Source of the DNA: Candidatus Deferrimicrobiaceae bacterium
GTDB taxonomy: Bacteria > Desulfobacterota > Deferrimicrobia > Deferrimicrobiales > Deferrimicrobiaceae
Length of the DNA stretch: 64,000 bases
Reading direction: 5' to 3'
Assembly: GCA_036504035.1 (NCBI GenBank)
Contig: DASXVV010000012.1
Location: forward strand, 62,001-126,000
The position numbers were made by a program, and so were the translations under genes. Below the pieces are notes generated by a model. It saw only the letters and a program-made list of their open reading frames with translations, was not told the origin of the DNA and made no database searches. Shown one piece after another: positions 1 through 64,000 of the stretch; position 1 is the first letter of the stretch; each line of letters starts with the position of its first letter.

Positions 1-1
1 C

Positions 2-133
2 GAAGACCGCCAGGGATGCCAGGATCTGATGGCGCGCGCCGAGAGCGACTTCGCCCGCGACCCGGCCGCGGCCAGGGCCGAGATGGCCAAGGCCGCCGCC
101 GAGATCGGGAAGCGCACGGCGAAGTACAAGTAG
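2..133 (+). CDS. C-terminal end of an unknown protein (partial)
   Basis: An open frame enters from the left edge and stops at the TAG at 131-133, giving 43 residues rich in Ala, Arg, Glu and Lys and ending in TAKYK. The composition suggests an amphipathic helix. No family is recognisable from so short a tail. It ends 8 bases before the panE start, so the two may be cotranscribed. The same stretch is also open in the panE frame, but that extension is Arg/Gly-rich and does not resemble the family. Confidence 0.5.
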   Translation, partial: EDRQGCQDLMARAESDFARDPAAARAEMAKAAAEIGKRTAKYK

Positions 134-141
134 TTTCCCGG

Positions 142-1080
142 ATGCGCATCGCGATCATCGGGTCCGGCGCGGTCGGGCTCTTCTACGGCGCCGTCCTGCA
201 GCGGGGGGGCCACGACGTCCGTTTCCTCCTTCGCACCGATTACGAGGCGGTGAGCGCATCCGGGCTGACCGTCCATTCGATCGACGGCGACTTCCGCCTC
301 GACCGGGTCCTCGGCTTCCGCGATGCCGCCGACATGGGCGAGGTCGACCTGGTCCTCGTGGCGCTCAAGGCGTTCTCCAATGCGCACCTGGTCGAGATGG
401 TCCGGCCGCTGATGGAGGGCGATGCCGCCGTCCTGACGCTGCAGAACGGCCTCGGCAACGAGGAGCTGCTGGCGGATGCGTTCGGGGCATCGAAGGTCCT
501 GGGCGGGGTTGCGATGATCGGCGTCGGGCGCACGTCCCCCGGCATCGTGAACCACATGGCGCTCGGCGCCATCCGGCTGGGAGAGTTCGCGGGAGGGCTC
601 TCCGCCCGGGCCGAGGCGATCTCGGCCGTGTTCCGCGAGGCCGGAATCCGCTGCGAGGCCGTCGCCGACCTCCGGAAGATCCGATGGGAAAAGCTGGTCT
701 GGAACATCCCCTTCAACGGCCTTTGCACGGTGACGGGGGAAACACCCTCCGTCCTGCTCGCCCGTCCGGACATGCGTCGGTTGGTGACTGAGATCATGAG
801 AGAGGTCGTCGCGGGCGGGAACGCGCAGGGGTTCCGCGATCCGATCCCGGAAGCGTTCGTCGCGAAAATGGTATCGACGACCGAGCGGCACACGGGGAAG
901 CATCGCCCCAGCATGCTGGTCGACCGGCTCGCGGGTCGACCCCTCGAACTCGACGCGATCTACCGGATCCCCCTCGAGCACGCGGCGGATCGGGGCGTCG
1001 AGATGGCCCGGGTACGGATGCTCCACGCGCTGCTCGAGTTGGGCGAGAAGGGCGCGAACCGGGAAAGCCCGCCCGGCTGA
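142..1080 (+). CDS. panE: 2-dehydropantoate 2-reductase (ketopantoate reductase)
   Basis: NADPH-dependent reduction of ketopantoate to pantoate in pantothenate/CoA synthesis, cytosolic. The 312-residue product is of normal family length. It opens with the Rossmann motif RIAIIGSGAVGLFYG and carries the conserved RKIRWEKLVWNIPFN block, whose lysine is the usual catalytic residue, in the middle of the chain. The ATG at 142 is chosen because the Rossmann strand starts at residue 2. A longer in-frame start at 16 would add an Arg-rich leader absent from the family. No clear Shine-Dalgarno is seen. Some PanE-like proteins act on other 2-keto acids; the motifs alone cannot exclude that. A strong hairpin follows at 1087. 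Confidence 0.85.
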   Translation: MRIAIIGSGAVGLFYGAVLQRGGHDVRFLLRTDYEAVSASGLTVHSIDGDFRLDRVLGFRDAADMGEVDLVLVALKAFSNAHLVEMVRPLMEGDAAVLTLQNGLGNEELLADAFGASKVLGGVAMIGVGRTSPGIVNHMALGAIRLGEFAGGLSARAEAISAVFREAGIRCEAVADLRKIRWEKLVWNIPFNGLCTVTGETPSVLLARPDMRRLVTEIMREVVAGGNAQGFRDPIPEAFVAKMVSTTERHTGKHRPSMLVDRLAGRPLELDAIYRIPLEHAADRGVEMARVRMLHALLELGEKGANRESPPG

Positions 1081-1086
1081 TACAGG

Positions 1087-1120
1087 CGCAGCCTCTCCCC
1101 CGCGAAGGGGAGAGGCTGCG
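1087..1120. terminator. Hairpin terminator between panE and the convergent surface-protein gene
   Basis: A perfect 14-bp stem (1087-1100 with 1107-1120) closes a 6-base loop and is followed on the plus strand by CTTTCCT. It sits 7 bases after panE and 22 bases beyond the stop of the minus-strand gene, so it can serve both. The U-tract is short. Confidence 0.7.
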
Positions 1121-1142
1121 CTTTCCTGAACCTGACCCTTTG

Positions 1143-3257
1143 CTACTTCTTGCCCGTCGTGAAGCTGAACGTCAGGGCGGCCGCGGTCGGGTTCCCCGCC
1201 AGGTCCTTCACCGCACCCGCGGGCACCGTCACCGTATATTTCGTCAAAGCGATAAGCTGGGCTCCCGTCGAGGCGAGCCGGACCTGCAGGACGGCCGGGT
1301 TCGTCGTGCTCACCGCTGCCGTTATGGCCACCGGGACCGTCTGGTTCTTGTTGTTGACGTAGGTCAGCGTGATTCCGCCGACGTTGTTCCCCTTCGCGAT
1401 GCTCTCGCTGAACGTGATCGCGATCGATACGCCGCGGGAAACCGCTGTCGCCAGATTTGCAGGGTCTGTGGCGACCTTCGACGGTGCCACCGTGTCGATC
1501 TTGATCGGCTGGGCGTTAAACCCGAAGTTGTACGCATAATCCATGGCGCGGTAGTAGAGCGTGGTTGCCCCCGGGATGGAGTAGACGAAGGGGTAGGCGT
1601 AGCCCGTCCAGGTGACGTTGTCCAAGGAATATCCCTTGGAAAGGATCCCGCTGATGCTGTCGGTTCCCGACAGCGTGACCGTGACGGCGGACCGGTACCA
1701 GCCGTTGTCGCCGGTCGTGCCGGTGAGGACGATCGAGGCCTGTGGCGGCGTCTGGTCGACCCTGTAAAGCCGCGTTTGCACCGTCTCGAAGTTGCCCGCC
1801 TTGTCCACGGAACGGTAACGCAGATTGCTCTCCCCCTCGTGGGGGTAGGTAAAGGGGCCGGTGTACATCGTCCAGTTGACCCCGTCCCAGCTGTACTCGG
1901 TGTAATCCACACCGGTGCCGGTCAAGGTGTTGTCGATCCCGTAATCCGTCGCGGAGAGTGTCACCGTCGGAGGCGTCGGGTACCAGCCATTGGCGGCGTG
2001 GTTTCCGATGACGATACAGGAAGTGAAAGGGGGACGGGCGTCGAGCTCGTCGGCCCCTATGTCGACGATCGCATTCGCGGAAAGCGCGTGCCCTTGCTGG
2101 ATCCGGGCCTCGCCGTCGATGTCCTCTGTTGCGGAAACGTACGTGTTGTCTCCCGCATCGACGCAGGGCGACGTCGTCTTGATGTGGTAATCGCCACCTT
2201 CCGGGTCGATGAAGAGCGGGTCTGCCGAGATGTTCCCCAAATCGGGGAAGGGACCCCAATTGGCCCCGGGATAATAGTAATAATCGGCGGCGCTGTTTCC
2301 GAAGATATTGTTGTTGAAGGGCCTGACCGCCCGCATGTCGGACCGTTGGAGTCCGTAGAGGTTGAAGGCGATGATGTTGTTCGCCGCCGTCGGGTTGCCG
2401 TATCCGCTGGAGATTCCCGCCCCCTGGTTCGACACGATCGTGTTGTTGACGATGACCGGATTGTCCGAATATCCGGTGCGGATGCCGGTACCGTTATTCC
2501 GCACGATGACGTTGTTGTGGATCAGCGTCCGGGAGTAGCTCTCGGAACAGATGCCGGCACCGTACTGGACACTGCCTTCGTTGCCCTCGATCCGGTTGTA
2601 ACCGATTGTCGCGTAGCCACCGAAGTAAGTTCCGGCATAGACCAGGTAGATCCCGGCGCCGTTCAACGCGTTGTTGCCTTCGATCACGTTGCCCTCGATC
2701 ACTGCGGGAGAGTTCCCGATGTAGATTCCCCCGCCGCTCGAGGCCAGATTGCCGGTGATGATGTTATGGGTGGCGATGAGCGTCGCGTTGTCACAGTAGA
2801 TGCCGCCCCCGAACGTGTTGCCCGCCATCGTCCCGTTGCCATTGCGGATGGTGAAGCCGTCAAGGATGTTGTTCCCGGAACCGGCATTCCGGATCGAGAA
2901 GACGCTGGCAAAGGTCGTCCCGGGGATGTTGTCTCCGGACACGACCGTCGGATTGTTTTCCGGATCCCTAAAATTACGTCCCGTCTCGATGCCCGCGAAC
3001 CCGCCGTAGAGCGCTACGCCGTCCTTCATAACGACATTCTCGACGTAGAGCCCCTGTTTCACCCACACCTCGTCGCCGGGGGCGGCGGCATCGACTCCGG
3101 CCTGGACGTTGCTGAATGCCGTCTGCCACGAGAGGCCGTCGTTGCCCGGAACGGCGTTATTGTCGACGTACCGAGTCGTGGCCGACGCGATGTTCGCGAG
3201 GGCCATGCTCAGGAGCAGCGCGGCTAACATCGAGCCAAGGATAGTTCTCGTCTTCAC
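1143..3257 (-). CDS. Secreted right-handed beta-helix protein with Ig-like C-terminal domains
   Basis: The 704-residue product has an N-terminal signal peptide (hydrophobic stretch about residues 7-22, ending ANIASA) followed by YVDNN..GNDGLSW, typical of secreted parallel beta-helix proteins. About residues 30-395 are repeated N-I-I/N-T-I-V turns with GGGIY motifs, the beta-helix itself. Two tandem domains follow, each with NGWY, VTVTLS, W and YRS.D.AGN signatures (about 410-590). The last ~110 residues match the SbsA/Big_5 Ig-like pattern (SKVATDPANLATAV ... GNPTAAALTFSFTT). The GTG start at 3257 is preceded by AGGAGG at 6-base spacing; an upstream ATG at 3308 lacks such a site. Probably exported or surface-bound, possibly polysaccharide-binding or adhesive; no catalytic residues can be assigned. 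Confidence 0.8.
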   Translation of the reverse strand: MKTRTILGSMLAALLLSMALANIASATTRYVDNNAVPGNDGLSWQTAFSNVQAGVDAAAPGDEVWVKQGLYVENVVMKDGVALYGGFAGIETGRNFRDPENNPTVVSGDNIPGTTFASVFSIRNAGSGNNILDGFTIRNGNGTMAGNTFGGGIYCDNATLIATHNIITGNLASSGGGIYIGNSPAVIEGNVIEGNNALNGAGIYLVYAGTYFGGYATIGYNRIEGNEGSVQYGAGICSESYSRTLIHNNVIVRNNGTGIRTGYSDNPVIVNNTIVSNQGAGISSGYGNPTAANNIIAFNLYGLQRSDMRAVRPFNNNIFGNSAADYYYYPGANWGPFPDLGNISADPLFIDPEGGDYHIKTTSPCVDAGDNTYVSATEDIDGEARIQQGHALSANAIVDIGADELDARPPFTSCIVIGNHAANGWYPTPPTVTLSATDYGIDNTLTGTGVDYTEYSWDGVNWTMYTGPFTYPHEGESNLRYRSVDKAGNFETVQTRLYRVDQTPPQASIVLTGTTGDNGWYRSAVTVTLSGTDSISGILSKGYSLDNVTWTGYAYPFVYSIPGATTLYYRAMDYAYNFGFNAQPIKIDTVAPSKVATDPANLATAVSRGVSIAITFSESIAKGNNVGGITLTYVNNKNQTVPVAITAAVSTTNPAVLQVRLASTGAQLIALTKYTVTVPAGAVKDLAGNPTAAALTFSFTTGKK

Positions 3258-3312
3258 GGAATTCCTCCTCTTTGCGGCTGTTTTTTTACGACTGTTTGGT
3301 GCGGGCACATCG

Positions 3313-3350
3313 TTTCTGCCAGTGAAGGCGGACGGCTGCCTTGGCAGAAA
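3313..3350 (-). other. Hairpin in the 5' leader of the beta-helix gene
   Basis: TTTCTGCCA at 3313-3321 is perfectly complementary to TGGCAGAAA at 3342-3350. On the minus strand an inner AGGC/GCCT stem stacks inside it. It lies 56 bases upstream of the GTG start with no U-tract, so it looks like a leader structure or dyad operator rather than a terminator. Further upstream GTGGGG occurs twice, at 3374 and 3384, one helical turn apart. Confidence 0.35.
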
Positions 3351-3499
3351 AGCGGGGATTGAGGCATAAACCTGTGGGGTAAAGTGGGGACATGCTATAC
3401 GACGAAATTACAAAAATCAATAGATAGCAACAATCCTATTATTGGAAAAGGGATCACGAGCATGATCCGGAACAGGGTGCGGGCCGGCGGAAAGAAAAA

Positions 3500-3526
3500 G
3501 GGGCCGGGCGATGATCGCCCGGCCCC
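3500..3526 (-). terminator. Rho-independent terminator of tRNA-Phe
   Basis: A 12-bp stem (3500-3511 with 3515-3526) with a 3-base loop is followed on the minus strand by TTTTTCTTTC. It begins 11 bases past the CCA end of the tRNA. Confidence 0.85.
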
Positions 3527-3537
3527 TGTCATTTCAA

Positions 3538-3613
<76 letters not shown>

Positions 3614-3633
3614 ACCTGCGCAAAGAAACCGGA

Positions 3634-3663
3634 ATTATAGGTCGTTCCCTTGTTCCTTGTCAA
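3634..3663 (-). promoter_or_regulatory. Consensus sigma-70 promoter of tRNA-Phe
   Basis: On the minus strand a perfect TTGACA (3663-3658) and a perfect TATAAT (3639-3634) are separated by 18 bp, about 20 bp upstream of the mature tRNA 5' end. The -10 box overlaps the TAA stop of the RDD gene (3635-3637), so the promoter is embedded in the 3' end of the upstream gene. Confidence 0.85.
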
Positions 3664-4339
3664 GCGGCTGAGCCGGGGGCATGGCCGGATCGATCCGGGC
3701 CGCAGGGGCGCCGCTGGGCTGCCGGTCGACCCGGACGACCAGCGTGTGGCAGATCCGGTCGTGCAGCCCCTGCTTGCGCGGGTCGAACGCCGCGGGGATG
3801 AACATGATGCCGAGCGGGATGTTGGACAAAAGGACGATGGCGAGCCCCGCCACCCAGTCGATCGCGTCCTGCAGGTAGTTCATGATCGAGAGGACCGAGG
3901 AGATCTTCGAGAGCACGAACTGGATGACGATCATCGCGATGAGGAGCAGGAAGAGCAGAACGAAGACGAGCACCGAGCCGAAGACGATCTCGACCATCCA
4001 GCGTCGGAACGCCTGCCAGTAGTTGAGCGGCGAGCCGTCGACGTTGATCACCCGGACGCCCATGGCCATTTTCCCGAAGGTCTGGCCGTGGGAGCCGTGC
4101 ATGTAGGTGAAGTAGAAGATCGGGAAGCTGAAGAGAAACAGCCCGCGAAGGACGCTGATCGCGGACAGGGCCGCCTCGCCGGCCGAGGATGCATCGACGG
4201 TGATGGGGGGGAGGAAGCCGGCCTTCGCCCCGAGCTGGTTGACGAGATAGAACAGGTAATAGGCGGTGATGATGGCGAAAAAATCGATGATGCGCGCGGC
4301 GGCTCTGATCCAGAACCCCGCATACCCGTTTTGGTGCAT
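3635..4339 (-). CDS. RDD family integral membrane protein
   Basis: 234 residues. The N-terminus FWIRAAARIIDFF carries the R..D signature of the RDD family, and the chain contains about four hydrophobic membrane segments, plus TFGKMAMGVRVINVDGS, the conserved loop of these proteins. RDD proteins are inner-membrane proteins, some proposed to be transporters or ion exchangers; the substrate is unknown. The ATG at 4339 has GAGGGG about 10 bases upstream. An alternative ATG at 4357 overlaps the rsmE stop as ATGA and would give translational coupling. It ends in the promoter of tRNA-Phe. Likely cotranscribed with prmA and rsmE. Confidence 0.75.
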   Translation of the reverse strand: MHQNGYAGFWIRAAARIIDFFAIITAYYLFYLVNQLGAKAGFLPPITVDASSAGEAALSAISVLRGLFLFSFPIFYFTYMHGSHGQTFGKMAMGVRVINVDGSPLNYWQAFRRWMVEIVFGSVLVFVLLFLLLIAMIVIQFVLSKISSVLSIMNYLQDAIDWVAGLAIVLLSNIPLGIMFIPAAFDPRKQGLHDRICHTLVVRVDRQPSGAPAARIDPAMPPAQPLDKEQGNDL

Positions 4340-4353
4340 GGCGATCTCGCCCC

Positions 4354-5091
4354 TCATTCGTTTTCGAACTCGTATGTTACCATGCCCAGCGCCGTCACGG
4401 CGGCGGTCTCGACCCTGAGGATGCGGCTTCCCAGGCCCGCCCGGACGAAGCCCGCGGCCTCGGCCTCCCGGACCTCGTCCTCGGAGAAGCCCCCTTCGGG
4501 GCCGATCAGCAGGGCGATGCTCCCCGGGGCCGCCATCATCCCCAGCACGCGCTTGAGCCCGAACGACCCCACGCCCTCGTAGAATACAACCCGCCCGTCG
4601 CACCCGGCGCCGATCCGGAGCGCATCGGCGTAGGGGAGGATGCCCTCGACCCGCGGGACCCGGCCCGAGCCGCACTGCTTCGCGGCCGCGAGCGCGATCC
4701 GCTCCCACCGGAGCAGCCGTTTCTTCTGGTCCTGCGCGTCGAGGCGCGGGATCGTGCGGGAAGAGCGGAAGACAACGACGCGTGAGCATCCCAGCTCGGT
4801 CGCCTTCTCGAGGATGAAGTCCATCTTGTCGGCCTTTGGCATGCCGACCATCAACGTGATCGCGACCGACGGCGGCGGCTCGGGGGGCGATGTCTCGAGA
4901 ATCTCGGCGCGGATCGAGCCGGAGGTCGCCTCGAGGATGCGCATCCGGTAGCGGGTGCCGTCCTCGTCGAAAGCGTGGAATGCGTCTCCGGCCCGCAGGC
5001 GAAGCGACTTGAGCATGTGCCCCGCCTCGGTACCGGTCAGGATCGCGGTGTCTTCGGAGATGTTCTTCCGGTCGACGAAGAAGGTGGGCAC
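4354..5091 (-). CDS. rsmE: 16S rRNA (uracil-1498-N3)-methyltransferase
   Basis: RsmE methylates U1498 of 16S rRNA using S-adenosylmethionine. The 245-residue product has the N-terminal PUA-like part (FFVDRKNI, HMLKSLRLRAGDAF) and the SPOUT knot motifs KADKMDFILEKATELG and IGPEGGFSEDEV, with the late ILRVETAAVTALGMV that closes the knot. Length and motif order are standard. It lies 19 bases downstream of prmA on the same strand, a common pairing of two translation-apparatus methyltransferases. Confidence 0.93.
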   Translation of the reverse strand: MPTFFVDRKNISEDTAILTGTEAGHMLKSLRLRAGDAFHAFDEDGTRYRMRILEATSGSIRAEILETSPPEPPPSVAITLMVGMPKADKMDFILEKATELGCSRVVVFRSSRTIPRLDAQDQKKRLLRWERIALAAAKQCGSGRVPRVEGILPYADALRIGAGCDGRVVFYEGVGSFGLKRVLGMMAAPGSIALLIGPEGGFSEDEVREAEAAGFVRAGLGSRILRVETAAVTALGMVTYEFENE

Positions 5092-5110
5092 GGTCTCTGT
5101 TTCCGCGGGG

Positions 5111-6028
5111 CTACCTGGAAAGCAGCAGGGCGGCCCACTGGCCGGACCGGCGCTCTTCGACCAGTTTCGCCCCCTCGGCCTCGAACTCTTCGCGGACCAT
5201 GCCGCTCTTTTCGTCGAGGATGCCGGAGAGCAGCACCCTGCCGCCGGGGGCCAGGCGGGCCAGCAGCGCCTGTTTCATGTCGATGAGGATCTCGGCGATG
5301 ATGTTGGCGATGACGAGGTCGAACGTGCCCTCCGCCTCCTGGACCGGGGTCGCTGCGGCGCGGAAAACGTCCTGCACGCCGTTGACGGTCGCGTTCTCGA
5401 CGCAGACCTCGACGGCGAGCGGGTCGTTGTCGAGGCCGAGCACTTCGGTGGCGCCCAGCTTGGCGGTGGCGATCCCGAGGATGCCGGTGCCGGTGCCGAC
5501 ATCGAGCACGCGGCGGGGGCGGACCTCGCCGCTGTAGAGGTCGTCAATGATCTGGAGGCACATCTGGGTGGTCTCGTGCGTTCCTGTGCCGAACGCCTGG
5601 CCGGGGTCGATGATGAGGATGGTCTCGCCGGAAGCGGCCTCGTAGGCCTCCCACGAGGGGCGGATCACCAGTCGGCGGGATACGCTGACCGGCTTGAAGT
5701 GCTCCTTCCATTTCTCGGCCCAGCCGGTGTCGGTGATCTCGGTGGCCCCGCCGAACCTGGCGACGTCCTTGCCGAACGATTCCTCGAGCACGGGGATGAA
5801 TGCGAGCAGCTCGGCCTTGAGGGCATGCAGGTCGGTGTCCGCCGGGAAGTAGGCGGTGAGCTTGGCGATCTCGGGCGGCGGCGGGATGGGATCGGCCGGG
5901 TCGCCTTCGGGGCTGAGGATCTGCTCGTCGTGCGCGGTGCCGATGGAGCCGCAGTCGACGAGGAAGCGGGTCAGGGCGTCGATGGCCTCGCGGCGCGTTT
6001 CGACGGAGAACGATTTCCATTTAGTCAT
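5111..6028 (-). CDS. prmA: Ribosomal protein L11 methyltransferase
   Basis: Trimethylates ribosomal protein L11. 305 residues with an N-terminal substrate-recognition part, then IIDPGQAFGTGTHETT and the SAM-binding motif VLDVGTGTGILGI, followed by LVIANIIAEIL (the NxxA-type motif of PrmA) and a C-terminal GGRVLLSGIL strand. Start at ATG 6028, the first in-frame codon giving the usual N-terminus. First gene of the prmA-rsmE-RDD group. Confidence 0.92.
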   Translation of the reverse strand: MTKWKSFSVETRREAIDALTRFLVDCGSIGTAHDEQILSPEGDPADPIPPPPEIAKLTAYFPADTDLHALKAELLAFIPVLEESFGKDVARFGGATEITDTGWAEKWKEHFKPVSVSRRLVIRPSWEAYEAASGETILIIDPGQAFGTGTHETTQMCLQIIDDLYSGEVRPRRVLDVGTGTGILGIATAKLGATEVLGLDNDPLAVEVCVENATVNGVQDVFRAAATPVQEAEGTFDLVIANIIAEILIDMKQALLARLAPGGRVLLSGILDEKSGMVREEFEAEGAKLVEERRSGQWAALLLSR

Positions 6029-6126
6029 AGGGGAAGAGATTGTAGTCCTCCCGGGCGTAAAAGTATACGGGGGAGCGGCTTTACGTTAATATGAAGGGCA
6101 ATCGGCAAAAGGACCGACCCCCTCTT

Positions 6127-7311
6127 ATGGATTCTTCAACCCGACGCCTCCTCTCCCTCGCCGACGCCCTCAAGCCGGACGCCGTCCGGATGCTGCGAAA
6201 CATCACCGCGTTCGCCGAACTGCCGCTCGAGGAGGTGCGCACCGCCGCGACGCTCTCCACGTTCCTTGAGGGGCGGGGGTTCCGCGTCGAGCGGGGCATC
6301 GCCGGCATGAAGAGCGCCTTCCGCGCCACCTACGTCTTCGGGAAAGGAAAGCCCGCCGTCGCCTTCCTGTGCGAGATGGACGCGCTGCCCGGGCTGGGGC
6401 ACGCCTGCGGGCACAACATCGTCGGCGTCGCGTCGGCTTGCGCCGCGGCCACGGTCGCCGAATTCGGGCGGGAGCGCTTCAAGTCGGGCCGGGTGATCGC
6501 CCTGGGCACCCCGGCCGAGGAAACGGGGTACGGAAAGGCGAAGCTGATCGAGGAGGGGATCTTCAAGGGCGTCGACGCGGCGATGATGGTCCACCCGTCC
6601 TCGCGCCGGCACGTCGCGAAGGGCTACCTCGCGCTCCACCGGCTGCGCTTCACCTACCACGGCCGCGCGTCGCACGCGGCGGCCTACCCCGAATACGGCG
6701 TCAACGCGCTCGACGGCGTGCTGCTGCTGTTCCAGTCGATCGGGATGCTGCGCCAGCAACTGAAGGACACCGTCCGGGTTCACGGCATCGTCACCGACGG
6801 GGGCAAGGCCCCCAACATCATTCCCGAGCGGGCGCAGGCCTATTTCTATGTGCGGGGCGAAAACGACCGCGACCTGGCCGAGGCGGTCGAGAAGGTGATG
6901 GCGTGCGCCGAGGGCGCCGCGACGGCGACCGGGTGCCGCCTCGAGGCCGAGCCGGGCGTCTACCGGCTTTCGGCGATGGCGGTCAATCCGGTGATCGCGA
7001 CCTCCTACCGCAAGGCGATCGCGCTGCTCGGCCTGCAAGAAAGCGAAGCGCCGACCGACAAGAACCGCGGGTCGTCCGACATCGGGAACGTCTCGCGCAT
7101 CCTGCCCACCATCCAGCCCAACATCCCCATCTCCGACGGGGAGCGGGTCGAGATCCACACCCGCCCCTTCGAGAAGGCCACCTGCTCGCCCTCGGGCATC
7201 GCCGGCATGATGGAAGGCATCCGCGCGATGTCGATCACCGCCGCCGACCTGTTCGCCGATCCCGACCGCGTCCGGGACGCATGGAAGGCGTTCAGGGGAC
7301 GTCCCGTCTAG
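6127..7311 (+). CDS. M20-family metal-dependent amidohydrolase (AbgB/PM20D2-like)
   Basis: About 394 residues. Metal-site motifs of the M20 family are in order: FLCEMDALPGLGHACGHN (D/H ligands), GTPAEE with the catalytic/ligand Glu, VHPS, and the dimerisation-domain FTYHGRASHAAAYPEYGVNALDG. This most resembles the AbgB/PM20D2 branch, which cleaves p-aminobenzoyl-glutamate or other acyl-amino acid amides; the exact substrate cannot be read from sequence. The ATG at 6127 gives the usual N-terminus; an in-frame ATG at 6091 would add 12 basic residues. Neither has a good Shine-Dalgarno. Divergent from prmA. Confidence 0.8.
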   Translation: MDSSTRRLLSLADALKPDAVRMLRNITAFAELPLEEVRTAATLSTFLEGRGFRVERGIAGMKSAFRATYVFGKGKPAVAFLCEMDALPGLGHACGHNIVGVASACAAATVAEFGRERFKSGRVIALGTPAEETGYGKAKLIEEGIFKGVDAAMMVHPSSRRHVAKGYLALHRLRFTYHGRASHAAAYPEYGVNALDGVLLLFQSIGMLRQQLKDTVRVHGIVTDGGKAPNIIPERAQAYFYVRGENDRDLAEAVEKVMACAEGAATATGCRLEAEPGVYRLSAMAVNPVIATSYRKAIALLGLQESEAPTDKNRGSSDIGNVSRILPTIQPNIPISDGERVEIHTRPFEKATCSPSGIAGMMEGIRAMSITAADLFADPDRVRDAWKAFRGRPV

Positions 7312-7545
7312 GCGGGCGGCGGCCTCAATTACGTAATTTGTATTTCCATATTGGTAATCCCCGCCGTTCCTCCGCCGCGGGAACGTCTTTCGGCCCCCGG
7401 GCCGCCGATCGCAAATAACCAAACATTATCGAATGCTTGAAGGAATATCCGCCGCCGCCCCCTTTTTGCGCGATTCGTGGCACGCTGCGTGATTGCCTGA
7501 ACCTTCGGGCGAAGCAAGAACGCCCCCTACAGAAGAGATGCGAAA

Positions 7546-9072
7546 ATGAGAGAACATCGGTTCCGGAATTCCCTGGTCGTAGCCCTTTTCCTGATCCCCC
7601 TTCTCGCGGCAAGCTCCGCGAAGGCGGAGATCCGGACCATCTCGTGGAGCCCGGTGACGCAATACACCGACAATTCCACGATCCCCACCGGGGTCGGCAT
7701 CGACTACACGGTCTACTGGACGACCGACAACACGCTTGCGACGGCCTCCCTCAAATCCATTGCGGACAACGTGGCGACGACGTCGGCCACGTTCGACCCC
7801 GATCTCAAGGGCATGGTTCGTCAAACGACCGTCTACTTCACGATCAAGACCGTCCTGAGCGACGGGATGGAATCGCTGCTGGCGCCCGCGTTCGCTTGGC
7901 TGGTTCCCGCCGCGACGCCCGTGCCGCCTCCGCCGCCGACGCTTACGGGGATTTCGATCAGCGGTCCTTCCTCTGTCAACGAAGGGACGACGGGCGCCTA
8001 CTCGGCGACGGCGACCTGGAGCGACAACACGACGACGTCGGTCACGCCGGGCTGGAGCGTGACCGGAACGGGCGCCACGATCGGAAGCACGGGCGTGCTG
8101 ACGGCCGGGAACGTGACGGCGAACCAGAGCGTGACGGTCACGGCGAGCTATACGGGCGGGGGCGTGACGAAGAGCGCGTCAAAGGCGGTCACGATCGCCT
8201 ACGTCGCGCCGACGCTGACGGGGATTTCAATCAGCGGTCCTTCCTCTGTCAACGAAGGGACGACGGGCGCCTACTCGGCGACGGCGACCTGGAGCGACAC
8301 CACGACGACGGTGGTCGTGCCAACGTGGAGCGTGACCGGAACGGGCGCGACGATCGGCAGCACGGGCGTGCTGACGGCCGGGAACGTGACGGCGAACCAG
8401 AGCGTGACGGTCACGGCGAGCTATACGGGCGGGGGCGTGACGAAGAGCGCGTCGAAGGCGGTCACGATCGCCTATGTCGCGCCGACGCTGACGGGCCTGA
8501 CGATCAGCGGCCCGGCGTCGGTCAACGGCGGGGCGACGGGCGCTTACACGGCGACGGCGACCTGGAGCGACACCACGACGACGGTGGTCGTGCCAACGTG
8601 GAGCGTGACCGGAACGGGCGCGACGATCGGCAGCACGGGCGTGCTGACCGCCGGGAAAGTGACGGCAAGCCAGGCCGTGACGGTGACGGCGAGCTATGTC
8701 GGAGGCGGCGTGACGAAGACGGCCTCGCAGGCGGTCACGATCGCCTATGTCGCGCCGACGCTGACGGGCCTGACGATCAGCGGCCCGGCGTCGGTCAACG
8801 AGGGGACGACGGTCACGTACACGGCGACGGCGACCTGGAGCGACAACACGGCGACGCCGGTGACGCCGACATGGAGCGTGACGACGACCTACGCGACGAT
8901 CAGCAGCGCGGGCGTGCTGACCGCAGGAACGGTGACGGCGAACCAGGCCGTGACGGTGAGCGCGAGCTACGTGGGGGGCGGCGTGACGAAGACGGCCTCG
9001 CAGGCGGTCACAGTCGTCAACGTGGCCAGCCGCACGCCGGCGACGCCCGTCATCAACGGGGTCGGCCCGTAG
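7546..9072 (+). CDS. Secreted protein with four tandem Ig-like (Big_2-like) repeats
   Basis: 508 residues. Signal peptide 1-27 (LVVALFLIPLLAASSAKA), then a ~100-residue domain starting IRTISWSPVTQY with an FnIII-like look, a proline linker (VPPPPP) and four 91-residue repeats from residue 132, each beginning TLTGISISGP or TLTGLTISGP and containing ATATWSD, SVTGTGATI, VLTAG and VTVTASY. The last ~13 residues (RTPATPVINGVGP) end without an obvious anchor. Likely exported and structural or adhesive. No catalytic residues. The repeats are nearly identical at DNA level, so copy number may vary between strains. Convergent with mutS2. Confidence 0.8.
   Translation: MREHRFRNSLVVALFLIPLLAASSAKAEIRTISWSPVTQYTDNSTIPTGVGIDYTVYWTTDNTLATASLKSIADNVATTSATFDPDLKGMVRQTTVYFTIKTVLSDGMESLLAPAFAWLVPAATPVPPPPPTLTGISISGPSSVNEGTTGAYSATATWSDNTTTSVTPGWSVTGTGATIGSTGVLTAGNVTANQSVTVTASYTGGGVTKSASKAVTIAYVAPTLTGISISGPSSVNEGTTGAYSATATWSDTTTTVVVPTWSVTGTGATIGSTGVLTAGNVTANQSVTVTASYTGGGVTKSASKAVTIAYVAPTLTGLTISGPASVNGGATGAYTATATWSDTTTTVVVPTWSVTGTGATIGSTGVLTAGKVTASQAVTVTASYVGGGVTKTASQAVTIAYVAPTLTGLTISGPASVNEGTTVTYTATATWSDNTATPVTPTWSVTTTYATISSAGVLTAGTVTANQAVTVSASYVGGGVTKTASQAVTVVNVASRTPATPVINGVGP
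7939..9030 (+). repeat. Four tandem 273-bp repeats inside the Ig-like gene
   Basis: The repeat unit starts at 7939, 8212, 8485 and 8758, an exact 273-bp (91-codon) period. Units 2 and 3 share a run of about 80 bases without difference (from about 8296 and 8569). Units 1 and 2 share long identical tracts. The codons, not just the residues, are conserved, indicating recent duplication or gene conversion. Confidence 0.95.
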
Positions 9073-9103
9073 CCAGGGCGGCTTCCAGGCTGGGCGGGAC
9101 GGC

Positions 9104-11521
9104 TTAGGCGAGCACGACGATCGTGACGCCGTCCCCGCCCTGCTCGCGGGGGGCGGGAAGAAACCGCTTGGCGTAGGGCGAGTTCCTGAGGTGGCGCCGG
9201 ACGCCGGCCTTCAGTGCGCCGGTGCCGTGGCCGTGGATGATGAAAGCGTGGTTCGCGTGCGCCATGGCGAGCCGATCGAGGAAGGCGTCGATCTCGGGCA
9301 ATGCGTCGTCGACGTAGGCGCCGCGCAGGTCGATCGTGTTGTCGGCCGTCTGTGGAAAGATGTCTCCGGAAAGCCCGTCGACGCCCCCGGTGCTCCCGCC
9401 TGAAGGACGCTGGCGCGCGGAAGGGGCGGCAACGGGTGCGGGGAAGACGCGGAGCTGGTCGCGCCCGATCCGCACCTTCATCCCCCCTGCGTTGACCTCG
9501 ACCTCGCGGTCTCCGGGCGAAACCACCGAGGCGACCTCGCCTTCCTTCTTCAACGACAGGACGAAGACCTTCCGGCCTTGAGGCAGCACCGTGTCGGGGG
9601 CGACGGGCATCGTCCTGCTGATGTTCGCGCGCAGCACCGGGTCTTCGCTCTCCGCGACGGCCGCCTTCTCCTTCCACTCCCGCAGGACGGTCTGCGCCTT
9701 GCGCACCGTCTCGATCTTGCGATCCTTGCGCAATTCTTCCGTGACCGACCGCATCTGCGCCTCGGCCTTGCGGACTTCCTCCCGGATCCGGTCGCGCGCC
9801 TTCGACAGCGCCTTCGATTCGTCGTCCCGCGCCTTGGCCCGGTCGGCGTCGAACTTCCGCTTCGCCTCCTCGGCTTCCCGCCGCCGGACGGCCAGCTCGG
9901 CCGCCTCGGCCCGCATTTTCGCCCGCTCGAGGTCGAGCTGGTCGAGCACCTCGGCGAGCTTCTGCCCCTCGGCCGAAAGGTAGGTCGCCGCACGCGCAAG
10001 CACCTCCTCCGGGAATCCGAGCCCCCGGGCGATCTCCATCCCCATGCTCCGCCCCGGGATGCCGATGCGCAGGCGATAGGTGGGGCGAAGATGCTCGGGA
10101 TCGAATTCCATCGAGCCGTTCTCGAACCGCTTGTCCTGGAATGCGATCGCCTTCAGCTCCTCGAAGTGGGTGGTGGCGACCACGCGCACGTCGCGGTCGG
10201 CCAGCGCCTCGAGAAACGCCCGGGCGATCGCGGCGCCTTCCCGCGGGTCGGTTCCGGAAACGACTTCGTCCAGCAGCACCAGCGAGCCGGGACCGGATTC
10301 GGAGAGGATGCCGTTGAGCCGCCGGATGTGGGCGGAGAAGGTGGACAGGTCCTGCTCGACGCTCTGCTCGTCGCCCACCGCGACGAAGAGGTGCGGAAAG
10401 ATCGAGACGGTCGATTCGCCCTCGGCGGGGATCGACAACCCCGCCATCGCCATCAACGTGAGGGTTCCCAGCGTCTTCAGCGCCACCGTCTTGCCGCCGG
10501 CGTTGGGGCCGGTCAGGACGAGGCACTGGTACGGCCGCCCCAGCCGGATGTCGTTGGGCACGACGACCTTCTTTCCGAGCACCATCAGCGGGTGGCGCGC
10601 CGAGACGAGCGCCGTTTCCCCGCCGTCTGTGACCGTTGGTTCGGCCGCCGCCATCTCTTCGGCGAGCAGCGCGCGGGCCTGGATGAAGTCGAGCGCGGCG
10701 AGTGCGTCACGGCACTCGAGAAGCTCCTCGCCCTTGCACGCCACGGAAGCGGTCAGCTCGGCCAGGATGCGGGCGACCTCCCGGTCGACCTCGATCTCGG
10801 CCATCTTCACTTCGTTGTTGAGGTGGACCAGCTCCTCGGGCTCGAAGAAGATCGTCTGCCCGCTCTGCGAAGTGTCGTGGACGATGCCCTGGAAAAGGCC
10901 CTTGGCTGCCGTCTTGAACGGGATGACCACGCGGCCGGATCGCAGCGTCGTATACGATTCCTGGACGTGGCGCTGGTATCTCGGGCTGGTCGCGATCTCG
11001 TTGGCCTTCTCCTGCAGCCGGAGGCGCACCGAGGCCAGTCGCTGGCGCAACTTCCCCAGCGTGGCGGAGGCGCGGTCGAGAACCAGGCCCGCGGGATCGA
11101 TCTTCCAGTCGATCTCCTCGGCCAGCTCGCGAAGGGGGGGCAAGGCGTTGGCGTAACGGGAGAGACGCGGATAGCGCCCTTTTCGCTCGTCGAAGAATTT
11201 GCGGATCCGCTCCCCGTTGCGGGCGGTCTTTCCGATCTGAAGCAGGTCGGCGGGCGACAGGACGGCGCCCTTGTGCGCCTGCTCGACCTGGGAACCGATT
11301 TCGGACAGGCCTTCGAGCGGCAGCGGGTTTTCGGCGAGGACCAGCTTCCGGGCGTCGCGGTTCTCTTCGAGCGAGGCGCGGATCAGGTCGAGATCGACGA
11401 ACGGCGTCAGGGCGGCGCACCGATCCCGGCCGGGCCCGGAGGACGCGTGGGCGCAAAGCCGCGCCACGATCTTTTCCCATTCGAGCGCGGCGAGGGCCGA
11501 TGTGAGCGATGGAGGCGACAC
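9104..11521 (-). CDS. mutS2: Endonuclease MutS2
   Basis: MutS2 is a MutS-like ATPase with a C-terminal nuclease domain, linked to suppression of recombination or rescue of collided ribosomes. 805 residues: helical core (1-320), Walker A GPNAGGKT (338-345), Walker B LVLLDE (414-419), a long charged coiled coil (about 510-620) and a C-terminal Smr domain with IDLRGAYVDDA and the HGHGTGALK motif. The mismatch-binding domain of true MutS is absent, as expected. The GTG at 11521 matches the family N-terminus (LEWEKIVARL); an in-frame ATG at 11593 would run into the divergent ccsA gene. Confidence 0.93.
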   Translation of the reverse strand: MSPPSLTSALAALEWEKIVARLCAHASSGPGRDRCAALTPFVDLDLIRASLEENRDARKLVLAENPLPLEGLSEIGSQVEQAHKGAVLSPADLLQIGKTARNGERIRKFFDERKGRYPRLSRYANALPPLRELAEEIDWKIDPAGLVLDRASATLGKLRQRLASVRLRLQEKANEIATSPRYQRHVQESYTTLRSGRVVIPFKTAAKGLFQGIVHDTSQSGQTIFFEPEELVHLNNEVKMAEIEVDREVARILAELTASVACKGEELLECRDALAALDFIQARALLAEEMAAAEPTVTDGGETALVSARHPLMVLGKKVVVPNDIRLGRPYQCLVLTGPNAGGKTVALKTLGTLTLMAMAGLSIPAEGESTVSIFPHLFVAVGDEQSVEQDLSTFSAHIRRLNGILSESGPGSLVLLDEVVSGTDPREGAAIARAFLEALADRDVRVVATTHFEELKAIAFQDKRFENGSMEFDPEHLRPTYRLRIGIPGRSMGMEIARGLGFPEEVLARAATYLSAEGQKLAEVLDQLDLERAKMRAEAAELAVRRREAEEAKRKFDADRAKARDDESKALSKARDRIREEVRKAEAQMRSVTEELRKDRKIETVRKAQTVLREWKEKAAVAESEDPVLRANISRTMPVAPDTVLPQGRKVFVLSLKKEGEVASVVSPGDREVEVNAGGMKVRIGRDQLRVFPAPVAAPSARQRPSGGSTGGVDGLSGDIFPQTADNTIDLRGAYVDDALPEIDAFLDRLAMAHANHAFIIHGHGTGALKAGVRRHLRNSPYAKRFLPAPREQGGDGVTIVVLA

Positions 11522-11567
11522 GGGTTCATGGTAGCATAGGCGTTTCAATCCACTGAAGAGGCCCCGT

Positions 11568-12353
11568 TTGGCCGTCCTGACCGGCATCCACATCGTCCTG
11601 TTCTGGCTTTCGCTCGCCGCCTACGTAGCCGAGGCCGGCCTCCGGTTGGGCGGTGTCGTGCCGAAGTCGTCGCTGCGATCCGCGCTGTTCGGCGGCGTCG
11701 TGCTGCATGCCCTGTTTCTCGCGATCCGCTGGTGGATCTCCGGGCATGCCCCGATGGCGGGGCTGTTCGAATCGCTGACCGTGTTTTCCTTCTGCTCCGC
11801 CGTCGCCGGATTGCTTCTTTGCCGCGGTGAGGCGCTGCGCCCCGCGTGGCGCCCCCTGTCGATCCTCGTGCTGCTGCCGCAGGTTGCGGCGGCGCTGCTC
11901 GACAAGGGGACGAGCCCCCTCTTCCCGGCGCTCGACACCCCCTGGTTCGCCACCCACGTCGGCCTCTCGTTTTTGGGCTACGGATTCTTCGCCGTCGGCT
12001 TCGCGCTCGCGTGGGTCTACCTGCGCAACGGCGACGACGCGGTCTATCGCGCCGGATCGCTCTCCGCGCTCTACGGCTTCTCCGCCTTCTCGGCCGGGAT
12101 GGTGTGCGGCGGCATCTGGGCCTACTACGCCTGGGGCTCCTACTGGATCTGGACGCCCAAGGAGATCTGGTCGGTCGTGCTTTGGCTCTACTTCGCCGCG
12201 CTGACCCACCTCAAGTACATCCCGGTCCAGCCCGGCTGGCCCGGCTGGACGCGCCGCCTCGAGATGTGGGCCACGGTCGGCGGCTACGCGGTCATGCTCC
12301 TCACCTTCCTCGGCGTCTCGCTGCTGCTGCGCAGCTCCCACTCGATGCGATGA
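11568..12353 (+). CDS. ccsA: Cytochrome c biogenesis protein, CcsA/ResC type (often annotated CcsB)
   Basis: System II haem delivery/ligation protein of the inner membrane. 261 residues, about eight hydrophobic segments, and the diagnostic tryptophan-rich motif WAYYAWGSYWIWTPKE near residue 190, with conserved His in TPWFATHVGLSFLG and in LTHLKYI. The start is TTG at 11568 with GAAGAGG 6 bases upstream. It pairs with resB 330 bases downstream. Together they would mature the many c-type cytochromes encoded in this window. Confidence 0.9.
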   Translation: MAVLTGIHIVLFWLSLAAYVAEAGLRLGGVVPKSSLRSALFGGVVLHALFLAIRWWISGHAPMAGLFESLTVFSFCSAVAGLLLCRGEALRPAWRPLSILVLLPQVAAALLDKGTSPLFPALDTPWFATHVGLSFLGYGFFAVGFALAWVYLRNGDDAVYRAGSLSALYGFSAFSAGMVCGGIWAYYAWGSYWIWTPKEIWSVVLWLYFAALTHLKYIPVQPGWPGWTRRLEMWATVGGYAVMLLTFLGVSLLLRSSHSMR

Positions 12354-12354
12354 A

Positions 12355-12617
12355 GCGGATGCCCCGAAATTCCTTCGCTCCGGGGCGGGGGCCGTTCACT
12401 CCGTGGGCAGCCGCAACACTTCTATCCACCGGCACCCGCCAACCGGCTCACGCTCGGACCTCCTGTCCTCGCTGCCGCCGGCGGCCTGCGCTCACTTCCG
12501 GCGCCATCCATGGCGCCTCTTCCTCGCTATCCGCTCGGCGTTCGCTCCGGAGCTCGAATCCCCGATTCATATCTCTTCGGACGGATTCTCGCTCCCCATC
12601 CCCTTCCGCTACGGAAG
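12355..12617 (+). repeat. Dispersed repeat, copy A (split by ~158 bases)
   Basis: Block 1 (12355-12435, 81 bases) matches the reverse complement of 20746-20826 with about 8 differences by eye. Block 2 (12594-12617, 24 bases, an imperfect palindrome around CTTCCGCTACGGAAG) matches the reverse complement of 20711-20734 with one difference. In copy B the two blocks are 11 bases apart. The extra ~150 bases here include GGCGCC-ATCCAT-GGCGCC and other palindromes. This fills the ccsA-resB gap; I see no gene in it. Confidence 0.8.
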
Positions 12618-12684
12618 GCGAGGGCATCCGGTGTGGGTTTGTGCGACGTGCCGGAAGCCTGTGGAGTTGTCCCGGGAGGGCGCG

Positions 12685-13434
12685 ATGAAAAGCCTCTGGC
12701 GGGTCTTGACGTCGCTCAAGACGTGCGCGTGGATGGGGCTGCTGTTCACCGTGTCCGGTGCGGTCGGGTCGGTCGTAATGGGGTGGTACCCCGACCTGTT
12801 CGGCGACATGGACGCGCAGGTCTTTTCGGGCTGGTGCGCGCAGAAGGGGTTCGTCGCGCCCGTCGCGACGTCGTGGCTTTACGGGCTGGTGCTGGCGACC
12901 GGGCTGCTCGCGCTCAACGCGGCGTGCTGCACCGCCGAGCGGCTGGTGCAGATCTTCCGCGGGAAGTTCAACCTGCGGCGGTTGTTGCCGCACGTCATGC
13001 ACGTCGCTTTTCTCGGCGTCGTGCTGTCGCACCTCGTGAGCGCGACGAGCGGCGACCGGATCAAGGGGATCCAGGTGCCCGAGGGGCGCTTCGCGCCGGT
13101 GGGCGCGACGGGGCTGGTGCTGGGGGTCGACAAGATCCACGTCGAGATGGCGCCGCAGGGTTACCCCAAGGATTTCGGGGCGGCGGTGTCGCTCTACCGG
13201 GGCAACGCGACGGTCGCCCGCGGCTGGGTCCGGGCCAACGCGCCGCTCTTTCACGAGGGGTATGCCATTTACCTGAAGACGTTCGGTCCGACGCCGTGGG
13301 GGGCGCCGTATGCCGAGTTCGACGCCAACCGCGACCCGGGCGCGCTCCCGATCCTGCTCTCGTGCCTGCTGTTCACCGTCGCGAACCTCCTCTACCTTCT
13401 CCCCGCGAGGAAAAAAGATGACCCGACTTCGTAA
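12685..13434 (+). CDS. resB: ResB-like cytochrome c biogenesis protein (short form)
   Basis: 249 residues, ATG 12685 with GGGAGGG 4 bases upstream. The N-terminus (LWRVLTSLKTCAWMGLLFTVSGAVGSV) and the second segment (LLALNAACCTAERL) match ResB, followed by HVMHVAFLGVVLSHLVS, a periplasmic part (ATSGDRIKGIQVPEG ...) and a last membrane helix near the C-terminus. ResB proteins are usually 400-550 residues, so the periplasmic domain is much reduced. With ccsA it would form the system II haem-handling complex. Its stop overlaps the start of ldcA by 17 bases. Confidence 0.8.
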   Translation: MKSLWRVLTSLKTCAWMGLLFTVSGAVGSVVMGWYPDLFGDMDAQVFSGWCAQKGFVAPVATSWLYGLVLATGLLALNAACCTAERLVQIFRGKFNLRRLLPHVMHVAFLGVVLSHLVSATSGDRIKGIQVPEGRFAPVGATGLVLGVDKIHVEMAPQGYPKDFGAAVSLYRGNATVARGWVRANAPLFHEGYAIYLKTFGPTPWGAPYAEFDANRDPGALPILLSCLLFTVANLLYLLPARKKDDPTS

Positions 13435-14341
13435 GCCGCTCCCGCTGCGCCAGGGCGATTTGGTTCGCCTCGTTTCGCCCGCCGGGCCGGTCGACCGGAA
13501 CAAGCTCGACCGGGGCGTCGCCCGGCTGTCCGCCGCCGGATACGCGGTCGAGGTGCCCGACGGCGTTTACGAGAATGGCGGCTATCTCGCAGGAGACGAT
13601 GCCCATCGCGCGGCGCAGGTCAACGACGCGCTGGCGGCGCCCGGCGTGCGCGCCGTCGTGGCGGCGCGGGGCGGCTTCGGCACGACGCGTCTCATGCCGC
13701 GGATCGACTGGAAACGGGCCACGGCGGCGCGCCGGCTCGTCGTCGGCTACAGCGACCTGTCCGCGATCCTGTCGTACCTGGCGACGCGGCTCAAGGTCCC
13801 CGCGATCCACGGGCCGATGCCGGCGGCCGACCTCGCCAACCGTTTCGACGCGGAGGCGCTCGACGCCTTCGTCCGGCTGGCGGCGGGGGCGGTTTCGCCG
13901 AAAGAGGCGTGGGGGCTGCCGTGCGAGCGGCTGCGCGGCGGCGCCGCGGAGGGCATCCTGTCCGGCGGCTGCCTGTCGGTGCTGACGTCGCTTTTGGGCA
14001 CGCCGTACGTCCCCGATTTCCGGGGGGCGCTCCTGTTTCTCGAAGACGTGGGCGAGCCCGCCTACCGGATCGACCGGTCGCTGACGCAGTGGCTCCAGTC
14101 CGGTCGCTGGTCCGGCGTGCAGGGGATCGTCGTGGGACGGACGGCGCCGGTCAAGGGCGAGTCCGAAGACGACCTCCGTCGGCTGTTCGCCGGGGCCGCG
14201 AAGACGCTGGGCGTCCCTTGCTGGTACGGCTTTCCCGCCGGCCACGAAGGGCCGAACTATGCGCTTCCGTTCGGCGTGCCGGCCCGGATCGACACGAAGG
14301 GCCGCCTTTTCCTGTGCGAGTCGCCGGTGGCCGATCGATGA
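13418..14341 (+). CDS. ldcA: LD-carboxypeptidase (S66 family)
   Basis: Removes the terminal D-Ala from murein tetrapeptides during peptidoglycan recycling; cytoplasmic. 307 residues. The nucleophile serine is in VVGYSDLSAI, the Glu in LFLEDVGEPAYRIDR, and the His in GFPAGHEGPNYALPFG, the S66 Ser-Glu-His triad. N-terminal RLVSPAGPV is also typical. Start ATG 13418 (AGG 8 bases upstream), inside the end of resB; its stop overlaps the next gene as ATGA, indicating coupling to the serine hydrolase and mpl. Confidence 0.9.
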   Translation: MTRLRKPLPLRQGDLVRLVSPAGPVDRNKLDRGVARLSAAGYAVEVPDGVYENGGYLAGDDAHRAAQVNDALAAPGVRAVVAARGGFGTTRLMPRIDWKRATAARRLVVGYSDLSAILSYLATRLKVPAIHGPMPAADLANRFDAEALDAFVRLAAGAVSPKEAWGLPCERLRGGAAEGILSGGCLSVLTSLLGTPYVPDFRGALLFLEDVGEPAYRIDRSLTQWLQSGRWSGVQGIVVGRTAPVKGESEDDLRRLFAGAAKTLGVPCWYGFPAGHEGPNYALPFGVPARIDTKGRLFLCESPVADR

Positions 14342-15450
14342 TCGTCGCCGCCGGGGATCGCGAGCCCCGCTTCGACCGCGCGCTGGCGCTGCTCGACCAG
14401 GGCACCGAAGCGCGCGCCTGGTCGGCGGCGGTGCTGCTGGCCGCGAAGGGCGACGAGCTGCTGCTGCACGCGGCCGCGGGCGGCGCCCGCCCCGATTCGA
14501 TCTTCGACGTGGCTTCGCTCACCAAGCCGGTGACGGCGACGCTGTTCCACGCGCTCGTCGAGGACGGGAAGCTGCCGCAGGACGGCGTCGTGCACGAGAC
14601 CGTGCCGCTCCGCTTCTCCGACCCGGCCGGCGAAACGGTCCGGTTTTCCCAATTGCTGTCGCACACCGCGGGGCTGGCCGCCTGGCGGCCGTTCTTCGAT
14701 GACCTGCGCGCCGAGGAGATGCTCGAGAACCGCACGCTGACCGGGACGGCCGAAGGGCACGACCGGATCATCCGGGCGGTGCTCGACTCCCGGATCGAGG
14801 CGCCGCCGGGCACGAAGTGGCTCTACAGCGACCTGGGGTTCATCGTCCTCGGGCGCGCGCTCGAGCTGGCGGCGTTCGAGCCGCTCGACCGGCTGCTCGC
14901 GCGGCGGCTCGCCGGACCGCTCGGCATGGCCGACACCGGCTATCTGCCGCTCGAGCGGCAGCCCGAGGATGCGGCGCTCCGAATCGTCCCCACCGGCTGG
15001 TCCGACGCCCGCGAGATCGAGAAGGTCGGCCAGGTCGACGACGAGAACGCGGCCGCGATGGGGGGCGTCGCCGGGCACGCGGGGGTTTTCTCGACCGCGC
15101 CCGACCTGCTCCGCTTTTCCCGCGAGATCCTGCGCGCCCGCAAGGGGGAAGGGCGGGTGCTGCACCGTCCCTCGGCGCTGTCGATGTGCGAACGCGTGTC
15201 CCAGCCGCCCGGCTGTCCCCGGACGCGGGGCTGGGACACTCCCGAGCCGTCGTCGCAGGCCGGCACGCTGTTTTCCCCGCATTCGATCGGACATTTGGGC
15301 TACACCGGCTGTTCGCTCTGGATCGACCTCGACCGGGAGATCACGGTCGTCCTATTGACCAACCGGGTCGTCTTCGGCCCCGACAACCGGCTGATCCGCA
15401 ACTTCCGGCCCGGAATTCACGACGCCGTCATGGAGGGCATCATCCGTTGA
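14338..15450 (+). CDS. Serine hydrolase of the beta-lactamase/class C fold
   Basis: 370 residues. The SxxK motif is SLTK (FDVASLTKPVTATLFH), the YxN-equivalent is YSD in TKWLYSDLGFIVLGRALE, and a late HLGYTGCS fills the KTG/HTG position. No signal peptide is seen, so it is probably cytoplasmic, unlike penicillin-binding proteins or AmpC. It overlaps ldcA (ATGA) and mpl (TTGA) by 4 bases each. That context suggests a role on muropeptides or amino-acid amide/ester substrates, which is inference. The protein could instead be a general esterase. Confidence 0.8.
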   Translation: MIVAAGDREPRFDRALALLDQGTEARAWSAAVLLAAKGDELLLHAAAGGARPDSIFDVASLTKPVTATLFHALVEDGKLPQDGVVHETVPLRFSDPAGETVRFSQLLSHTAGLAAWRPFFDDLRAEEMLENRTLTGTAEGHDRIIRAVLDSRIEAPPGTKWLYSDLGFIVLGRALELAAFEPLDRLLARRLAGPLGMADTGYLPLERQPEDAALRIVPTGWSDAREIEKVGQVDDENAAAMGGVAGHAGVFSTAPDLLRFSREILRARKGEGRVLHRPSALSMCERVSQPPGCPRTRGWDTPEPSSQAGTLFSPHSIGHLGYTGCSLWIDLDREITVVLLTNRVVFGPDNRLIRNFRPGIHDAVMEGIIR

Positions 15451-16856
15451 AGAACATCCACGTGATCGCCGCATGCGGGGTGGGCATGGCTTCCCTTGCC
15501 GGCATGCTCCAGGAAAAGGGGTTCCGCGTTACCGGCTCCGATAACGACGTCTATCCCCCGATGAGCACCCAGCTCGAGAAGCTCGGCATCCGGCTGTCCT
15601 CTCCATACAGGGCGGAAAACATTCCGTCCGACGCCGAGCTCGTCGTCGTGGGCAACGCGGTGTCGCGCGACAATCCCGAGTGCGTCGAGGCGGTCCGGCG
15701 CGGCCTGCCGCTGCTGTCGATGCCGCAGGCGCTCGCCGAATATTTCATCGAGGGGCGCGAATCGCTCGTCGTCGCCGGCACGCACGGCAAGACCACGACG
15801 ACGTCGCTGGCCGCCTGGACGCTGTTTGCGCTGGGCGACGACCCGTCGTTCCTGGTGGGGGGCGTCCCGAGGAATTTCCCGGTCAGCTACCGGATCGGGC
15901 AGGGCCCGCGCTTCGTCGTCGAGGGCGACGAATACGACACGGCCTGGTTCGACAAGGGGCCCAAGTTCCTCCATTACCGGCCCAAGACCGTGCTGCTGAC
16001 CAGCATCGAGTTCGACCACGCCGACATCTACCGCGATCTCGACCACGTCAAGGACTCGTTCCGGAAGCTGGCCCGGCTGATCCCCGAGGACGGGCTACTC
16101 GTCGCGTGCGGCGACTATCCGGACGTCGTCGAGGTGGCCGGAGAGGCGCGCTGCCCGGTCGTCTTCTATTCCGCCGCCGATGCGCCTCCGCCGCTCCCGG
16201 CCGGGGCGACGCTGCACCGGGTTACCGACCGGCGCGAGGAGGAAGGGGCCAGCGCCTTCCGGATCGATGCCGCCGGTCCCGTTTTCCGGCTCCGGCTGCC
16301 CGGCCGTCACAACGCGGCCAACGCCGCGGCCGTGTCGATCGCCCTGGTCCGCGCCGGCTTCGCCCCCGAAAAGGTCGCCGCTGCGATGGCGGGCTTCGAG
16401 GGGGTCCGCCGCCGGCAGGAGATCGTCGGCGAGTTCGGCGGCGTACTCGTCATCGACGACTTCGCCCACCACCCGACTGCCGTGCGCGAGACGGTGCGCG
16501 CGGTGCGGGGCCGCTGGCCCGGCCGCCGTGTGATCGCGGTGTTCGAGCCGCGCTCCAACACGAGCCGCCGCAACGTCTTCCAGAAAGAGTTCGCCGCCGC
16601 GCTGGCCGAGGCCGACGCGGTGATCGTCGCCGGCGTCTTCGGGGCGGGCAAGATTCCCGAGGCCGAGCGGATGTCGCCCGAGCAGCTGGCGTCCTCGGTG
16701 CGGGCGTTGGGACGGGAGGCGTCGTTCGTGGCCGAGGTCGACGACATCGTGAAACGCCTTGCGGAAAATTGCCGACCCGGCGATTTGGTACTCGTGATGT
16801 CCAACGGCGGCTTCGGCGGAATCCAGCAGAAGCTGGCGGCGCAGCTGCCGTCTTGA
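15447..16856 (+). CDS. mpl: UDP-MurNAc:L-alanyl-gamma-D-glutamyl-meso-DAP ligase
   Basis: Mpl reattaches recycled murein tripeptide to UDP-MurNAc. 469 residues in the Mur ligase layout: N-terminal HVIAACGVGMASLAGML, ATP P-loop VVAGTHGKTTTTSL (about residue 110), central VVEGDEYDTAWFD (the Mpl/MurC signature), SIEFDHADIY, LPGRHNAANAAA and C-terminal FEPRSNTSRR. The EGDEYDTA motif favours Mpl over MurC. TTG start at 15447 with GGAGGG 9 bases upstream. Translationally coupled to the serine hydrolase. Confidence 0.92.
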   Translation: MKNIHVIAACGVGMASLAGMLQEKGFRVTGSDNDVYPPMSTQLEKLGIRLSSPYRAENIPSDAELVVVGNAVSRDNPECVEAVRRGLPLLSMPQALAEYFIEGRESLVVAGTHGKTTTTSLAAWTLFALGDDPSFLVGGVPRNFPVSYRIGQGPRFVVEGDEYDTAWFDKGPKFLHYRPKTVLLTSIEFDHADIYRDLDHVKDSFRKLARLIPEDGLLVACGDYPDVVEVAGEARCPVVFYSAADAPPPLPAGATLHRVTDRREEEGASAFRIDAAGPVFRLRLPGRHNAANAAAVSIALVRAGFAPEKVAAAMAGFEGVRRRQEIVGEFGGVLVIDDFAHHPTAVRETVRAVRGRWPGRRVIAVFEPRSNTSRRNVFQKEFAAALAEADAVIVAGVFGAGKIPEAERMSPEQLASSVRALGREASFVAEVDDIVKRLAENCRPGDLVLVMSNGGFGGIQQKLAAQLPS

Positions 16857-16890
16857 CCCCGTCTTGATCCGGAGTTGACATCGTTTTGAT

Positions 16891-16919
16891 TTGACCTTGC
16901 CGGCGCGCGGGTGTTAGAT
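16891..16919 (+). promoter_or_regulatory. Possible sigma-70 promoter
   Basis: TTGACC (16891-16896), 17 bp, TTAGAT (16914-16919). The predicted start would be only a few bases before the ATG at 16929, so a leaderless or alternative start would be implied. The -10 match is weak. A second TTGACA lies at 16875. Confidence 0.3.
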
Positions 16920-16928
16920 TTGCGCCAT

Positions 16929-18563
16929 ATGCGTACCCGGGAACGGACTACCTGCGTTTTCCTCTGTCTCGTCGTATGTTGGGCGTTTTTCGCCCTGCCT
17001 TCGGCTTTCGCCGCCGATGCCTTCCAACCGCAACCTCGCCGCATCGCCATCGCTCCCTTCGCCGTGATCGGCCAGGACGACGTGCGCCCCGTGGCCGCCC
17101 TGCTGCCGCGGCTGCTCGCCTCCCGGCTGATGGCGCTCGCGGGCGTTGACGCGCCGGTGCTTCCGGCCTCCGACAAGCCGGCGGCCGAGGCCGCCCGCGA
17201 GGCCGACGCCCCGTTGTTGCTCCAGGGCACCGTCGCGCGGCTTGGCAAGGGCTACAGCATCGACATCGCCGCCAGCGACACGGCCTCCGGCAAGTCCGCC
17301 GGGGCGTTCTTCGCGGCCGCGGCGACCGAAGACGACATCATCCCCCAGATCGGCCGGCTGTCCGAAGAGATCTCCGAAAAGCTGTTCGGCGTGAAACCGG
17401 CCTACCGCCCGGCGCCCGCCGCGGCTGCGACTCCGGCCGCTCCCATGGCGCTGAGGGCGACCCCCGGCGCTTCGGTTGCGCCTGCATCCGGTCCAGCTCA
17501 GGCACCTGTGGCAGTCGCCCTTGCCGCCGACTGGGTCCCCGCCGCCATCAACAAGGTCTCCCAGTCCGACAAGATCCCCGACGAGCTGTTCGGCATCGTC
17601 GCGATCTCGGCCGAGCCCAACGGCGACGGCGAGGTGGTCGCCTGGGGCAAGAGCACGCTCTACTTCTACCGGGTGAAGGGGACGGCGCTCGTTCCGTGGA
17701 CCCGCATCACCCGGGAGCTCAACCATCACTTCCTCAAGGTCGACGCGGTCGATCTCGATGGTGACGGCACCGACGAGATCCTGGTCACCGACCGGGTGGG
17801 CGAACGGATCGAGTCGTTCGTCCTCAAGCGCCGCGGCGACAGCTACGAGGAAGCGGCCGAGAAGATCCCTTACTACCTGACGGTCCTCGCCGACCGGAAA
17901 GGAAACCGGGTCGCGGCTGGCCAGCGGGCCGGTGTCGACACCCCCTTCCAGGGGAAGTTCGTCACCATGAACTGGACCGGCGGCAAGGATCTGTCCGAGG
18001 GCGAGCCGCTTCCGGTCGCCTCCGGCGTCCTGCCGATGTCGAGCGGCGGCATCCTGGGGCTTTCGGCCGCGAAGATCGGCGACGCCGACCGGTTCCTCTA
18101 TGCGGAAGAGGCCGGGTACGTCCGGGTGCTCGACGAGGCCGGGAAGACGGTCTTCAAGGGAAAATCGAAATTCGGCTGGCCCGGCGAAGCCTTCGAGTGG
18201 GGCCCCTACAACCAGATGGAAGGCAAGCGGGCCCAGGTGACGGTGCGCGAGGCGCCCCGCGTCCTGCGCTGGAAGGCAGGCGCGCCGATGCTGCTTGCCG
18301 TCCAGATGAAGAACCCCGGCATCCTGTCCCGGATCGCGGGCAACGAGATCGAGGGAAGCCGGGTCACGCTGTTCCAGTGGGAAGACAGCGAGTTCGTCGA
18401 GCGGGCCGTCTCCAAGTACACCGATTATCAGATCACGGGGGCCGACCTGGTGTCGGCGACGGGCCTGCAACGCGGAGCGAAAGTGGTCGGATCGGTCATC
18501 GAGCAGCCGTCGGGCCTCTTCAAGGACCGGGTGAGCCGGCTGCTGCTCCTTTCCGTCGAATAA
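16929..18563 (+). CDS. Secreted FG-GAP/VCBS-repeat protein with TolB-like N-terminal part
   Basis: 544 residues. Signal peptide about 1-28 (CVFLCLVVCWAFFALPSAFA). Residues 35-160 (RRIAIAPFAVIG ... LLLQGTVARLGKGYSIDI) resemble the TolB amino-terminal/CsgG-like alpha-beta domain found in many deltaproteobacterial exported proteins. After an Ala/Pro linker the rest contains VDAVDLDGDGTDEILVTD, an FG-GAP/VCBS calcium-loop motif, in a likely beta-propeller. Function unknown, exported. ATG 16929 is preferred to an in-frame TTG at 16911 because the signal peptide follows it directly. The downstream porin is 243 bases away. Confidence 0.7.
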   Translation: MRTRERTTCVFLCLVVCWAFFALPSAFAADAFQPQPRRIAIAPFAVIGQDDVRPVAALLPRLLASRLMALAGVDAPVLPASDKPAAEAAREADAPLLLQGTVARLGKGYSIDIAASDTASGKSAGAFFAAAATEDDIIPQIGRLSEEISEKLFGVKPAYRPAPAAAATPAAPMALRATPGASVAPASGPAQAPVAVALAADWVPAAINKVSQSDKIPDELFGIVAISAEPNGDGEVVAWGKSTLYFYRVKGTALVPWTRITRELNHHFLKVDAVDLDGDGTDEILVTDRVGERIESFVLKRRGDSYEEAAEKIPYYLTVLADRKGNRVAAGQRAGVDTPFQGKFVTMNWTGGKDLSEGEPLPVASGVLPMSSGGILGLSAAKIGDADRFLYAEEAGYVRVLDEAGKTVFKGKSKFGWPGEAFEWGPYNQMEGKRAQVTVREAPRVLRWKAGAPMLLAVQMKNPGILSRIAGNEIEGSRVTLFQWEDSEFVERAVSKYTDYQITGADLVSATGLQRGAKVVGSVIEQPSGLFKDRVSRLLLLSVE

Positions 18564-18581
18564 TATCGTTCTACTTTGCGG

Positions 18582-18610
18582 TTGACACGATGATCCCCGG
18601 ATGCTATCGG
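18582..18610 (+). promoter_or_regulatory. Possible promoter of the porin gene
   Basis: A perfect TTGACA (18582-18587), 17 bp, then TATCGG (18605-18610; only 3 of 6 matches). It would leave a ~190-base leader before the porin start, with a CCCGCA/TGCGGG hairpin near 18650-18680. I looked for a cyclic-dinucleotide riboswitch in this leader and did not recognise one. Confidence 0.35.
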
Positions 18611-18805
18611 TAGAAACCAAACGGGGTTTTTATATTTGTCAGGTAGGCGGTCCCGCAAGCGATTTCCCGATGCGGGCGGCCGAGCGAAGGGGGGGATGCG
18701 GCGGCAATCGGGCCTGGGATTCGTACCATGGGTTTTACCCCCGATCTTTCCAGAAGAAGGGGGAGGGGATGCAGCAAATACATTTGTCGAACAGGAGGAG
18801 AAAGC

Positions 18806-20242
18806 ATGCGTAAAGCATTCAAGATGGTCGCAGCGCTCGGGATGGTCGCAGCGATGGCCGCGCCGGCGATGGCCGATGTCAGCCTGACCGGGTTCTATCG
18901 GGCCCGCGGGTACGTCACCAATACGTTCGATTACGGGGCGGGAACGATCCTTCCGTCCGCCAGCACGGTGCCTGAAACCTCTACCGCTGCTCCGACAGCC
19001 AAGTCAAAGTCCTACGTCGATCAGCGCTTCCGCCCGAAGTTCACGGCGGGCGACGAGAACGTGAAGGCGGTCGGCTTCTTCGAGATCGATTCCCAGTGGG
19101 GCGACAGCAGCGCCACGGTCGGTCGTAACCAGGGTGCGGCCCTCCAGGGCGACTCGATCAACCTCGAGACCAAGAACGTCTACCTCTGGTTCAAGATTCC
19201 CGACACCTCCGTCGACTTCACCGTCGGCCTCCAGAACGTGACCGATTCCTATGCGGGCGTCTTCATGGGCGCCGCCGACGCCGCGGGCGTCGTCTCCAAC
19301 TTCAAGCTCGAGCCGGTCACCTTCCGCCTGGGCTACCTTATTCCCTTCCAGCCGGCGCGCGACAAGTCGACCTCGACCACCTTCTACATGGCCGAGGCCA
19401 AGTTCGCCCCGACGCAGGATGTGAAGGTCGGCGCCAACATGTACTTCGTCCGGGACGGCGGGCAGTCGTACAACCCCGGCGCCATCGCCTTCGGGACTCC
19501 CGGCGTTTCGCTCTTTGACAACGCGGTAATCCCCGGCGGCACGACCAAGATCTACATGCCCGGTGTCGACTTCGCGGTCAACGCCGGCGTGGCCAAGGTC
19601 TCCGGCTTCGTCTTCGGCCAGTTCGGCGATCGGACCTACTTCAGCGGCGCGGCCAAGACCAAGATCAGCGCCTACGCGGGCGACCTCCGCGCCGACCTGA
19701 ATGCCGGTCCGGCCAAGGTGTTCGTCGAAGGCCTCTACGTCAGCGGAACCAACTACGATCGGGGCAACGACAAGTTCAAGGGCGTTGTCACGATGGACGA
19801 CTTCAAGTTCAACTCCGGTTCCTCGACCTACGCCCGCACCGACATGGTCTTCCTGTTCCCGGCTGTCGACTCCATCAACACCGGATCGGGCTTGGCCTAT
19901 GACGCCAACAACCTTGGCCTCGGAGTCATCCACCTTGCGGCCGGGGCCACGATGGACGTCATGCCGAAGACCACCGCCAAGCTCGGCGTGGGCTACCTCG
20001 CCGCCGCCAAGAAGCTTTCCGGCAACAGCAACGCCGCATACTTCAACTTCCGCAACAAGTCCGACATGGGCACGGAAGTCAACGCCACCCTCAATTACAA
20101 CGTGACCAAGGGCCTCGACACCGCGCTGACCGGCGCCTACGTGTTCCTCGGCAGCGCCTACGACAAGTCCAAGGACGGCTCGGCTGCGATGGACCCGAAG
20201 AACCCTTACGCCGTCATCGCGAAGGCCAACTACGCGTTCTAG
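18806..20242 (+). CDS. Outer-membrane beta-barrel porin
   Basis: 478 residues. Signal peptide 1-23 (KMVAALGMVAAMAAPAMA), then DVSLTGFYRARGYVTN, a typical first strand of deltaproteobacterial porins, alternating aromatic/polar strands throughout, and a C-terminal phenylalanine (KANYAF), the usual barrel-assembly signal. ATG 18806 has AGGAGG close upstream. Likely a general diffusion or solute-specific porin; the solute is unknown. Monocistronic: own leader and a strong terminator at 20274. Confidence 0.85.
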   Translation: MRKAFKMVAALGMVAAMAAPAMADVSLTGFYRARGYVTNTFDYGAGTILPSASTVPETSTAAPTAKSKSYVDQRFRPKFTAGDENVKAVGFFEIDSQWGDSSATVGRNQGAALQGDSINLETKNVYLWFKIPDTSVDFTVGLQNVTDSYAGVFMGAADAAGVVSNFKLEPVTFRLGYLIPFQPARDKSTSTTFYMAEAKFAPTQDVKVGANMYFVRDGGQSYNPGAIAFGTPGVSLFDNAVIPGGTTKIYMPGVDFAVNAGVAKVSGFVFGQFGDRTYFSGAAKTKISAYAGDLRADLNAGPAKVFVEGLYVSGTNYDRGNDKFKGVVTMDDFKFNSGSSTYARTDMVFLFPAVDSINTGSGLAYDANNLGLGVIHLAAGATMDVMPKTTAKLGVGYLAAAKKLSGNSNAAYFNFRNKSDMGTEVNATLNYNVTKGLDTALTGAYVFLGSAYDKSKDGSAAMDPKNPYAVIAKANYAF

Positions 20243-20273
20243 CTCTTCCGATCGGCAATTCCGCTTCACCCGA

Positions 20274-20305
20274 CCCCCGGGGGATCGCTCCCCCGGGGGT
20301 TTTTT
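20274..20305 (+). terminator. Strong rho-independent terminator after the porin gene
   Basis: An 11-bp perfect stem (20274-20284 with 20289-20299), loop TCGC, then six T residues (20300-20305). It lies 32 bases past the porin stop. Confidence 0.95.
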
Positions 20306-20636
20306 GTTTGCTGCGGCAGTCAAGAAGTTGCTCCTGATGACGCTGGCCGGGAAGGGATTCCTGGCGGAATCCAAGGACGGGGCATGCACCATCAACATAA
20401 ACTGCTTCCTCTTCGGCATGGGCGAGAAGGGGACCAAGCTCCAGGTGGCCGCCACGGAGGAGATCTCCGAGACCTCCTCCCACATCAAGTATTTCTGGCT
20501 GCTGTTCATCCCCATCCCCTATGGCAGCTACAACACGACGGCCATCACCTCGACCGAGACGATCAACGACAAGCTCTTCTACGCCTCCTTCTTCAAGGAG
20601 GTCCAGGCCAACCTCTCCGACGCCGCGTTGAAATAA
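20304..20636 (+). CDS. Small orphan protein or gene remnant
   Basis: A 110-residue frame from a TTG inside the porin terminator; an inner ATG at 20337 would give 99 residues. The text is protein-like (GACTININCFLFGMGEKG, IKYFWLLFIPIPYGSYNTT, FYASFFKEVQANLSDA), with a mid-chain hydrophobic stretch. No promoter or Shine-Dalgarno is visible and I do not recognise the family. It may be a 5'-truncated remnant of a larger exported protein or a real small gene. It ends ahead of repeat copy B. Confidence 0.45.
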   Translation: MFAAAVKKLLLMTLAGKGFLAESKDGACTININCFLFGMGEKGTKLQVAATEEISETSSHIKYFWLLFIPIPYGSYNTTAITSTETINDKLFYASFFKEVQANLSDAALK

Positions 20637-20710
20637 AACCATCCCCACTCCCTCCCCCTCTCGGAACCAAGGGGCACGCGGTATCCGCCCCGACACGCGG
20701 GTGACCGACG

Positions 20711-20826
20711 CTTCCGTAGTGGAAGGGGATGGGGGTCTGAACGCAGTGCCGATGGATAGAAGTGTTGCGGCTGCCTACGGAGTGAACGGCCCCCGCCCCG
20801 GAACGAAGGATATCGCGGGCATCCGC
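20711..20826 (-). repeat. Dispersed repeat, copy B (inverted relative to copy A)
   Basis: Blocks 20746-20826 and 20711-20734 are reverse complements of copy A blocks 12355-12435 and 12594-12617, with about 8 and 1 differences. Here the blocks are only 11 bases apart. It sits in the 278-base gap before ffh, just upstream of the ffh promoter. No coding is evident. Confidence 0.85.
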
Positions 20827-20851
20827 TCTTCGCGGGGCCGCAACTGTTGGA

Positions 20852-20881
20852 TTGACGCGGGAGCGGAGATTCCGGTAAGAT
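20852..20881 (+). promoter_or_regulatory. ffh: Probable promoter of ffh
   Basis: TTGACG (20852-20857), 18 bp, TAAGAT (20876-20881), placing transcription start near 20888, 27 bases before the ffh ATG. Five of six and four of six consensus matches. Confidence 0.5.
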
Positions 20882-20914
20882 ACGCGTTTCGTCAACGACG
20901 GTGAAGGTGTGTCC

Positions 20915-22252
<1,338 letters not shown>

Positions 22253-22300
22253 CTTTTGTGATAGATTGGAAAACTCTCAAATGAACCAGGAGGTTGTTTC

Positions 22301-22594
22301 ATGTCCGTCAAGATCCGTCTGACCCGTACGGGGCGCACCAAGTCCCCTTCCTACCGTGTTATCGTTGCCGACTCCCGCTCGCCGCGCGACGGCAGGTTCA
22401 TCGAGCGGCTCGGCACCTACACCCCCCAGGATAACCCTGCCGGGTTCCTCATCGACGAGGCGGCGACCCTCAAGTGGCTGAACGAAGGCGCGCAGCCCAC
22501 CGAGACCGTCAAGTCCTTGATGCAGAAGGCCGGCATCTGGAAGAAATACATCGACGCCAAGCTGGCGACGAAGGCGGCGGCAAAGTCGGCCTGA
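22301..22594 (+). CDS. rpsP: 30S ribosomal protein bS16
   Basis: 97 residues beginning [20 protein letters not shown], with [14 protein letters not shown], the bS16 signature. AGGAGG precedes the ATG at 22301. It follows ffh by 48 bases. The KH-domain gene (khpA) that often lies between rpsP and rimM is missing; only 19 bases separate them. Confidence 0.97.
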
Positions 22595-22613
22595 TTCCCG
22601 CCCGCGTGACGCC

Positions 22614-23150
22614 GTGACCGATGCTTTGATCGCCGTCGGGCGCGTCGTCGGGCTGCATGGCGTCTCGGGCAAGTTGAAGGTCAACCTGTTTTCCGGCGAC
22701 CCGTCCGGGATGCGGCAGGTGAAGAACGTCCGGTTGTCCGCCCCCGCCACCGAAGGGGCTGCCCGGCGTCAACAAACGTTCGAAGTGATTTCGGCGCAGC
22801 GCGTTCGCGGCTGCGCCGTTTTTCATTTGAAAGGCATCGATTCCGTCGAGGCGGCGCAAAGCTGGATGGGAGCCGAGGCGGCCGTTCCGCGCGACGAGCT
22901 GCCCGAGCCCGACGCGGGGGAATACTACGTCAACGACCTCATCGGATGCGAAATGGTGGGCGAGGACGGCGGCGTCATCGGCAAGGTGGCCGACGTGATG
23001 CCGGGTCCTGCGCACGACTGGCTGCAGGTGCGGCGCACGGACGGCGGCGAAGCGTTCCTTCCGCTGATCGAGGCGTTCGTCCGGGAGGTCGACATCCCGA
23101 GTCGGCGCATCCGGGTGTCGCCGCCCGAGGGGTGGATCGATGCGGTTTGA
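22614..23150 (+). CDS. rimM: Ribosome maturation factor RimM
   Basis: Assists 30S head assembly, binding uS19. 178 residues: N-terminal beta-barrel ([18 protein letters not shown]) and C-terminal PRC barrel ([17 protein letters not shown] ... [14 protein letters not shown]). GTG start at 22614. It overlaps trmD by 11 bases. Confidence 0.93.
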
Positions 23151-23829
23151 CGTCCTGACGCTTTTCCCCGCCATCTTTTCGGGGCCGCTCGACTGCAGCA
23201 TCCTCGGGAAGGCGCGCGAGCGGGGGCAGCTGACCGTCGATCTCCACGACATCCGCGAATTCGCCGAGGGGAAGCACCGGGTGACCGACGAGCCGCCCTA
23301 CGGGGGCGGCGGCGGGATGGTGATGAAGCCCGAGCCGATCTTCGCGGCCGTCGAGTCGGTCCGCGAGCGGTTCGGCGCCGGCAAGGTCGTGCTGATGTCC
23401 CCGTCGGGCGAACGGCTGTCGCCCGCCCTCGCGAATCGGCTGGCCGAAGAGGAAAGCCACCTCATCCTGATTTGCGGCCGCTACGAGGGGGTCGACCAGC
23501 GAGTGGCCGACCACCTGGCCGACATGGAGATCTCGATCGGCGATTTCGTGCTGACGGGCGGCGAACTTCCCGCGCTGGTGCTGATCGACGCGGTGACCCG
23601 CTTCCTGCCCGGGGTGCTGGGCGATCCCGGGGCGGCGCTGAACGACTCCTTTTCCGACGGCCTGCTCGAGGCGCCGCACTACACTCGCCCTCCCGTTTTC
23701 CGGGGGCATGCGGTTCCCGAGGTGCTGCTTTCCGGCAACCACCAGGCGATCCGGAAATGGCGCGCGGAAGAGAGCGCCCGCCGCACGGCGCTGAAACGCC
23801 CCGACCTGACCTCGCTCCACCATCGCTGA
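23140..23829 (+). CDS. trmD: tRNA (guanine-37-N1)-methyltransferase
   Basis: SPOUT methyltransferase forming m1G37. 229 residues with [31 protein letters not shown] and [20 protein letters not shown], the trefoil-knot SAM site, followed by the short C-terminal helix domain ([24 protein letters not shown]). Starts at ATG 23140 inside rimM. In most relatives rplS comes next; here an unrelated block of about 8 kb intervenes. Confidence 0.96.
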
Positions 23830-23900
23830 ACCTTTTCCTCCATTCTGCATCCAAGACGTCGTGAAGCAGGCCGTGCCATCCGAATCCGGCGGAGGTCGGA

Positions 23901-25433
23901 ATGTCCGGCAAAAAGTCGTCGCTTCTCCTGGTCTTCCTCGGGGCGCTCGTCGTCAAGTGCGTCTTGGGCTACGTCGTCCCGCTGACTACCGACGAAGCGT
24001 ACTATCGGATGTTCGGGAAGGTCGTCGCCGCCGGGTATTACGACCATCCGCCGATGATCGGGTGGGTGATGTCGCTCGCCTTGATGCTCGGCGACGGACC
24101 GCTGGCGGTCCGTCTTCCCGCGATCCTGATGTCGAGCGCGGTCGGCGCCATGATCTACCTGCTCCTGCGCGGCCGCGACGAAGAGCGCGCATGCCTGGTG
24201 ACGATCTTCTATCTGCTTTCCCCCCTGAACGTCCTTTTCGTGATCGTGACGACCGACACGCCGCTGTTCTTTTTCTCGTTCCTGTCCGCATTCCTGTTCT
24301 ACCGGGCGCTGACGCGGGGCACCCTCCAAGATTACCTGCTGTCCGGGCTCGCGCTCGGCGGCGCATTCCTGTCGAAGTACATCGCCGTCCTTCTCGGCTT
24401 CGGATACCTGGCCTACTGGTGCCTGGCGCGGAAGGACCGCCCCAGCTTGCCCGGGATGCTGATGATGGGAGTCGGACTGCTGCCCGCGGTCGCCCAGAAC
24501 CTCTGGTGGAACCACGCGCACGACTGGAACAACCTGGTCTTCAATCTGTTCAACCGCAACGGGGATGCCCATTTCGGCGCGAAGACCATCGGCACACATC
24601 TGCTGATCCAGGTTTACTTGATGACACCGCCCGTTGTGTCCGTGTTCCTTCGGCAGGGAGGGCGCTGGGCGCGCCGGGTGCGGGAAGACCGGCTGGCGCT
24701 CTTCGGGGTGCTCTACCTGTCGGCCATGGCGGTATTTCTGGGCGTATCGACCGCGCAAAGCGTCGGCCTCCACTGGGCGCTCGCCTTCTACCCGTTCCTG
24801 TTTGTGCTGCTCTTCCTGCTTCCGGAGAAGGAGGAGCTCTCCCGCATGTCGAAACGGGTGGCGCTATTCACCGCATTGCACCTGGTTATCCTGGCGGTGG
24901 CATTGGCGATCCCCCTGCAGGCGTGGGAAAAAGCGCCCTTCTACCAGGACATGGTGTTCCTCCTGCGCACGGACGAACTCGGGAAGCGGCTGGCTCCGCT
25001 CGAACGGGATTACCGGCTGGCAAGCACCAGCTACGGAGTTGCGAATATCCTCGGGAGCCACATGAAGTGTTACGTGTTCGTTTTCGGACCGGGGTCGATC
25101 CACGGGCGGCAGGATGATCTCTGGATGGACTTCCGGGCGATCAACCACGGAAACGTCCTGGTCGTGTGCAAGGGGCCGCAGAAGCGGGAGGACTATCTCC
25201 CGTATTTCGATTCGGTTGCCCTGGCGGATGTCTCGGTGGAAGGGGCGATGTTCCACCTCGTGATGGGCCGGGGGTTTCGCTACGATCGGTACCGGGACGT
25301 CGTCCTCAGGCAGGTCCTTGACCGGTACTACGCAGTCCCCGGATGGCTTCCCCGGGGGAGGGCGGACTTCGCGAACCGATATTTCGGAAGCGATTCGCCG
25401 CCGATTTCCCTTACGCTTCCCGTGGGGGGGTAA
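23901..25433 (+). CDS. Glycosyltransferase family 39 membrane protein
   Basis: 510 residues, about ten membrane segments in the first ~350. The first periplasmic loop has PLTTDEAYYRMFG with the catalytic DE pair and GYYDHPPMIGW, the hallmark of ArnT/PMT-like GT39 enzymes that use polyprenyl-phosphate sugars. A soluble C-terminal domain (about 370-510) follows. Probably transfers a sugar to lipid A, a protein or a cell-wall glycan; the acceptor cannot be assigned. GGAGGTCGGA stands before the ATG. It follows trmD by 71 bases and is convergent with the acyltransferase fusion. Confidence 0.8.
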   Translation: MSGKKSSLLLVFLGALVVKCVLGYVVPLTTDEAYYRMFGKVVAAGYYDHPPMIGWVMSLALMLGDGPLAVRLPAILMSSAVGAMIYLLLRGRDEERACLVTIFYLLSPLNVLFVIVTTDTPLFFFSFLSAFLFYRALTRGTLQDYLLSGLALGGAFLSKYIAVLLGFGYLAYWCLARKDRPSLPGMLMMGVGLLPAVAQNLWWNHAHDWNNLVFNLFNRNGDAHFGAKTIGTHLLIQVYLMTPPVVSVFLRQGGRWARRVREDRLALFGVLYLSAMAVFLGVSTAQSVGLHWALAFYPFLFVLLFLLPEKEELSRMSKRVALFTALHLVILAVALAIPLQAWEKAPFYQDMVFLLRTDELGKRLAPLERDYRLASTSYGVANILGSHMKCYVFVFGPGSIHGRQDDLWMDFRAINHGNVLVVCKGPQKREDYLPYFDSVALADVSVEGAMFHLVMGRGFRYDRYRDVVLRQVLDRYYAVPGWLPRGRADFANRYFGSDSPPISLTLPVGG

Positions 25434-25449
25434 CCGGAGCCGGTCTCCA

Positions 25450-28059
25450 TCAGGAATTTTGCGTCCTCAAGGCCCGGTAGTCGGTCTTCCCCGTGCCCAG
25501 CAGCGGGATTTTTTCGAGCCGCACAGCTTTCCTCACATGATGGATCGGGCTCAATCCCGCCTCGCGAATCGCGGCGTTGGCGGTTTCCCGATCGACGTTG
25601 CGGGTCGTGTACAGGATCAACTCGGGCTGTTCCTCGCTTCCGTCCGATTCCACCGCGATCTCCGGCTCCGACGCCTCGGCGCCCTGGAAGCGGGCGACCA
25701 GCACTTCCTCGATGGCCGGCAGGCTCACCATCTCGCCCCCGATCTTGACGAACCGTTTCAGGCGCCCGGCGAAGACGAGGCTGCCATCGGGGTTCCTGCG
25801 GACCAGGTCGCCCGTACGGTACCAATCCTTGCCTTCAAACCGTTCGAACGGGGAAGGGCCGTCGTGGAACAGATATCCTCCGAAGATGCTCTTCCCGCGG
25901 ACGAGCAGCATCCCCGGCATTCCTTCGGGCGCCCGGCCGCTCCCCTCCGGATCTTTCAGCACCCCCTCGACGCCTGGGAGCAGCTTTCCGACCGTGCCGG
26001 GACGCGGATCCTCGACCCGGTTCACGCTGACGATCGGGCTGCACTCGGTGATCCCGTACCCTTCGAGCACGACGAGATCTGGCTTGCGGCGTGAAATCGT
26101 CTCGTAAAGCGCTTCAGGGCATTTTTCCGCGCCGGTGACGACCAGGCGAAGCGTCGCCAGCTGCGCGTCGCCGGCAGCCTGGACGATGCCCTTCAAAAAC
26201 GTGGGGGTTCCCATCAGGATGCTTGCCCGGTAAGCCTCGCACAGCTTCGAGAGTGCCGGCCCTTCCGTGGGGTTCGGGTGGAAGGCGGCGGGGAGGCCGG
26301 AGAGGAGCGGCAGCAGCAGGTTGCCCGTCAGCCCGAAGCTGTGGAAGGGAGGCAGCATGGAAAGGAGCCGATCCTGCGGCGTGACTTCGACGATGGAAAG
26401 GACGTCGCGCAGGTTGGCGAGTAGGTTCCCGTGCGTCAACGGGACGGCCTTGGGCAGGTTTTCGCTGCCGCTGGTGAAAAGCACGACGGCCGTCGCCGGG
26501 ATCTTGGCGTGCCGCAGGGAGCGCCAGGAGAGACGGCTCCGAAGGAGTGCCTTGACCTTGGCGCCTTTGCCGATCCGCGGGGCGAGGCTCTCGACCGTCA
26601 GGAACCGGTCCGCCAGGCCGTCGAGCGCGATCCCCTGCTCCCGGAGCTTCCGGAGGAGGGCACCGGCGGTCAGGATGTGCCGGATCTTCAGCAGGTCGAG
26701 CGCGTGCGCCAGGTTGCGCTCGCCCACGGTCCAGTTGAGCATCACCGGCGTCTTGCCCGCAAACAGCGTCGCGAGATAGAGGACGCCGACGCCGGCGCTG
26801 GCCGGGAACATGAGCCCCAGGTAATCGCCCTCGAGCTTCTCGATCTCGGGCTTCAGGGCAAGAATGCCCAGGACGAGGTCGCGATAGCGCTTCACGCCGG
26901 AGGTCTGGTCGGCGAGCACAGGGCAGTCCGGGCCAAGCGCGGCCATGCGCAGGAACACCTCGGGGATCGTGTCGCCCTCGGGGATGGCCGGGGCGCGGTC
27001 GCCGTTGGCGAACCAGCTTCCGGGCACGAGCGAAAGCTCCGGCGGCGCCTCGACCAGCTGACCCGCCGCGGCGAGCAGGGCATCGGCGACGGTCTGGAGC
27101 GATTCGGGGTCGCGTACCGATTTCCCGAACGCCCCCTCGATGAAGAGCAGCAGCTCGAGCTTCTTGAGACTATCCATGGCGAGGTCGCGGGAGAGTGACA
27201 GGTCGTCTCGGATAGCGTCGACGCCGCACATTTCGCGAAGGGATTCCAGAACCTTCTCCCGGATGTCGGTCGCCACGCCGCTCGCGTCGCCTGCCGTCCG
27301 TGACTTTTCGAGGTCGGGCATCTCCCGGACGCCCCCTTTCTCGAAAGGCGAGTAGGGGACGTAGGTCGCGGGGGGAATGTCCTGGTTGTAAATCGCTTCG
27401 AGCGCCTGGTTGAGCGCGAGCCGCCCCTCGGTGCGCAGGAGGGGGGGCTCGGTCACGGCGATCGTGACGGGGCGGCGGGGGGCGAAGAAGAGGCCGCCCG
27501 CGAGCACGCCCTTGATCCCCCGCGAGACGGCGGCGCCGAAGTCGGGGTATTTCCCGCCGGCGAAGCTGAAGCCGCTGCCCCACAAGCCCGTCGTCTTGAC
27601 GACGAGAAGCCGGGCGTTGGGGACTTCGGCCAGGAGGGTGTCGACCGCGCTTGCGGCGCGAAGCTCTTCCCGTTTGCTCCGCATGATGCGTCCGGCGGGG
27701 TAGATCAGGACATTCCGGCCGCTCTTGAGGTCGGCGGCGCAGGCGCGCAGCCCTGCTTCGACATCGGCCCGGCAGGATTCGCCGTAGACCGCGGGGTCGG
27801 GAATCGTGTGGATGCGCAGCCGTCGCGCGAGTGCCCCGAGCAGGCGCCCCTTCATCTGGTCGCGGTCGGCCAGCGTCGCGGGTTCCAGCGCTGGGTAAAG
27901 GTTGGACAGCACGATCAGCGGGTCGACCAGCGCCGGGTGGTTGGGCAGGATCAGGCAGCCGCGGAACGGCTTTCCTTCCAAGGCGTCCAGCCCCTCGACC
28001 CGGACCCGGTAGCGCAGGGAGAGGATGGCGCGCACGAGCCCAAGCAGCAGGCGATTCAT
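25450..28059 (-). CDS. aas: Aas-like fusion: PlsC acyltransferase - acyl carrier domain - AMP-dependent acyl ligase
   Basis: 869 residues in three parts. Residues 1-230 are a PlsC-type acyltransferase with HPALVD (H41, D46) and YPAGRI in place of FPEGTR. Residues 262-335 are an acyl carrier domain with the phosphopantetheine serine in AMDSLKK (S297). Residues 340-869 are an AMP-forming ligase (FTSGSENLPKAVPLTHGN, EGYGITECSP, WYRTGDLVRRNPDGSLVFAGR, GKTDYR). E. coli Aas has acyltransferase and ligase and uses free ACP; here the carrier is built in. The overlapping LplT-like gene upstream (ATGA at 28056) supports lysophospholipid re-acylation. ATG 28059 starts the PlsC domain; upstream in-frame codons belong to another frame's gene. 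Confidence 0.88.
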   Translation of the reverse strand: MNRLLLGLVRAILSLRYRVRVEGLDALEGKPFRGCLILPNHPALVDPLIVLSNLYPALEPATLADRDQMKGRLLGALARRLRIHTIPDPAVYGESCRADVEAGLRACAADLKSGRNVLIYPAGRIMRSKREELRAASAVDTLLAEVPNARLLVVKTTGLWGSGFSFAGGKYPDFGAAVSRGIKGVLAGGLFFAPRRPVTIAVTEPPLLRTEGRLALNQALEAIYNQDIPPATYVPYSPFEKGGVREMPDLEKSRTAGDASGVATDIREKVLESLREMCGVDAIRDDLSLSRDLAMDSLKKLELLLFIEGAFGKSVRDPESLQTVADALLAAAGQLVEAPPELSLVPGSWFANGDRAPAIPEGDTIPEVFLRMAALGPDCPVLADQTSGVKRYRDLVLGILALKPEIEKLEGDYLGLMFPASAGVGVLYLATLFAGKTPVMLNWTVGERNLAHALDLLKIRHILTAGALLRKLREQGIALDGLADRFLTVESLAPRIGKGAKVKALLRSRLSWRSLRHAKIPATAVVLFTSGSENLPKAVPLTHGNLLANLRDVLSIVEVTPQDRLLSMLPPFHSFGLTGNLLLPLLSGLPAAFHPNPTEGPALSKLCEAYRASILMGTPTFLKGIVQAAGDAQLATLRLVVTGAEKCPEALYETISRRKPDLVVLEGYGITECSPIVSVNRVEDPRPGTVGKLLPGVEGVLKDPEGSGRAPEGMPGMLLVRGKSIFGGYLFHDGPSPFERFEGKDWYRTGDLVRRNPDGSLVFAGRLKRFVKIGGEMVSLPAIEEVLVARFQGAEASEPEIAVESDGSEEQPELILYTTRNVDRETANAAIREAGLSPIHHVRKAVRLEKIPLLGTGKTDYRALRTQNS

Positions 28060-29339
28060 CGGGCTTCCCCCTTCCGGAGCGCCGGGGCGATCAGGAGGGC
28101 GAAGAGGATCGCCGAAATCGCCAGGAGCCCGAACGACTGCGTGGGGAGCAGCACCCGGTTGAGGAGGTTGGACAGGCCGCTGGCGATCGCCATGCCGAGG
28201 AACACCGCGAAGTTGGCGCTGGCCCAGACGGCGCCCTTGCGCTCGGGCGCGGGCCGCACCTGGAGGAAGCTCTCGCAAGGGATCATGACGAGGCCGCCGC
28301 CGGCGCCGACGAGCGCGAGCAGCGGGTAGAGCAGCGGGAGCTGCCAGCCGGCGGGCAGCGAGGGGAGCGAGAATATGCCCCCGAGGAAGACCGCCATGGC
28401 GAGGCCAGCCGGGGCGAGTACCCGGTGCCAGCGTGCCCCTTTCGCGAGGCGTGCCGCGAGCATCCCGCCGAGGCCGATGCCGATCATCTGGGAAGCGACG
28501 AGGAAGCTCGTGTGCTGCTTCGACAGGTGGAACTGGAGCAGCCCCATCGGGTTGATCAGCAGAAGCTGGAGCGCGCCGAGCGACCAGATGAAGACGTCGG
28601 CGCCGATGATCGTGCCGAGCAGCCGGTCGGCGGACGCCCGCCGCAATTCGCGCAACGTATCGATCGGACCCGTCCACGGGAAGGAACGCGCCGGATCTGC
28701 AGCCGGGCGCCGGGGAACGCCGAAGCTGACGGCGAGACCGATGGCGCCGACGGCCATGATGGCGGCGGCGAGCGCCCCGCGCCCGAAGGCCGCACCCAGG
28801 ATCGGCGCGCCCGGAAGGTCGAGCACGATCCCCGCCGCCGCCGTGCCTACGAGGATGCCCATGGTGACGAGCAGCCGGAAGACGGCATTGACGCGCGTGA
28901 CGCGCTCTCCGGCGAACAGCTCGGGGATCGACCCGTTGAGCGCGGGGCTGAAAAAGCACGATTGCAGCCCCATCAGCCCGACCATGCCCGACATCAGCCA
29001 AAGGTTGCCCGTGATCAGGCCGGCCGCGCCCACCGCGGCGCCGAGCAGCTCGGTCGCCTTCGCGATGACGACCACGCTGCGTTTTTCGAAGCGGTCGGCC
29101 GCCCAGCCTGCCGGCGCGGCGAACAGGACGAACGGCAGAAGGAAAGCGAGCGCAGCCCGTCCCTGGAACTCGGTGCGCCCCGCCCCCACGGCGATCAGCA
29201 TGACCGCCTGCTTGAAGAAGTTGTCGTTATAGGTGCCGAGAAAATAGGCGCCGCCCATCGCGGCGAAGGCGCCGCGCGGGTTGGCGGAAGATTGATTGAT
29301 CGTTGCGTCCATCGGGGAATGATAACGGAAAGCAGTCAT
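28056..29339 (-). CDS. lplT: MFS transporter, lysophospholipid transporter LplT-like
   Basis: 427 residues, about twelve hydrophobic helices. The N-terminus GGAYFLGTYNDNFFKQAVMLI is characteristic of the LplT branch (F.. .NDN..K), with ERVTRVNAVFRL midway. LplT flips lysophospholipids inward for Aas. The gene is immediately upstream of the Aas-like fusion with a 4-base overlap, the E. coli lplT-aas order. ATG 29339 has AGGGG 5 bases upstream; an internal ATG at 29312 lacks one. Confidence 0.85.
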   Translation of the reverse strand: MTAFRYHSPMDATINQSSANPRGAFAAMGGAYFLGTYNDNFFKQAVMLIAVGAGRTEFQGRAALAFLLPFVLFAAPAGWAADRFEKRSVVVIAKATELLGAAVGAAGLITGNLWLMSGMVGLMGLQSCFFSPALNGSIPELFAGERVTRVNAVFRLLVTMGILVGTAAAGIVLDLPGAPILGAAFGRGALAAAIMAVGAIGLAVSFGVPRRPAADPARSFPWTGPIDTLRELRRASADRLLGTIIGADVFIWSLGALQLLLINPMGLLQFHLSKQHTSFLVASQMIGIGLGGMLAARLAKGARWHRVLAPAGLAMAVFLGGIFSLPSLPAGWQLPLLYPLLALVGAGGGLVMIPCESFLQVRPAPERKGAVWASANFAVFLGMAIASGLSNLLNRVLLPTQSFGLLAISAILFALLIAPALRKGEAR

Positions 29340-29351
29340 GTTCGCCCCTGC

Positions 29352-30389
29352 CTAATTGACCGAAAGGAAAGACATCCCGAGCGCCTCCTTGAGCGCGACG
29401 TCCCGGTCCCATGGGTTTTCGATGCGCCCGATCGCGCGAATCCGGGCGGGCGATAGCCGGAGCGGAAAGGCCCAGGCCGTGACGATCCCGGTGTTTGGGA
29501 GCGGCATGTCCGACCCGTAGACGAGTCGTCCGCGCAGCTCCGGCCGGGACATGAGGTGGGGGATCGCGGAAGCGCGGTTGACCTGGGTCAGCGCCGAGAT
29601 GTCGGCGTACAGGTTTGCGTATTCTTGGGCGAGGCGGAGAAATCGGTCGACGTTCTTCTCGCCGCCGTTGCGGCCTCCGCCCCCGGCGTGGGCGGCGATG
29701 ACGGTTACGCCCAGGCGGAGGGGGAGGCGGAGCCGCTCCGGGTCGGACAGCCGGTCGTCGGAACAAGTGAACGAGCTTTCCGAGCCGGTGTGCGTCAGGA
29801 GCGGCAGGCCGAGCGCCTTCATCCGGAGGTAGAAAGGGATCAGGCGCGGGTCGGCCGGATCGATCCCCTGGATCGAGGGTAGCCACTTGACCAGGACGGC
29901 GCCGTCCCGGGAAGCCTCCTCCAGCCGCGCGATGGCGTCTTTTCGGTACGGGTTGACGCTCGCCCCGTAGAGGAGATTCTGGTAGCGGCGAACGCCGTCC
30001 CGGACGAAGTCGTTCGGGACGTACATCTCGGTCCGGGAGCGGTCGAGCTCCCCGCGTTCGTCGACGACGCCGTCCAGCGCAAGCACCACGGCAGCGGAAA
30101 CCCGGCGGGAGCCGTCGAGCATTTCGGAGAGCCGCCGGAGCACGAGGCCGTCTCCCTCCCGGAGCAGATCCGCCTGCGTGATCCCGAACGCCTTCAGGTA
30201 GATCCGGTATTTCCAGCTGCGCCGCATCCGCGGGGAGACGAAACATCCGCTGCCGCCGGCGCCGATGCCGGCGACGTGGCAGTGGAAGTCGACCAGCCCC
30301 CCGAACGCCCCGGCCTCCGCGCCCGTGCATGTCGTCCAGGGGGCCGCGAACGTGGTGGCGGCCATGATCGCGGCGATCGCTCGTTTCAT
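29352..30389 (-). CDS. Exported metal-dependent amidohydrolase (Amidohydro_2-like)
   Basis: 345 residues. An N-terminal signal-like segment (RAIAAIMAATTFAAPWTTC) precedes VDFHCHVAG, the HxH of the amidohydrolase TIM barrel; later LLTHTGSE, VIAAHAGGGG and YGSDMPLPNTG provide His, His and Asp ligands. The domain resembles Amidohydro_2 (decarboxylase/hydrolase) enzymes, but an exported form is uncommon. Substrate unknown. ATG 30389 has GGAG about 10 bases upstream. It lies 12 bases ahead of lplT and is divergent from a sigma-54 activator. Confidence 0.7.
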   Translation of the reverse strand: MKRAIAAIMAATTFAAPWTTCTGAEAGAFGGLVDFHCHVAGIGAGGSGCFVSPRMRRSWKYRIYLKAFGITQADLLREGDGLVLRRLSEMLDGSRRVSAAVVLALDGVVDERGELDRSRTEMYVPNDFVRDGVRRYQNLLYGASVNPYRKDAIARLEEASRDGAVLVKWLPSIQGIDPADPRLIPFYLRMKALGLPLLTHTGSESSFTCSDDRLSDPERLRLPLRLGVTVIAAHAGGGGRNGGEKNVDRFLRLAQEYANLYADISALTQVNRASAIPHLMSRPELRGRLVYGSDMPLPNTGIVTAWAFPLRLSPARIRAIGRIENPWDRDVALKEALGMSFLSVN

Positions 30390-30450
30390 CGGTTTCGTCT
30401 CCTCGGCTTCCAGGGTGGAGCCCGTGATCGGGGCTCTGGTCCCGGATAAG

Positions 30451-30465
30451 TCACGGAACGTGCCG
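30451..30465 (-). promoter_or_regulatory. Imperfect sigma-54-like promoter of the amidohydrolase operon
   Basis: On the minus strand CGGCACG, 4 bases, GTGA. The -24 half is close to TGGCACG but the -12 half has GA in place of GC. It lies ~60 bases upstream of the amidohydrolase start and faces away from the sigma-54 activator gene. A palindrome GATGG-CAA-CCATC (30479-30491) lies just beyond and could be the activator site. Confidence 0.25.
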
Positions 30466-30579
30466 GATCGTGCGTGAGGATGGCAACCATCTGTTATCAA
30501 AGAAATATCGTCTTTGGCAGCCGCCGGGGCCTCCTGCAACCCGGAGAACGGGTTGACATGGAATGTCCAGGCGATGTAC

Positions 30580-32082
30580 ATGAAATGCATGTCATTGCGA
30601 GACCCGCTCGATCCGGACGACTGGCGCTTCCTGGAAATGGTCGCGCAGGCGGCCTTCGCCAACCCCTTCGGGCAGGCGCGCGACGACCTCGACGTCAGGA
30701 TCGGCGGCGCGGACCCCGGCGCGACGCCCGGCGCGGTGCTCGACGCGGCGATTGCCCGGGTCGGGGAGCGGATCGGCCGCCTGCAGCGGGCCGGGTGCGC
30801 TGACGTTCGCGGCTATGGGAGAACGCGCGGGGAGACGATCCGGACCGCGGTCCTGTTCCACCTGTTCCATCGTCATGCCGACGCATTCGACGCCCTGATC
30901 CGCGCCCAGTCCGGGAAGGGCGATGCGCCGGTCGCCGCCCCGTTCGCAGGCGAGGCGATGCGCGAGTTGTCGGGATTCGGGTTCGACCCGGAAGAGGCGG
31001 GGCGGCACCTGGCGCTCTTCTACCAGATGCGGCGGGCGTTCCACTTCGTCCGGGACGGACTGGTCGGTTCATCGCCCGCGATGCGGAAGCTGCGCGAGCG
31101 GCTCTGGAACTGCGTGTTCACGCACGATATCCGCTGGTTTGAATCCGGGCTGCGCGACCGGATGACCGAGTTTCCCGTCCTCCTGCTCGGGGAGACCGGG
31201 ACAGGGAAAGGGGCGGCGGCGTCTGCGATCGGTCGCTCTGGGTTCATCCCGTTCGACGCCGCGCGGGGCCGTTTCGCCGAAAGCTTCACTCGCAACTTCG
31301 TGGCGATCAACCTGTCCCAGTATGCGGAAAGCGTCCTTGAGTCCGAGCTGTTCGGGCATCGCAAGGGGGCGTTCACCGGCGCCATCGAGTCGCACGAGGG
31401 GCTGTTCGGACGTTGCCAGCCCAACGGGGTGATCTTCCTCGACGAGATCGGCGATGCAGCCGTGCCGGTCCAGATCAAGCTGCTCCACGTCCTGCAGGAC
31501 CGGACGTACTTCCCCGTCGGCAGCCACGAGACGTGCCGGTTCGAGGGGCGCATCGTCGCCGCGACCAACCGGCCGATGGGCGACCTCATGCGGGAAGGGC
31601 GCTTCCGGGAAGACCTCTATTACCGGCTCTGCTCCGACGAGATCACGCTCCCGACGCTCCGGCAGCGGCTTCGGGAGGATCCCGGTGAGCTCGGGCGCCT
31701 GGTGTCGAGCATCCTGTCCCGGCTGGACCCGGCGGCGTCGGGCCGGGAGGAGCGGCTGGTCATGGCGGCCTTGCGGGACGGGATTTCGCCCGATTACCCT
31801 TGGCCGGGCAACGTCCGGGAGCTGGAGCAGGCGGTGAAGCGGGTGATCCTCACGGGGCGGTACGAGGGGCGCGAGGCGGTTCCCTCCGCCGGGACGGAGG
31901 ACGATGCGCTCCTCGCCGGGGTCCGGGACGCGGCCCTCGATGCGGGGACGCTTCTCGCGCGCTACTGCGCGATGCTCCATCGCCGGTTCGGGAGCTACGA
32001 GGAAGTCGCACGCAAGACGGGGCTCGACCGCCGGACCGTCCGGAAATACATTCTGTCTCTTGACACTCCCAGCCGCCTGTAA
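30580..32082 (+). CDS. Sigma-54-dependent activator with an unrecognised N-terminal domain
   Basis: 500 residues. Residues 1-190 form a helical domain (DDWRFLEMVAQAAFANPFG ...) that is neither a receiver nor an obvious PAS or GAF domain. The AAA+ module is intact: Walker A GETGTGKG (204-211), GAFTGA (263-268), Walker B GVIFLDEIGD (283-292), PWPGNVREL. A Fis-like helix-turn-helix closes it (SYEEVARKTGLDRRTVRKYI). An AGG lies 8 bases before ATG 30580; ATGs at 30574 and 30589 are alternatives. Its divergent neighbour is the exported amidohydrolase, the likely target. The signal is unknown. Confidence 0.85.
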   Translation: MKCMSLRDPLDPDDWRFLEMVAQAAFANPFGQARDDLDVRIGGADPGATPGAVLDAAIARVGERIGRLQRAGCADVRGYGRTRGETIRTAVLFHLFHRHADAFDALIRAQSGKGDAPVAAPFAGEAMRELSGFGFDPEEAGRHLALFYQMRRAFHFVRDGLVGSSPAMRKLRERLWNCVFTHDIRWFESGLRDRMTEFPVLLLGETGTGKGAAASAIGRSGFIPFDAARGRFAESFTRNFVAINLSQYAESVLESELFGHRKGAFTGAIESHEGLFGRCQPNGVIFLDEIGDAAVPVQIKLLHVLQDRTYFPVGSHETCRFEGRIVAATNRPMGDLMREGRFREDLYYRLCSDEITLPTLRQRLREDPGELGRLVSSILSRLDPAASGREERLVMAALRDGISPDYPWPGNVRELEQAVKRVILTGRYEGREAVPSAGTEDDALLAGVRDAALDAGTLLARYCAMLHRRFGSYEEVARKTGLDRRTVRKYILSLDTPSRL

Positions 32083-32088
32083 TAAATT
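32060..32088 (+). promoter_or_regulatory. rplS: Probable rplS promoter
   Basis: Perfect TTGACA (32060-32065), 17 bp, TAAATT (32083-32088; 4 of 6). It sits in the last codons of the sigma-54 activator gene and would start about 40 bases before rplS. A second TTGACA occurs at 32087. Confidence 0.55.
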
Positions 32089-32135
32089 GACAGGTCTCAT
32101 TTTGAATGGTGACCGAATCTAGGAAGGTGAAGACA

Positions 32136-32564
32136 ATGAATCTCCTGCAGGAACTCGAACAGGCCAATCTGCGCACCGATTTCCCGGCGTTCAACGCCGG
32201 CGACACGGTTCGCGTCTACTCGCGCATCAAGGAAGGCGACAAGGAACGCATCCAGTACTTCGAGGGTATCGTCATCGGCTTCCACCGCGGCGGCATCTCC
32301 TCCACCTTCAAGGTGCGGAAAGAGTCCTATGGCGTCGGCGTCGAGCGCACCTACCCGATGCATTCCCCGCTGATCGAGAAGATCGAGATCAAGAAACGGG
32401 GCGACGTCCGCCGCGCCAAGCTGTTCTTCCTCCGCGAGGTGTCCGGCAAGAAGGCGCGCATCAAGGAAAAGAAGGACTGGCTCTCCAAGAAGCACGTCGC
32501 CGTCCCGTCGCAGGGCACCGCCACGGAGACGATCGAGCCGGCCGCTCCCGAAAGCGCCGAATAG
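32136..32564 (+). CDS. rplS: 50S ribosomal protein bL19
   Basis: 142 residues with [62 protein letters not shown] and [11 protein letters not shown], the bL19 signature, plus a ~25-residue C-terminal tail. ATG 32136 has GGAAGG at 8-base spacing. It is separated from trmD, its usual neighbour, and appears to have its own promoter. Confidence 0.96.
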
Positions 32565-32574
32565 CATAAGCTCC

Positions 32575-33168
32575 TTGCCCGAGGGTTTCGAAGCCCGGGC
32601 GCGCGCGAACGGTTTTTTCGCGCCGGCCGGAGTCGACGAAGCCGGTCGCGGGCCGCTGGCGGGACCGGTCGTCGCCGCCGCCGTGATTCTCCCCGAGGGG
32701 TACGACCACCCCGCGATTCGCGATTCCAAGGCCCTTTCCCCCAAAGCGCGGGAAAGGGCCTTTTCCATAATTGTTGCCGACGCGGTCGCTTATGCGATCG
32801 CCGAAGCCTCCCCCCAAGAGATCGACACGATCAACATCCTGCAGGCGTCGCTGCTCGCGATGCGGCGGGCGGTCGAGCGGCTTTCCGTCGTGCCCGACTT
32901 CCTTTATGTCGACGGCACCTTTCCCGTCCCGTTCGATCTTCCGCAACAGCCGCTCGTCAAGGGGGATGCGCGGTGCCGGTCGGTGGCGGCGGCTTCCATC
33001 CTTGCCAAGGTGACGCGCGACGCATCGATGTGCGCGTTCGACCGGCTCTACCCCGGATACGGCTTCGCCGCCCACAAGGGCTATCCGACCCGGGATCACT
33101 ACGCCGCGATCGGCCTCCTGGGACCTTGCCCGATCCACCGACGCACCTTCCGGGGGGTGGTCGCATGA
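32575..33168 (+). CDS. rnhB: Ribonuclease HII
   Basis: Removes ribonucleotides from RNA/DNA hybrids. 197 residues, with AGVDEAGRGPLAGPVVAAAV (catalytic D and E), YVDGTFPVPF, KGDARCRSVAAASILAKVTRD and HKGYPTRDH, all RNase HII motifs. The only start is a TTG at 32575, 10 bases after rplS. Overlaps yraN by 4 bases. Confidence 0.93.
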   Translation: MPEGFEARARANGFFAPAGVDEAGRGPLAGPVVAAAVILPEGYDHPAIRDSKALSPKARERAFSIIVADAVAYAIAEASPQEIDTINILQASLLAMRRAVERLSVVPDFLYVDGTFPVPFDLPQQPLVKGDARCRSVAAASILAKVTRDASMCAFDRLYPGYGFAAHKGYPTRDHYAAIGLLGPCPIHRRTFRGVVA

Positions 33169-33551
33169 GCGCGCCGCCCGATCCGCGCCACGCCGCGGGA
33201 CGGGAAGCCGAAGGGGCGGCGGCAGGTTACCTCGAATCGCTCGGCATGACGATCGTCGGGCGGAATGTCCGGACGGGCGGGGGCGAGATCGACCTGGTCG
33301 CGCGCGACGGCGGGACGCTCGTCTTCGTCGAGGTGCGTTACCGCGAAAGCGATGCGTTCGGGACGCCCGAGGACTCGGTCGGCGTCCTCAAGCGGCTGCG
33401 CGTCGCCCGGGCGGCGCGTCGCTACCTGGCCGAGATCGGACCCTCGGGCTGGACCGAGGCGCGCTTCGATGTCGTCGCGGTCGAGGGCGGCGAAACGCCC
33501 GCCCTCCGGCATTTCCAAGGAGCATTCGATGCCCGGGGCAAAGTGCTATAA
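33165..33551 (+). CDS. yraN: UPF0102 family protein (YraN)
   Basis: 128 residues with GREAEGAAAGYLESLGM, GGGEIDLVARDGGTLVFVEVRYR and RLRVARAARRYL, the UPF0102 pattern with an Asp/Glu-x-Lys-like nuclease core. Role not established; commonly follows rnhB. Overlaps rnhB as ATGA. Confidence 0.9.
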   Translation: MSAPPDPRHAAGREAEGAAAGYLESLGMTIVGRNVRTGGGEIDLVARDGGTLVFVEVRYRESDAFGTPEDSVGVLKRLRVARAARRYLAEIGPSGWTEARFDVVAVEGGETPALRHFQGAFDARGKVL

Positions 33552-33561
33552 ACCTCATTGT

Positions 33562-33590
33562 TTGGCATAATTATCCCGCGTTCTCATTAT
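33562..33590 (+). promoter_or_regulatory. Probable promoter of the cytochrome cluster
   Basis: TTGGCA (33562-33567), 17 bp, CATTAT (33585-33590), in an AT-rich 123-base gap that stands out from the GC-rich surroundings. Predicted start near 33597, ~78 bases before the first gene of the cluster. Confidence 0.5.
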
Positions 33591-33674
33591 TGTAATCCCA
33601 CTAAAGTTTATTACGATCGTGTCCGATGTATACCCCTGTCGGGACGTCGCGCAATCGATCGGGAGGGCACGCCG

Positions 33675-34013
33675 ATGGGAAGAGCTGCGGTTTTGTTTGC
33701 TAGTCTGTTGCTTGCATTCACCTGGACGCCCGGTTCGGCTCTGGCCGGGGGGATTCCCGCCAAGGTCATTTCCTCCGAGCCCGAAAAGCTGGTTGTCCGA
33801 TTCGAAAACGGAGAAGGGTCTGCGTTCCCCGCAGGAATGCGCGACGTCGAGATCCGCTCCGGCGGGGTCGTCGTGGTTCGCGGACGGGTGATGACCTCGA
33901 GCCCGGAAGAAGCGACGTTCGCGATCATCAGGGGGAAGGCGACCGGCCTTCCCGCCGGGACCGCCGTCGAGGTGGAGCAGGCGACGGCCGCGGAGGGGAT
34001 CGACGGATGCTAG
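33675..34013 (+). CDS. Small exported protein, first gene of the cytochrome cluster
   Basis: 112 residues: signal peptide about 1-24 (AVLFASLLLAFTWTPGSALA), then a compact, beta-rich ~85-residue domain (KVISSEPEKLVVRFENGEG ... EIRSGGVVVVRGRVMT) ending DGC with a lone cysteine. No CXXCH. Family not recognised. ATG 33675 has GGGAGGG 7 bases upstream. It precedes the pentaheme cytochromes by 41 bases, so a periplasmic role connected to them is likely but unproven. Confidence 0.65.
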   Translation: MGRAAVLFASLLLAFTWTPGSALAGGIPAKVISSEPEKLVVRFENGEGSAFPAGMRDVEIRSGGVVVVRGRVMTSSPEEATFAIIRGKATGLPAGTAVEVEQATAAEGIDGC

Positions 34014-34054
34014 CCGACAGGATTCGAAAAGAACACGACGAGGAGCATGGCGCC

Positions 34055-35389
34055 ATGACGCGAAGGATCGTCCTTATCTCCCTGATTGCCTTCGGGCTCA
34101 TCGGCTGGTCGCCCGCGCATGCCGAAAAGGCGGGCATCGGGTGGAACGAGGGCATCGCGGCGAAGAAGGGCAAGGCACGGACGATCGCCGAGCTGGCCGC
34201 GATGTACGACTCGGCCCCCTGCGCCGAGTGCCACAAGGAAATCTACGACCAGTGGCGGAAGTCGTCGCACTTCTCCGCCATCTTCGGTTCGGGGCGCACG
34301 GCTGACGGCTTCTGGGCCTACATCCAGGACGGCCTGATGAAGTGGCGCTATTCCGGCGTCAAGGGAACGGGCGACGTCCGGATCGAGCACCTGATGGAAT
34401 GCGCCAAGTGCCACCTCCCCCAATTGGCCGAAGCCGAGGACTCCGTGGCGCAGGAGATCGTGTCCGCGCTTTCCGAACGGCAAGGCGCGCTCGACCGGAA
34501 GGACCAGGCGGCGGCCGACAAGGCGTCCGACACGCTCAAGTCGCTGAACGTCGGCTGCACGATCTGCCACAACCGGAACGCGCTTATCCACAAGTGGGCC
34601 GACGGGTACGCCAAGGCGAACGAGATCTACGGCACCAAGGACGGGGTGCACCCCGGCAAGGAATTCACGGTATTGAAGAAGAGCCCGATCATGGGAGAGT
34701 CGATCCTGTGCGGCCAGTGCCACGGGCTCGGCCCCAACCTCGACCTGGCCAACCCCAACCAGTGCACGACGCTCTACGGCAGCTATATCTACGCTTACCG
34801 GTCGCACGGGGGCAAGGAAACCTGCCAAGACTGCCACATGCGGAAGAACAAGATCGGGCACGAGACCAAGCCGCTGTCCGATCCCGAAATGATCAAGCAG
34901 ACGCTCGACGTGACGACGCAGACGCACGGCTTCTTCTGGCGCGACGGCCGTCAGGACGTCCCGCGGGTCGTCGTCGACGTGAGCATGACCAACCGGACGG
35001 GGCATTCCCTCCCCGACAGCATCTCCTCCAACCACCGGCTCGTGCTGACCGTGACGGCGAAGAACAGCGACGGCGACCAGCTCTTCTCCCAGCGCAAGAT
35101 CTACATGCAGGTCCCGCAGCGCTTCGGCCGGGGCGGCAAGATGGGACGCGCGGCCTTCGAGAAGACCGGCATCCTCGAGGACACCGCCCTGCCTCCAAAC
35201 GACCAGATCCGCGAGAAATTCGACTTCACGCTCGACGCGGATACCGGCGGCAGGGGGAAGGGCGCCAAGCTCCTGTCCGAGCTCGAGGTGCATGTGACGC
35301 TTCGGCAGTTGAGCGCCGATGACTCGCCCGATACCGGCGGCATCCTGCTCTACGAGACGAACCGGGACGTGACCATCGAGGAGCGGTAG
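34055..35389 (+). CDS. Pentaheme c-type cytochrome, cytochrome c554-like
   Basis: 444 residues, signal peptide 1-23 (ISLIAFGLIGWSPAHA). Five CXXCH motifs at residues 56, 116, 168, 219 and 257. The first lies in CAECHKEIYDQWRKSSH, the cytochrome c554 signature. After the haem domain a ~180-residue haem-free beta-rich C-terminal part begins (VSMTNRTGHSLPDSISSNHR). Periplasmic electron carrier or reductase subunit; substrate unknown. ATG 34055 has GAGGAG about 9 bases upstream. The next gene is a close paralogue, 4 bases away. Confidence 0.88.
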   Translation: MTRRIVLISLIAFGLIGWSPAHAEKAGIGWNEGIAAKKGKARTIAELAAMYDSAPCAECHKEIYDQWRKSSHFSAIFGSGRTADGFWAYIQDGLMKWRYSGVKGTGDVRIEHLMECAKCHLPQLAEAEDSVAQEIVSALSERQGALDRKDQAAADKASDTLKSLNVGCTICHNRNALIHKWADGYAKANEIYGTKDGVHPGKEFTVLKKSPIMGESILCGQCHGLGPNLDLANPNQCTTLYGSYIYAYRSHGGKETCQDCHMRKNKIGHETKPLSDPEMIKQTLDVTTQTHGFFWRDGRQDVPRVVVDVSMTNRTGHSLPDSISSNHRLVLTVTAKNSDGDQLFSQRKIYMQVPQRFGRGGKMGRAAFEKTGILEDTALPPNDQIREKFDFTLDADTGGRGKGAKLLSELEVHVTLRQLSADDSPDTGGILLYETNRDVTIEER

Positions 35390-35393
35390 CCCC

Positions 35394-36761
35394 ATGTCTT
35401 TGTCGGGACGCATCGCAAAGCTGGCGCTTCTCGCCGGCCTCGTTCTGCTCCTCCTGCCTGCGCCGGGCAGGCCGGAGCCGGCCGGGATCGGGTGGGACAA
35501 CACGCTCGTTGCCCGGAAGGGGAAGGCGAAGACCATCGCCGAGCTTTCGGCGATGTACGACTCGCGCCATTGCGAGGACTGCCACGCGAAGGTCTACCAC
35601 GCGTGGGACCGGTCGGCCCACTCCGAGCCGATCCTCGGGAAAAGGCGGGTCGGGCGCAAGGCGCTGGCGATCATGACGATCTTCGACATCGCGCGGGAGG
35701 AGTGGCCCTACACCAAGCTCGAGAGCCCCGCTGATGTCAAGGTCGAGCACCTCATGGGCTGCGCGAAATGCCACCTTCCCCAGCTCGCCGATGCCGAGGA
35801 CAGCGTCGCGCGGGAGCTCGTCGGCGATATCATCGCCTGGCGGGACGCCAACAAGCGCAAGGACGAGCGGAAGGCGAAGGCCATCGAGGGCAAACTTTCC
35901 CAGTTGTCCGTCAACTGCCTCATCTGCCATAACCGGAACGCCATCGTCCACAAGTGGACCGACGGGTATGCGCCTGCCCGGGCCATCTACGGGGCGGCGG
36001 CCGACAAGCCGCACCCCGCGGGGAAATTTCCCTACATCAAGCAGAGCCCGATCCAGGACGATTCGCTCCAGTGCGGGCAGTGCCACGGGCTCGGGCCGCA
36101 ACTCGAGCGCGACAACCCGACCCAGTGCCCCACGGTCTACGGCTCCTACCTCTTCGACTACAAGGCCCGGGGGGGCGACGAGAGCTGCCAGGATTGCCAC
36201 ATGCGGCGCTCCGAACTCGGGCACGACATCTCGAGCTACCGGAATCCCGTCATGATCAAGGCTGCGCTTGATTTCGCCGTCGACGCCACGCCGATGCTCA
36301 TGGTCGAGGACCAGAAGGCCGAGGCCGGGACCGGCGGAAAGCTTACCCCGAAGATCCGGGTCTCGGTGCGGATGACCAACAGGGCCGGGCACCCCATTCC
36401 CGATGGCTGTCCGACCACGACGCGGCTGATCCTCGACGTCACGGCGAAGACGCCCGACGGCAAGGAATTCTTCTTCAGCGAAAAGAGCTACATGCCGATC
36501 CCCCAGAACTATGCGCGGGGCGACAAGATGGGAAGGGGCCCCTTCCAGAAGGCGGCCATGATCATCGATACGGCGTTGCCCCCGCTCCGGCAGGTGGCCG
36601 AGAGCTACGAGATTCTCGTTCCCGGGGATGGGCGGCGCGAGATCGAGGTCGAGGCGAAGCTCGTCTATCTTCCCTTCGGCTCCACGAAAGCGGTCGACGA
36701 TCCGGTCGTGTGGCGCGACGTCATCCGCAAGGTGATGGTGGAAGGGCGGGATCCGGACTGA
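35394..36761 (+). CDS. Pentaheme c-type cytochrome, paralogue of the preceding gene
   Basis: 455 residues, signal peptide about 1-25. CXXCH at residues 60, 123, 175, 227 and 265, with nearly the same spacing as in the upstream gene, and shared text such as AGIGW, KTIAELSAMYDS, CAKCHLPQLADAEDSVA, CGQCHGLGP and CQDCHMR. The C-terminal half again has MTNRAGHPIPDG and a beta-rich domain. A tandem duplication with clear divergence between the copies, suggesting different partners or potentials. Its stop shares a base with the next start (TGATG). Confidence 0.88.
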   Translation: MSLSGRIAKLALLAGLVLLLLPAPGRPEPAGIGWDNTLVARKGKAKTIAELSAMYDSRHCEDCHAKVYHAWDRSAHSEPILGKRRVGRKALAIMTIFDIAREEWPYTKLESPADVKVEHLMGCAKCHLPQLADAEDSVARELVGDIIAWRDANKRKDERKAKAIEGKLSQLSVNCLICHNRNAIVHKWTDGYAPARAIYGAAADKPHPAGKFPYIKQSPIQDDSLQCGQCHGLGPQLERDNPTQCPTVYGSYLFDYKARGGDESCQDCHMRRSELGHDISSYRNPVMIKAALDFAVDATPMLMVEDQKAEAGTGGKLTPKIRVSVRMTNRAGHPIPDGCPTTTRLILDVTAKTPDGKEFFFSEKSYMPIPQNYARGDKMGRGPFQKAAMIIDTALPPLRQVAESYEILVPGDGRREIEVEAKLVYLPFGSTKAVDDPVVWRDVIRKVMVEGRDPD

Positions 36762-37090
36762 TGAAACGCTCCTTCCAATCCCCGCTGGCGTGTGCCCTCC
36801 TGTCCGTTGCGCTTCTCCTGGGCGGCGTCCGGACGGTTTCCGCCCTCGAGGATCAGAAGATCGTCGGGGTCGTCGTCCGTTTCGATATCGCGTCCGACGG
36901 GAAATCGGTCGAGGCCACCGTCAAGGATCTCCGGAAAGACAAGGAGATCAAGCTGCACGTCACGAACGAACTGGTCATCGACAAGTTCCGGTATGGCAAG
37001 CTCGCCGCGGGTGCGGAAATCCGGGCGAAGTACGAGTTCAGGGACGGCAAGAACTACTGCAGTTATTTCCGGAAAGTCAGCGGCGAATAG
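36761..37090 (+). CDS. Small exported protein of the cytochrome cluster
   Basis: 109 residues. Signal peptide about 1-28 (ACALLSVALLLGGVRTVSA), then an ~80-residue basic, beta-rich domain (DQKIVGVVVRFDIASDGKSVEATVKDLRKD ... AGAEIRAKYEFRDGK) that could be an OB-like fold. One late Cys, no haem motif. Family not recognised. It overlaps the pentaheme gene and precedes the chemoreceptor, so it may act as a periplasmic partner of either. Confidence 0.65.
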   Translation: MKRSFQSPLACALLSVALLLGGVRTVSALEDQKIVGVVVRFDIASDGKSVEATVKDLRKDKEIKLHVTNELVIDKFRYGKLAAGAEIRAKYEFRDGKNYCSYFRKVSGE

Positions 37091-37111
37091 CGGCCGATGC
37101 GGGGATAAACC

Positions 37112-38716
37112 ATGGCAAGCAGCAAATACTGGAACCGGCTGGCGGCACGACAGATGGCGGCGTTCGCCCTCCTGATCCTGGGCGTTACCGTCTTCCTGTC
37201 CTGGGCGGCCTACGACCTTGCCCGCAAGACGCTGGTCGAGTCGATCCGGGAGCGGGGACGGGGGCTGCTCACCGCGTTCGAAGGCGATGCGGCGGACCGG
37301 TTCGCCGAAGGAGACAAGGCCTACTTCTCGAAGTACCTCCAGGATCTCGCCTGGCGCGACCCTTCGGTGTCCTACGCGGCCGTCATCGACGCCAAAGACA
37401 CCGTGATCGCCCACAGCGAACAGGAGCTCGACGGGAAGAAGTGGACCCCGCCCCCGGGCAAGGGGACGGGGACCATGAAGATCATCGAGCGGACGGTTCC
37501 CTGGAAGAAAGGCGTCGTCCTCGAGTTCACCGTTCCCGTCGAAGAAGAAGGGAAGAAACTCGGCACGCTTCAGCTCGGCATCAACTACACGCGGGAGACG
37601 GCAAGCCTCGCGAACCTTGCCCGCAAGATCGCGCTGGCCGGACTGGTGATGCTCCTGGTGGCGCTGCTGGTCGCCTACAAAATGTCGCAGCGGATCAGCG
37701 CCGGCTTGTCGCGCCTGTCTGCGTCGGCCCGTCAGATCGCCGCCGGGGATCTCGACGTCCAGGTACCCGAGGACGACGGGAAGATCGAGGAGATCCGGGA
37801 GCTGGCCCATGCGTTCAACGCCATGACCGGCGGCCTGCGCGGGATCCTCGACCGGATCGGCCAGAGCAGCGACCGCCTCGGGTCGTTCGGCGAGAAAGTC
37901 GCCGGGGTCATTCGGGACCAGGCGCAGAACACGACGACCCAGGCCTCCTCGGTTTCCGAGATCACGGCCACGATGGAAGAGCTGTCGCGGACCTCGCACC
38001 AGATCGCCCGGAACGCCGGCGACGTCCAGAAGACCGCGGCCGACTCGGTCGACGTCGCCCGCAAAGGGACGCAGCTCGGGAAGGCGGGCGTATCGGCCAC
38101 CGACAGCCTCCGTAACAAGATCCTGAATATCTCCGAGAAGACGTCGTTGCTCAACGAGAAGTCCGTCGAGATCGGGAAAGTTGTGACGATCATCCGGGAG
38201 ATCGCGGGCGAGATCCACCTGCTGGCGCTGAACGCCGCGATCGAGTCGGCGGCGGCGGGCGAGAACGGGCGCCGCTTCGCAGTCGTCGCTTCCGAGGTCC
38301 GGCGGCTGGCCGAGAAGACGCGGGAATCGACCGAGACGATCCGCTCGATCGTGTCCGAAATCCAGTCGGCGGCCCGCGATTCCTCGCGGGTCACGGGCGA
38401 GGGAACCGTCGAGATGGAATCCTGGCAGCAGCTGGTGCAGGAGATCTCCTCCGCCTTCGAGGAGATCATCCACCGGATCGAGACCACATCCGAGGCCAGC
38501 GCCCAGATCTCGATGGCCACGAACCAGCAGACCAGCGCGAACGAGCAGGTGGTGCTGTCGATGCGCCACGTGGCCGAGATCGCGCAATCCTCGGTCCGGG
38601 GGATGAACGGGTTGTCGGATGCGACAGGCGAGCTGTCACAGTTGATCGGGGGGCTGTGCCAGGAAGCCGCCGCCTTCCGGAAACGGGCCGATCAAACTGC
38701 GCAGGCGGAGGCCTGA
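37112..38716 (+). CDS. Methyl-accepting chemotaxis protein embedded in the cytochrome cluster
   Basis: 534 residues: first membrane helix about 14-34, a periplasmic sensor of ~135 residues resembling a single Cache fold (SYAAVIDAKDTVIAHS), second helix about 172-190, HAMP (MSQRISAGLSRLSASARQIAAGDLDVQVP), then a long coiled-coil signalling domain with tip IAGEIHLLALNAAIESAAAGEN...RRFAVVASEVRRLAEKT near 366-402. No cytochrome motif and no C-terminal pentapeptide tether. It lies between cytochrome genes, 21 bases after the small exported gene and sharing its stop with the next start, so it is probably cotranscribed with the electron transfer genes. Confidence 0.93.
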   Translation: MASSKYWNRLAARQMAAFALLILGVTVFLSWAAYDLARKTLVESIRERGRGLLTAFEGDAADRFAEGDKAYFSKYLQDLAWRDPSVSYAAVIDAKDTVIAHSEQELDGKKWTPPPGKGTGTMKIIERTVPWKKGVVLEFTVPVEEEGKKLGTLQLGINYTRETASLANLARKIALAGLVMLLVALLVAYKMSQRISAGLSRLSASARQIAAGDLDVQVPEDDGKIEEIRELAHAFNAMTGGLRGILDRIGQSSDRLGSFGEKVAGVIRDQAQNTTTQASSVSEITATMEELSRTSHQIARNAGDVQKTAADSVDVARKGTQLGKAGVSATDSLRNKILNISEKTSLLNEKSVEIGKVVTIIREIAGEIHLLALNAAIESAAAGENGRRFAVVASEVRRLAEKTRESTETIRSIVSEIQSAARDSSRVTGEGTVEMESWQQLVQEISSAFEEIIHRIETTSEASAQISMATNQQTSANEQVVLSMRHVAEIAQSSVRGMNGLSDATGELSQLIGGLCQEAAAFRKRADQTAQAEA

Positions 38717-39963
38717 TGGCCGGGATCTCAAGGGAGTCGATCCGGATGAAACTGGGCAAGGGCCTGGCGTCGCTGTTGCTCGTCCTGCTCGTCGCCGCGC
38801 CCGCGGCCGCCGAGGGCCCCGTCCTGAGCGGGCGATCCTCCACGCAGATCATGGCGTTCTCGGACGAGTCCGGCAAGGACCGGGTTCTGGCCCAGCAATA
38901 CCTGCGCGCGCTCGTGCGGGGGCTCGACAACGACGGAACGCTCACCGTGAGCGGATACGGGAGACTGTCGGGCGACATCCGGAACGGCGAAGCGTTCGAG
39001 GGGCGGCTCTACTACCTCTATCTCGACAAGCGGGAGATGCTTCCGGCCACCGACGTGCGGGTCGGGCGCCAGTTTTTCTGGAACGCCGCAGGCTCCGCGA
39101 TCGTCGACGGGGGGCGTGTCGACGTCCACCCGTACCGCCTGATGACGCTGACCGCGGTCGGGGGGCGCCACGTCGTGTTCGACCTGACCGGCGAGGAGAC
39201 GCGCCGGGGCGACTACGCGGGCGCGCTACAGCTCAGCTTCGACTCTATTCCCGACGGGTCGGCTGCGATTTCCTGGTACAGGGCCACCGACGAAAGCGAC
39301 CTGGCCCGCGACGCGGTCGGGTTCGAGGGCGCCAAGCAGCTCGGCAAGAACGCCGAGGTCTTTACCCAGCTTCGCGCCGACCTCGTCACCGAGACCTTCA
39401 CCGAAGTCGATGCGGGCATCCGGACCACGCCGCTGCCCAACCTGACGGTCGGCGCCGAGTTCCTGCGCACCGTCCCCGAATTCGACACCACCTCGATCTA
39501 CGCGACGATGGCCGTCGAGAAGTACGACTACGCCTCGCTGACGAGCCAGTACGACTGGAACTCGAACCTTTCCTTCACGGCCGAGTTCCGCCGCGAGAAA
39601 TACGGCGACGGCGGGACCGGCAACGGCGCCGAATTGGGCGTTCGCTACAAGCCGTTCGACGGTTCGCTGGGCTCCGTCTTCGGCGGGATGATCTGGCGGA
39701 CCGGCGCGGGCGGAGACCTGCTGGGATTCGAGCTGTCCGGCGAATACGCCTGGTCCCCGACCCTGCTGCTCGTCGGCGGCATCCAGCAGGACGCCTTCCA
39801 GACCGACATGATGACCGGCTCTCGCCACGCCACCCGGTTCTGGGGCGGGGTCGAGTCGAAGCTGCGGAAGAACCTGTCCCTCTCGGCACGGGTCGAGGAC
39901 ACGATCTCGACCGACGCGAGCAAGGATCTTCGGGCGCGGCTGACGCTGAACGCCAACTTCTAG
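38716..39963 (+). CDS. Outer-membrane beta-barrel, candidate porin of a cytochrome conduit
   Basis: 415 residues. Signal peptide with hydrophobic core LASLLLVLLVAAPAAA, alternating strands with many Tyr/Phe/Trp at strand ends (YYLYLDKREM, VAVEKYDYASL), and a C-terminal Phe (LTLNANF). There are no cysteines. ATG 38716 has GGAGG 4 bases upstream; ATG 38746 is an alternative. Flanked by the chemoreceptor and the nonaheme cytochrome, it is the best candidate for the barrel that houses electron transfer across the outer membrane. At 415 residues it is much smaller than MtrB. Confidence 0.75.
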   Translation: MAGISRESIRMKLGKGLASLLLVLLVAAPAAAEGPVLSGRSSTQIMAFSDESGKDRVLAQQYLRALVRGLDNDGTLTVSGYGRLSGDIRNGEAFEGRLYYLYLDKREMLPATDVRVGRQFFWNAAGSAIVDGGRVDVHPYRLMTLTAVGGRHVVFDLTGEETRRGDYAGALQLSFDSIPDGSAAISWYRATDESDLARDAVGFEGAKQLGKNAEVFTQLRADLVTETFTEVDAGIRTTPLPNLTVGAEFLRTVPEFDTTSIYATMAVEKYDYASLTSQYDWNSNLSFTAEFRREKYGDGGTGNGAELGVRYKPFDGSLGSVFGGMIWRTGAGGDLLGFELSGEYAWSPTLLLVGGIQQDAFQTDMMTGSRHATRFWGGVESKLRKNLSLSARVEDTISTDASKDLRARLTLNANF

Positions 39964-39976
39964 GAGGAGAGGGCAC

Positions 39977-40762
39977 GTGAAGAAAATCATCCCCATGCTC
40001 CTCGTCGTCCTGGCCGCGATCGGCGCGAAGCCGCTGTACGCGCTCGTGAACCACGCCGACTACAAGGACATGAAGCTCAACGAATGCAACGAGTGCCACC
40101 GCGACTCCGGCGTGGTCCCCAACCATCAGGCGGGCTGGAACGCCGACCATCGGCGGGTCGCGGTCAAGCCCGATTCCGGGACCAACTGCGCGCACTGCCA
40201 CGCCCAGGCGTTCTGCTCCGATTGCCACTTCGGCGGCGGGGTCAACGCGACGCTGCAAACGCCCACGACCCGGGACGGCCGCGATTACATGCCCCGCTCC
40301 CACCGCTCCGACTTCCGGGAGACGCACCCCATCCAGGCGGCCGAAAAGCCGGCCTCCTGCACAAGATGCCATCCGGTTTCCTATTGCACCGACTGCCATC
40401 GGCAATACCAGCCCGCCGACCTTGCGTTCCAGTCCCACCGGAAAGGATTCTCAGACCTGCAGACCTCCGCCGTGGGCCCGAAGCACGCGACCTTCCCGGA
40501 CAGCTCATGCCGGTCGTGCCATCCCAATTCGCTCCTGTCCACCCACCGCTGGACTTCGTCGCATCGCCAGGAGGCCCGCCGGAACCTGGCGGCATGCCAG
40601 GCCTGCCACCCCGACGGCGACGTCTGCATGAAATGCCACAGCGCCCGGTCGGGCCTCCGGGTCAAGATCCACCCCGGCAACTGGGGCTCGATCAAGGGCA
40701 AGCTCCAGCGGGCATCGGGGCAGCGCTCCTGTCTCAAGTGCCACGACGTCATCCCGTGGTAG
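39977..40762 (+). CDS. Nonaheme c-type cytochrome, likely periplasmic
   Basis: 261 residues, signal peptide about 1-22 (IIPMLLVVLAAIGAKPLYA). Nine CXXCH motifs at 37, 71, 80, 128, 137, 178, 207, 217 and 252, one haem per ~27 residues, with closely paired motifs (71/80, 128/137, 207/217) typical of linear electron wires. No lipobox, so periplasmic or inside a barrel. It follows the barrel by 13 bases and precedes the decaheme lipoprotein by 44, the barrel/periplasmic/outer-surface order of porin-cytochrome conduits. Confidence 0.9.
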   Translation: MKKIIPMLLVVLAAIGAKPLYALVNHADYKDMKLNECNECHRDSGVVPNHQAGWNADHRRVAVKPDSGTNCAHCHAQAFCSDCHFGGGVNATLQTPTTRDGRDYMPRSHRSDFRETHPIQAAEKPASCTRCHPVSYCTDCHRQYQPADLAFQSHRKGFSDLQTSAVGPKHATFPDSSCRSCHPNSLLSTHRWTSSHRQEARRNLAACQACHPDGDVCMKCHSARSGLRVKIHPGNWGSIKGKLQRASGQRSCLKCHDVIPW

Positions 40763-40806
40763 CCCATTCGTTTCGAGTTTCGCAGCCCGAAAGGAGATTC
40801 ATCCGA

Positions 40807-43143
40807 ATGAAACGGCACTCTGCGCTCTTCCTTGTCGCATCGCTCGCCGCATCGCTTCTCCTTGCGGGCTGTTGGGGATCGGACCGGACGATCGGCGCGA
40901 CCGCGCCCGTAGCGGCGCCCGCGGCCACCGGGAATCTCAATGCCGCGATCACGTCCGTTTCCATCCCGGCCGACGGGAAGCCGGTGGTGACCTTCTCTCT
41001 CTACGACGAGAACGGCGCCGCGCTCGACCCGGCCGTGCTCCTGGCAAGCAGCGGGGGATCGCTCCGTTTCCAGATCGCCAGGATCAAGGCCGACGGCTAC
41101 TACGAGAACTACATCAAGAATGCCAGCGGGCTCCCGAGCTACGACGTGGCGATTCCGTCCGCGTCGCAGTTCGCCGCGCTCGGCGGCGGCGTCTATACCT
41201 ACAAGTTCGCCAACGCGATCGACAACGCGTCCCAGACGCTCGGCGGCATCGTGCTCGCGGGCAACGAGGCGCTCACGCACACCGTGGCCTTCACCGCTGC
41301 CCGCAATGTCCTCACGTCGACGGGCAAGACGTTCCAGCAGGCGGTCAACCCGTACCTGCACTTCCGCCCAGACGGCGGCGCCGTAACCACATCGCGCGAG
41401 ATCGTCGCCGTCTCCAACTGCAACGGATGCCACGGGAAGCTGGCTCCGCACGGAGGCACCCGGCGGGACGTCGCCCTGTGCGTCATGTGCCACTATGCCG
41501 GCGTCCGCGACATCAAGGGCGCGGCCGCGACCGGCAACTCGATCAACCTGCGCGACCTCGTCCACAAGATCCACTATGGCGTCAACCTGCCGAGCAACAA
41601 GGCAGGGGGCAAGTTCGTGATTGGCGGCGACAGCTTTGCCGACGTCAAGTTCCCGCTCAATTCGGGCGACCCTCTGGTCACCAACACCCCGATCAAGTGC
41701 ATCAAGTGCCACAAGGCGGGAACCGACGCTGCGGGGCGGCCGTTCGGCCGTGATGCCAGCCGCTACAAGGCCAATCCGACGCCCGCCAAGTGCATGTCCT
41801 GCCATGACACGATGATCTTCGACAGCGCGAACGCGTCGGTCGTGGTGAAGGGCGGCGCCGCCGGCCAGGACAACGTCACGGTGCCCGATACCAACCCCAA
41901 CATTGTCAAGCACTACAATTACGCGCAGCGCAACCTCGACGTCACGGGAGCGCAGGCCGACAACACGGCCGTGTGCAGCACATGCCACGTCCAGACGGCG
42001 CTCGCGGGCACCGAGTACAAGCTCGGCGACATCCAGGGCGTCCACACGCTCGTCGAGGAGTCGAGCTTCAACTTCACCGTCCACTTCCAGATTCTGGCCG
42101 TCGACAACGTCGACGCCGTCAACCGGTCGCCGAGGGTCACCTTCAAGGTCGCCTACGACAACGGCGCCGCCATCGCGCCCTCGACCGTCGCCAACGTCAC
42201 GAACCTGACGCTCAAGCTCGGCTACATCCCGGCAGGCGCCATCGACTTCTCGAACGACTTGATGTTCAACGGGGGGGTGACGCCGACGAAGCCCGGCGAG
42301 GCGATGTCGCTGGCGATCACCGGGTCCACGACGGCGGTCGACAATCTCGTCGACAACGGCAACGGGACGTACACCGCCCGCTTCTCCAGCATCGGGAGCG
42401 TTCTGCCCGCGGCTGCCTCTGCCGGCGTCGGCATCGTCACCCTCGAAGGGCGCGTGGGATTGCCCGGCACGATCACGACGCCCCGCAAGACGCTCAGCAA
42501 TGCCAACACCCGCTTCTCGGGCCCGGCGGCGCAATGGTATTTCGATCTTGCCACCGGGACGCACGTCACCGACTCGGCCCGGATGCGGCGCCAGGTGGTC
42601 GATACGAACAAGTGCCGCAACTGCCACGGGATCCTGCGCGGGCATAGCGGCAGCCGCTACAACGTCGAGGAATGCGTCGTCTGCCACAACCCCAACCTGT
42701 CCGACAACGTGGACGTGCCCACGTATCCGGAATATCCCGCCGTCTTGCGGTACATGATCATGCGGATCCACCGGGGGACGCTCGCCACGCAACCGTACAT
42801 GGTCGGGCCGGGGCGGAGCAGCGTCCGATTCCCGGGCGACACGCGCAATTGCCTCCTCTGCCATGTCGATTCGCTGCCCCTCACGTTCGGCGTTCCGCTG
42901 AAGGCGGGCATGCTCCCCGTGACCGTCTCCCGGGGGGCGATCCAGAACGACAGCGCCGACGACACCAAGATCGGCCCCATCCGGGCGTCCTGCGTCCCGT
43001 GCCACGACAGCCCGACGTTCCCGCTGCCCCACATCCTGCTGCAGACCACGGGGAGCGCCTCCAACCCGACCGAACTGTGCGCCAACTGCCACAGCACCGG
43101 GCTGCTGCTGGGGCCCGACTTCGCGCACGAGGCGGTCAAGTAG
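40807..43143 (+). CDS. Decaheme OmcA/MtrC-like outer-surface lipoprotein cytochrome
   Basis: 778 residues. Lipobox LLLAGC puts the lipidated cysteine at residue 22. Ten CXXCH in two groups of five: 205, 225, 298, 329, 390 and 603, 623, 682, 729, 758. Beta-rich haem-free domains (about 45-190 and 415-590) precede each group, the split-barrel/pentahaem alternation of OmcA/MtrC proteins. Expected to reduce extracellular acceptors such as Fe(III) oxides at the outer face. ATG 40807 with AAAGGAG about 10 bases upstream. Last gene of the cluster before two hairpins. Confidence 0.93.
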   Translation: MKRHSALFLVASLAASLLLAGCWGSDRTIGATAPVAAPAATGNLNAAITSVSIPADGKPVVTFSLYDENGAALDPAVLLASSGGSLRFQIARIKADGYYENYIKNASGLPSYDVAIPSASQFAALGGGVYTYKFANAIDNASQTLGGIVLAGNEALTHTVAFTAARNVLTSTGKTFQQAVNPYLHFRPDGGAVTTSREIVAVSNCNGCHGKLAPHGGTRRDVALCVMCHYAGVRDIKGAAATGNSINLRDLVHKIHYGVNLPSNKAGGKFVIGGDSFADVKFPLNSGDPLVTNTPIKCIKCHKAGTDAAGRPFGRDASRYKANPTPAKCMSCHDTMIFDSANASVVVKGGAAGQDNVTVPDTNPNIVKHYNYAQRNLDVTGAQADNTAVCSTCHVQTALAGTEYKLGDIQGVHTLVEESSFNFTVHFQILAVDNVDAVNRSPRVTFKVAYDNGAAIAPSTVANVTNLTLKLGYIPAGAIDFSNDLMFNGGVTPTKPGEAMSLAITGSTTAVDNLVDNGNGTYTARFSSIGSVLPAAASAGVGIVTLEGRVGLPGTITTPRKTLSNANTRFSGPAAQWYFDLATGTHVTDSARMRRQVVDTNKCRNCHGILRGHSGSRYNVEECVVCHNPNLSDNVDVPTYPEYPAVLRYMIMRIHRGTLATQPYMVGPGRSSVRFPGDTRNCLLCHVDSLPLTFGVPLKAGMLPVTVSRGAIQNDSADDTKIGPIRASCVPCHDSPTFPLPHILLQTTGSASNPTELCANCHSTGLLLGPDFAHEAVK

Positions 43144-43172
43144 GACGCCCACGCATTCCGCATCGAAAACGC

Positions 43173-43200
43173 GAGGGCGGCCCGATCCCGGGCCGCCCTC
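43173..43200 (+). terminator. Hairpin after the decaheme gene
   Basis: GAGGGCGGCCC (43173-43183) pairs perfectly with 43190-43200 around a 6-base loop; only TT follows. Probably acts with the next hairpin. Confidence 0.6.
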
Positions 43201-43212
43201 TTCGGAAACAGG

Positions 43213-43246
43213 AAGGGCCGGCATCCGGATCGGATGTCGGCCCTTT
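43213..43246. terminator. Second hairpin, bidirectional, between the cytochrome cluster and pfkA
   Basis: An almost perfect 15-bp stem (AAGGGCCG-G-CATCCG with its complement at 43232-43246) followed by TT on the plus strand. It lies 38 bases beyond the pfkA stop on the other strand. Confidence 0.6.
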
Positions 43247-43284
43247 GATCGTTCCGCTACGGCGGAATTCCGCCGCTGTCGTCC

Positions 43285-44313
43285 TCAGCCGAAAAAGGTC
43301 TCGGCCAGCGCGTATAGCGCCGGGTCGACCGTCTTGAGCTTGCCGGCGACCTCCGAAAGCGGTATCGCGATGATCTCGTTCCCTCGAAGCGCGGCCATCT
43401 TGCCGAATTCCCCCCGGAGAAGCATCTCGGTCGCGAAGACGCCGTAACGCGTGGCCAGCACCCGGTCGTGCGCGGTGGGGGTGCCGCCGCGTTGGGTGTG
43501 GCCCAGGACGACGCAACGCGTCTCGAACTTCGTGCGCCGTTCGATCTCCCGTGCCAGTATCTGCGAGACGCCCCCCAGCCGGATGTGGCCGAACTCGTCC
43601 ACTTCCTTCTTGGAGGCCTCCAGTCCCGACCCCTCGGTGAAATCGATCCCCTCGGCCACGACGACGACGCTGAAGCTCTTGCCGCGTGCGTGGCGCCGAC
43701 GGATGGTGTCGCAGACCACCTCGATGTCGACGGGCTTTTCCGGGATGAGCGTGAGGTCGGCCCCGCCCGCGATTCCCGAGTACATCGCGATCCAGCCGAC
43801 ATGCCGCCCCATCACTTCGACCACCATGACGCGGTTGTGCGCCTCGGCAGTTGTGTGGATCCGGTCGATCGCCTCGGTGGCGATGCTGACCGCGGTATCG
43901 AACCCGAAGGTGAAGTCAGTGCCGAACAAGTCGTTGTCGATCGTCTTGGGGACGCCGACGACCGGCAGCCCCAGCTCGGCGAACCGCGCGGTGCACCCCA
44001 TCGTCCCTTCGCCGCCGATGACCACGAGCCCCTCGAGCCCCATCAGCCGGAAATTACGCAGGACGGTATCTGCGCCGTCCGGATCCTTGAAGGGGTTGGC
44101 CCGCGAAGTTCCGATGATCGTGCCGCCCAGATGCAGGATGCCCGATGCCGTCTTGCTGTCGAGCTCGATATAGGAATTGTCGAGAAGACCTTGCCACCCG
44201 TTCCGGACCCCGATCACTTGCGATCCGGACCGGTGCGCCTTGCGGACCACCGCCCGGATGACCGCATTCAGCCCGGGGCAGTCGCCGCCCCCTGTCAAAA
44301 CGCCGATCTTCAT
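43285..44313 (-). CDS. pfkA: 6-phosphofructokinase, group III type
   Basis: 342 residues. GGGDCPGLNAVIRA, GGEGTMGC and VPKTIDNDLFGTDFTFGFDTA are visible, then MGRHVGWIAMYSG and GHTQRGGTPTAHDR. The glycine in GGEGT matches ATP use, while PKTIDND rather than PGTIDND is usual for PPi enzymes and the mixed group III. So the phosphate donor is likely ATP but not certain. ATG 44313 with GGGAG 7 bases upstream gives the canonical MKIGVLTGGG start. It has its own promoter (44344) and ends at shared hairpins. Confidence 0.9.
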   Translation of the reverse strand: MKIGVLTGGGDCPGLNAVIRAVVRKAHRSGSQVIGVRNGWQGLLDNSYIELDSKTASGILHLGGTIIGTSRANPFKDPDGADTVLRNFRLMGLEGLVVIGGEGTMGCTARFAELGLPVVGVPKTIDNDLFGTDFTFGFDTAVSIATEAIDRIHTTAEAHNRVMVVEVMGRHVGWIAMYSGIAGGADLTLIPEKPVDIEVVCDTIRRRHARGKSFSVVVVAEGIDFTEGSGLEASKKEVDEFGHIRLGGVSQILAREIERRTKFETRCVVLGHTQRGGTPTAHDRVLATRYGVFATEMLLRGEFGKMAALRGNEIIAIPLSEVAGKLKTVDPALYALAETFFG

Positions 44314-44343
44314 GCATTGCTCCCTTCGAGACGTAAAAATCGC

Positions 44344-44372
44344 ATAATAACTGGTCGGCACTACCGTGTCGA
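44344..44372 (-). promoter_or_regulatory. pfkA: Promoter of pfkA
   Basis: On the minus strand TCGACA (44372-44367), 17 bp, TATTAT (44349-44344); five of six matches each. Start expected ~24 bases before the ATG. Confidence 0.7.
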
Positions 44373-44487
44373 AAATTCAGAGGAATTATCGCACAGGCCC
44401 GGTCCATAATGGCGCTCCGGATGCTGGAAGGCGCTCGGAAGTTATGATAGTTTAAGGCTTTTACAATATCTGTGGCATGAAAGGGGA

Positions 44488-46302
44488 ATGGGAGTGTCCG
44501 TCCCGTCCAGGGAAAATCTCGTGCTGCTTTCGGGAAACGAGGCCGTCGCGCGCGGCGCTTTCGAGGCGGGCGTCAAGGTCGCCTCGGCCTACCCCGGAAC
44601 GCCCAGCACCGAAATCCTCGAGAATTTCGCGAATTACGAAGGCGTCTACGCCGAGTGGGCCCCCAACGAAAAGGTGGCGGTCGAGGTGGCGATCGGCGCC
44701 TCGATGGCGGGCGTCCGGGCGCTTTCCACGATGAAGCACGTCGGCGTCAACGTCGCTGCCGACCCGATCTTCACGGTCTCCTACACCGGCGTCCGGGGCG
44801 GGCTGGTCATCGTCGCGGCCGACGACCCCGAGATGCATTCCTCGCAAAACGAGCAGGACAGCCGCCATTACGCGGTCGCCGCCAAGATCCCCATGCTCGA
44901 GCCGTCCGATTCGGCCGAGGCGCTCGCGTTCACGCGGCTGGCTTTCGAACTGTCCGAGCGTTTCGACACGCCGTTCTTCCTGCGCTCCACGACGCGCATC
45001 GCCCACGCCAAGGGGGCGGTGAAGCTCGGCCTGCCGGTGGTACCGCCGGTCGTGCCGGGCATCGTCCGGGACCCGGCCAAGTGGGTGATGCTGCCGATGA
45101 ACGCCAAGCGCCGCCACGTCCTCGTCGAGGAGCGGACGCAGGCGCTGGTCGAATACGCCGAAACGTCGGGGATCAACCGGGTCGAGCCCGGCAGCCGTGA
45201 GCTCGGCATCGTGACCGGCGGCGTCGCCTACCAGTACGTCAAGGACGCGTTCCCCGAGGCGTCGGTACTCAAGCTGGGGATGGCGTGGCCCTTGCCCGAG
45301 AAGCTGATCCGCGACTTCGCGTCGACCGTCGACCGCCTGGTCGTCGTCGAGGAGCTCGACCCGCACATCGAGCAGCACGTCAAGGCGCTGGGCCTCGAGG
45401 CGCAGGGGAAAGATCTCATCCCCATCTGCGGCGAGCTCGACCCGAAGATCGTCCGCGAGGGGATCACCGGCGTGAAGACCGCCCTCCGCGCGCCCGAGAC
45501 CGTGCCCGGCCGCCCGCCGAACCTTTGTCCGGGCTGCCCGCACCGGGGGCTCTTCTTCGTCCTCAACAAGCTCAAGGCCGTCGTGTCCGGCGATATCGGC
45601 TGCTACACGCTGGCCGCGCTGCCACCCTTGAACGGCATGGACCTGTGCGTCTGCATGGGCGCCTCGATCGGCGCCGCGCACGGCATCGAGAAGGCACTGG
45701 GCAAGGAGGCGCACGGGAAGGTCGTCGCGGTCATCGGCGACTCCACCTTCCTGCACTCGGGCATCACGGGCCTCATCGACATCGTCTACAACCGGGGCAA
45801 TTCCACGGTCATCATCCTCGACAACCACATCACAGCGATGACCGGGGCGCAAGAGAACCCGTCGACGGGCAAGACGCTCCAGGGCGAGAAGACGCACGAG
45901 ATCGACTTCGTCGCGCTGTGCAGGGCGATCGGCGTCGAGCACGTTTACCCCGTCAACCCCCACGACATGGCGGCCACCGAGGAAGTGCTGCGGCGCGAGA
46001 TTGCGCGCGAGGCGCCGTCGGTCGTCATCACCCAGGCGCCGTGCGTCCTGCTTCCCGACCACCGCCGCCGCGTCAAGCACGTCTACGAGGTGCTTCCCGA
46101 CCTGTGCGTGGGCTGCAAGGCGTGCTCGAAGCTCGGGTGCCCCGCCATCGAGTGGGTGCCGTTCACCCCGGAGGACGCGGCGCTGGCCGGCAAGAAGCCG
46201 ACGCAGCAGGGGATGACGCGGATCAATCCGCTGATGTGCGACGGATGCAACCAGTGTCCGCCGTTGTGCAAATTCAAGGCGATCGTGGGGAAAAAGTCGT
46301 GA
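44488..46302 (+). CDS. iorA: Indolepyruvate:ferredoxin oxidoreductase, alpha subunit
   Basis: Oxidatively decarboxylates aryl pyruvates to aryl-acetyl-CoA with ferredoxin; cytoplasmic. 604 residues: N-terminal pyrimidine-binding domain ([28 protein letters not shown]), a middle domain, the TPP-binding domain ([14 protein letters not shown] ... [15 protein letters not shown]), and a C-terminal ferredoxin part with [13 protein letters not shown] and [11 protein letters not shown] binding 4Fe-4S clusters. ATG 44488 is the first codon; a GTG at 44494 has better spacing to GGGGA. First gene of a long operon. Confidence 0.95.
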
Positions 46303-46901
46303 GCATGACCAGCGGAAACATCTTCCTGGCGGGCGTCGGCGGGCAGGGGACGCTCCTGGCGTCCGAGCTGCTCTCCGAGGCGTTCCTGCATTCCGGCTAC
46401 GACGTGAAGAAGAGCGACGTGCACGGCATGGCACAGCGGGGCGGCGCGGTGACCACGCACATCCGGTTCGGCGCGCGGGTGTATTCCCCGCTGATCGAGG
46501 CGGGAACAGCCGATCTGCTGATCGCATTCGAAAAGATGGAGGCGCTCCGCTTCGTCCATTTTCTGGCGCCGGGCGGCGTCGTGGTCGCCAACACGCAGGA
46601 GATCCAGCCCCCTTCCGTGCTCCGGGGCATCGAGCCCTATCCCGCCGACGTCGAGGCGCGGCTGCGCGCCGCGGCCGGGCGGGTCTATCTGGTCGACGCG
46701 CTGTCCGCGGCGCTGGCGCTCAAGGAGGTCCGCGCGGTCAACGTCGCCCTGGTCGGGGCCGCATCGCATTTCCTGCCGCTGCCGGCGGAGGCCTACGAAG
46801 ACGCGCTCCGGCTGCGGCTGCCGCCGAAGATCCTCGATGTCAACCTGGCCGCCTTCCGGGCGGGGCGCGAGCTGCCGGCTTCGCAAGGAGGGACCGCATG
46901 A
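46299..46901 (+). CDS. iorB: Indolepyruvate:ferredoxin oxidoreductase, beta subunit
   Basis: 200 residues: gamma-type PFOR domain beginning [20 protein letters not shown] with [19 protein letters not shown] and [17 protein letters not shown], the IorB fold that completes the TPP site. The GTG at 46299 overlaps the iorA stop (GTGA) and has GGGG 8 bases upstream; ATG 46305 is the alternative. It overlaps the next gene as ATGA. Confidence 0.93.
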
Positions 46902-48199
46902 TCTGGAACGACGAGTTCGAGACGCTGCCCCGCGAGGCGCTCCAGGCGCTCCAGCTAAAGCGGCTGCGCGCCATGGTCGACCGCGTCTTTTCCGCGGTGC
47001 CCTTCTATCGCGCGAAGCTGTCCGACGCGGGCTATGCCCCGGGATCGATCCGCTCGCTTTCCGACCTGTCCGCCCTGCCGTTCACCACCAAGGAAGACCT
47101 GCGCGTCACCTACCCGTTCGGCTTGTTCGCCGAGCCGCTCGAGCGCGTGGTCCGCGTTCATGCCTCTTCGGGCACGACCGGCAAGCCGGTGGTCGTCGGC
47201 TACACCAAGCGCGACATCGACACCTGGGCCGAGCTGATGGCCCGGACGCTGTCGTGCGGCCACGCGACCCGCAAGGACATCATCCAGGTCGCCTACGGCT
47301 ACGGCCTGTTCACCGGCGGCCTGGGCGCCCACTACGGCGCCGAGATGCTGGGCGGCACCGTCATCCCCATGTCGGGCGGCAACAACAAGCGCCAGATCAT
47401 GCTCATGCAGGATTTCGGTTCCACCGTGCTGATGTCCACCCCTTCCTACGCGCTCAACCTGGCCGAGCTGATGACCGACGACGGCATCGATCCCGCGACG
47501 CTCGCGCTCCGGGTCGGCTTCTTCGGCGCCGAGCCCTGGAGCGAGGCGATGCGCCTCGAGATCGAGAAGAAGCTCAAGATCGACGCGATCGACATCTACG
47601 GCCTGTCCGAGGTGATGGGACCCGGCGTGGCGTCCGAGTGTCTCGAGGAGAAGCACGGGCTCCATGTCTTCGAGGACCACTTCATCCCCGAGGTCATCGA
47701 CCCCGCGACGGGCAAGGTGCTCCCGTGGGGCGAGACCGGCGAGCTCGTGTTCACCACGGTGACGAAGGAGGCGTTCCCGGTCATCCGCTACCGGACCCGC
47801 GACATCTCGCGCCTCATCCCCGAGCCGTGCCGCTGCGGCCGCACGCACATGCGCATGGAGCGCGTCTCCGGACGCACCGACGATATGCTCATCATTCGGG
47901 GCGTCAACGTCTTCCCGTCCCAGATCGAGTCGGTGCTGATGGCGGTCGAGGGCGTCGAGCCACACTACCAGCTCATCGTCTCGCGCGAGGAGGCGCTCGA
48001 CGTCCTCGAGGTGCAGGTCGAGATCGACGAGTCGATCTTCTCCGACAAGGTCAAGAGCCTCGAGGGGCTGTCGAAGCGCGTCGAGCACACGATCAAGGAC
48101 CTGCTCGGCATCTCGTGCAAGGTCAAGCTCGTCGAGCCGAAGGCGATCCAGCGCAGCGAGGGCAAGGCCAAGCGCGTGATCGACAACCGCAAGCTGTAG
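46898..48199 (+). CDS. paaK: Phenylacetate-CoA ligase (copy 1)
   Basis: AMP-forming activation of phenylacetate and other aryl acetates. 433 residues with [79 protein letters not shown] and the C-terminal [10 protein letters not shown], all PaaK. It shares a start/stop overlap with iorB, so products of IOR and substrates of PaaK are handled together. A second copy lies at 54781. Confidence 0.94.
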
Positions 48200-48209
48200 G
48201 GTGCCGGGG

Positions 48210-48253
48210 GGCGATCGGCCAACGGTCGCTTCCGCGCCGGCGAGCCGATCGCC
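48210..48253 (+). other. Hairpin after paaK copy 1
   Basis: GGCGATCGGC (48210-48219) pairs perfectly with GCCGATCGCC (48244-48253), beginning 10 bases past the paaK stop. No U-tract follows, so it may stabilise the upstream mRNA or mark a processing point instead of terminating. Confidence 0.45.
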
Positions 48254-48331
48254 GATTGTGGATGTCCGTCGCGCGGGGAACGGGGTGGATTTTACCGAGG
48301 CTTCACGCTCCACGGCGTACGCCAAAGCGGG

Positions 48332-48468
48332 GGCCCTGGACGGGGGCCTCTAAGGTGATCCGGGAGGCATGGATGCCGGAGGATCGCCGAAGGGAGTTGC
48401 AGGCGGCCCATGGATGGGCCGACAAGACGTCCCCCGGGAAGGGCGCCCCCGCGTGGCGCCTAGCCGGG
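48332..48468 (+). ncRNA. Candidate structured RNA or leader with UGGA-loop hairpins
   Basis: In the 330-base gap before the ACT gene I can fold: 48332-48348 (GGCCC/GGGCC, loop UGGACGG); 48354-48388 (GGUGAUCC with GGAUCGCC, one G-U) enclosing 48366-48377 (GGCA/UGCC, loop UGGA); 48405-48420 (GGCCCA/UGGGCC, loop UGGA); and 48433-48468 (CCCGG/CCGGG) enclosing GGCGCC/GGCGCC (48442-48460). The octamer CATGGATG appears at 48368 and 48409, matching the CANGGANG core bound by CsrA/RsmA. It may be the leader of the ACT gene or a free small RNA. No known riboswitch was recognised. Confidence 0.35.
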
Positions 48469-48529
48469 AAGCTACAGGCCGAGCCAAAATGGAGCGGTGA
48501 CGATCCCATATGATGACGGAGGTGGCGCG

Positions 48530-48961
48530 ATGAAGGTCGAGCAGATATCGATATTCCTCGAGAACAAGTCCGGGCGGCTGGCCGAGGTGACGGCGACGCT
48601 GGCGGCGGCGGGCGTGAACATCCGGGCGCTCTCGCTGGCCGACACGGCCGACTTCGGCATCCTGCGTCTGATCGTCAACGATTCGGCGAAGGCGAAGGAA
48701 GTGCTCAAGGCGGGCGGCTTCACGGTGGGCAAGAACGAGGTGGTCGCGCTCGAGGTGCCCGATAACCCGGGCGGCCTCTCCGGCATCCTCAAGCTGCTCG
48801 ACGGGGCGGGCATCAACGTCGAGTACATGTACGCCTTCGTCCAGCGCTCCGGCGACAACGCAATCATCATCTTCCGCTTCGACGACATCGACAAGGCGAT
48901 CGAGACGCTGATCGGAGCGGGCGTCCGGGTGCTCAAGGGCGAGGAAGTCTACGCGCTTTAA
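48530..48961 (+). CDS. Tandem ACT-domain protein
   Basis: 143 residues, two ACT domains: [36 protein letters not shown] and [36 protein letters not shown] pairs bind amino acids and regulate enzymes or transport. Position within an ior-paaK-liv operon makes an aromatic or branched amino acid sensor likely. ATG 48530 with GGAGG 7 bases upstream. The leader is unusually structured. Confidence 0.9.
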
Positions 48962-48992
48962 CGCGAACAGGAATGCACGGAAGGAGACGGCG

Positions 48993-50141
48993 ATGAAGGG
49001 AAGGAAAGGGATTTGTGCGGCGCTGCTGGGGGGCGCGCTGCTGTTGGGGGGCACGGCGTTCGCCGCCGAGCCGATCAAGATCGGGGCGATCTTCTCGGTG
49101 ACCGGCCCGGCCGCGTTCCTGGGCGAGCCCGAGCGCAACACGGCCAAGATGATGGAAGCCGAGATCAACAAGGCCGGCGGCCTCCTGGGACGCAAGGTCG
49201 AGGTCGTCGTCTATGACGACGAGAGCGACGCGACCAAGGCGGTGACCGCGGTCGACCGGCTGATCAAGAAGGACAAGGTGGTCGCGATCATCGGGCCCAG
49301 CACGTCCGGCAACACGTTGGCGATCATCCCGAAGGTCGAGGCGGCGAAGATTCCGCTCATCTCTTGCGCGGCAGCCAAAAAGATCAACTTGCCGGTGAAG
49401 AAGTACGTGTTCAAGACCGCACAGAGCGACGCGATCTTCGTGAAAAAGATCTACCAGCATGCGAAGAAGAACAGCTGGACGAAGGTGGCGCTGCTGACGG
49501 CTTCCGACGCGTACGGTTCCGCGGGCCGGGAAGACCTCAAGGAGCTTGCCCCCAAGTTCGGCATCACGATCGTGGCGGACGACGTTTTCGGGCCCAAGGA
49601 CACCGACATGACCGCGCAGCTCGCCAAGATCAAGGGGACCGCGGCGCAGGCGATCATCTGCTGGGGCACCAACCCGGGGCCGGCGGTCGTCGCCCGAAAC
49701 CGGGCGCAGCTGGGCATCAAGACACCGCTCTACATGAGCCAGGGGGTCGCCTCCAAGAAGTTCATCGAACTGGCCGGAAAGGAGAACGTCGAGGGGATCT
49801 TCCTGCCCGCGGGGCGGATCCTCGTCGAGGACCAGGTCGATCCGAAGCACCCGCAGAAGAAGGTCCTGTCCGGCTACTGCCGCGATTTCGACAAGAAATG
49901 CCGGCAGCCGGTCTCGGCGTTCGGCGGCCACGCCTTCGATGCGATGAAACTGATCGAGATGGCGATCCGCAACGGCAAGTCCGCCGATCCGGCCTCGATC
50001 CGCAACAACATCGAGAAAATCCGCGGCTTCTGGGGCATCGGCGGCGAGTTCAACCTGTCGGCGGTCGATCACAGCGGGCTGACCGAGGACTCGATGGTCA
50101 TGGTGAAGATCGTCAAGGGGGACTGGGAACTGTTGAAATAA
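48993..50141 (+). CDS. livK: Branched-chain/aromatic amino acid ABC transporter, substrate-binding protein 1
   Basis: 382 residues. Signal peptide about 1-24 (ICAALLGGALLLGGTAFA), then IKIGAIFSVTGPAAFLGEPE, VVVYDDESDATKAV, VVAIIGPSTSGNTLAI and SDAYGSAGREDLKELA, a type I LivK-like fold (Peripla_BP_6). Periplasmic. The ligand is not readable, but the neighbours favour aromatic or aryl acids. It is followed by a same-length paralogue. Confidence 0.9.
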   Translation: MKGRKGICAALLGGALLLGGTAFAAEPIKIGAIFSVTGPAAFLGEPERNTAKMMEAEINKAGGLLGRKVEVVVYDDESDATKAVTAVDRLIKKDKVVAIIGPSTSGNTLAIIPKVEAAKIPLISCAAAKKINLPVKKYVFKTAQSDAIFVKKIYQHAKKNSWTKVALLTASDAYGSAGREDLKELAPKFGITIVADDVFGPKDTDMTAQLAKIKGTAAQAIICWGTNPGPAVVARNRAQLGIKTPLYMSQGVASKKFIELAGKENVEGIFLPAGRILVEDQVDPKHPQKKVLSGYCRDFDKKCRQPVSAFGGHAFDAMKLIEMAIRNGKSADPASIRNNIEKIRGFWGIGGEFNLSAVDHSGLTEDSMVMVKIVKGDWELLK

Positions 50142-50187
50142 ACGGCGATTCCGCAAGGAGAGCCGTATCCGGGAGGAGAGACGGACC

Positions 50188-51336
50188 ATGAGGGGGATAA
50201 GGAAGGTCATGGCGGCGCTGTTGGGGACGGCGCTGCTGACGGGGGGGGCCGCATTCGCCGCCGAGCCGATCCGGATCGGCGCGATCTTTTCGGTGACCGG
50301 GCCGGCGGCGTTCCTCGGCGAGCCCGAACGGAACACGGCCCGGATGCTCGAGGAGGAGATCAACAGGCAGGGTGGTCTCCTGGGCCGCAAGATCGAACTC
50401 GTGGTCTACGACGACGAGAGCGACCCGACCAAGGCAGTGATCGCGGTCGACCGGCTGCTTAAGAAGGACAAGGTCTCGGCGATCATCGGGCCCAGCACGA
50501 CCGGCAGCACGATGGCCATTGCGCCGAAGGCCGAGGAGGCGAAGGTGCCGCTGGTCTCTTGCGCTGCGGCGATCGACATCGTCTCACCCGTCCGGAAGTT
50601 CGTGTTCAAGACGCCGCAGAGCGACGTCCTCGCGGTACGGCAGATCTACAGGCATGCGAAAAAGGCGGGCATCCGGAAGATGGCGATCCTGACCGCCTCC
50701 GACGCGTTCGGTGCGGCGGGGCGCAAGGAGCTCAAGGAGCTCGCGGGCAAGTTCGACATGATGATCGTCGCGGACGAGGTGTTCGGACCGAAGGACACCG
50801 ACATGAACGCGCAGCTCGCCAAGATCAAGGGGACGCCGGCGCAGGCGATCGTCTGCTGGGGGACCAACCCCGGCCCTGCGGTCGTCGCCCGCAACCGGAC
50901 GCAGCTCGGCATCGCGATGCCGCTCTACATGAGCCACGGCGTCGCCTCCAACAAGTTCATCGAGTTGGCGGGCAAGGAAAACGCCGAAGGGATCCTGCTC
51001 CCCGCCGGTCGGTTGATCGTCGACGAGCAGGTGGCGGCGAAGCACCCGCAGAAGAAGCTGCTCGCGAAATACGCCGGCGACTACGAGAAACGCTTCAAGG
51101 CGCCGGTCTCCTCGTTCGGCGGCTACGCCTACGACGCCCTGTCGCTGCTGGCGCACGCCATCAAGGCGGGCAAGTCGGCCGAGCCGGCCGCCGTCCGCGA
51201 TGCCCTCGAGAAGACCAGGGGTTTCTGGGCCACGACGGGCGAGTTCACCTTCACGCCGGCCGACCACAACGGGCTGACCGAAGAGGCTTTCGTGATGGTC
51301 CGGATCACCAAGGGCGGATGGGAGATGCTCAAGTAA
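50188..51336 (+). CDS. livK: Branched-chain/aromatic amino acid ABC transporter, substrate-binding protein 2
   Basis: 382 residues, the same length and layout as the upstream gene (IRIGAIFSVTGPAAFLGEPE, VVYDDESDPTKAV, FGPKDTDMNAQLAKIKGTPAQAI). A tandem duplication with divergence in the middle and C-terminal lobes, which may give the two proteins different ligands for one permease. Good purine-rich ribosome site (GGGAGGAGA) before ATG 50188. Its TAA abuts livH. Confidence 0.9.
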   Translation: MRGIRKVMAALLGTALLTGGAAFAAEPIRIGAIFSVTGPAAFLGEPERNTARMLEEEINRQGGLLGRKIELVVYDDESDPTKAVIAVDRLLKKDKVSAIIGPSTTGSTMAIAPKAEEAKVPLVSCAAAIDIVSPVRKFVFKTPQSDVLAVRQIYRHAKKAGIRKMAILTASDAFGAAGRKELKELAGKFDMMIVADEVFGPKDTDMNAQLAKIKGTPAQAIVCWGTNPGPAVVARNRTQLGIAMPLYMSHGVASNKFIELAGKENAEGILLPAGRLIVDEQVAAKHPQKKLLAKYAGDYEKRFKAPVSSFGGYAYDALSLLAHAIKAGKSAEPAAVRDALEKTRGFWATTGEFTFTPADHNGLTEEAFVMVRITKGGWEMLK

Positions 51337-52218
51337 GTGCCGTTTTCCTCGCTGCTCCAGTTCTTCGTGTCCGGGGTGACCGTGGGCGCCACGTATGGGC
51401 TCACGGCCCTCGGTTTCACGATGATCTACAACACGACCGGCATCATCAACTTCGCGCAGGGCGAGTTCGTCATGCTGGGGGGGATGCTGGCCGTGTTTTC
51501 GATGACCTGGGGAGGATTGCCGCTGCCGGCGGCGGTTCCTCTCGCCGTGCTCCTGGTGACCGCGATCGGCGTCGCGGTCGACCGGCTGACCATCCGGCCG
51601 ATGCGCGGGCGCCCGCCCGTCACGCTGGTCATCGTCACGATCGGGATCTCGATCCTCCTTCGCGGCGGCGCGATGCTCGTCTTCGGCAAGGACACCCACT
51701 CCCTTCCTCCCTTTTCCGAGGGGGCCGCGATCCCGATCGCCGGCGCCTCGCTTTTGCCCCAGACGCTCTGGGTCGTCGGGATCACGATCGCGGTCGTGGC
51801 GGCCATGAAGATGTTCTTCGACCGGACCATCACGGGGAAGGCGATGCTCGCCTGCGCCTGCGACCGAAGGGCCGCATCGCTCATGGGGATCAACGTCGAC
51901 GTCATGGTGACGCTGTCGTTCGCCTTCTCGGCGCTGGTCGGGGCGCTCGGAGGCGTGATCCTGGCGCCGATCACGCTGACCGCTTACGATGTCGGCGTCC
52001 TGCTGGGCATCAAGGGGTTCGCCGCCTGCATTCTCGGCGGCCTCGGCAATCCCTTCGGGGCGGTCGCGGGGGGTCTGATCATCGGCGTCCTCGAATCCAT
52101 GGGCGCGGGCATCCTGTCCTCGGGCTACAAGGACGCGATCGCGTTCGTCATCCTGCTGGCGCTCCTGTTCCTGCGCCCCTCCGGCCTTTTTGGCAAGGCG
52201 TCGGCGGACCGGGTCTAA
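51337..52218 (+). CDS. livH: Branched-chain amino acid ABC transporter permease LivH
   Basis: 293 residues, about eight membrane helices, with GLTALGFTMIYNTTGIINFAQGEFVMLGG, the N-terminal LivH signature, and FAACILGGLGNPFGAVAGG near the C-terminus. GTG start at 51337 directly after the livK2 stop. Forms the translocation pore with LivM. Confidence 0.92.
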   Translation: MPFSSLLQFFVSGVTVGATYGLTALGFTMIYNTTGIINFAQGEFVMLGGMLAVFSMTWGGLPLPAAVPLAVLLVTAIGVAVDRLTIRPMRGRPPVTLVIVTIGISILLRGGAMLVFGKDTHSLPPFSEGAAIPIAGASLLPQTLWVVGITIAVVAAMKMFFDRTITGKAMLACACDRRAASLMGINVDVMVTLSFAFSALVGALGGVILAPITLTAYDVGVLLGIKGFAACILGGLGNPFGAVAGGLIIGVLESMGAGILSSGYKDAIAFVILLALLFLRPSGLFGKASADRV

Positions 52219-52232
52219 GGAGCGACCGCGCA

Positions 52233-53240
52233 ATGTCCTCTATCGGGTCGAAAGGGGCATTGGCCGGGCTGGCGGCGTTCGCGGCCGCGATAGTCCTGGC
52301 CCCTTTCCTACTGCCCGACTACTACCAGTCGGTACTCATCGTCGCCGGCTTCTTCGCCATCCTGTCGATGGGGCTCAACCTGCTCCTGGGATACGCGGGG
52401 CAGATCTCGCTCGGGCACGCCGCCTTCTACGGGCTGTCGGCCTATGCGAGCGGCATCCTCACCGCCACTTATCACTGGCCCGTGCCGGCCGGGGTCGCCG
52501 CGGGCGTCCTGCTCTCGGGCGTCACCGCCGCGCTGATCGGCATTCCCACGCTCAAGCTCAAGGGACACTACCTCGCGATGGGAACGCTGGGTTTCGGCGT
52601 CATCGTCTATATCGTGCTCAATGAGGCGGTCGGGCTCACCGCCGGGCCGTCGGGCTTCACCGGGATCCCGCGCCTCTCCGCCTTCGGCCGGACGTTCACC
52701 TCCGACCGGGAATACTATTTCATCGTCTGGGGAATCGCCTTCCTGCTGTTCGTCCTTGCGCAGAACCTGGTCCACTCGCGGATGGGGCGCGCGCTCCGGG
52801 CGATCCATACGAGCGAGTCGGCCGCGTCGGTCCTCGGGATCGACGTGCCCCGCTACAAGGCGTTCGTCTTCGTGCTGTCGGCGGTCTACGCAGGGATCGC
52901 AGGCGCGCTCTACGCCCACTTCGTCACCTTCGTATCGCCCGGATCGTTCAGCTTCAACGCCTCGGTGCAGATCGTGACCATGGTGGTGCTGGGGGGAATG
53001 GCGTCGCTCTGGGGCGCGCTGGCGGGCGCGGTCTTCCTGACCGTGCTGCCCGAATGGTTACGGGCGATCGAGAACTACGACATCCTCATCTACGGCGCCA
53101 TCCTCATCCTGACCATGCGCTTCCTGCCGGGCGGCTTGGCCGAGGGGGCGTGCCGACTTTTGTCGCGGGTGCGGCGCCTCTTCCGAGGGAAGAAGGCCGA
53201 CGCCGCGGTTTTGCCTGATGCCGGAAGGGAGGACGCGTGA
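52233..53240 (+). CDS. livM: Branched-chain amino acid ABC transporter permease LivM
   Basis: 335 residues, about nine helices, with SMGLNLLLGYAGQISLGHAAFYGLSAYA, GHYLAMGTLGFG, RMGRALRAIHTSESAASVLGID and MVVLGGMASLWGALAGAVFLTVLPE, all LivM. AAGGAG precedes ATG 52233. Overlaps livG (GTGA). Confidence 0.92.
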   Translation: MSSIGSKGALAGLAAFAAAIVLAPFLLPDYYQSVLIVAGFFAILSMGLNLLLGYAGQISLGHAAFYGLSAYASGILTATYHWPVPAGVAAGVLLSGVTAALIGIPTLKLKGHYLAMGTLGFGVIVYIVLNEAVGLTAGPSGFTGIPRLSAFGRTFTSDREYYFIVWGIAFLLFVLAQNLVHSRMGRALRAIHTSESAASVLGIDVPRYKAFVFVLSAVYAGIAGALYAHFVTFVSPGSFSFNASVQIVTMVVLGGMASLWGALAGAVFLTVLPEWLRAIENYDILIYGAILILTMRFLPGGLAEGACRLLSRVRRLFRGKKADAAVLPDAGREDA

Positions 53241-54010
53241 CCTCTTCCGCACCCTTTTTCAGCGGGGAGGGGATCACCCTCCGCTTCGGCGGCGTCACCG
53301 CGCTGCACGACGTCGCTTTTTCCGTGGCGTCCGGGACGGTCCATGCGATGATCGGGCCGAACGGCGCGGGCAAGACCTCGCTGTTCAACGTGATCACCGG
53401 CTTCTATGCCCCCGACGCCGGGACGGTCCTGCTCGACGGGGAGACGCTTTCGGGGCGGCCGCCCCACGCAATTGCGCAGAGGGGCATCGTCCGCACCTTC
53501 CAGAACCTGGAGATCTTCACCAATATGACGGTGCTCGAGAACGTGCTGACCGGGGCGCACTTGTCCGGGAAATACGGACCGCTCGAATTCTTCCTGAGGA
53601 CGCCCCGCTATTTCCGCGAGGAGCGCCGGCTGCGCGACGAGGCGATGGCCGAACTCGACTTCGTCGGGCTTGCGGGGGAGGCTGCGCTCCCGGCGGGGCA
53701 GCTCCCCTTCGGATCGCAGCGGCTGCTCGAGATCGCCCGCGCGCTGGCCGCTCGCCCCCGGCTGCTGTTGCTCGACGAGCCGGCGGCCGGTCTCAACATC
53801 CGCGAGACCGCCGCGCTGGGCGCGCTGATCCGCCGGATCGTGACGCGCGGCATCACGGTCCTGATGGTCGAGCACGACATGGCGCTCGTCATGGACATCT
53901 CCGACCGGGTGCTCGTCCTCAACTACGGCGAGGTGCTGGCCGAGGGCACGCCGGTCGAGGTCCAGCGCAATCCCGCGGTCGTCGCGGCCTACCTGGGCGA
54001 GGAGGGCTGA
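53237..54010 (+). CDS. livG: Branched-chain amino acid ABC transporter ATP-binding protein LivG
   Basis: 257 residues. Walker A GPNGAGKTSLFN, LSG-like LPFGSQRLLEIARAL (Q/G changed from the usual LSGGQ), Walker B LLLLDEPAAGLN, and the C-terminal tail of LivG (PVEVQRNPAVVAAYLGEE). GTG start overlaps livM. The signature loop reads PAGQLPFGSQ, common in LivG. Energises transport with LivF. Confidence 0.92.
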   Translation: MTSSAPFFSGEGITLRFGGVTALHDVAFSVASGTVHAMIGPNGAGKTSLFNVITGFYAPDAGTVLLDGETLSGRPPHAIAQRGIVRTFQNLEIFTNMTVLENVLTGAHLSGKYGPLEFFLRTPRYFREERRLRDEAMAELDFVGLAGEAALPAGQLPFGSQRLLEIARALAARPRLLLLDEPAAGLNIRETAALGALIRRIVTRGITVLMVEHDMALVMDISDRVLVLNYGEVLAEGTPVEVQRNPAVVAAYLGEEG

Positions 54011-54018
54011 CACATTCG

Positions 54019-54747
54019 ATGCTGCGGGTGAAGAACCTCCAGGTGCACTACGGGATGATCCACGCGCTCCGGTCGGCGTCCGTCCACGTGAAGGAAAAGG
54101 AGATCGTGGCGCTCATCGGCGGCAACGGCGCGGGCAAGACGACGCTTTTGGCCGCGATCTCCGGACTCGTCCGCCCGACCTCGGGGGAGATCGCGCTCGA
54201 CGGCGCCGGGATCACGACCGAAAAGCCCGACCGGATCGTCCGGAAGGGGATCGCCCATGTGCCCGAGGGGCGGCACGTGTTCAAGCCGCTCTCCGTCGAG
54301 GACAACCTGCTGCTGGGAGCGTACCATCGGTACACATGGCGGGCTGCGGCGTCGATCCGGGACGAGATCGAACAGCTCTACGGGTTATTCCCCGTGCTGG
54401 GACAGCGTCGTCGGCAGGCAGCCGGGACGTTGTCGGGCGGAGAGCAGCAGATGCTGGTCATCGGCCGTGCGCTGCTGTCGCGGCCGAAGGTGCTGCTGCT
54501 TGACGAGCCGTCGATGGGGCTTGCGCCGAAGGTGATCCGGGAGATCTTCGAGCACGTGGCGCGTCTGCGCGCCGATCGAGGCATGACCATTCTTCTGGTC
54601 GAGCAGAACGCGCGGGCGGCGCTGTCGATCTCCGACCGCGGCTACGTGCTCGAGACGGGCCGCGTCGTGCTTCACGGCAGCTCCGAGGAGCTGCTCGCCA
54701 ACCGCGACGTCCAGCGCGCATACCTGGGGCGGGACGCCGGGAAATAG
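54019..54747 (+). CDS. livF: Branched-chain amino acid ABC transporter ATP-binding protein LivF
   Basis: 242 residues: LQVHYGMIHALRSASVHVKEKEIVALIGGNGAGKTTLL, IAHVPEGRHVFKPLSVEDNL, LSGGEQQMLVIGRAL and LLLDEPSMGLAPKV, standard LivF motifs. Begins 8 bases after livG. Only one permease and ATPase pair serves the two binding proteins. Confidence 0.93.
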   Translation: MLRVKNLQVHYGMIHALRSASVHVKEKEIVALIGGNGAGKTTLLAAISGLVRPTSGEIALDGAGITTEKPDRIVRKGIAHVPEGRHVFKPLSVEDNLLLGAYHRYTWRAAASIRDEIEQLYGLFPVLGQRRRQAAGTLSGGEQQMLVIGRALLSRPKVLLLDEPSMGLAPKVIREIFEHVARLRADRGMTILLVEQNARAALSISDRGYVLETGRVVLHGSSEELLANRDVQRAYLGRDAGK

Positions 54748-54780
54748 TGGTATCGCGATTCATCCGAGGAGGGACGATCC

Positions 54781-56079
54781 GTGTACTGGGAATCCGATAG
54801 CGAATGCATGGGGCGAGAGGAGCTCGAGCAGCTCCAGCTAGAACGGCTGCAGGCGACGCTCAACCGCGTCTATGCACACGTGCCGTTCTACAGGAAGGCG
54901 TTCGACGCGATCGGGATCGCGCCCGAGGACGTTTGCTCGCTCTCCGACCTGGCGAAGCTGCCCTTCACGACCAAGAACGACCTGCGCGAAAACTACCCTT
55001 ACGGGCTGTTCGCGGTACCCCTTCGCGAGGTCGTGCGGATCCACGCTTCGTCCGGCACGACCGGAAACGCGACGGTCGTCGGCTACACGCGCAACGACAT
55101 CAAGACGTGGAGCAACCTGGTCGCCCGCATCCTGGTGATGGGGGGCGCGGGGAAGGATGACGTCGTCCAGATATCCTTCGGTTACGGCCTGTTCACCGGA
55201 GGGTTCGGGCTGCACTACGGCGCCGAGCGGATCGGGGCCTCGGTCATCCCGGTCTCCAGCGGCAACACGGCGCGTCAGATCCAGATCATGCGCGACTTCA
55301 AGAGCACGGCGCTCGTGGCCACCCCTTCCTATGCGATGCTGATCGCCGACACGGTCCGCGACATGGGCATCCCGCGTGCCGAGCTGTCGCTCAAGTACGG
55401 CTTCCTGGGCGGCGAACCGTGGTCCGAACGGATGCGGCAGGAGATCCAGGACAAGCTGGGGATCATCGCGACCGACAACTACGGGCTGTCCGAGGTGATG
55501 GGGCCGGGCGTCGCCGGGGAGTGCCTCGAGCGGAACGGCCAGCATTTCAACGAGGACCATTTCCTCGTCGAGGTGATCGACCCGGAAACGCTTGAGCCCG
55601 TTGCACCGGGCGAGCAGGGCGAACTCGTCATCACGACGCTGACGAAGGAGGCGTTTCCCCTGATCCGCTACCGGTCGCGCGACCTGACGCGCCTGATGCC
55701 GGGCGTTTGTCCGTGCGGCCGCACGGGGCGGCGCATGGAGCGGATCTCCGGGCGGACCGACGACATGCTGATCATCCGCGGCGTCAACGTGTACCCGACG
55801 CAGATCGAGACGGTGCTCTTCGAGATGGAGGGGATCGCGCCGCACTACCAGATCGTCGTGGATCGCAAGGGCGCGCTGGACAAGGTGACCGTCCGGGTCG
55901 AGGTGTCCGAGGAGATCTTCTTCGACCAGATGCGGCGCCAGAAGGAGATGGTCGAGAAGCTCCAGAAGCGGATCGCTCACGAGCTGGGGATCACCGTCGA
56001 CGTCAAGTTGGTCGAACCCAAGACCCTCGAGCGGTTCGAGGGAAAAGCGAAGCGCGTCATCGATAATCGCAAACTATAG
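54781..56079 (+). CDS. paaK: Phenylacetate-CoA ligase (copy 2)
   Basis: 432 residues, same motif set as copy 1 ([82 protein letters not shown]). GTG start at 54781 with GGAGGG 7 bases upstream. Placed after livF, so it may activate an aryl acid brought in by this transporter, whereas copy 1 pairs with iorAB. The two copies differ at many positions and are not a recent duplication. Confidence 0.93.
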
Positions 56080-56092
56080 GGGGGAACGCGAT

Positions 56093-56950
56093 ATGGGCTC
56101 CGGAACGCTTTACATCGTCGCAACGCCGCTGGGAAATCTCGAGGACATCACTTTTCGTGCGCTGCGGGTCCTGAAGGAAGTCGCGGTCGTCGCCTGCGAG
56201 GATACCCGGCGGACGGTCAAGCTGCTCAACAAATACGAGATCCGCACGCCGCTCGCCATCTATCACGATTACAACAAGCAGCGCGCGAGCCTCGGAATCC
56301 TTCGGCGGCTGGCCGACGGCGAGAGCGTGGCGCTGGTTTCCGACGCGGGGACGCCGGCGATCTCGGACCCCGGCTACGAGCTGGTGCGCGACGCGATCGC
56401 TGCGGGCGTGCATGTCGAGGTGATCCCCGGACCGTCGGCGCTCATCTCGGCCTTGGTCGTGTCGGGGCTGCCGACCGACCATTTCACCTTCGAGGGGTTC
56501 CTCCCCAACCGGAAGGAAAAGCGGCGCAAGGCGCTCGTCGCGCTCTCCGGGGAGACGCGGACGATGATCTTCTACGAGTCGCCCAACCGGGTCGCGGCTT
56601 TTCTCGTCGAGGCGGCCGAGACGCTGGGGGACCGGCGCGCGTGCGTGGTGCGCGAGCTGACGAAGATTCACGAGGAGATCTTGCGGGGAACGCTGTCCGA
56701 ACTGGCGGCCGAGCTGGGCGGGCGCGAATCGGTTCTGGGCGAAGTGACGCTGGTCGTTGCGGGGGCGTCGAAGACGATCGAGCTGTCGGTCGACGAGATC
56801 GTCGCGGCCGCGCTCGAAGACGCCTCGGGATCGTCGCGCGACCTGGCGCGGGAGATCTCGGACCGGACGGGTTTATCGCGGAAGGAAGTCTACGCCGAGA
56901 TCCTGAAGCAGCGATCCCGCGGGGAAAAGGAACCGTCGACGGAAGCTTGA
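56093..56950 (+). CDS. rsmI: 16S rRNA (cytidine-1402-2'-O)-methyltransferase
   Basis: 285 residues: LYIVATPLGNLEDITFRALRVL, CEDTRRTVKLLNKYEI, LVSDAGTPAISDPGYELV and FEGFLPNRKEKRRKAL, the tetrapyrrole-methylase-like fold of RsmI. ATG 56093 with GGGGGG 8 bases upstream. Convergent with the response regulator, 5 bases away. Confidence 0.94.
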   Translation: MGSGTLYIVATPLGNLEDITFRALRVLKEVAVVACEDTRRTVKLLNKYEIRTPLAIYHDYNKQRASLGILRRLADGESVALVSDAGTPAISDPGYELVRDAIAAGVHVEVIPGPSALISALVVSGLPTDHFTFEGFLPNRKEKRRKALVALSGETRTMIFYESPNRVAAFLVEAAETLGDRRACVVRELTKIHEEILRGTLSELAAELGGRESVLGEVTLVVAGASKTIELSVDEIVAAALEDASGSSRDLAREISDRTGLSRKEVYAEILKQRSRGEKEPSTEA

Positions 56951-56955
56951 GGGCT

Positions 56956-58338
56956 TCAGACGTCGATCTTGTGGCGGAGCGCGAGCTCCTCGAACGCGGG
57001 CAGGTCGATGTTGAGGATGGCCGCGGCCTCGCGCCGGTCGCCCCCGGCGAGCGCGAGCGCCTGAAGCACCATCGGCTTCTCGATCCCCTCGATGGCCTGG
57101 AGGAGCAGGTCGGGCGGCGATGCGGCGGGCGAGGCGTCGACGGTCTGCTTGCGGCGGCGTCCGTAGAAGATGTCGGTCGGCAGATCGGTGGCGTCGACCA
57201 GCGTTCCCTGGCGCTTCTTTCCGGCGATCTGGCGGACCAGGTCGCGAAGCTCCCGGACGTTTCCGGGCCACGGATACCCGGTCAGAGCGGTCAGCGCCGC
57301 CTGGCTGAACCCCTGGAGCGGCTTCTTGCGTTCCCGGTTGGCCTCGAACAGGAAATGGTGGAGAAGCAGCGGGATGTCCTCGACGCGTTCCCGGAGCGGC
57401 GGCACCGCGATCGTGCCGGGAGCGAACGCCGCGCGAAGCTCGGGTCCCAGCGCGGCCTCGGGCGGGCGCGTGCCGGTGCAGGAGCAGGACGCCACCAGCC
57501 GGACGTCGATTTCCACGGATTGGGCACCCCCGATCGGGCGAACGGCGCGGGTGGATAGAAACTCGAGAATCCGCCCCTGGACCCGGAGGGAGGCCTCGCC
57601 TGCGTCCGCGAGGTACAGCGTGCCGCGGTTGGCCATCTCGATCTTGCCTGCCGCGGGCAGCAGCGCCTGCTGCCAGGCGCCGGCCGCATGTCCGAACAGC
57701 TCGTCCTCGAGCATCTCTTCCTGTTTTCCCGCGCAATAAACCGCCACGAACAACCCGCCCGCCCGCGCGCTCTGGGCATGGATCACCCGCGCCGCGAGGG
57801 TGCGTCCCGCGCCTCGCTCGCCCGTCAGAAGCACCGGGGTGTCGGTGTCGGCAAGCCGGGTGATGGCGGCGACCATCTCTTGCATCGGGGCGCTGGTGCC
57901 GACCATGGCCTGGATCTGGTACTCTCCCCGGAACTCGGACTTGAGGAACTGGTTTTCGCGGCGAAGCTGCCGGTGCGCGTAGGCCTTCTCGACGAGGTTG
58001 ACCACTTCCTGTCCCTTGAACGGTTTCATCAGGTAGTGGAAGGCGCCCGCGCGCATCGCCTCGATGGCGTTGTCGACCGTCGCGTACCCGGTCATCATGA
58101 CGACCTCGGCATCGGACTGGATCTTCCGGGCGATCCGGAGCACCTCGAGGCCGTCGGGCCCGGGCATCTTGAGGTCGGTCAGGATGACGTCGAAACGCTC
58201 GCGTTCGATCAGCTCGATGGCCTCGGTGCCGGAGGAGGCCTTCCGGACATCGCAGCCGCTCGGCGCGAAGAAATCGCCCAGCAGGTCGAGCAGCTGGGGC
58301 TCGTCGTCGACGATCAGGAGGCGCATGGGGGTATTCAT
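56956..58338 (-). CDS. NtrC-family response regulator with a degenerate AAA+ domain
   Basis: 460 residues. Receiver domain intact: D11/D12, phosphoacceptor D55 (DVILTDLKMPGPDG), MMTGYA, K105. The AAA+ part is damaged: Walker A reads GERGAGRT (173-180, Arg in place of Lys), the GAFTGA loop reads AAGAWQQA, and Walker B reads GTLYLADAGE without the DE pair. The sensor-like YPWPGNVREL and a C-terminal Fis-like segment (RREAAAILNIDLPAFEELA) remain. It likely cannot hydrolyse ATP or contact sigma-54 and may act as a phospho-regulated DNA binder. ATG 58338. Confidence 0.88.
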   Translation of the reverse strand: MNTPMRLLIVDDEPQLLDLLGDFFAPSGCDVRKASSGTEAIELIERERFDVILTDLKMPGPDGLEVLRIARKIQSDAEVVMMTGYATVDNAIEAMRAGAFHYLMKPFKGQEVVNLVEKAYAHRQLRRENQFLKSEFRGEYQIQAMVGTSAPMQEMVAAITRLADTDTPVLLTGERGAGRTLAARVIHAQSARAGGLFVAVYCAGKQEEMLEDELFGHAAGAWQQALLPAAGKIEMANRGTLYLADAGEASLRVQGRILEFLSTRAVRPIGGAQSVEIDVRLVASCSCTGTRPPEAALGPELRAAFAPGTIAVPPLRERVEDIPLLLHHFLFEANRERKKPLQGFSQAALTALTGYPWPGNVRELRDLVRQIAGKKRQGTLVDATDLPTDIFYGRRRKQTVDASPAASPPDLLLQAIEGIEKPMVLQALALAGGDRREAAAILNIDLPAFEELALRHKIDV

Positions 58339-58345
58339 GGGCGGG

Positions 58346-58621
58346 TCATTTCCTCCGGAGCGTCCACCAGACCGCGACGCCGCCGGCGGCAAGAATGAGG
58401 ACGAGGGAGGCGATCTCGAGGTCGCGATACCTGGACCGGCTGGCCTTTTCGACCGCCCGGCGCTGCTCGAACGCCGCAGGCGAGGAGGCGTCGAGGTTGT
58501 CGGGCACGGGGAGCGGAGCCGCGGATGCGGTTAGGGCGAAACCCAGCATCAGGACCGCCGGCGCGGTCCTGAACGCGTGACGGAGCAGCAATGGGCGCGT
58601 CTTGGAGGGAACAGGGACCAT
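58346..58621 (-). CDS. Small exported or membrane protein
   Basis: 91 residues: a signal-like segment (APAVLMLGFALTASAAP), a short charged region, and a second helix (LEIASLVLILAAGGVAVWW) followed by TLRRK, a positive-inside C-terminus. Family not recognised. It lies 7 bases before the degenerate regulator and 9 bases after amrS, so it is part of the minus-strand run. Possibly a partner of the regulator; there is no direct evidence. Confidence 0.55.
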   Translation of the reverse strand: MVPVPSKTRPLLLRHAFRTAPAVLMLGFALTASAAPLPVPDNLDASSPAAFEQRRAVEKASRSRYRDLEIASLVLILAAGGVAVWWTLRRK

Positions 58622-58630
58622 TGGGTATGC

Positions 58631-59612
58631 TTATACCACGAAACGGAGCGGCGTGCGGCAGGCCGCGCACCGGTTGCCTGAGAGGCCCGAGGCGTCGATC
58701 CGGTAGCCCTGGCGTCGGACGACGGTCTCGCCGCAGGCGGGGCATCGGGTGTCGGAGGCTCCGGACAGGTCGATGTTGCCCGCGTAGACGTATCGAAGTC
58801 GTGCTGAGGCGATCCGGAGGGCCGATTCGAGCCGCCCGGGCGGCGTCGGGGGGGCCGTCATCCGGTGCATCGGGAAGTAGCGGGAGAAGTGGAGGGGGAT
58901 CTCCGGGTCGACGGACTCGACGAAGTCGACCACCTTCCGGATGTCGGCGTCGGAATCGTTTTCGCCGGTGACCAGGAGCGTCGTCAGCTCGACGTGGGTC
59001 GCCTTCGAGGCCATGCGGATCGTTTCGAGCACCGGCTCGAGCGTTCCCCCGCAGATGCGCCGGTAGAACTCCGGCTTCATGGACTTCAGGTCGATGTTCA
59101 TCGCGTCCATGAGCGGCAGCAGCTCGGAAAGCGGTTCAGGATTGATGTAGCCGTTGGTCACGAGGACGTTGACCAGCCCGACCTCGCGGAAGGCGCGCCC
59201 GCAATCGCGCAGGAACTCGAAGCCGATCGTCGGCTCGTTGTAGGTGTACGCGATGCCCACGCTCTCCTCGACCCGGGCGGCCCGGATCAGGTCGCCGATC
59301 CCGACCGTTTCGAGCGGGGCCTTGCCGTCGACCAGGTGGGCGTTCTGGCAGAAGGCGCATCGAAAGTTGCAGCCGACCGAGCCGACCGACAGGATGGGGC
59401 GTCCGGGGTGGAAGTGGAAAAGCGGCTTTTTCTCGATCGGGTCGACCGCGACGGCGGACACCTTCCCCCAGGTTTCTGCGCGCAGCGTCCCCCCCGCATT
59501 GAAACGAACCCCGCAGATCCCGTGCTTCCCGTCGGGGATACGGCAGCGATGCGGGCACAGCGTGCAACGGACGGCGTCCCCCTCGGGCTGCCACCAGGAG
59601 GCGACCGGCGCT

Positions 59613-59638
<26 letters not shown>
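58631..59638 (-). CDS. amrS: AmmeMemoRadiSam-system radical SAM enzyme AmrS
   Basis: 335 residues. The N-terminal CTLCPHRCRIPDGKHGICGVR is typical of AmrS; the radical SAM 4Fe-4S motif is CNFRCAFCQN (CxxxCxxC); YTYNEPTIGFEF and NIDLKSMKPEFYRRI follow; a C-terminal Cys cluster (RCPACGETVV, RCAACRTPL) may bind metal. Partner genes Memo/AMMECR1 are not in the window. Overlaps acyP by 26 bases. Confidence 0.88.
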
Positions 59639-62383
<2,745 letters not shown>

Positions 62384-62387
<4 letters not shown>

Positions 62388-63580
62388 ATCGGCTGGCCGG
62401 ATTCGAGCGCCACGAGGCCCGGCAGCGGTTTCCCTTCGAGCAGCTCGAGGAACGCCCCGCCGCCGGTCGAGACGTAGGACATCTTCCCTGAAAGGCCGGT
62501 GCTCTGGAGCGCCTTGCCCGAATCTCCCCCGCCGACGATGGTGACGGCAGGGCTGGTGGCCAGGGCGTGGATGATCGAGAAGGTGCCGCTGGCGAAGGGC
62601 GGAATCTCGAAGGCGCCCATCGGCCCGTTCCAGACGATGGTCTTCGCGTCCCACAGGATTTCCTTGAACAGCATCTGGGAGGCGGGACCGATATCGACCG
62701 CGGACCAGTTTTCGGGAATTTCCTTGAGCGGGACGACCTTGGTCTCGGCCGTCGAGTCGAACCGGTCGGCGACGAGGAAGTCGACCGGGAGATAAAGCTT
62801 CAGCTTGCGCGCCGAGGTGACCGCGATGACCTCCTTGGCCATCTCGACCATGTTGGCTTCGTAGAACGACGAACCGGTGGGATAGCCGTGCGCGGCGATG
62901 AACGTGTTGGCCATGGCGCCGCCAATGATGATCTTGTCGACCTTGCCCAGCACGTTCCGGATCGCGTCGATCTTGCCCGATATCTTCGCCCCGCCGAAGA
63001 TGGCGACCAGCGGCCGCGCGGGCGCGACGAACGCCTTTTCGAAATAGTCGATTTCATTCTTCATCAGCAACCCGGCCGCCTTCTCGGCAACGTGCCGGGT
63101 GATCGCGACGTTCGAGGCGTGGCTGCGGTGCGCAGTAGCGAAGGCGTCGTTGACGTAGACGTCGCACAGCGCGGCGAGCTTGGCCCCGAAGGCATCGTCG
63201 TTCTTCTCTTCCTCGGGGTAGAAGCGGATGTTCTCGAGCAGGATGACGTCGCCCGGCTTCAGGGCGGCGACTGCGGCCTCGACCGCCGGCCCGATGCAAT
63301 CAGGCACGAACCCGATCTCCTTCCCCATGACGATCGAAAGCCGTTTCGCCGCGGGCTCGAGGCTCATCTCGGGGACGCGCTTGCCCTTGGGTCGCCCCAG
63401 GTGCGACACGAGGATGACCTTTGCCCCTGCCTCGGACGCAAGCCGGATCGTGGGCAGCGCCGCCTGGATGCGCGTATCGTCGGTGACCTGCCCGTACTTG
63501 TCCATCGGGACGTTGAAATCGACGCGGATGAGTACCCGCTTGTCCGCGAGCTTGAGCTGGTTGACCGTGCGCACGTTCAT
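62384..63580 (-). CDS. pgk: Phosphoglycerate kinase
   Basis: 398 residues. KRVLIRVDFNVPMDKYGQVTDDTRI, LVSHLGRPKG, FGGAKISGKIDAIRN, NTVWNGPMGAFE-like VWNGPMGAFEIPPFA and IVGGGDSGKAL, all standard PGK. ATG 63580 with a purine-rich site (CAGGAGGC). Second glycolytic gene of the window besides pfkA. Confidence 0.97.
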
Positions 63581-63632
63581 GAAGCCTCCTGGGGGAAGGG
63601 AATATTCCTTGCGGGAATGGTATCAGATCGGG

Positions 63633-64000
63633 CTAGTGGCGGAATAGTCCCATCACGATCTCGATCAGGATGAGGACGATGACGATCGCCTCGAGCGTCT
63701 CGGCGCGGCCTGCGGCGGCCCGGTTGTTGATGACGGTGTAGATGTCCTCGAGCGTGCCGAGCTGGTCGCGGATCGTCGCCTCCCATCGCTCGGCGCCCGC
63801 CTTTTTCCGGACCGTGTCGTGGATCCGGGCGAGGTAGGCGTCGCCGACCATCTTGAGCGTGTTGTCGGTCCGCTCGCGCAACAGCGTCACGTCGAGCTTG
63901 AGCTCGGAAAGCCGGCGCAGCGGCTTCTCGTGGGGGTCGTGGAGGATCGCGGGCAGCCGCCGTTTTCGGCGGATCTCGTCGCCCATCTCGTCGATCGCGC
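63633..64000 (-). CDS. RMD1/YagE family protein (DUF155), C-terminal part
   Basis: About 121 residues; the frame is open to the right edge, so the N-terminus is missing. The sequence (RRLSELKLDVTLLRERTDNTLKMVGDAYLARIH ... QLGTLEDIYTVINNRAAAGRAETLEAIVIVLILIEIVMGLF) matches the helical C-terminus of DUF155/RMD1 proteins, ending in a membrane helix. Role unknown in bacteria. The codon ATG at 63986 is internal. Confidence 0.75.
   Translation of the reverse strand, partial: AIDEMGDEIRRKRRLPAILHDPHEKPLRRLSELKLDVTLLRERTDNTLKMVGDAYLARIHDTVRKKAGAERWEATIRDQLGTLEDIYTVINNRAAAGRAETLEAIVIVLILIEIVMGLFRH

Follow-up and report, generated by a model that had tools for sequence, protein, structure and literature searches.

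A predicted outer-membrane electron conduit that joins a Pcc-type barrel and wire to an OmcA/MtrC-family cytochrome and a duplicated, selenocysteine-free ExtJK module

Porin-cytochrome (Pcc) clusters, as defined by Shi et al. 2014 (PMC4245776), comprise porins of 18-22 strands, periplasmic cytochromes with 5-14 haems and outer cytochromes with 1-15 haems. OmbB-OmaB-OmcB of G. sulfurreducens moves electrons across proteoliposomes (work cited in PMC4589669), and in pccF of G. metallireducens (Gmet0908-0910) a cytochrome of nine haems is combined with one of ten (PMC11389400). OmcA/MtrC cytochromes occur in Desulfobacterota outside mtrAB as well, their association with MtrAB being not known (Shaw et al. 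2025, PMC12133095). A further relevant system is ExtHIJKL of Geobacter; in G. sulfurreducens the in-frame TGA of ExtKL is predicted to encode selenocysteine (Sec; PMC6148476, PMC5877670). Here we describe an operon of a Candidatus Deferrimicrobiaceae bacterium that, judged by features open to testing, appears to be a Pcc-MtrC hybrid conduit to which a duplicated, Sec-free ExtJK module is attached. It shares with OmbB-OmaB-OmcB and pccF the gene order barrel, periplasmic multihaem cytochrome, outer multihaem cytochrome, as well as a small barrel and a wire of 8-9 haems, but it differs from both by the addition of ExtJ/ExtKL paralogues and a chemoreceptor.

The window, i.e. the whole stretch of DNA that was analysed, is 64,000 nucleotides long (GCA_036504035.1, DASXVV010000012.1:62001-126000). 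Eight co-directional ORFs occupy positions 33675-43143 of the + strand (Table 1), reproducing the layout proposed in an earlier note on this sequence. A recount of the CXXCH motifs likewise returned the 29 haem sites of that note, five each in the pentahaem proteins K1 and K2, nine in the nonahaem and ten in the decahaem cytochrome, far above the means of 0.01-0.09 obtained with shuffled versions of the same four proteins. No other ORF of the window contains two or more CXXCH motifs. Two small exported proteins and a chemoreceptor, also named at the time, were both confirmed, and the barrel announced as cysteine-free indeed has no Cys residue. For the barrel, the start at 38746 is probably to be preferred over that at 38716. 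The K2/sm2 and MCP/barrel pairs overlap by one base (TGATG), and the remaining intergenic gaps measure 4-44 nt. The overlapping stop and start codons together with these short gaps suggest that the eight genes form one operon and are transcribed as a single unit. A scan of the sequence for sigma-70 promoters and terminators found sites no more numerous than in shuffles.

Table 1. Genes of the putative conduit operon, with positions counted from the first letter of the window
Feature	Position	Strand	Evidence
sm1, small exported protein, putative distant ExtJ paralogue, 112 aa	33675..34013	+	ExtJ alignments, orthologue scores
K1, ExtKL paralogue, exported pentahaem, 444 aa	34055..35389	+	NF040886 493.7 bits; site alignment
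K2, ExtKL paralogue, exported pentahaem, 455 aa	35394..36761	+	NF040886 492.1 bits; site alignment
sm2, small exported protein, matches no known family	36761..37090	+	homologues adjoin ExtKL-type genes
Methyl-accepting chemotaxis protein (MCP)	37112..38716	+	Pfam: sCache_3_2 + HAMP + MCPsignal
Predicted Pcc-type (OmbB-like) outer-membrane barrel, 405 aa, Cys-free	38746..39963	+	neighbour genes, AlphaFold2
Predicted Pcc-type (OmaB-like) periplasmic nonahaem cytochrome, 261 aa	39977..40762	+	homology, invariant haem motifs, gene order
Outer-surface decahaem lipoprotein, OmcA/MtrC family, 778 aa	40807..43143	+	TIGR03507, MtrF match, clade

Sequence searches of Pfam, NCBIfam and the PDB gave no convincing match of either the barrel or the nonahaem to a named functional family, so that both have to be identified through their relatives. 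AlphaFold2 models the barrel with 22 strands (pLDDT 85.3); the model of the nonahaem, built without haems, is poor (pLDDT 50). When the barrel was searched in 297 genomes of the phylum, matches were obtained in 31 and 20 loci were fetched. A nonahaem homologue with 8-11 haems adjoins the barrel in all 20, and a large multihaem gene follows the pair in 18, the two exceptions being a locus at a contig end and L040, of the same family, which has no third gene. A second set came from GTDB genomes scanned with a nonahaem alignment and comprises 78 loci with 80 nonahaem-family genes called as ORFs, the named hosts including Geobacter argillaceus, Geotalea, Geomonas, Citrifermentans, Geothermobacter and many Nitrospirota. 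The barrel lies directly upstream of the nonahaem in 78/80 copies (74 by ORF calling and 4 by tblastn, one of them partial), the other two copies being located at contig ends, and a multihaem gene lies directly downstream in 73/80. The trio thus stays linked in nearly all relatives found; its dispersal, named in the earlier note as a refuting outcome, is not observed. This conservation across several phyla also contradicts the idea that the barrel is an unrelated solute porin placed beside cytochromes by chance; although its best structural matches are generic porin folds (large barrels, among them FimD and porins of the OprD type, with a best TM of about 0.55 and no information on function), we consider that explanation extremely improbable.

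The decahaem of the OmcA/MtrC family might point to an MtrCAB-type conduit of Desulfobacterota, as in Desulfuromonas acetexigens. This assignment is hardly tenable, however, since PF11854 (MtrB/PioB), the search with MtrB-type models proposed earlier, matches neither the barrel nor any other protein of the window's genome, and we have rejected MtrCAB membership on these grounds. In addition, the barrel has 22 strands versus 26 in MtrB, and the wire has nine haems and is not matched by the DmsE/MtrA model of NCBIfam. The barrel was also rejected as an ExtI porin, the ExtI model giving no match. The characteristics that we did find are those of a Pcc cluster: genes for a barrel, a periplasmic and an outer multihaem cytochrome grouped together, a barrel smaller than MtrB whose modelled strand number lies within the published range, a periplasmic cytochrome whose haem number does so too, and homology of barrel and cytochrome to the trios of Geobacter, Geotalea, Geomonas and Citrifermentans. 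By size, strands, haems and gene order the barrel and nonahaem therefore appear to be of the Pcc (OmbB-OmaB-OmcB) type, an assignment based on Geobacteraceae loci of the described architecture and not on G. sulfurreducens OmbB and OmaB themselves. The porin-cytochrome logic of barrel, periplasmic wire and outer-surface cytochrome put forward in the earlier note is supported by these data. Its suggestion of a distinct conduit type was founded on the short barrel and a wire not of MtrA size; as both are published Pcc traits, these grounds fall, while the combination of parts is indeed unusual. The kind of barrel and nonahaem is already known, and what sets the operon apart is the OmcA/MtrC outer decahaem and the duplicated Sec-free ExtJK module.

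The decahaem scores 362.9 bits with TIGR03507 (curated cut-off 209.3), carries ten CXXCH motifs and begins, from the start at 40807, with a signal peptide whose lipobox LLLAGC ends at Cys22, all of which agrees with the OmcA/MtrC-like lipoprotein previously proposed. It thus belongs to the same family as the outer decahaem of Shewanella MtrCAB/OmcA-MtrC, and MtrF is the nearest solved structure (3pmq, E 4e-20). Beyond the haem motifs and the lipobox it has no Cys and so, unlike the Shewanella proteins, no extra disulfide. The window also differs from Shewanella MtrCAB in having neither an MtrB-type barrel nor an MtrA-type decahaem. In contrast to OmbB-OmaB-OmcB, the outer cytochrome is of the OmcA/MtrC family and not OmcB-like. 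What the earlier note had overlooked is that the decahaem is an OmcA/MtrC recruit within a Pcc cluster. It is the sole OmcA/MtrC protein above the TIGR03507 cut-off in the window's genome, and as its gene immediately follows those for a barrel and wire of Geobacter type, with MtrB missing from the genome, a candidate partner can be named for such a cytochrome that is both concrete and testable. Searches of the open literature (subscription papers being outside their scope) returned no direct report of a hybrid Pcc-MtrC cluster or of this lineage.

In most barrel-nonahaem trios the third gene is outside the OmcA/MtrC family. In the window this position is taken by a member of the family, as it is in L059 (65% identical) and, at 41-46% identity, in L067, L071, L074, L080 and L082; L069 has OmcA/MtrC fragments at the trio. 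In a tree of 25 OmcA/MtrC proteins the seven third-position decahaems form one clade (support 100/99) that extends over several lineages and is present in all bootstrap trees, no shuffle being as low, and that is separate from the orphan OmcA/MtrC genes in the family to which the window belongs. Their partners, on the other hand, are scattered across the tree of 35 rows built with barrel and nonahaem from these and further loci, whose supported branches force at least five changes of partner. Caveats are the row numbers of 25 and 35, the use of metagenome assemblies, the midpoint rooting and G127, a genome of the same family in which a fragment resembling these decahaems lies on a different contig. 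One clade of decahaems with scattered partners argues for an exchange of the outer plug among sockets. Either one outer-cytochrome lineage has moved between barrel-nonahaem lineages or an old lineage has often been replaced, and both would amount to plug exchange. According to a published remark, the outer cytochromes of Pcc clusters have not co-evolved with the barrels (PMC4245776), and the incongruent trees make of this a specific case in which a single plug clade goes with several lineages of sockets.

The pentahaem proteins had been described as c554-like. The five haems of each stand, whereas their identity as ExtKL paralogues had been overlooked, as had the ExtJ-like character of the first small protein. 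K1 and K2, which are 44% identical to each other, both exceed the cut-off of 250 bits for NF040886 (multiheme c-type cytochrome (seleno)protein ExtKL). ExtKL homologues above this cut-off in the 297-genome search mostly have one in-frame TGA within the motif IPDGU-P. The site alignment, from which some ExtKL loci on the minus strand were left out, shows no in-frame TGA at this site in K1 or K2: the Sec position is Cys339 in K2 (PDGCP) and neither Sec nor Cys but Ile in K1 (PDSIS). With NF040942 (ExtJ) sm1 itself gives an insignificant E of 0.026, but its orthologues in two genomes of the same genus reach 4e-8 and 4e-6, and sm1 aligns (31-37%) with the ExtJ of canonical extHIJKL from the same genome and from another of the genus; we therefore regard it as a probable distant ExtJ paralogue. 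The complete canonical extHIJKL of the same genome is located at G000:C9, with an MCP before it, and its products score 333 bits for ExtH (cut-off 200), 595 for ExtI (150), 64 for ExtJ (52.5) and 566 for ExtKL (250), the last with one TGA. SelB is present in this genome. The window cluster thus resembles Geobacter ExtHIJKL and the genome's own copy in its ExtJ-like and ExtKL proteins, but lacks the ExtH rhodanese and the ExtI porin, to which the barrel is unrelated, and has two tandem ExtKL copies, both free of in-frame TGA. Elsewhere in the family, in a different genus (G305, L217), the K1-like gene contains no stop while the K2-like gene after it retains the TGA, and this pair lies next to genes homologous to sm2 and to the MCP of the window. 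Such an arrangement suggests that the duplication came first and the Sec-to-Cys change later. The occurrence of a tandem Sec-free ExtKL pair beside a Sec-containing ExtKL in one genome allows a test of the purpose of selenocysteine.

The paralogy of K1, K2 and sm1 to ExtKL and ExtJ raises the question of whether the operon serves mainly to reduce oxyanions (selenite, tellurite or similar), with K1 and K2 acting as periplasmic reductases and the conduit disposing of or supplying electrons, as proposed for extHIJKL. G. sulfurreducens reduces less selenite and tellurite when extI is deleted (PMC5877670), but ExtI and ExtH are precisely what the window cluster is missing, K1 and K2 are without Sec, and the complete Sec-containing extHIJKL elsewhere in the genome means that an oxyanion task would already be covered. 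We find this function possible but unlikely. The operon very probably encodes an electron conduit across the outer membrane that, by analogy, would combine a channel and inner wire of Geobacter type with a tip of Shewanella type. In such a conduit the 22-strand barrel would hold the nonahaem as an insulated wire. Periplasmic electrons would travel along the nine haems of this wire, continue over the surface lipoprotein with its ten haems and reach an acceptor outside the cell, for example Fe(III)/Mn(IV) oxide, a shuttle or an oxyanion. The two ExtKL paralogues would likely be periplasmic donors or mediators, or else a coupled reductase. For complex formation, direction and substrate we infer from OmbB-OmaB-OmcB. 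The same parts and architecture can work in both directions, and the relatives include many uncultured Nitrospirota and subsurface lineages, so that electrons might also run inwards, with Fe(II), a cathode or a partner cell as their source. However, the most similar conduits that have been characterised work reductively (PMC4589669, PMC6148476) and G. sulfurreducens has more ExtKL on Fe(III) than on fumarate (PMC5877670), which makes an inward conduit quite improbable in our opinion. Returning to the outward conduit, we see about an even chance that a specialised OmcA/MtrC clade evolved to cap Omb/Oma barrels and was swapped between unrelated barrel-nonahaem lineages across phyla as socket-and-plug modules, and that in this genus the hybrid conduit acquired the duplicated ExtKL pair, free of selenium, to serve as a periplasmic redox partner of its own. 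If true, this would tell us how MtrC-type cytochromes work in bacteria without MtrAB.

The chemoreceptor would steer the cell by the condition that the conduit serves. Homologues of sm2 adjoin ExtKL-type genes in L059, L167 and L217. L059, which by its coordinates is the same place as G306:C34, contains the full gene set of the window, reordered, in a second genome of the genus (sm2, another MCP, sm1, K1, K2, barrel, nonahaem, decahaem). A third genome of the genus, G179, has sm2, MCP, sm1, K1 and K2, after which its contig ends. The MCP does not carry the same sensor domain at every locus: it is sCache_3_2 in the window and G305 and a four-helix bundle in L059, in G179 and at the canonical ext locus; the chemoreceptor thus appears to be retained with the operon while its input is exchanged.

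The genome that holds the window also carries, at a separate locus, a complete and canonical extH-extI-extJ-extKL cluster in which extKL contains selenocysteine (Sec), and a four-helix-bundle MCP lies immediately upstream of its extH. In a related genus of the family an ExtKL pair is arranged in tandem, with the Sec TGA in the second copy only, and this pair is possibly an intermediate towards the Sec-free tandem pair of the operon.

Other trios of barrel, periplasmic and outer multihaem cytochrome (Pcc trios) were seen. At L125 and L132 the outer cytochromes are very large (17-24 CXXCH) and the periplasmic partner is an 11-haem protein. Three further loci hold trios in tandem, with similar barrels followed by differing outer cytochromes, an arrangement resembling the ombB/ombC pair as described for G. 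sulfurreducens.

Within the operon, the small exported protein sm2 belongs to no known family and is retained alongside the other genes; its C-terminal region is conserved (GKN.C.YF.K..G). A regulator with a Sigma-54 interaction domain, encoded upstream of rplS and ~1.6 kb before the operon, is not tied to it by any finding.

Coordinates of the features discussed
Feature	Locus	Position
Canonical ext cluster	L168 (G000:C9:313219-317500 approx.)	10202-16126
Tandem ExtKL pair	L217 (G305:C237)	1143-4711
Pcc trio	L125	9639-13772
Pcc trio	L132	2724-6095
Tandem Pcc trios	L066	4169-12038
Tandem Pcc trios	L041	5524-14845
Tandem Pcc trios	L077	
sm2	window	36761-37090 (+)
Regulator	window	30514-32082

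Follow-up and report, generated by a model that had tools for sequence, protein, structure and literature searches.

The window analysed here, 64,000 nucleotides of contig C12 from a Candidatus Deferrimicrobiaceae genome (G000), contains a chemoreceptor gene inside a cluster encoding an electron conduit, which raises the question of what this receptor senses and which signalling pathway it serves. The matter bears on how metal- and electrode-respiring bacteria sense solid electron acceptors, and a receptor co-encoded with one conduit makes the link of conduit expression to attachment signalling addressable through a single gene. The original prediction was that the receptor may detect this pathway's redox partner or terminal acceptor and thereby couple motility to extracellular electron transfer. 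We instead favour, at a probability of roughly 0.55, an orphan 40H single-Cache receptor that is co-encoded with the conduit and feeds a Wsp-like pathway tuning c-di-GMP.

The receptor gene and its conduit cluster

The receptor is encoded by a complete open reading frame on the forward strand (37112–38716, 534 a.a), with the layout of a transmembrane helix, a single-Cache sensor, a second transmembrane helix, a HAMP domain, and a methyl-accepting chemotaxis protein (MCP) signalling domain. Matches to the Pfam models sCache_3_2 (E = 1.3e-9; 38.7 bits vs. a cut-off of 28.4), HAMP (E = 8e-10), and MCPsignal (E = 9e-31) all lie over the curated cut-offs. The signalling domain with its hairpin tip, the HAMP domain, and the membrane anchor place the protein among the MCPs, and the periplasmic PAS-like domain flanked by two transmembrane helices places it among the single-Cache receptors, which bears out the prediction of a full MCP with a small Cache-like periplasmic sensor. 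Together with the heptad class, tip signature, sensor model, and fold search given below, these matches underlie our annotation of the gene as an orphan class 40H chemoreceptor with a single-Cache periplasmic sensor.

Eight co-directional genes, all on the forward strand, make up the cluster: a small exported ExtJ-like protein (sp1, 33675–34013), two ExtKL-type five-heme cytochromes (KL1, 34055–35389; KL2, 35394–36761), a second small exported ExtJ-like protein (sp2, 36761–37090), the receptor, the outer-membrane beta-barrel of the conduit (38746–39963), a periplasmic multiheme cytochrome (39977–40762; nine CXXCH motifs by count, with a Mtrc-MtrF_II-IV_dom match), and a decaheme outer-membrane cytochrome of the OmcA/MtrC family (40807–43143; TIGR03507, E = 3.3e-108; 10 CXXCH). 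KL1 and KL2 match NF040886 (E = 3.4e-148 and 1e-147, respectively) and carry five CXXCH motifs each; these are the pentaheme genes between which and the barrel the receptor had correctly been placed, with sp2 also preceding it. The assignment of sp1 is weak (ExtJ model, E = 0.026 only), and in sister clusters 51–54% identical orthologues immediately precede KL1. For sp2, homologues (43–58%) lie beside ExtKL and a receptor in three related genomes (G001, G002, and G004), one of them matching the ExtJ model (E = 8e-4), while the barrel shows a weak OMP_b-brl match and has a 75% identical counterpart directly after KL2 in G001. By ORF reading, the cluster is preceded by ribosomal protein L19-like, RNase HII-like, and YraN-like genes and followed by a phosphofructokinase-like gene in the opposite direction.

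Spacing within the cluster is tight: the KL2 stop and sp2 start overlap at 36761, 21 nt separate sp2 from the receptor gene, and 29 nt lie between the receptor stop and the likely barrel start. The receptor had been thought to share its stop with the next start, and a TGATG (38714–38718) does overlap the stop with one in-frame ATG; however, the barrel more likely starts at 38746, given a GGGAG Shine-Dalgarno sequence, a signal peptide beginning there, and an upstream string (GGGAGTCGATCCG, then ATGAA) common to this start and the barrel start of a sister species. A weak scan found no promoter- or terminator-like sites inside 34000–43100. The receptor gene thus belongs to a single co-directional cluster with the conduit genes and, judging from gene spacing, is probably co-transcribed with them.

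The conduit is a hybrid Ext/MtrC-type trans-outer-membrane electron conduit. It shares ExtKL multiheme proteins (here in two copies) and ExtJ-like small proteins with the extHIJKLMNOPQS cluster of Geobacteraceae but lacks an ExtH/ExtI-like gene, and has instead an OmcA/MtrC decaheme cytochrome, a different barrel, and an internal receptor (PMC5877670). The ExtH rhodanese and ExtI porin absent from beside ExtKL in the window cluster do occur in another ext cluster of G000, its second (C9:313–319k). The ExtKL genes at G000:C9:313216–314505, G001:C158, and G004:C237 each contain a single in-frame TGA, consistent with the selenoprotein form of the protein; the two copies in the window have none. 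The sp2-type ExtJ-like protein was also considered as a partner of the receptor and rejected, since in other genera such a gene lies between a barrel and a 7-CXXCH cytochrome with no MCP, and thus associates with cytochromes rather than receptors.

Receptor class and the Wsp-like pathway

From the end of HAMP across the tip to residue 518 of the window receptor, the signalling domain spans 275 residues in this protein and in the receptors of a Wsp-like che cluster, compared to 247 in eight other receptors of G000 and ~233 in two; the 28 residues separating 275 from 247 equal four heptads. Against Tsr of E. coli (1qu7, class 36H), 250 window residues align to 222 (+28). The receptor therefore belongs to class 40H, four heptads longer than the 36H class that forms the majority in G000. 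Its tip reads EIHLLALNAAIESAAAGENGRRFAVVASEVRRLAEKTRESTE; over the 42 residues around the tip it agrees with the Wsp-like cluster receptors of the genus except for an N/H difference and is clearly unlike the 36H set, and its signalling domain is 53–63% identical to the former and ~25–30% to other receptors. A second receptor of 40H length in G000 (C6:58k) lies within a different che cluster, so length alone does not fix the partner.

The Wsp-like cluster encodes CheW, MCPs, a CheA with a C-terminal receiver (CheA-REC), CheB, a REC-GGDEF protein, and CheR, in an order conserved in G001, G002, G004, and G008. In G000 it is split by contig ends: C4 closes with CheW and two MCPs, while C7 carries a C-terminal MCP part, CheA (Hpt-HATPase-CheW-REC), CheB, and REC-GGDEF. 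The two ends presumably join, as in G002 the MCP leads directly into CheA. The CheR gene was identified in the orthologues of this cluster in G001, G002, and G004. The assembly breaks at C4:93883, C12:1, C7:1, and C7:13934 fall within near-identical C-terminal halves of Wsp-like receptors, and paralogues of this genome thus share nearly the same signalling half behind different sensors. Close CheA-REC orthologues and the lineage of the window receptor occur in the same six of 24 family genomes (6/6 vs. 0/18; Fisher 7e-6, uncorrected for kinship).

Precedents for such an arrangement exist in Pseudomonas, where WspA (40H) and McpB (36H) form separate clusters (PMC2577667), and in Geobacter, where the 40H receptor EsnA is encoded away from its CheW and CheA and is needed for electrode growth (PMC5585712). 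Taken with the class and tip match and the co-occurrence, they point to the Wsp-like CheA-REC as the partner, which we consider a likely assignment, and to c-di-GMP as the output, for which the chance of its being the main one is about even. The receptor would join arrays of this separate pathway (CheW, CheA-REC, CheB, CheR, and REC-GGDEF; C4 end and C7), and with the conduit expressed and a periplasmic ligand present, c-di-GMP would be tuned, i.e., attachment or matrix. The coupling to motility originally proposed fares poorly here, as class and tip group the receptor with the CheA-REC/GGDEF pathway and not with the 36H majority.

The GGDEF domain carries GGEEF, an RxxD I-site, and, at the selectivity position, the Asp that we take to mark an enzyme making c-di-GMP as opposed to cGAMP (Hypr); a Hypr output was rejected on this residue. 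The REC-GGDEF proteins beside CheA-REC (L053 8562–10025; L268; L056; L269; L270) all keep an intact GGEEF site. Their receivers retain the phospho-acceptor Asp in G001 and G004 but have lost it in other species, with Asn at this position in G000 (LMNIR) and G002 and Ala in G008. It is therefore doubtful that CheA activates the protein canonically in G000, where either activation would be non-canonical or the kinase would act through CheB and its own receiver only.

The pathway shares with Pseudomonas Wsp (WspA-F/WspR) the 40H receptor class, the CheA-REC hybrid kinase, CheB, CheR, CheW, and the REC-GGDEF output, encoded in a cluster of the same genome or genus. In contrast to the one-operon arrangement of WspA, the window receptor is encoded outside the che cluster (on C12, as opposed to C4/C7), among the genes of a porin-cytochrome operon, and its sensor is of the sCache type; further differences are an extra middle region in the GGDEF protein and, in G000, a receiver lacking the Asp. 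The Esn network of Geobacter sulfurreducens (EsnA-D) likewise has a 40H receptor away from CheW/CheA and linked to a diguanylate cyclase and electrode growth, although EsnA has a cytoplasmic GAF domain, no periplasmic domain, and no place in a conduit cluster, and EsnD is not in the che cluster (PMC5585712). In the Geobacterales genomes compared (L258-L261), the best match of the window receptor (35–37% identity) belongs to a CheR-CheW-MCP-CheA-CheB-CheY cluster, which differs in having a CheA without REC, no GGDEF, and the receptor inside the che cluster.

Receptors at ExtKL loci

ExtKL occurs in only four of the 24 Deferrimicrobiaceae genomes surveyed (G000, G001, G002, and G004), in six clusters, and all six have an adjacent MCP on the ExtKL strand. 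The window cluster reads KL1-KL2-sp2-MCP-barrel-cytochrome-MtrC. Two others (G001:C34 and G002:C132) read sp2-MCP-sp1-KL1-KL2, followed in G001 by barrel-cytochrome-MtrC, while the G002 contig ends in KL2; the G001 barrel lies ~32 nt after KL2, so that no receptor stands at the position occupied in the window. In G000:C9:313–319k and G001:C158, an MCP heads a canonical ext cluster, which in the former comprises ExtH (rhodanese), ExtI (Porin_O_P), ExtJ, the TGA-containing ExtKL noted above, and cytochromes of 12 and 9 hemes. The sixth (G004:C237) has KL1-KL2, sp2 on the opposite strand, and an sCache MCP truncated where the contig ends. With this ExtJ-like gene (L110 1143–1487) inverted between ExtKL and the receptor in that genus, no simple transcript can cover both of them there.

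Among 79 ExtKL loci from named genomes (four in the family, 75 elsewhere), the 75 outside the family include no case of an MCP on the same strand within 5 kb, although receptors may have been undercounted since many of those contigs are short; seven of the loci have an MCP more than 5 kb off or on the other strand, which looks like ordinary MCP density. The expectation that chemoreceptors are rare inside such clusters consequently holds outside the family. Two publications describing porin-cytochrome clusters make no mention of chemoreceptors. As the six family clusters are related, they represent perhaps three or four independent events rather than six.

The foremost rival explanation, which we regard as unlikely but worth weighing, is that a scattered, mobile MCP gene landed in the operon with no functional tie to electron transfer, sensing an ordinary small ligand (e.g., a carboxylate) and feeding the Wsp-like array. 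The ratio of 6/6 in the family to 0/75 elsewhere argues against such chance placement, while in its favour the excess of MCPs near multiheme genes across G000 is only borderline (three of 15, against a background of 4.9% estimated from 360 kb of sampled stretches; P ~0.03) and carries no weight in our own argument. The window's genome also holds a third cytochrome cluster with a receptor (G000:C6:244–249k; L200 6081–11250), comprising a DUF3373 barrel, an ExtJ-like protein, a 7-CXXCH cytochrome related to octaheme TIGR04315, and a 36H four-helix-bundle MCP; in other genera, the barrel, ExtJ-like, and cytochrome trio occurs without an MCP.

The receptors at the ext site differ between species, as a mobile bystander gene would lead one to expect. 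Those of G001:C34, G002:C132, G000:C9:313–319k, and G001:C158 have four-helix-bundle sensors (three checked, G001:C158 by sensor identity) with 39–55% mutual identity and ~20% or less to most other receptors, and are of class 36H; single-Cache sensors occur instead in the window receptor, of class 40H, and in that of G004, which is too incomplete to class. Relatives thus do not simply keep the window receptor in place: its congeners G001 and G002 have the 36H four-helix-bundle type there, and its 76%-identical orthologue (G001:C181) sits outside the ext cluster of G001, again as a bystander might. Yet both lineages recur at ext clusters, and even G001:C181 lies 1.7 kb from an 8-heme cytochrome gene. 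In the sCache tree, the window, G001:C181, and G004:C237 receptors form a clade (SH-aLRT 97.8, UFBoot 97), with the first two joined at 100/100; support was taken from the tree in its unrooted form, since re-rooting displaces the labels. Homologues are mostly outside cytochrome loci across the wider lineage but not in this closest clade, of which two of three members lie beside ExtKL and sp2.

The simplest history is an sCache receptor already beside KL2-sp2 in the common ancestor, for which the G001/G002 line later substituted a four-helix-bundle receptor; a less simple possibility is two independent gains. A more speculative generalization, to which we attach little confidence, is that in this lineage the ext conduit operon offers a receptor slot, with one chemoreceptor per ExtKL cluster that varies from species to species in its sensor and output class through exchange. 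Such exchange (36H four-helix-bundle, or 40H single-Cache to CheA-REC/GGDEF) would tie the same conduit to different behaviours per species. Since a different pathway would receive the signal of the 36H receptors in sister clusters, the output proposed here would not be conserved across clusters, and the congeners offer a natural comparison of swimming and sessile outputs. A further pair of receptors, each ~10 kb away from an ext cluster of its genome (G000:C9:329k, L108 12656–14134; G001:C158, L061 312–1934), has sensors 57% and signalling domains 28% identical, one being 36H and the other 40H, which looks like an output-domain swap between chemosensory pathways.

The sensor domain and its ligand

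A search of PDB sequences using the sensor alone gave no match, and a fold search was therefore used. The AlphaFold model of residues 1–213 (mean pLDDT 76, from an alignment of only two sequences) shows a single-Cache/PAS-like domain between two long helices, in line with the predicted Cache fold, with the extracellular domain of WalK (Z 15.2, rmsd 2.5 over 133 residues) and the extracytoplasmic domain of CitA (Z 13.3, rmsd 3.0 over 123 residues) as best PDB matches. The presence of the carboxylate sensors CitA, DcuS, and DctB among the fold neighbours would suit a bystander receptor for an ordinary small ligand.

The sensor contains no Cys (none in residues 35–172) and one His, and lacks a CXXCH heme motif; by sequence, it is without heme c or an obvious redox centre, and direct redox sensing is therefore unlikely. 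Sensing of the redox partner, as first proposed, gains no direct support from this composition or from fold neighbours that are ordinary ligand-binding Cache domains. For the Wsp-like reading, the location of the gene suggests instead a metabolite or chelate tied to the acceptor, although that the receptor senses something linked to the acceptor of the conduit is a tentative proposal that we hold at less than even odds.

A role in flagellar energy taxis, in which the receptor would detect the redox partner or terminal acceptor and steer swimming as the original prediction had it, is improbable, and a Wsp-like c-di-GMP input appears favoured over it: although G000 has flhA and, by ORF reading, a che cluster beside a FliS-like gene, and the in-cluster receptors of sister ext clusters are of its majority 36H class, the window receptor itself is of class 40H and has a tip matching the CheA-REC pathway, and its sensor is unlike those of the heme-bearing Geobacter chemoreceptors GSU0582 and GSU0935, which carry the c-type heme motif CXXCH in the periplasmic sensor (PMC3460858).

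Follow-up and report, generated by a model that had tools for sequence, protein, structure and literature searches.

A dispersed two-hairpin RNA element with CsrA-type loops, and putative CsrA-titrating function, in the intergenic regions of Deferrimicrobiaceae

The window analyzed here is a stretch of 64,000 nucleotides from the genome of a Candidatus Deferrimicrobiaceae bacterium (source genome, G000; G001 and G002 are sister species of the same genus). Positions 44488 to 54747 carry a run of genes that resemble those for a two-subunit indolepyruvate ferredoxin oxidoreductase, a phenylacetate-CoA ligase (paaK), an ACT domain protein, and two tandem Liv-type binding proteins, and the run continues with Liv permeases and ATPases; it looks like a locus for degradation and uptake of aromatic and branched-chain amino acids. 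The gap between the ligase-like gene, which ends at 48199, and the ACT domain gene, which starts at 48530, is mostly filled by a structured RNA element roughly 165 to 190 nt in length (Table 1). The region folds better than all of 200 shuffled sequences (z = -3.69). Near this copy, a consensus scan of positions 48100-49050 recognized neither a sigma-70-like promoter nor an intrinsic terminator. Searches of Rfam, at the gathering threshold and at E 10, gave neither a riboswitch nor an sRNA match to the window copy, in agreement with the view, formed when the locus was read from sequence alone, that no known riboswitch fits.

Table 1. Parts of the element in the window (positions in the 64,000-nucleotide stretch)
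Feature	Position	Strand	Remarks
Whole element, type I copy (outer rod and core)	48295..48483	+	85-89% identical copies elsewhere in G000 over window ~48294-48485
Core: GGGGG/CCCCC helix (48342-48346 with 48431-48435), encloses two hairpin arms	48342..48435	+	Models R1 and R2
Outer rod, 5' strand GCGGGGG (partner CCCCCGC, 48446-48452)	48327..48333	+	MFE fold; both strands kept in type I copies
Arm 1: helix GGUGAUCC/GGAUCGCC (48354-48361 with 48381-48388), GGGA/GGA internal loop, hairpin 1 at tip	48354..48388	+	
Hairpin 1, GGCA-UGGA-UGCC	48366..48377	+	Loop UGGA 48370-48373; octamer CATGGATG 48368-48375
Hairpin 2, GGCCCA-UGGA-UGGGCC	48405..48420	+	Loop UGGA 48411-48414; octamer CATGGATG 48409-48416
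Conserved linker GGAGUUGCAGGC, 5' of hairpin 2	48393..48404	+	GUU pairs with GAC 48426-48428
Conserved linker GACAAGACGU, 3' of hairpin 2	48421..48430	+	CAAG.CGU nearly invariant

The sequence-only reading had described three hairpins with UGGA apical loops, two of them bearing an exact octamer 41 bases apart, in a region thought to be rich in GGA. The octamers and two of the hairpins hold, both octamers lying at hairpin tips and both hairpins being retained across 94 copies whose stems show compensatory changes, whereas the third hairpin and the GGA excess fail. In the conserved fold, the third UGGA (48337-48340) falls in an internal loop that separates the outer rod (GCGGGGG/CCCCCGC) from the inner helix (GGGGG/CCCCC), and the nested CCCGG/GGCGCC structure noted beside the hairpins belongs to the outer rod. 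Positions 48200-48531 contain 14 GGA trinucleotides, compared to 12.1 in dinucleotide shuffles (p = 0.26); the density is high relative to other 332-nt bins of the window because of composition, and the GGA in the ribosome site of the ACT gene is simply the Shine-Dalgarno sequence. The linker pairing, GUU/GAC in this copy, is GUC/GAC in most others; this helix (helix 7 of alignment A4) is paired in 96.7% of cells, and 3 of its 3 pairs have changed on both sides.

When the gap was used as a BLAST query, G000 itself yielded four more near-complete copies, with 85-89% identity, as well as fragments, and two congeneric species have many copies too. Covariance model R1 (98 nt, 32 pairs), built from type II copies, recovered 21 copies in G000, 16 in G001, 24 in G002, 22 in G012, and 12 in G010; model R2, built from 94 copies, recovered 21, 16, 25, 28, and 16 in these same genomes, with a further 24 in G018 and 5 in G021. 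The window core scores 53.2 bits against R1 (E 2.5e-7) and 71 bits against R2 (E 1.2e-10), where the E-values are rough and the relatives are mostly MAGs. The core is common to the copies but the outer rods differ: GGCGUACGCC..GCGGGGG in type I, GGGUGUCCCC/GGGGAUACCC in type II, and GCGUGCGAGCCGCCG..ACGGGGUGCCCC in copies of the G010/G012 type. Outside the family, R2 found no match among 297 genomes of the phylum, in a search with strict filters and few candidates scored per genome, from which distant or diverged versions could escape, and R1 found no copies in three csrA-bearing genomes (G025, G026, and G031). A coding explanation was tried and rejected, as core lengths of 93, 94, 95, 98, and 102 nt among the copies are incompatible with any reading frame, and the stems show covariation.

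Compensatory changes in relatives, the comparison named in advance as able to overturn the initial reading, are present. In the 91 distinct rows of the 94-copy alignment, standard pairs occupy 91.7% of pair cells (76.0% when shuffled), 28 of the 32 base pairs show changes on both sides (17.3 shuffled), and double-changed cells number 348 (90.6 shuffled); all measures are far lower in a control in which the partner was slid by 1 to 3 columns. Because the alignment had been fitted to the model, the pairing counts lean toward structure. Nonetheless, the structure is directly apparent from how large the effect is and from seed A3, which has no gaps. For example, the arm 1 helix of type I copies, GGYGAUCC/GGAUCGCC, becomes GGCUCGCC/GGCGAGCC in L005 and L006, with both strands changed. 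G-U pairs (130) exceed A-C mismatches (47), which indicates selection on the RNA strand that displays the GGA loops.

The loops are the most constant part of the element. The motif ANGGA is found in 114 of the 114 apical loops of the 57 best-scoring copies, on 18 and 25 distinct stems, and over all 94 copies it occurs in hairpin 1 of 91 (27 distinct stems) and hairpin 2 of 90 (32 distinct stems). As the 57 best copies score far above the threshold, this conservation is not an artifact of the search. The N of hairpin 1 is free (T in 45 copies, G in 40, A in 4, and C in 3), in contrast to the 98-100% conservation at each GGA position. SELEX has given the CsrA consensus RUACARGGAUGU, whose GGA lies in the loop of a hairpin (PMC4347634); judged on sequence, the pattern recognized by CsrA is a closed hairpin with a variable tetraloop position and then GGA. 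A CsrA-binding RNA should have an A(N)GGA apical loop, preferably CANGGAUG, and at least two such hairpins for dimer bridging, and each copy has two, a median of 41 nt apart; some copies are flanked by further hairpins. In 400 kb of G000 without copies, ANGGA-type hairpins are at chance level (3, compared to 2 for a control loop, both strands), and in 464 kb of this genome there is no excess of A.GGA. hairpins outside the element family. Thus, the signal belongs to this element.

The search for csrA in the source genome, also suggested from the outset, identified a single gene (G000:C9:429879-430034, 83.7 bits). The predicted protein is canonical, with the RNA-contacting residues L4, R6, H43, R44, and I47, and has N55 and a C-terminal extension typical of FliW-regulated CsrA; fliW adjoins csrA in G000, and the two genes are also adjacent in G001. 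CsrA of the FliW-regulated type has been reported without sponge sRNAs, and none has been characterized in Geobacter sulfurreducens (PMC13407953). The gene csrA was detected in 141 of the 297 genomes of the phylum. Within the family (24 genomes), the element is present in all 8 genomes with csrA (21, 16, 28, 16, 24, 5, 1, and 1 copies) and absent from 14 of the 16 without it (Fisher p = 6e-5, uncorrected for phylogeny); the two genomes with a single copy each are G009 and G014. Stated the other way, 8 of the 10 family genomes with matches have csrA, which was not detected in G002 and G004. G004 has one weak match. G002, a 96% complete MAG from the genus of the source genome, has 25 copies and no match to csrA or fliW; given the adjacency of these genes in G000 and G001, one gap in this MAG could hide both. 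In genus g9, G010 has csrA and 16 copies, and G015, G019 (75% complete), and G022 (61% complete) have neither.

Every copy in G000 sits in a gap between genes, as delimited by a simple GC3-based gene call, and relative to their neighbors the copies are sense, antisense, or in convergent gaps. The paaK-ACT gap holds one forward copy in G000, two tandem forward copies in G002, and one reverse copy in G001, and in same-family relatives with the same gene order (L030-L032) it is only ~25-90 bp long and has no element. A gap beside nitrogenase-like genes (nif names by inspection) is occupied in all three species of the genus. Because orientation, copy number, and neighbors vary, a turning-over dispersed element fits better than a leader of particular genes, and a dedicated switch for the ACT and Liv genes is unlikely. 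Of the close pairs in the genus (copies within 1 kb), 11 of 12 are divergent and 1 is tandem, although some are orthologous and hence not all are independent. An example of a divergent pair is L144:1355-1448 (-) and 1565-1662 (+). The close pairs inspected combine one copy with a type I outer rod and one of type II or III, as if forming a composite unit. The outer rods of one divergent pair are an estimated ~30 bp apart, so that separate sRNA promoters would hardly fit between them. We also considered that divergent partners might form a long-range duplex (-194 kcal/mol) and rejected this, since the local folds are more favorable (-106 and -118 kcal/mol).

Among described RNAs, the closest in form is TwoAYGGAY RNA (RF01731), which likewise has two AYGGAY-type hairpins in one closed structure and a tandem G-A in one arm; by inspection, type II copies of the element have a GA/GA mismatch below hairpin 1. 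RF01731 has been predicted to be a CsrA-binding RNA by Gardner and Eldai (PMC4333381), and is listed from gut metagenomes, Gammaproteobacteria, and Clostridiales but not from Deltaproteobacteria (PMC2864571). The model matches G000 (26.7 bits), G009 (27.0 and 25.6 bits), and G014 (25.0 bits), always over both hairpins and with alignment over model positions 45-113, and it has no match at the window copy. As all matches stay below the gathering score of 43 bits (the best are 26.7-27.0), we do not file the element as a member of this family. The loops belong to the TwoAYGGAY class but not to strict AYGGAY, G being common at the Y position. The element also differs in its short hairpin 2 (5-6 bp), in its conserved linkers GGAGUCGCAG and GCAAGACGU, and in being dispersed, often as divergent pairs, in 16-28 copies per well-populated genome. 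By analogy, it would work like TwoAYGGAY RNA, to which it may be related.

Other repeats with similar loops were encountered alongside the element or in relatives. A "type x" repeat of ~150 nt often adjoins it (L151:1741-1930 [-], L152:1660-1786 [-], L153:1699-1859 [-], and L153:1941-2030 [+]; also L200:749-903, L217:275-433, L208, and L212). This repeat has its own CANGGAUG hairpin and also a short GGA-loop arm (GCC-UGGAU-GGC with a GAA/GGGA internal loop), and it looks like another diverged CsrA-motif RNA. In genus g8 (G009, minus strand; L109:1516-1560 and L112:1516-1560), a compact unit with two close CAUGGAUG hairpins (GGCCAUGGAUGGCC AAGUGCCGCGG GCGCCAUGGAUGGCGC) was found via TwoAYGGAY and not via the element's own model. 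In arm 1 of one copy (L186:1024-1170; G010:C29:80423-80569) there is an insertion of ~54 nt, itself bearing two inverted hairpins of the CAUGGA type, CGCAUCCAUGCG and GCCGUCCAUGGC, as if a repeat had inserted into a repeat. Three weak 17-nt matches exactly 610 bases apart at G000:C2:153170-154406 suggest a 610-bp tandem repeat.

CsrA sponge RNAs have been described principally in Gammaproteobacteria. Like the element, CsrB, CsrC, RsmX, RsmY, and RsmZ carry more than one hairpin with a GGA loop, and they can accommodate several CsrA dimers. These RNAs have dedicated genes, a single one or a few, and each gene has many sites, whereas the element consists of many small, scattered two-site units and, at the window copy, has no promoter or terminator recognizable in the consensus scan. 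Amplification of CsrA-sponge copies is also seen in Pseudomonas, where rsmX-2 is a duplicated rsmX gene (PMC7911923), but there a dedicated sRNA gene has been duplicated, whereas the element occurs as dozens of dispersed intergenic copies in both orientations. We found no description of the element, or of dispersed CsrA-binding repeats, in the open-access literature, and it appears that no CsrA-binding sponge RNA has been described before in this deltaproteobacterial group.

The reading that we favor, as probable on balance, is that of a dispersed, multicopy CsrA-binding element that would titrate CsrA beside FliW. Several observations weigh against it: the 25 copies in G002, where csrA and fliW were not detected; the single copies in G009 and G014; the csrA-bearing genomes outside the family in which R1 found none; the lack of a recognized promoter or terminator near the window copy; the tight spacing of one divergent pair; and the FliW-regulated look of CsrA. 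The CsrA-type character proposed at first sight of the locus is strongly supported by comparison (invariant ANGGA loops, covarying stems, the presence of csrA, and co-occurrence with it), and binding of CsrA by the element is very probable. The other part of that proposal, control of amino acid uptake, is not supported, as the neighbors of the ~21 copies are unrelated genes and the copies face either way. The window copy is upstream of the ACT gene and of the branched-chain amino acid transporter genes, where a riboswitch or a leader that binds another ligand or a protein could be placed, but this reading is very improbable. There is no Rfam riboswitch match, the other copies have different neighbors, relatives with the same gene order lack the element, and its conserved part consists of GGA loops with no ligand-pocket pattern. 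In a leader, position and orientation should be conserved, but the orthologous gap varies among species in both the orientation and the number of copies. Given the dispersed copies, we consider this explanation largely refuted.

The main rival is a cis role of individual copies, in which each would recruit CsrA to its own mRNA and alter the stability or translation of that operon, with no global titration. The location of all G000 copies in gene gaps, the placement of several inside apparently codirectional runs (the window copy and the nitrogenase-like cluster, L143), and the continued occupancy of gaps in sister species all speak for such modules. Nevertheless, we regard this role as unlikely, as many copies (L149, L151, L152, L156, and L157) either are antisense to both neighbors or, lying in a convergent gap, have no gene downstream, and the paaK-ACT site has seen turnover of both orientation and copy type. 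Quite improbable, in our judgment, is a selfish or structural palindromic repeat of the MITE, REP, or BOX kind that spreads in intergenic DNA and whose loops have nothing to do with CsrA. Such repeats are likewise dispersed, palindromic intergenic units in both orientations, and the multiple copies at nonorthologous sites, the prevalence of divergent pairs, the likeness of copies within one genome, the resemblance of the closed outer rod to terminal inverted repeats, and the empty sites in relatives all fit this origin; inspection of the flanks revealed neither a helper transposase nor target-site duplications. However, covarying stems, loops with an invariant protein recognition motif, and the bias toward G-U over A-C point to selection at the RNA level, and a selfish repeat predicts no association with csrA, yet the element tracks this gene.

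Returning to CsrA titration, we infer that the copies are transcribed, that they bind CsrA, and that the outcome is titration rather than a local effect on the host mRNA. Once its intergenic region is transcribed, a copy would present two A-N-GGA-N hairpins on an outer rod with two arms, as two sites of high affinity, and one CsrA dimer would probably bridge both loops. Together, the ~20 copies (~42 sites in G000) could titrate free CsrA or determine the level above which it acts, so that translation of CsrA-repressed mRNAs would be raised or buffered alongside the protein antagonist FliW. That titration is the main role of the element seems to us the likelier case, with some reserve. More tentative, and possible rather than probable, is the full picture of a distributed CsrA titration system in Deltaproteobacteria, in which ~20 scattered, self-similar two-hairpin elements in intergenic or operon RNA would jointly buffer CsrA, spread and turn over in the manner of repeats, be absent from relatives without csrA, and coexist with FliW.

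If this is true, RNA-based control of CsrA would also operate in Deltaproteobacteria, alongside FliW, and could be divided among many small elements that resemble repeats; intergenic repeats would thereby be tied to a global regulator. The 2015 prediction regarding TwoAYGGAY-type RNAs would become directly testable, with natural variants of both loops and stems at hand.
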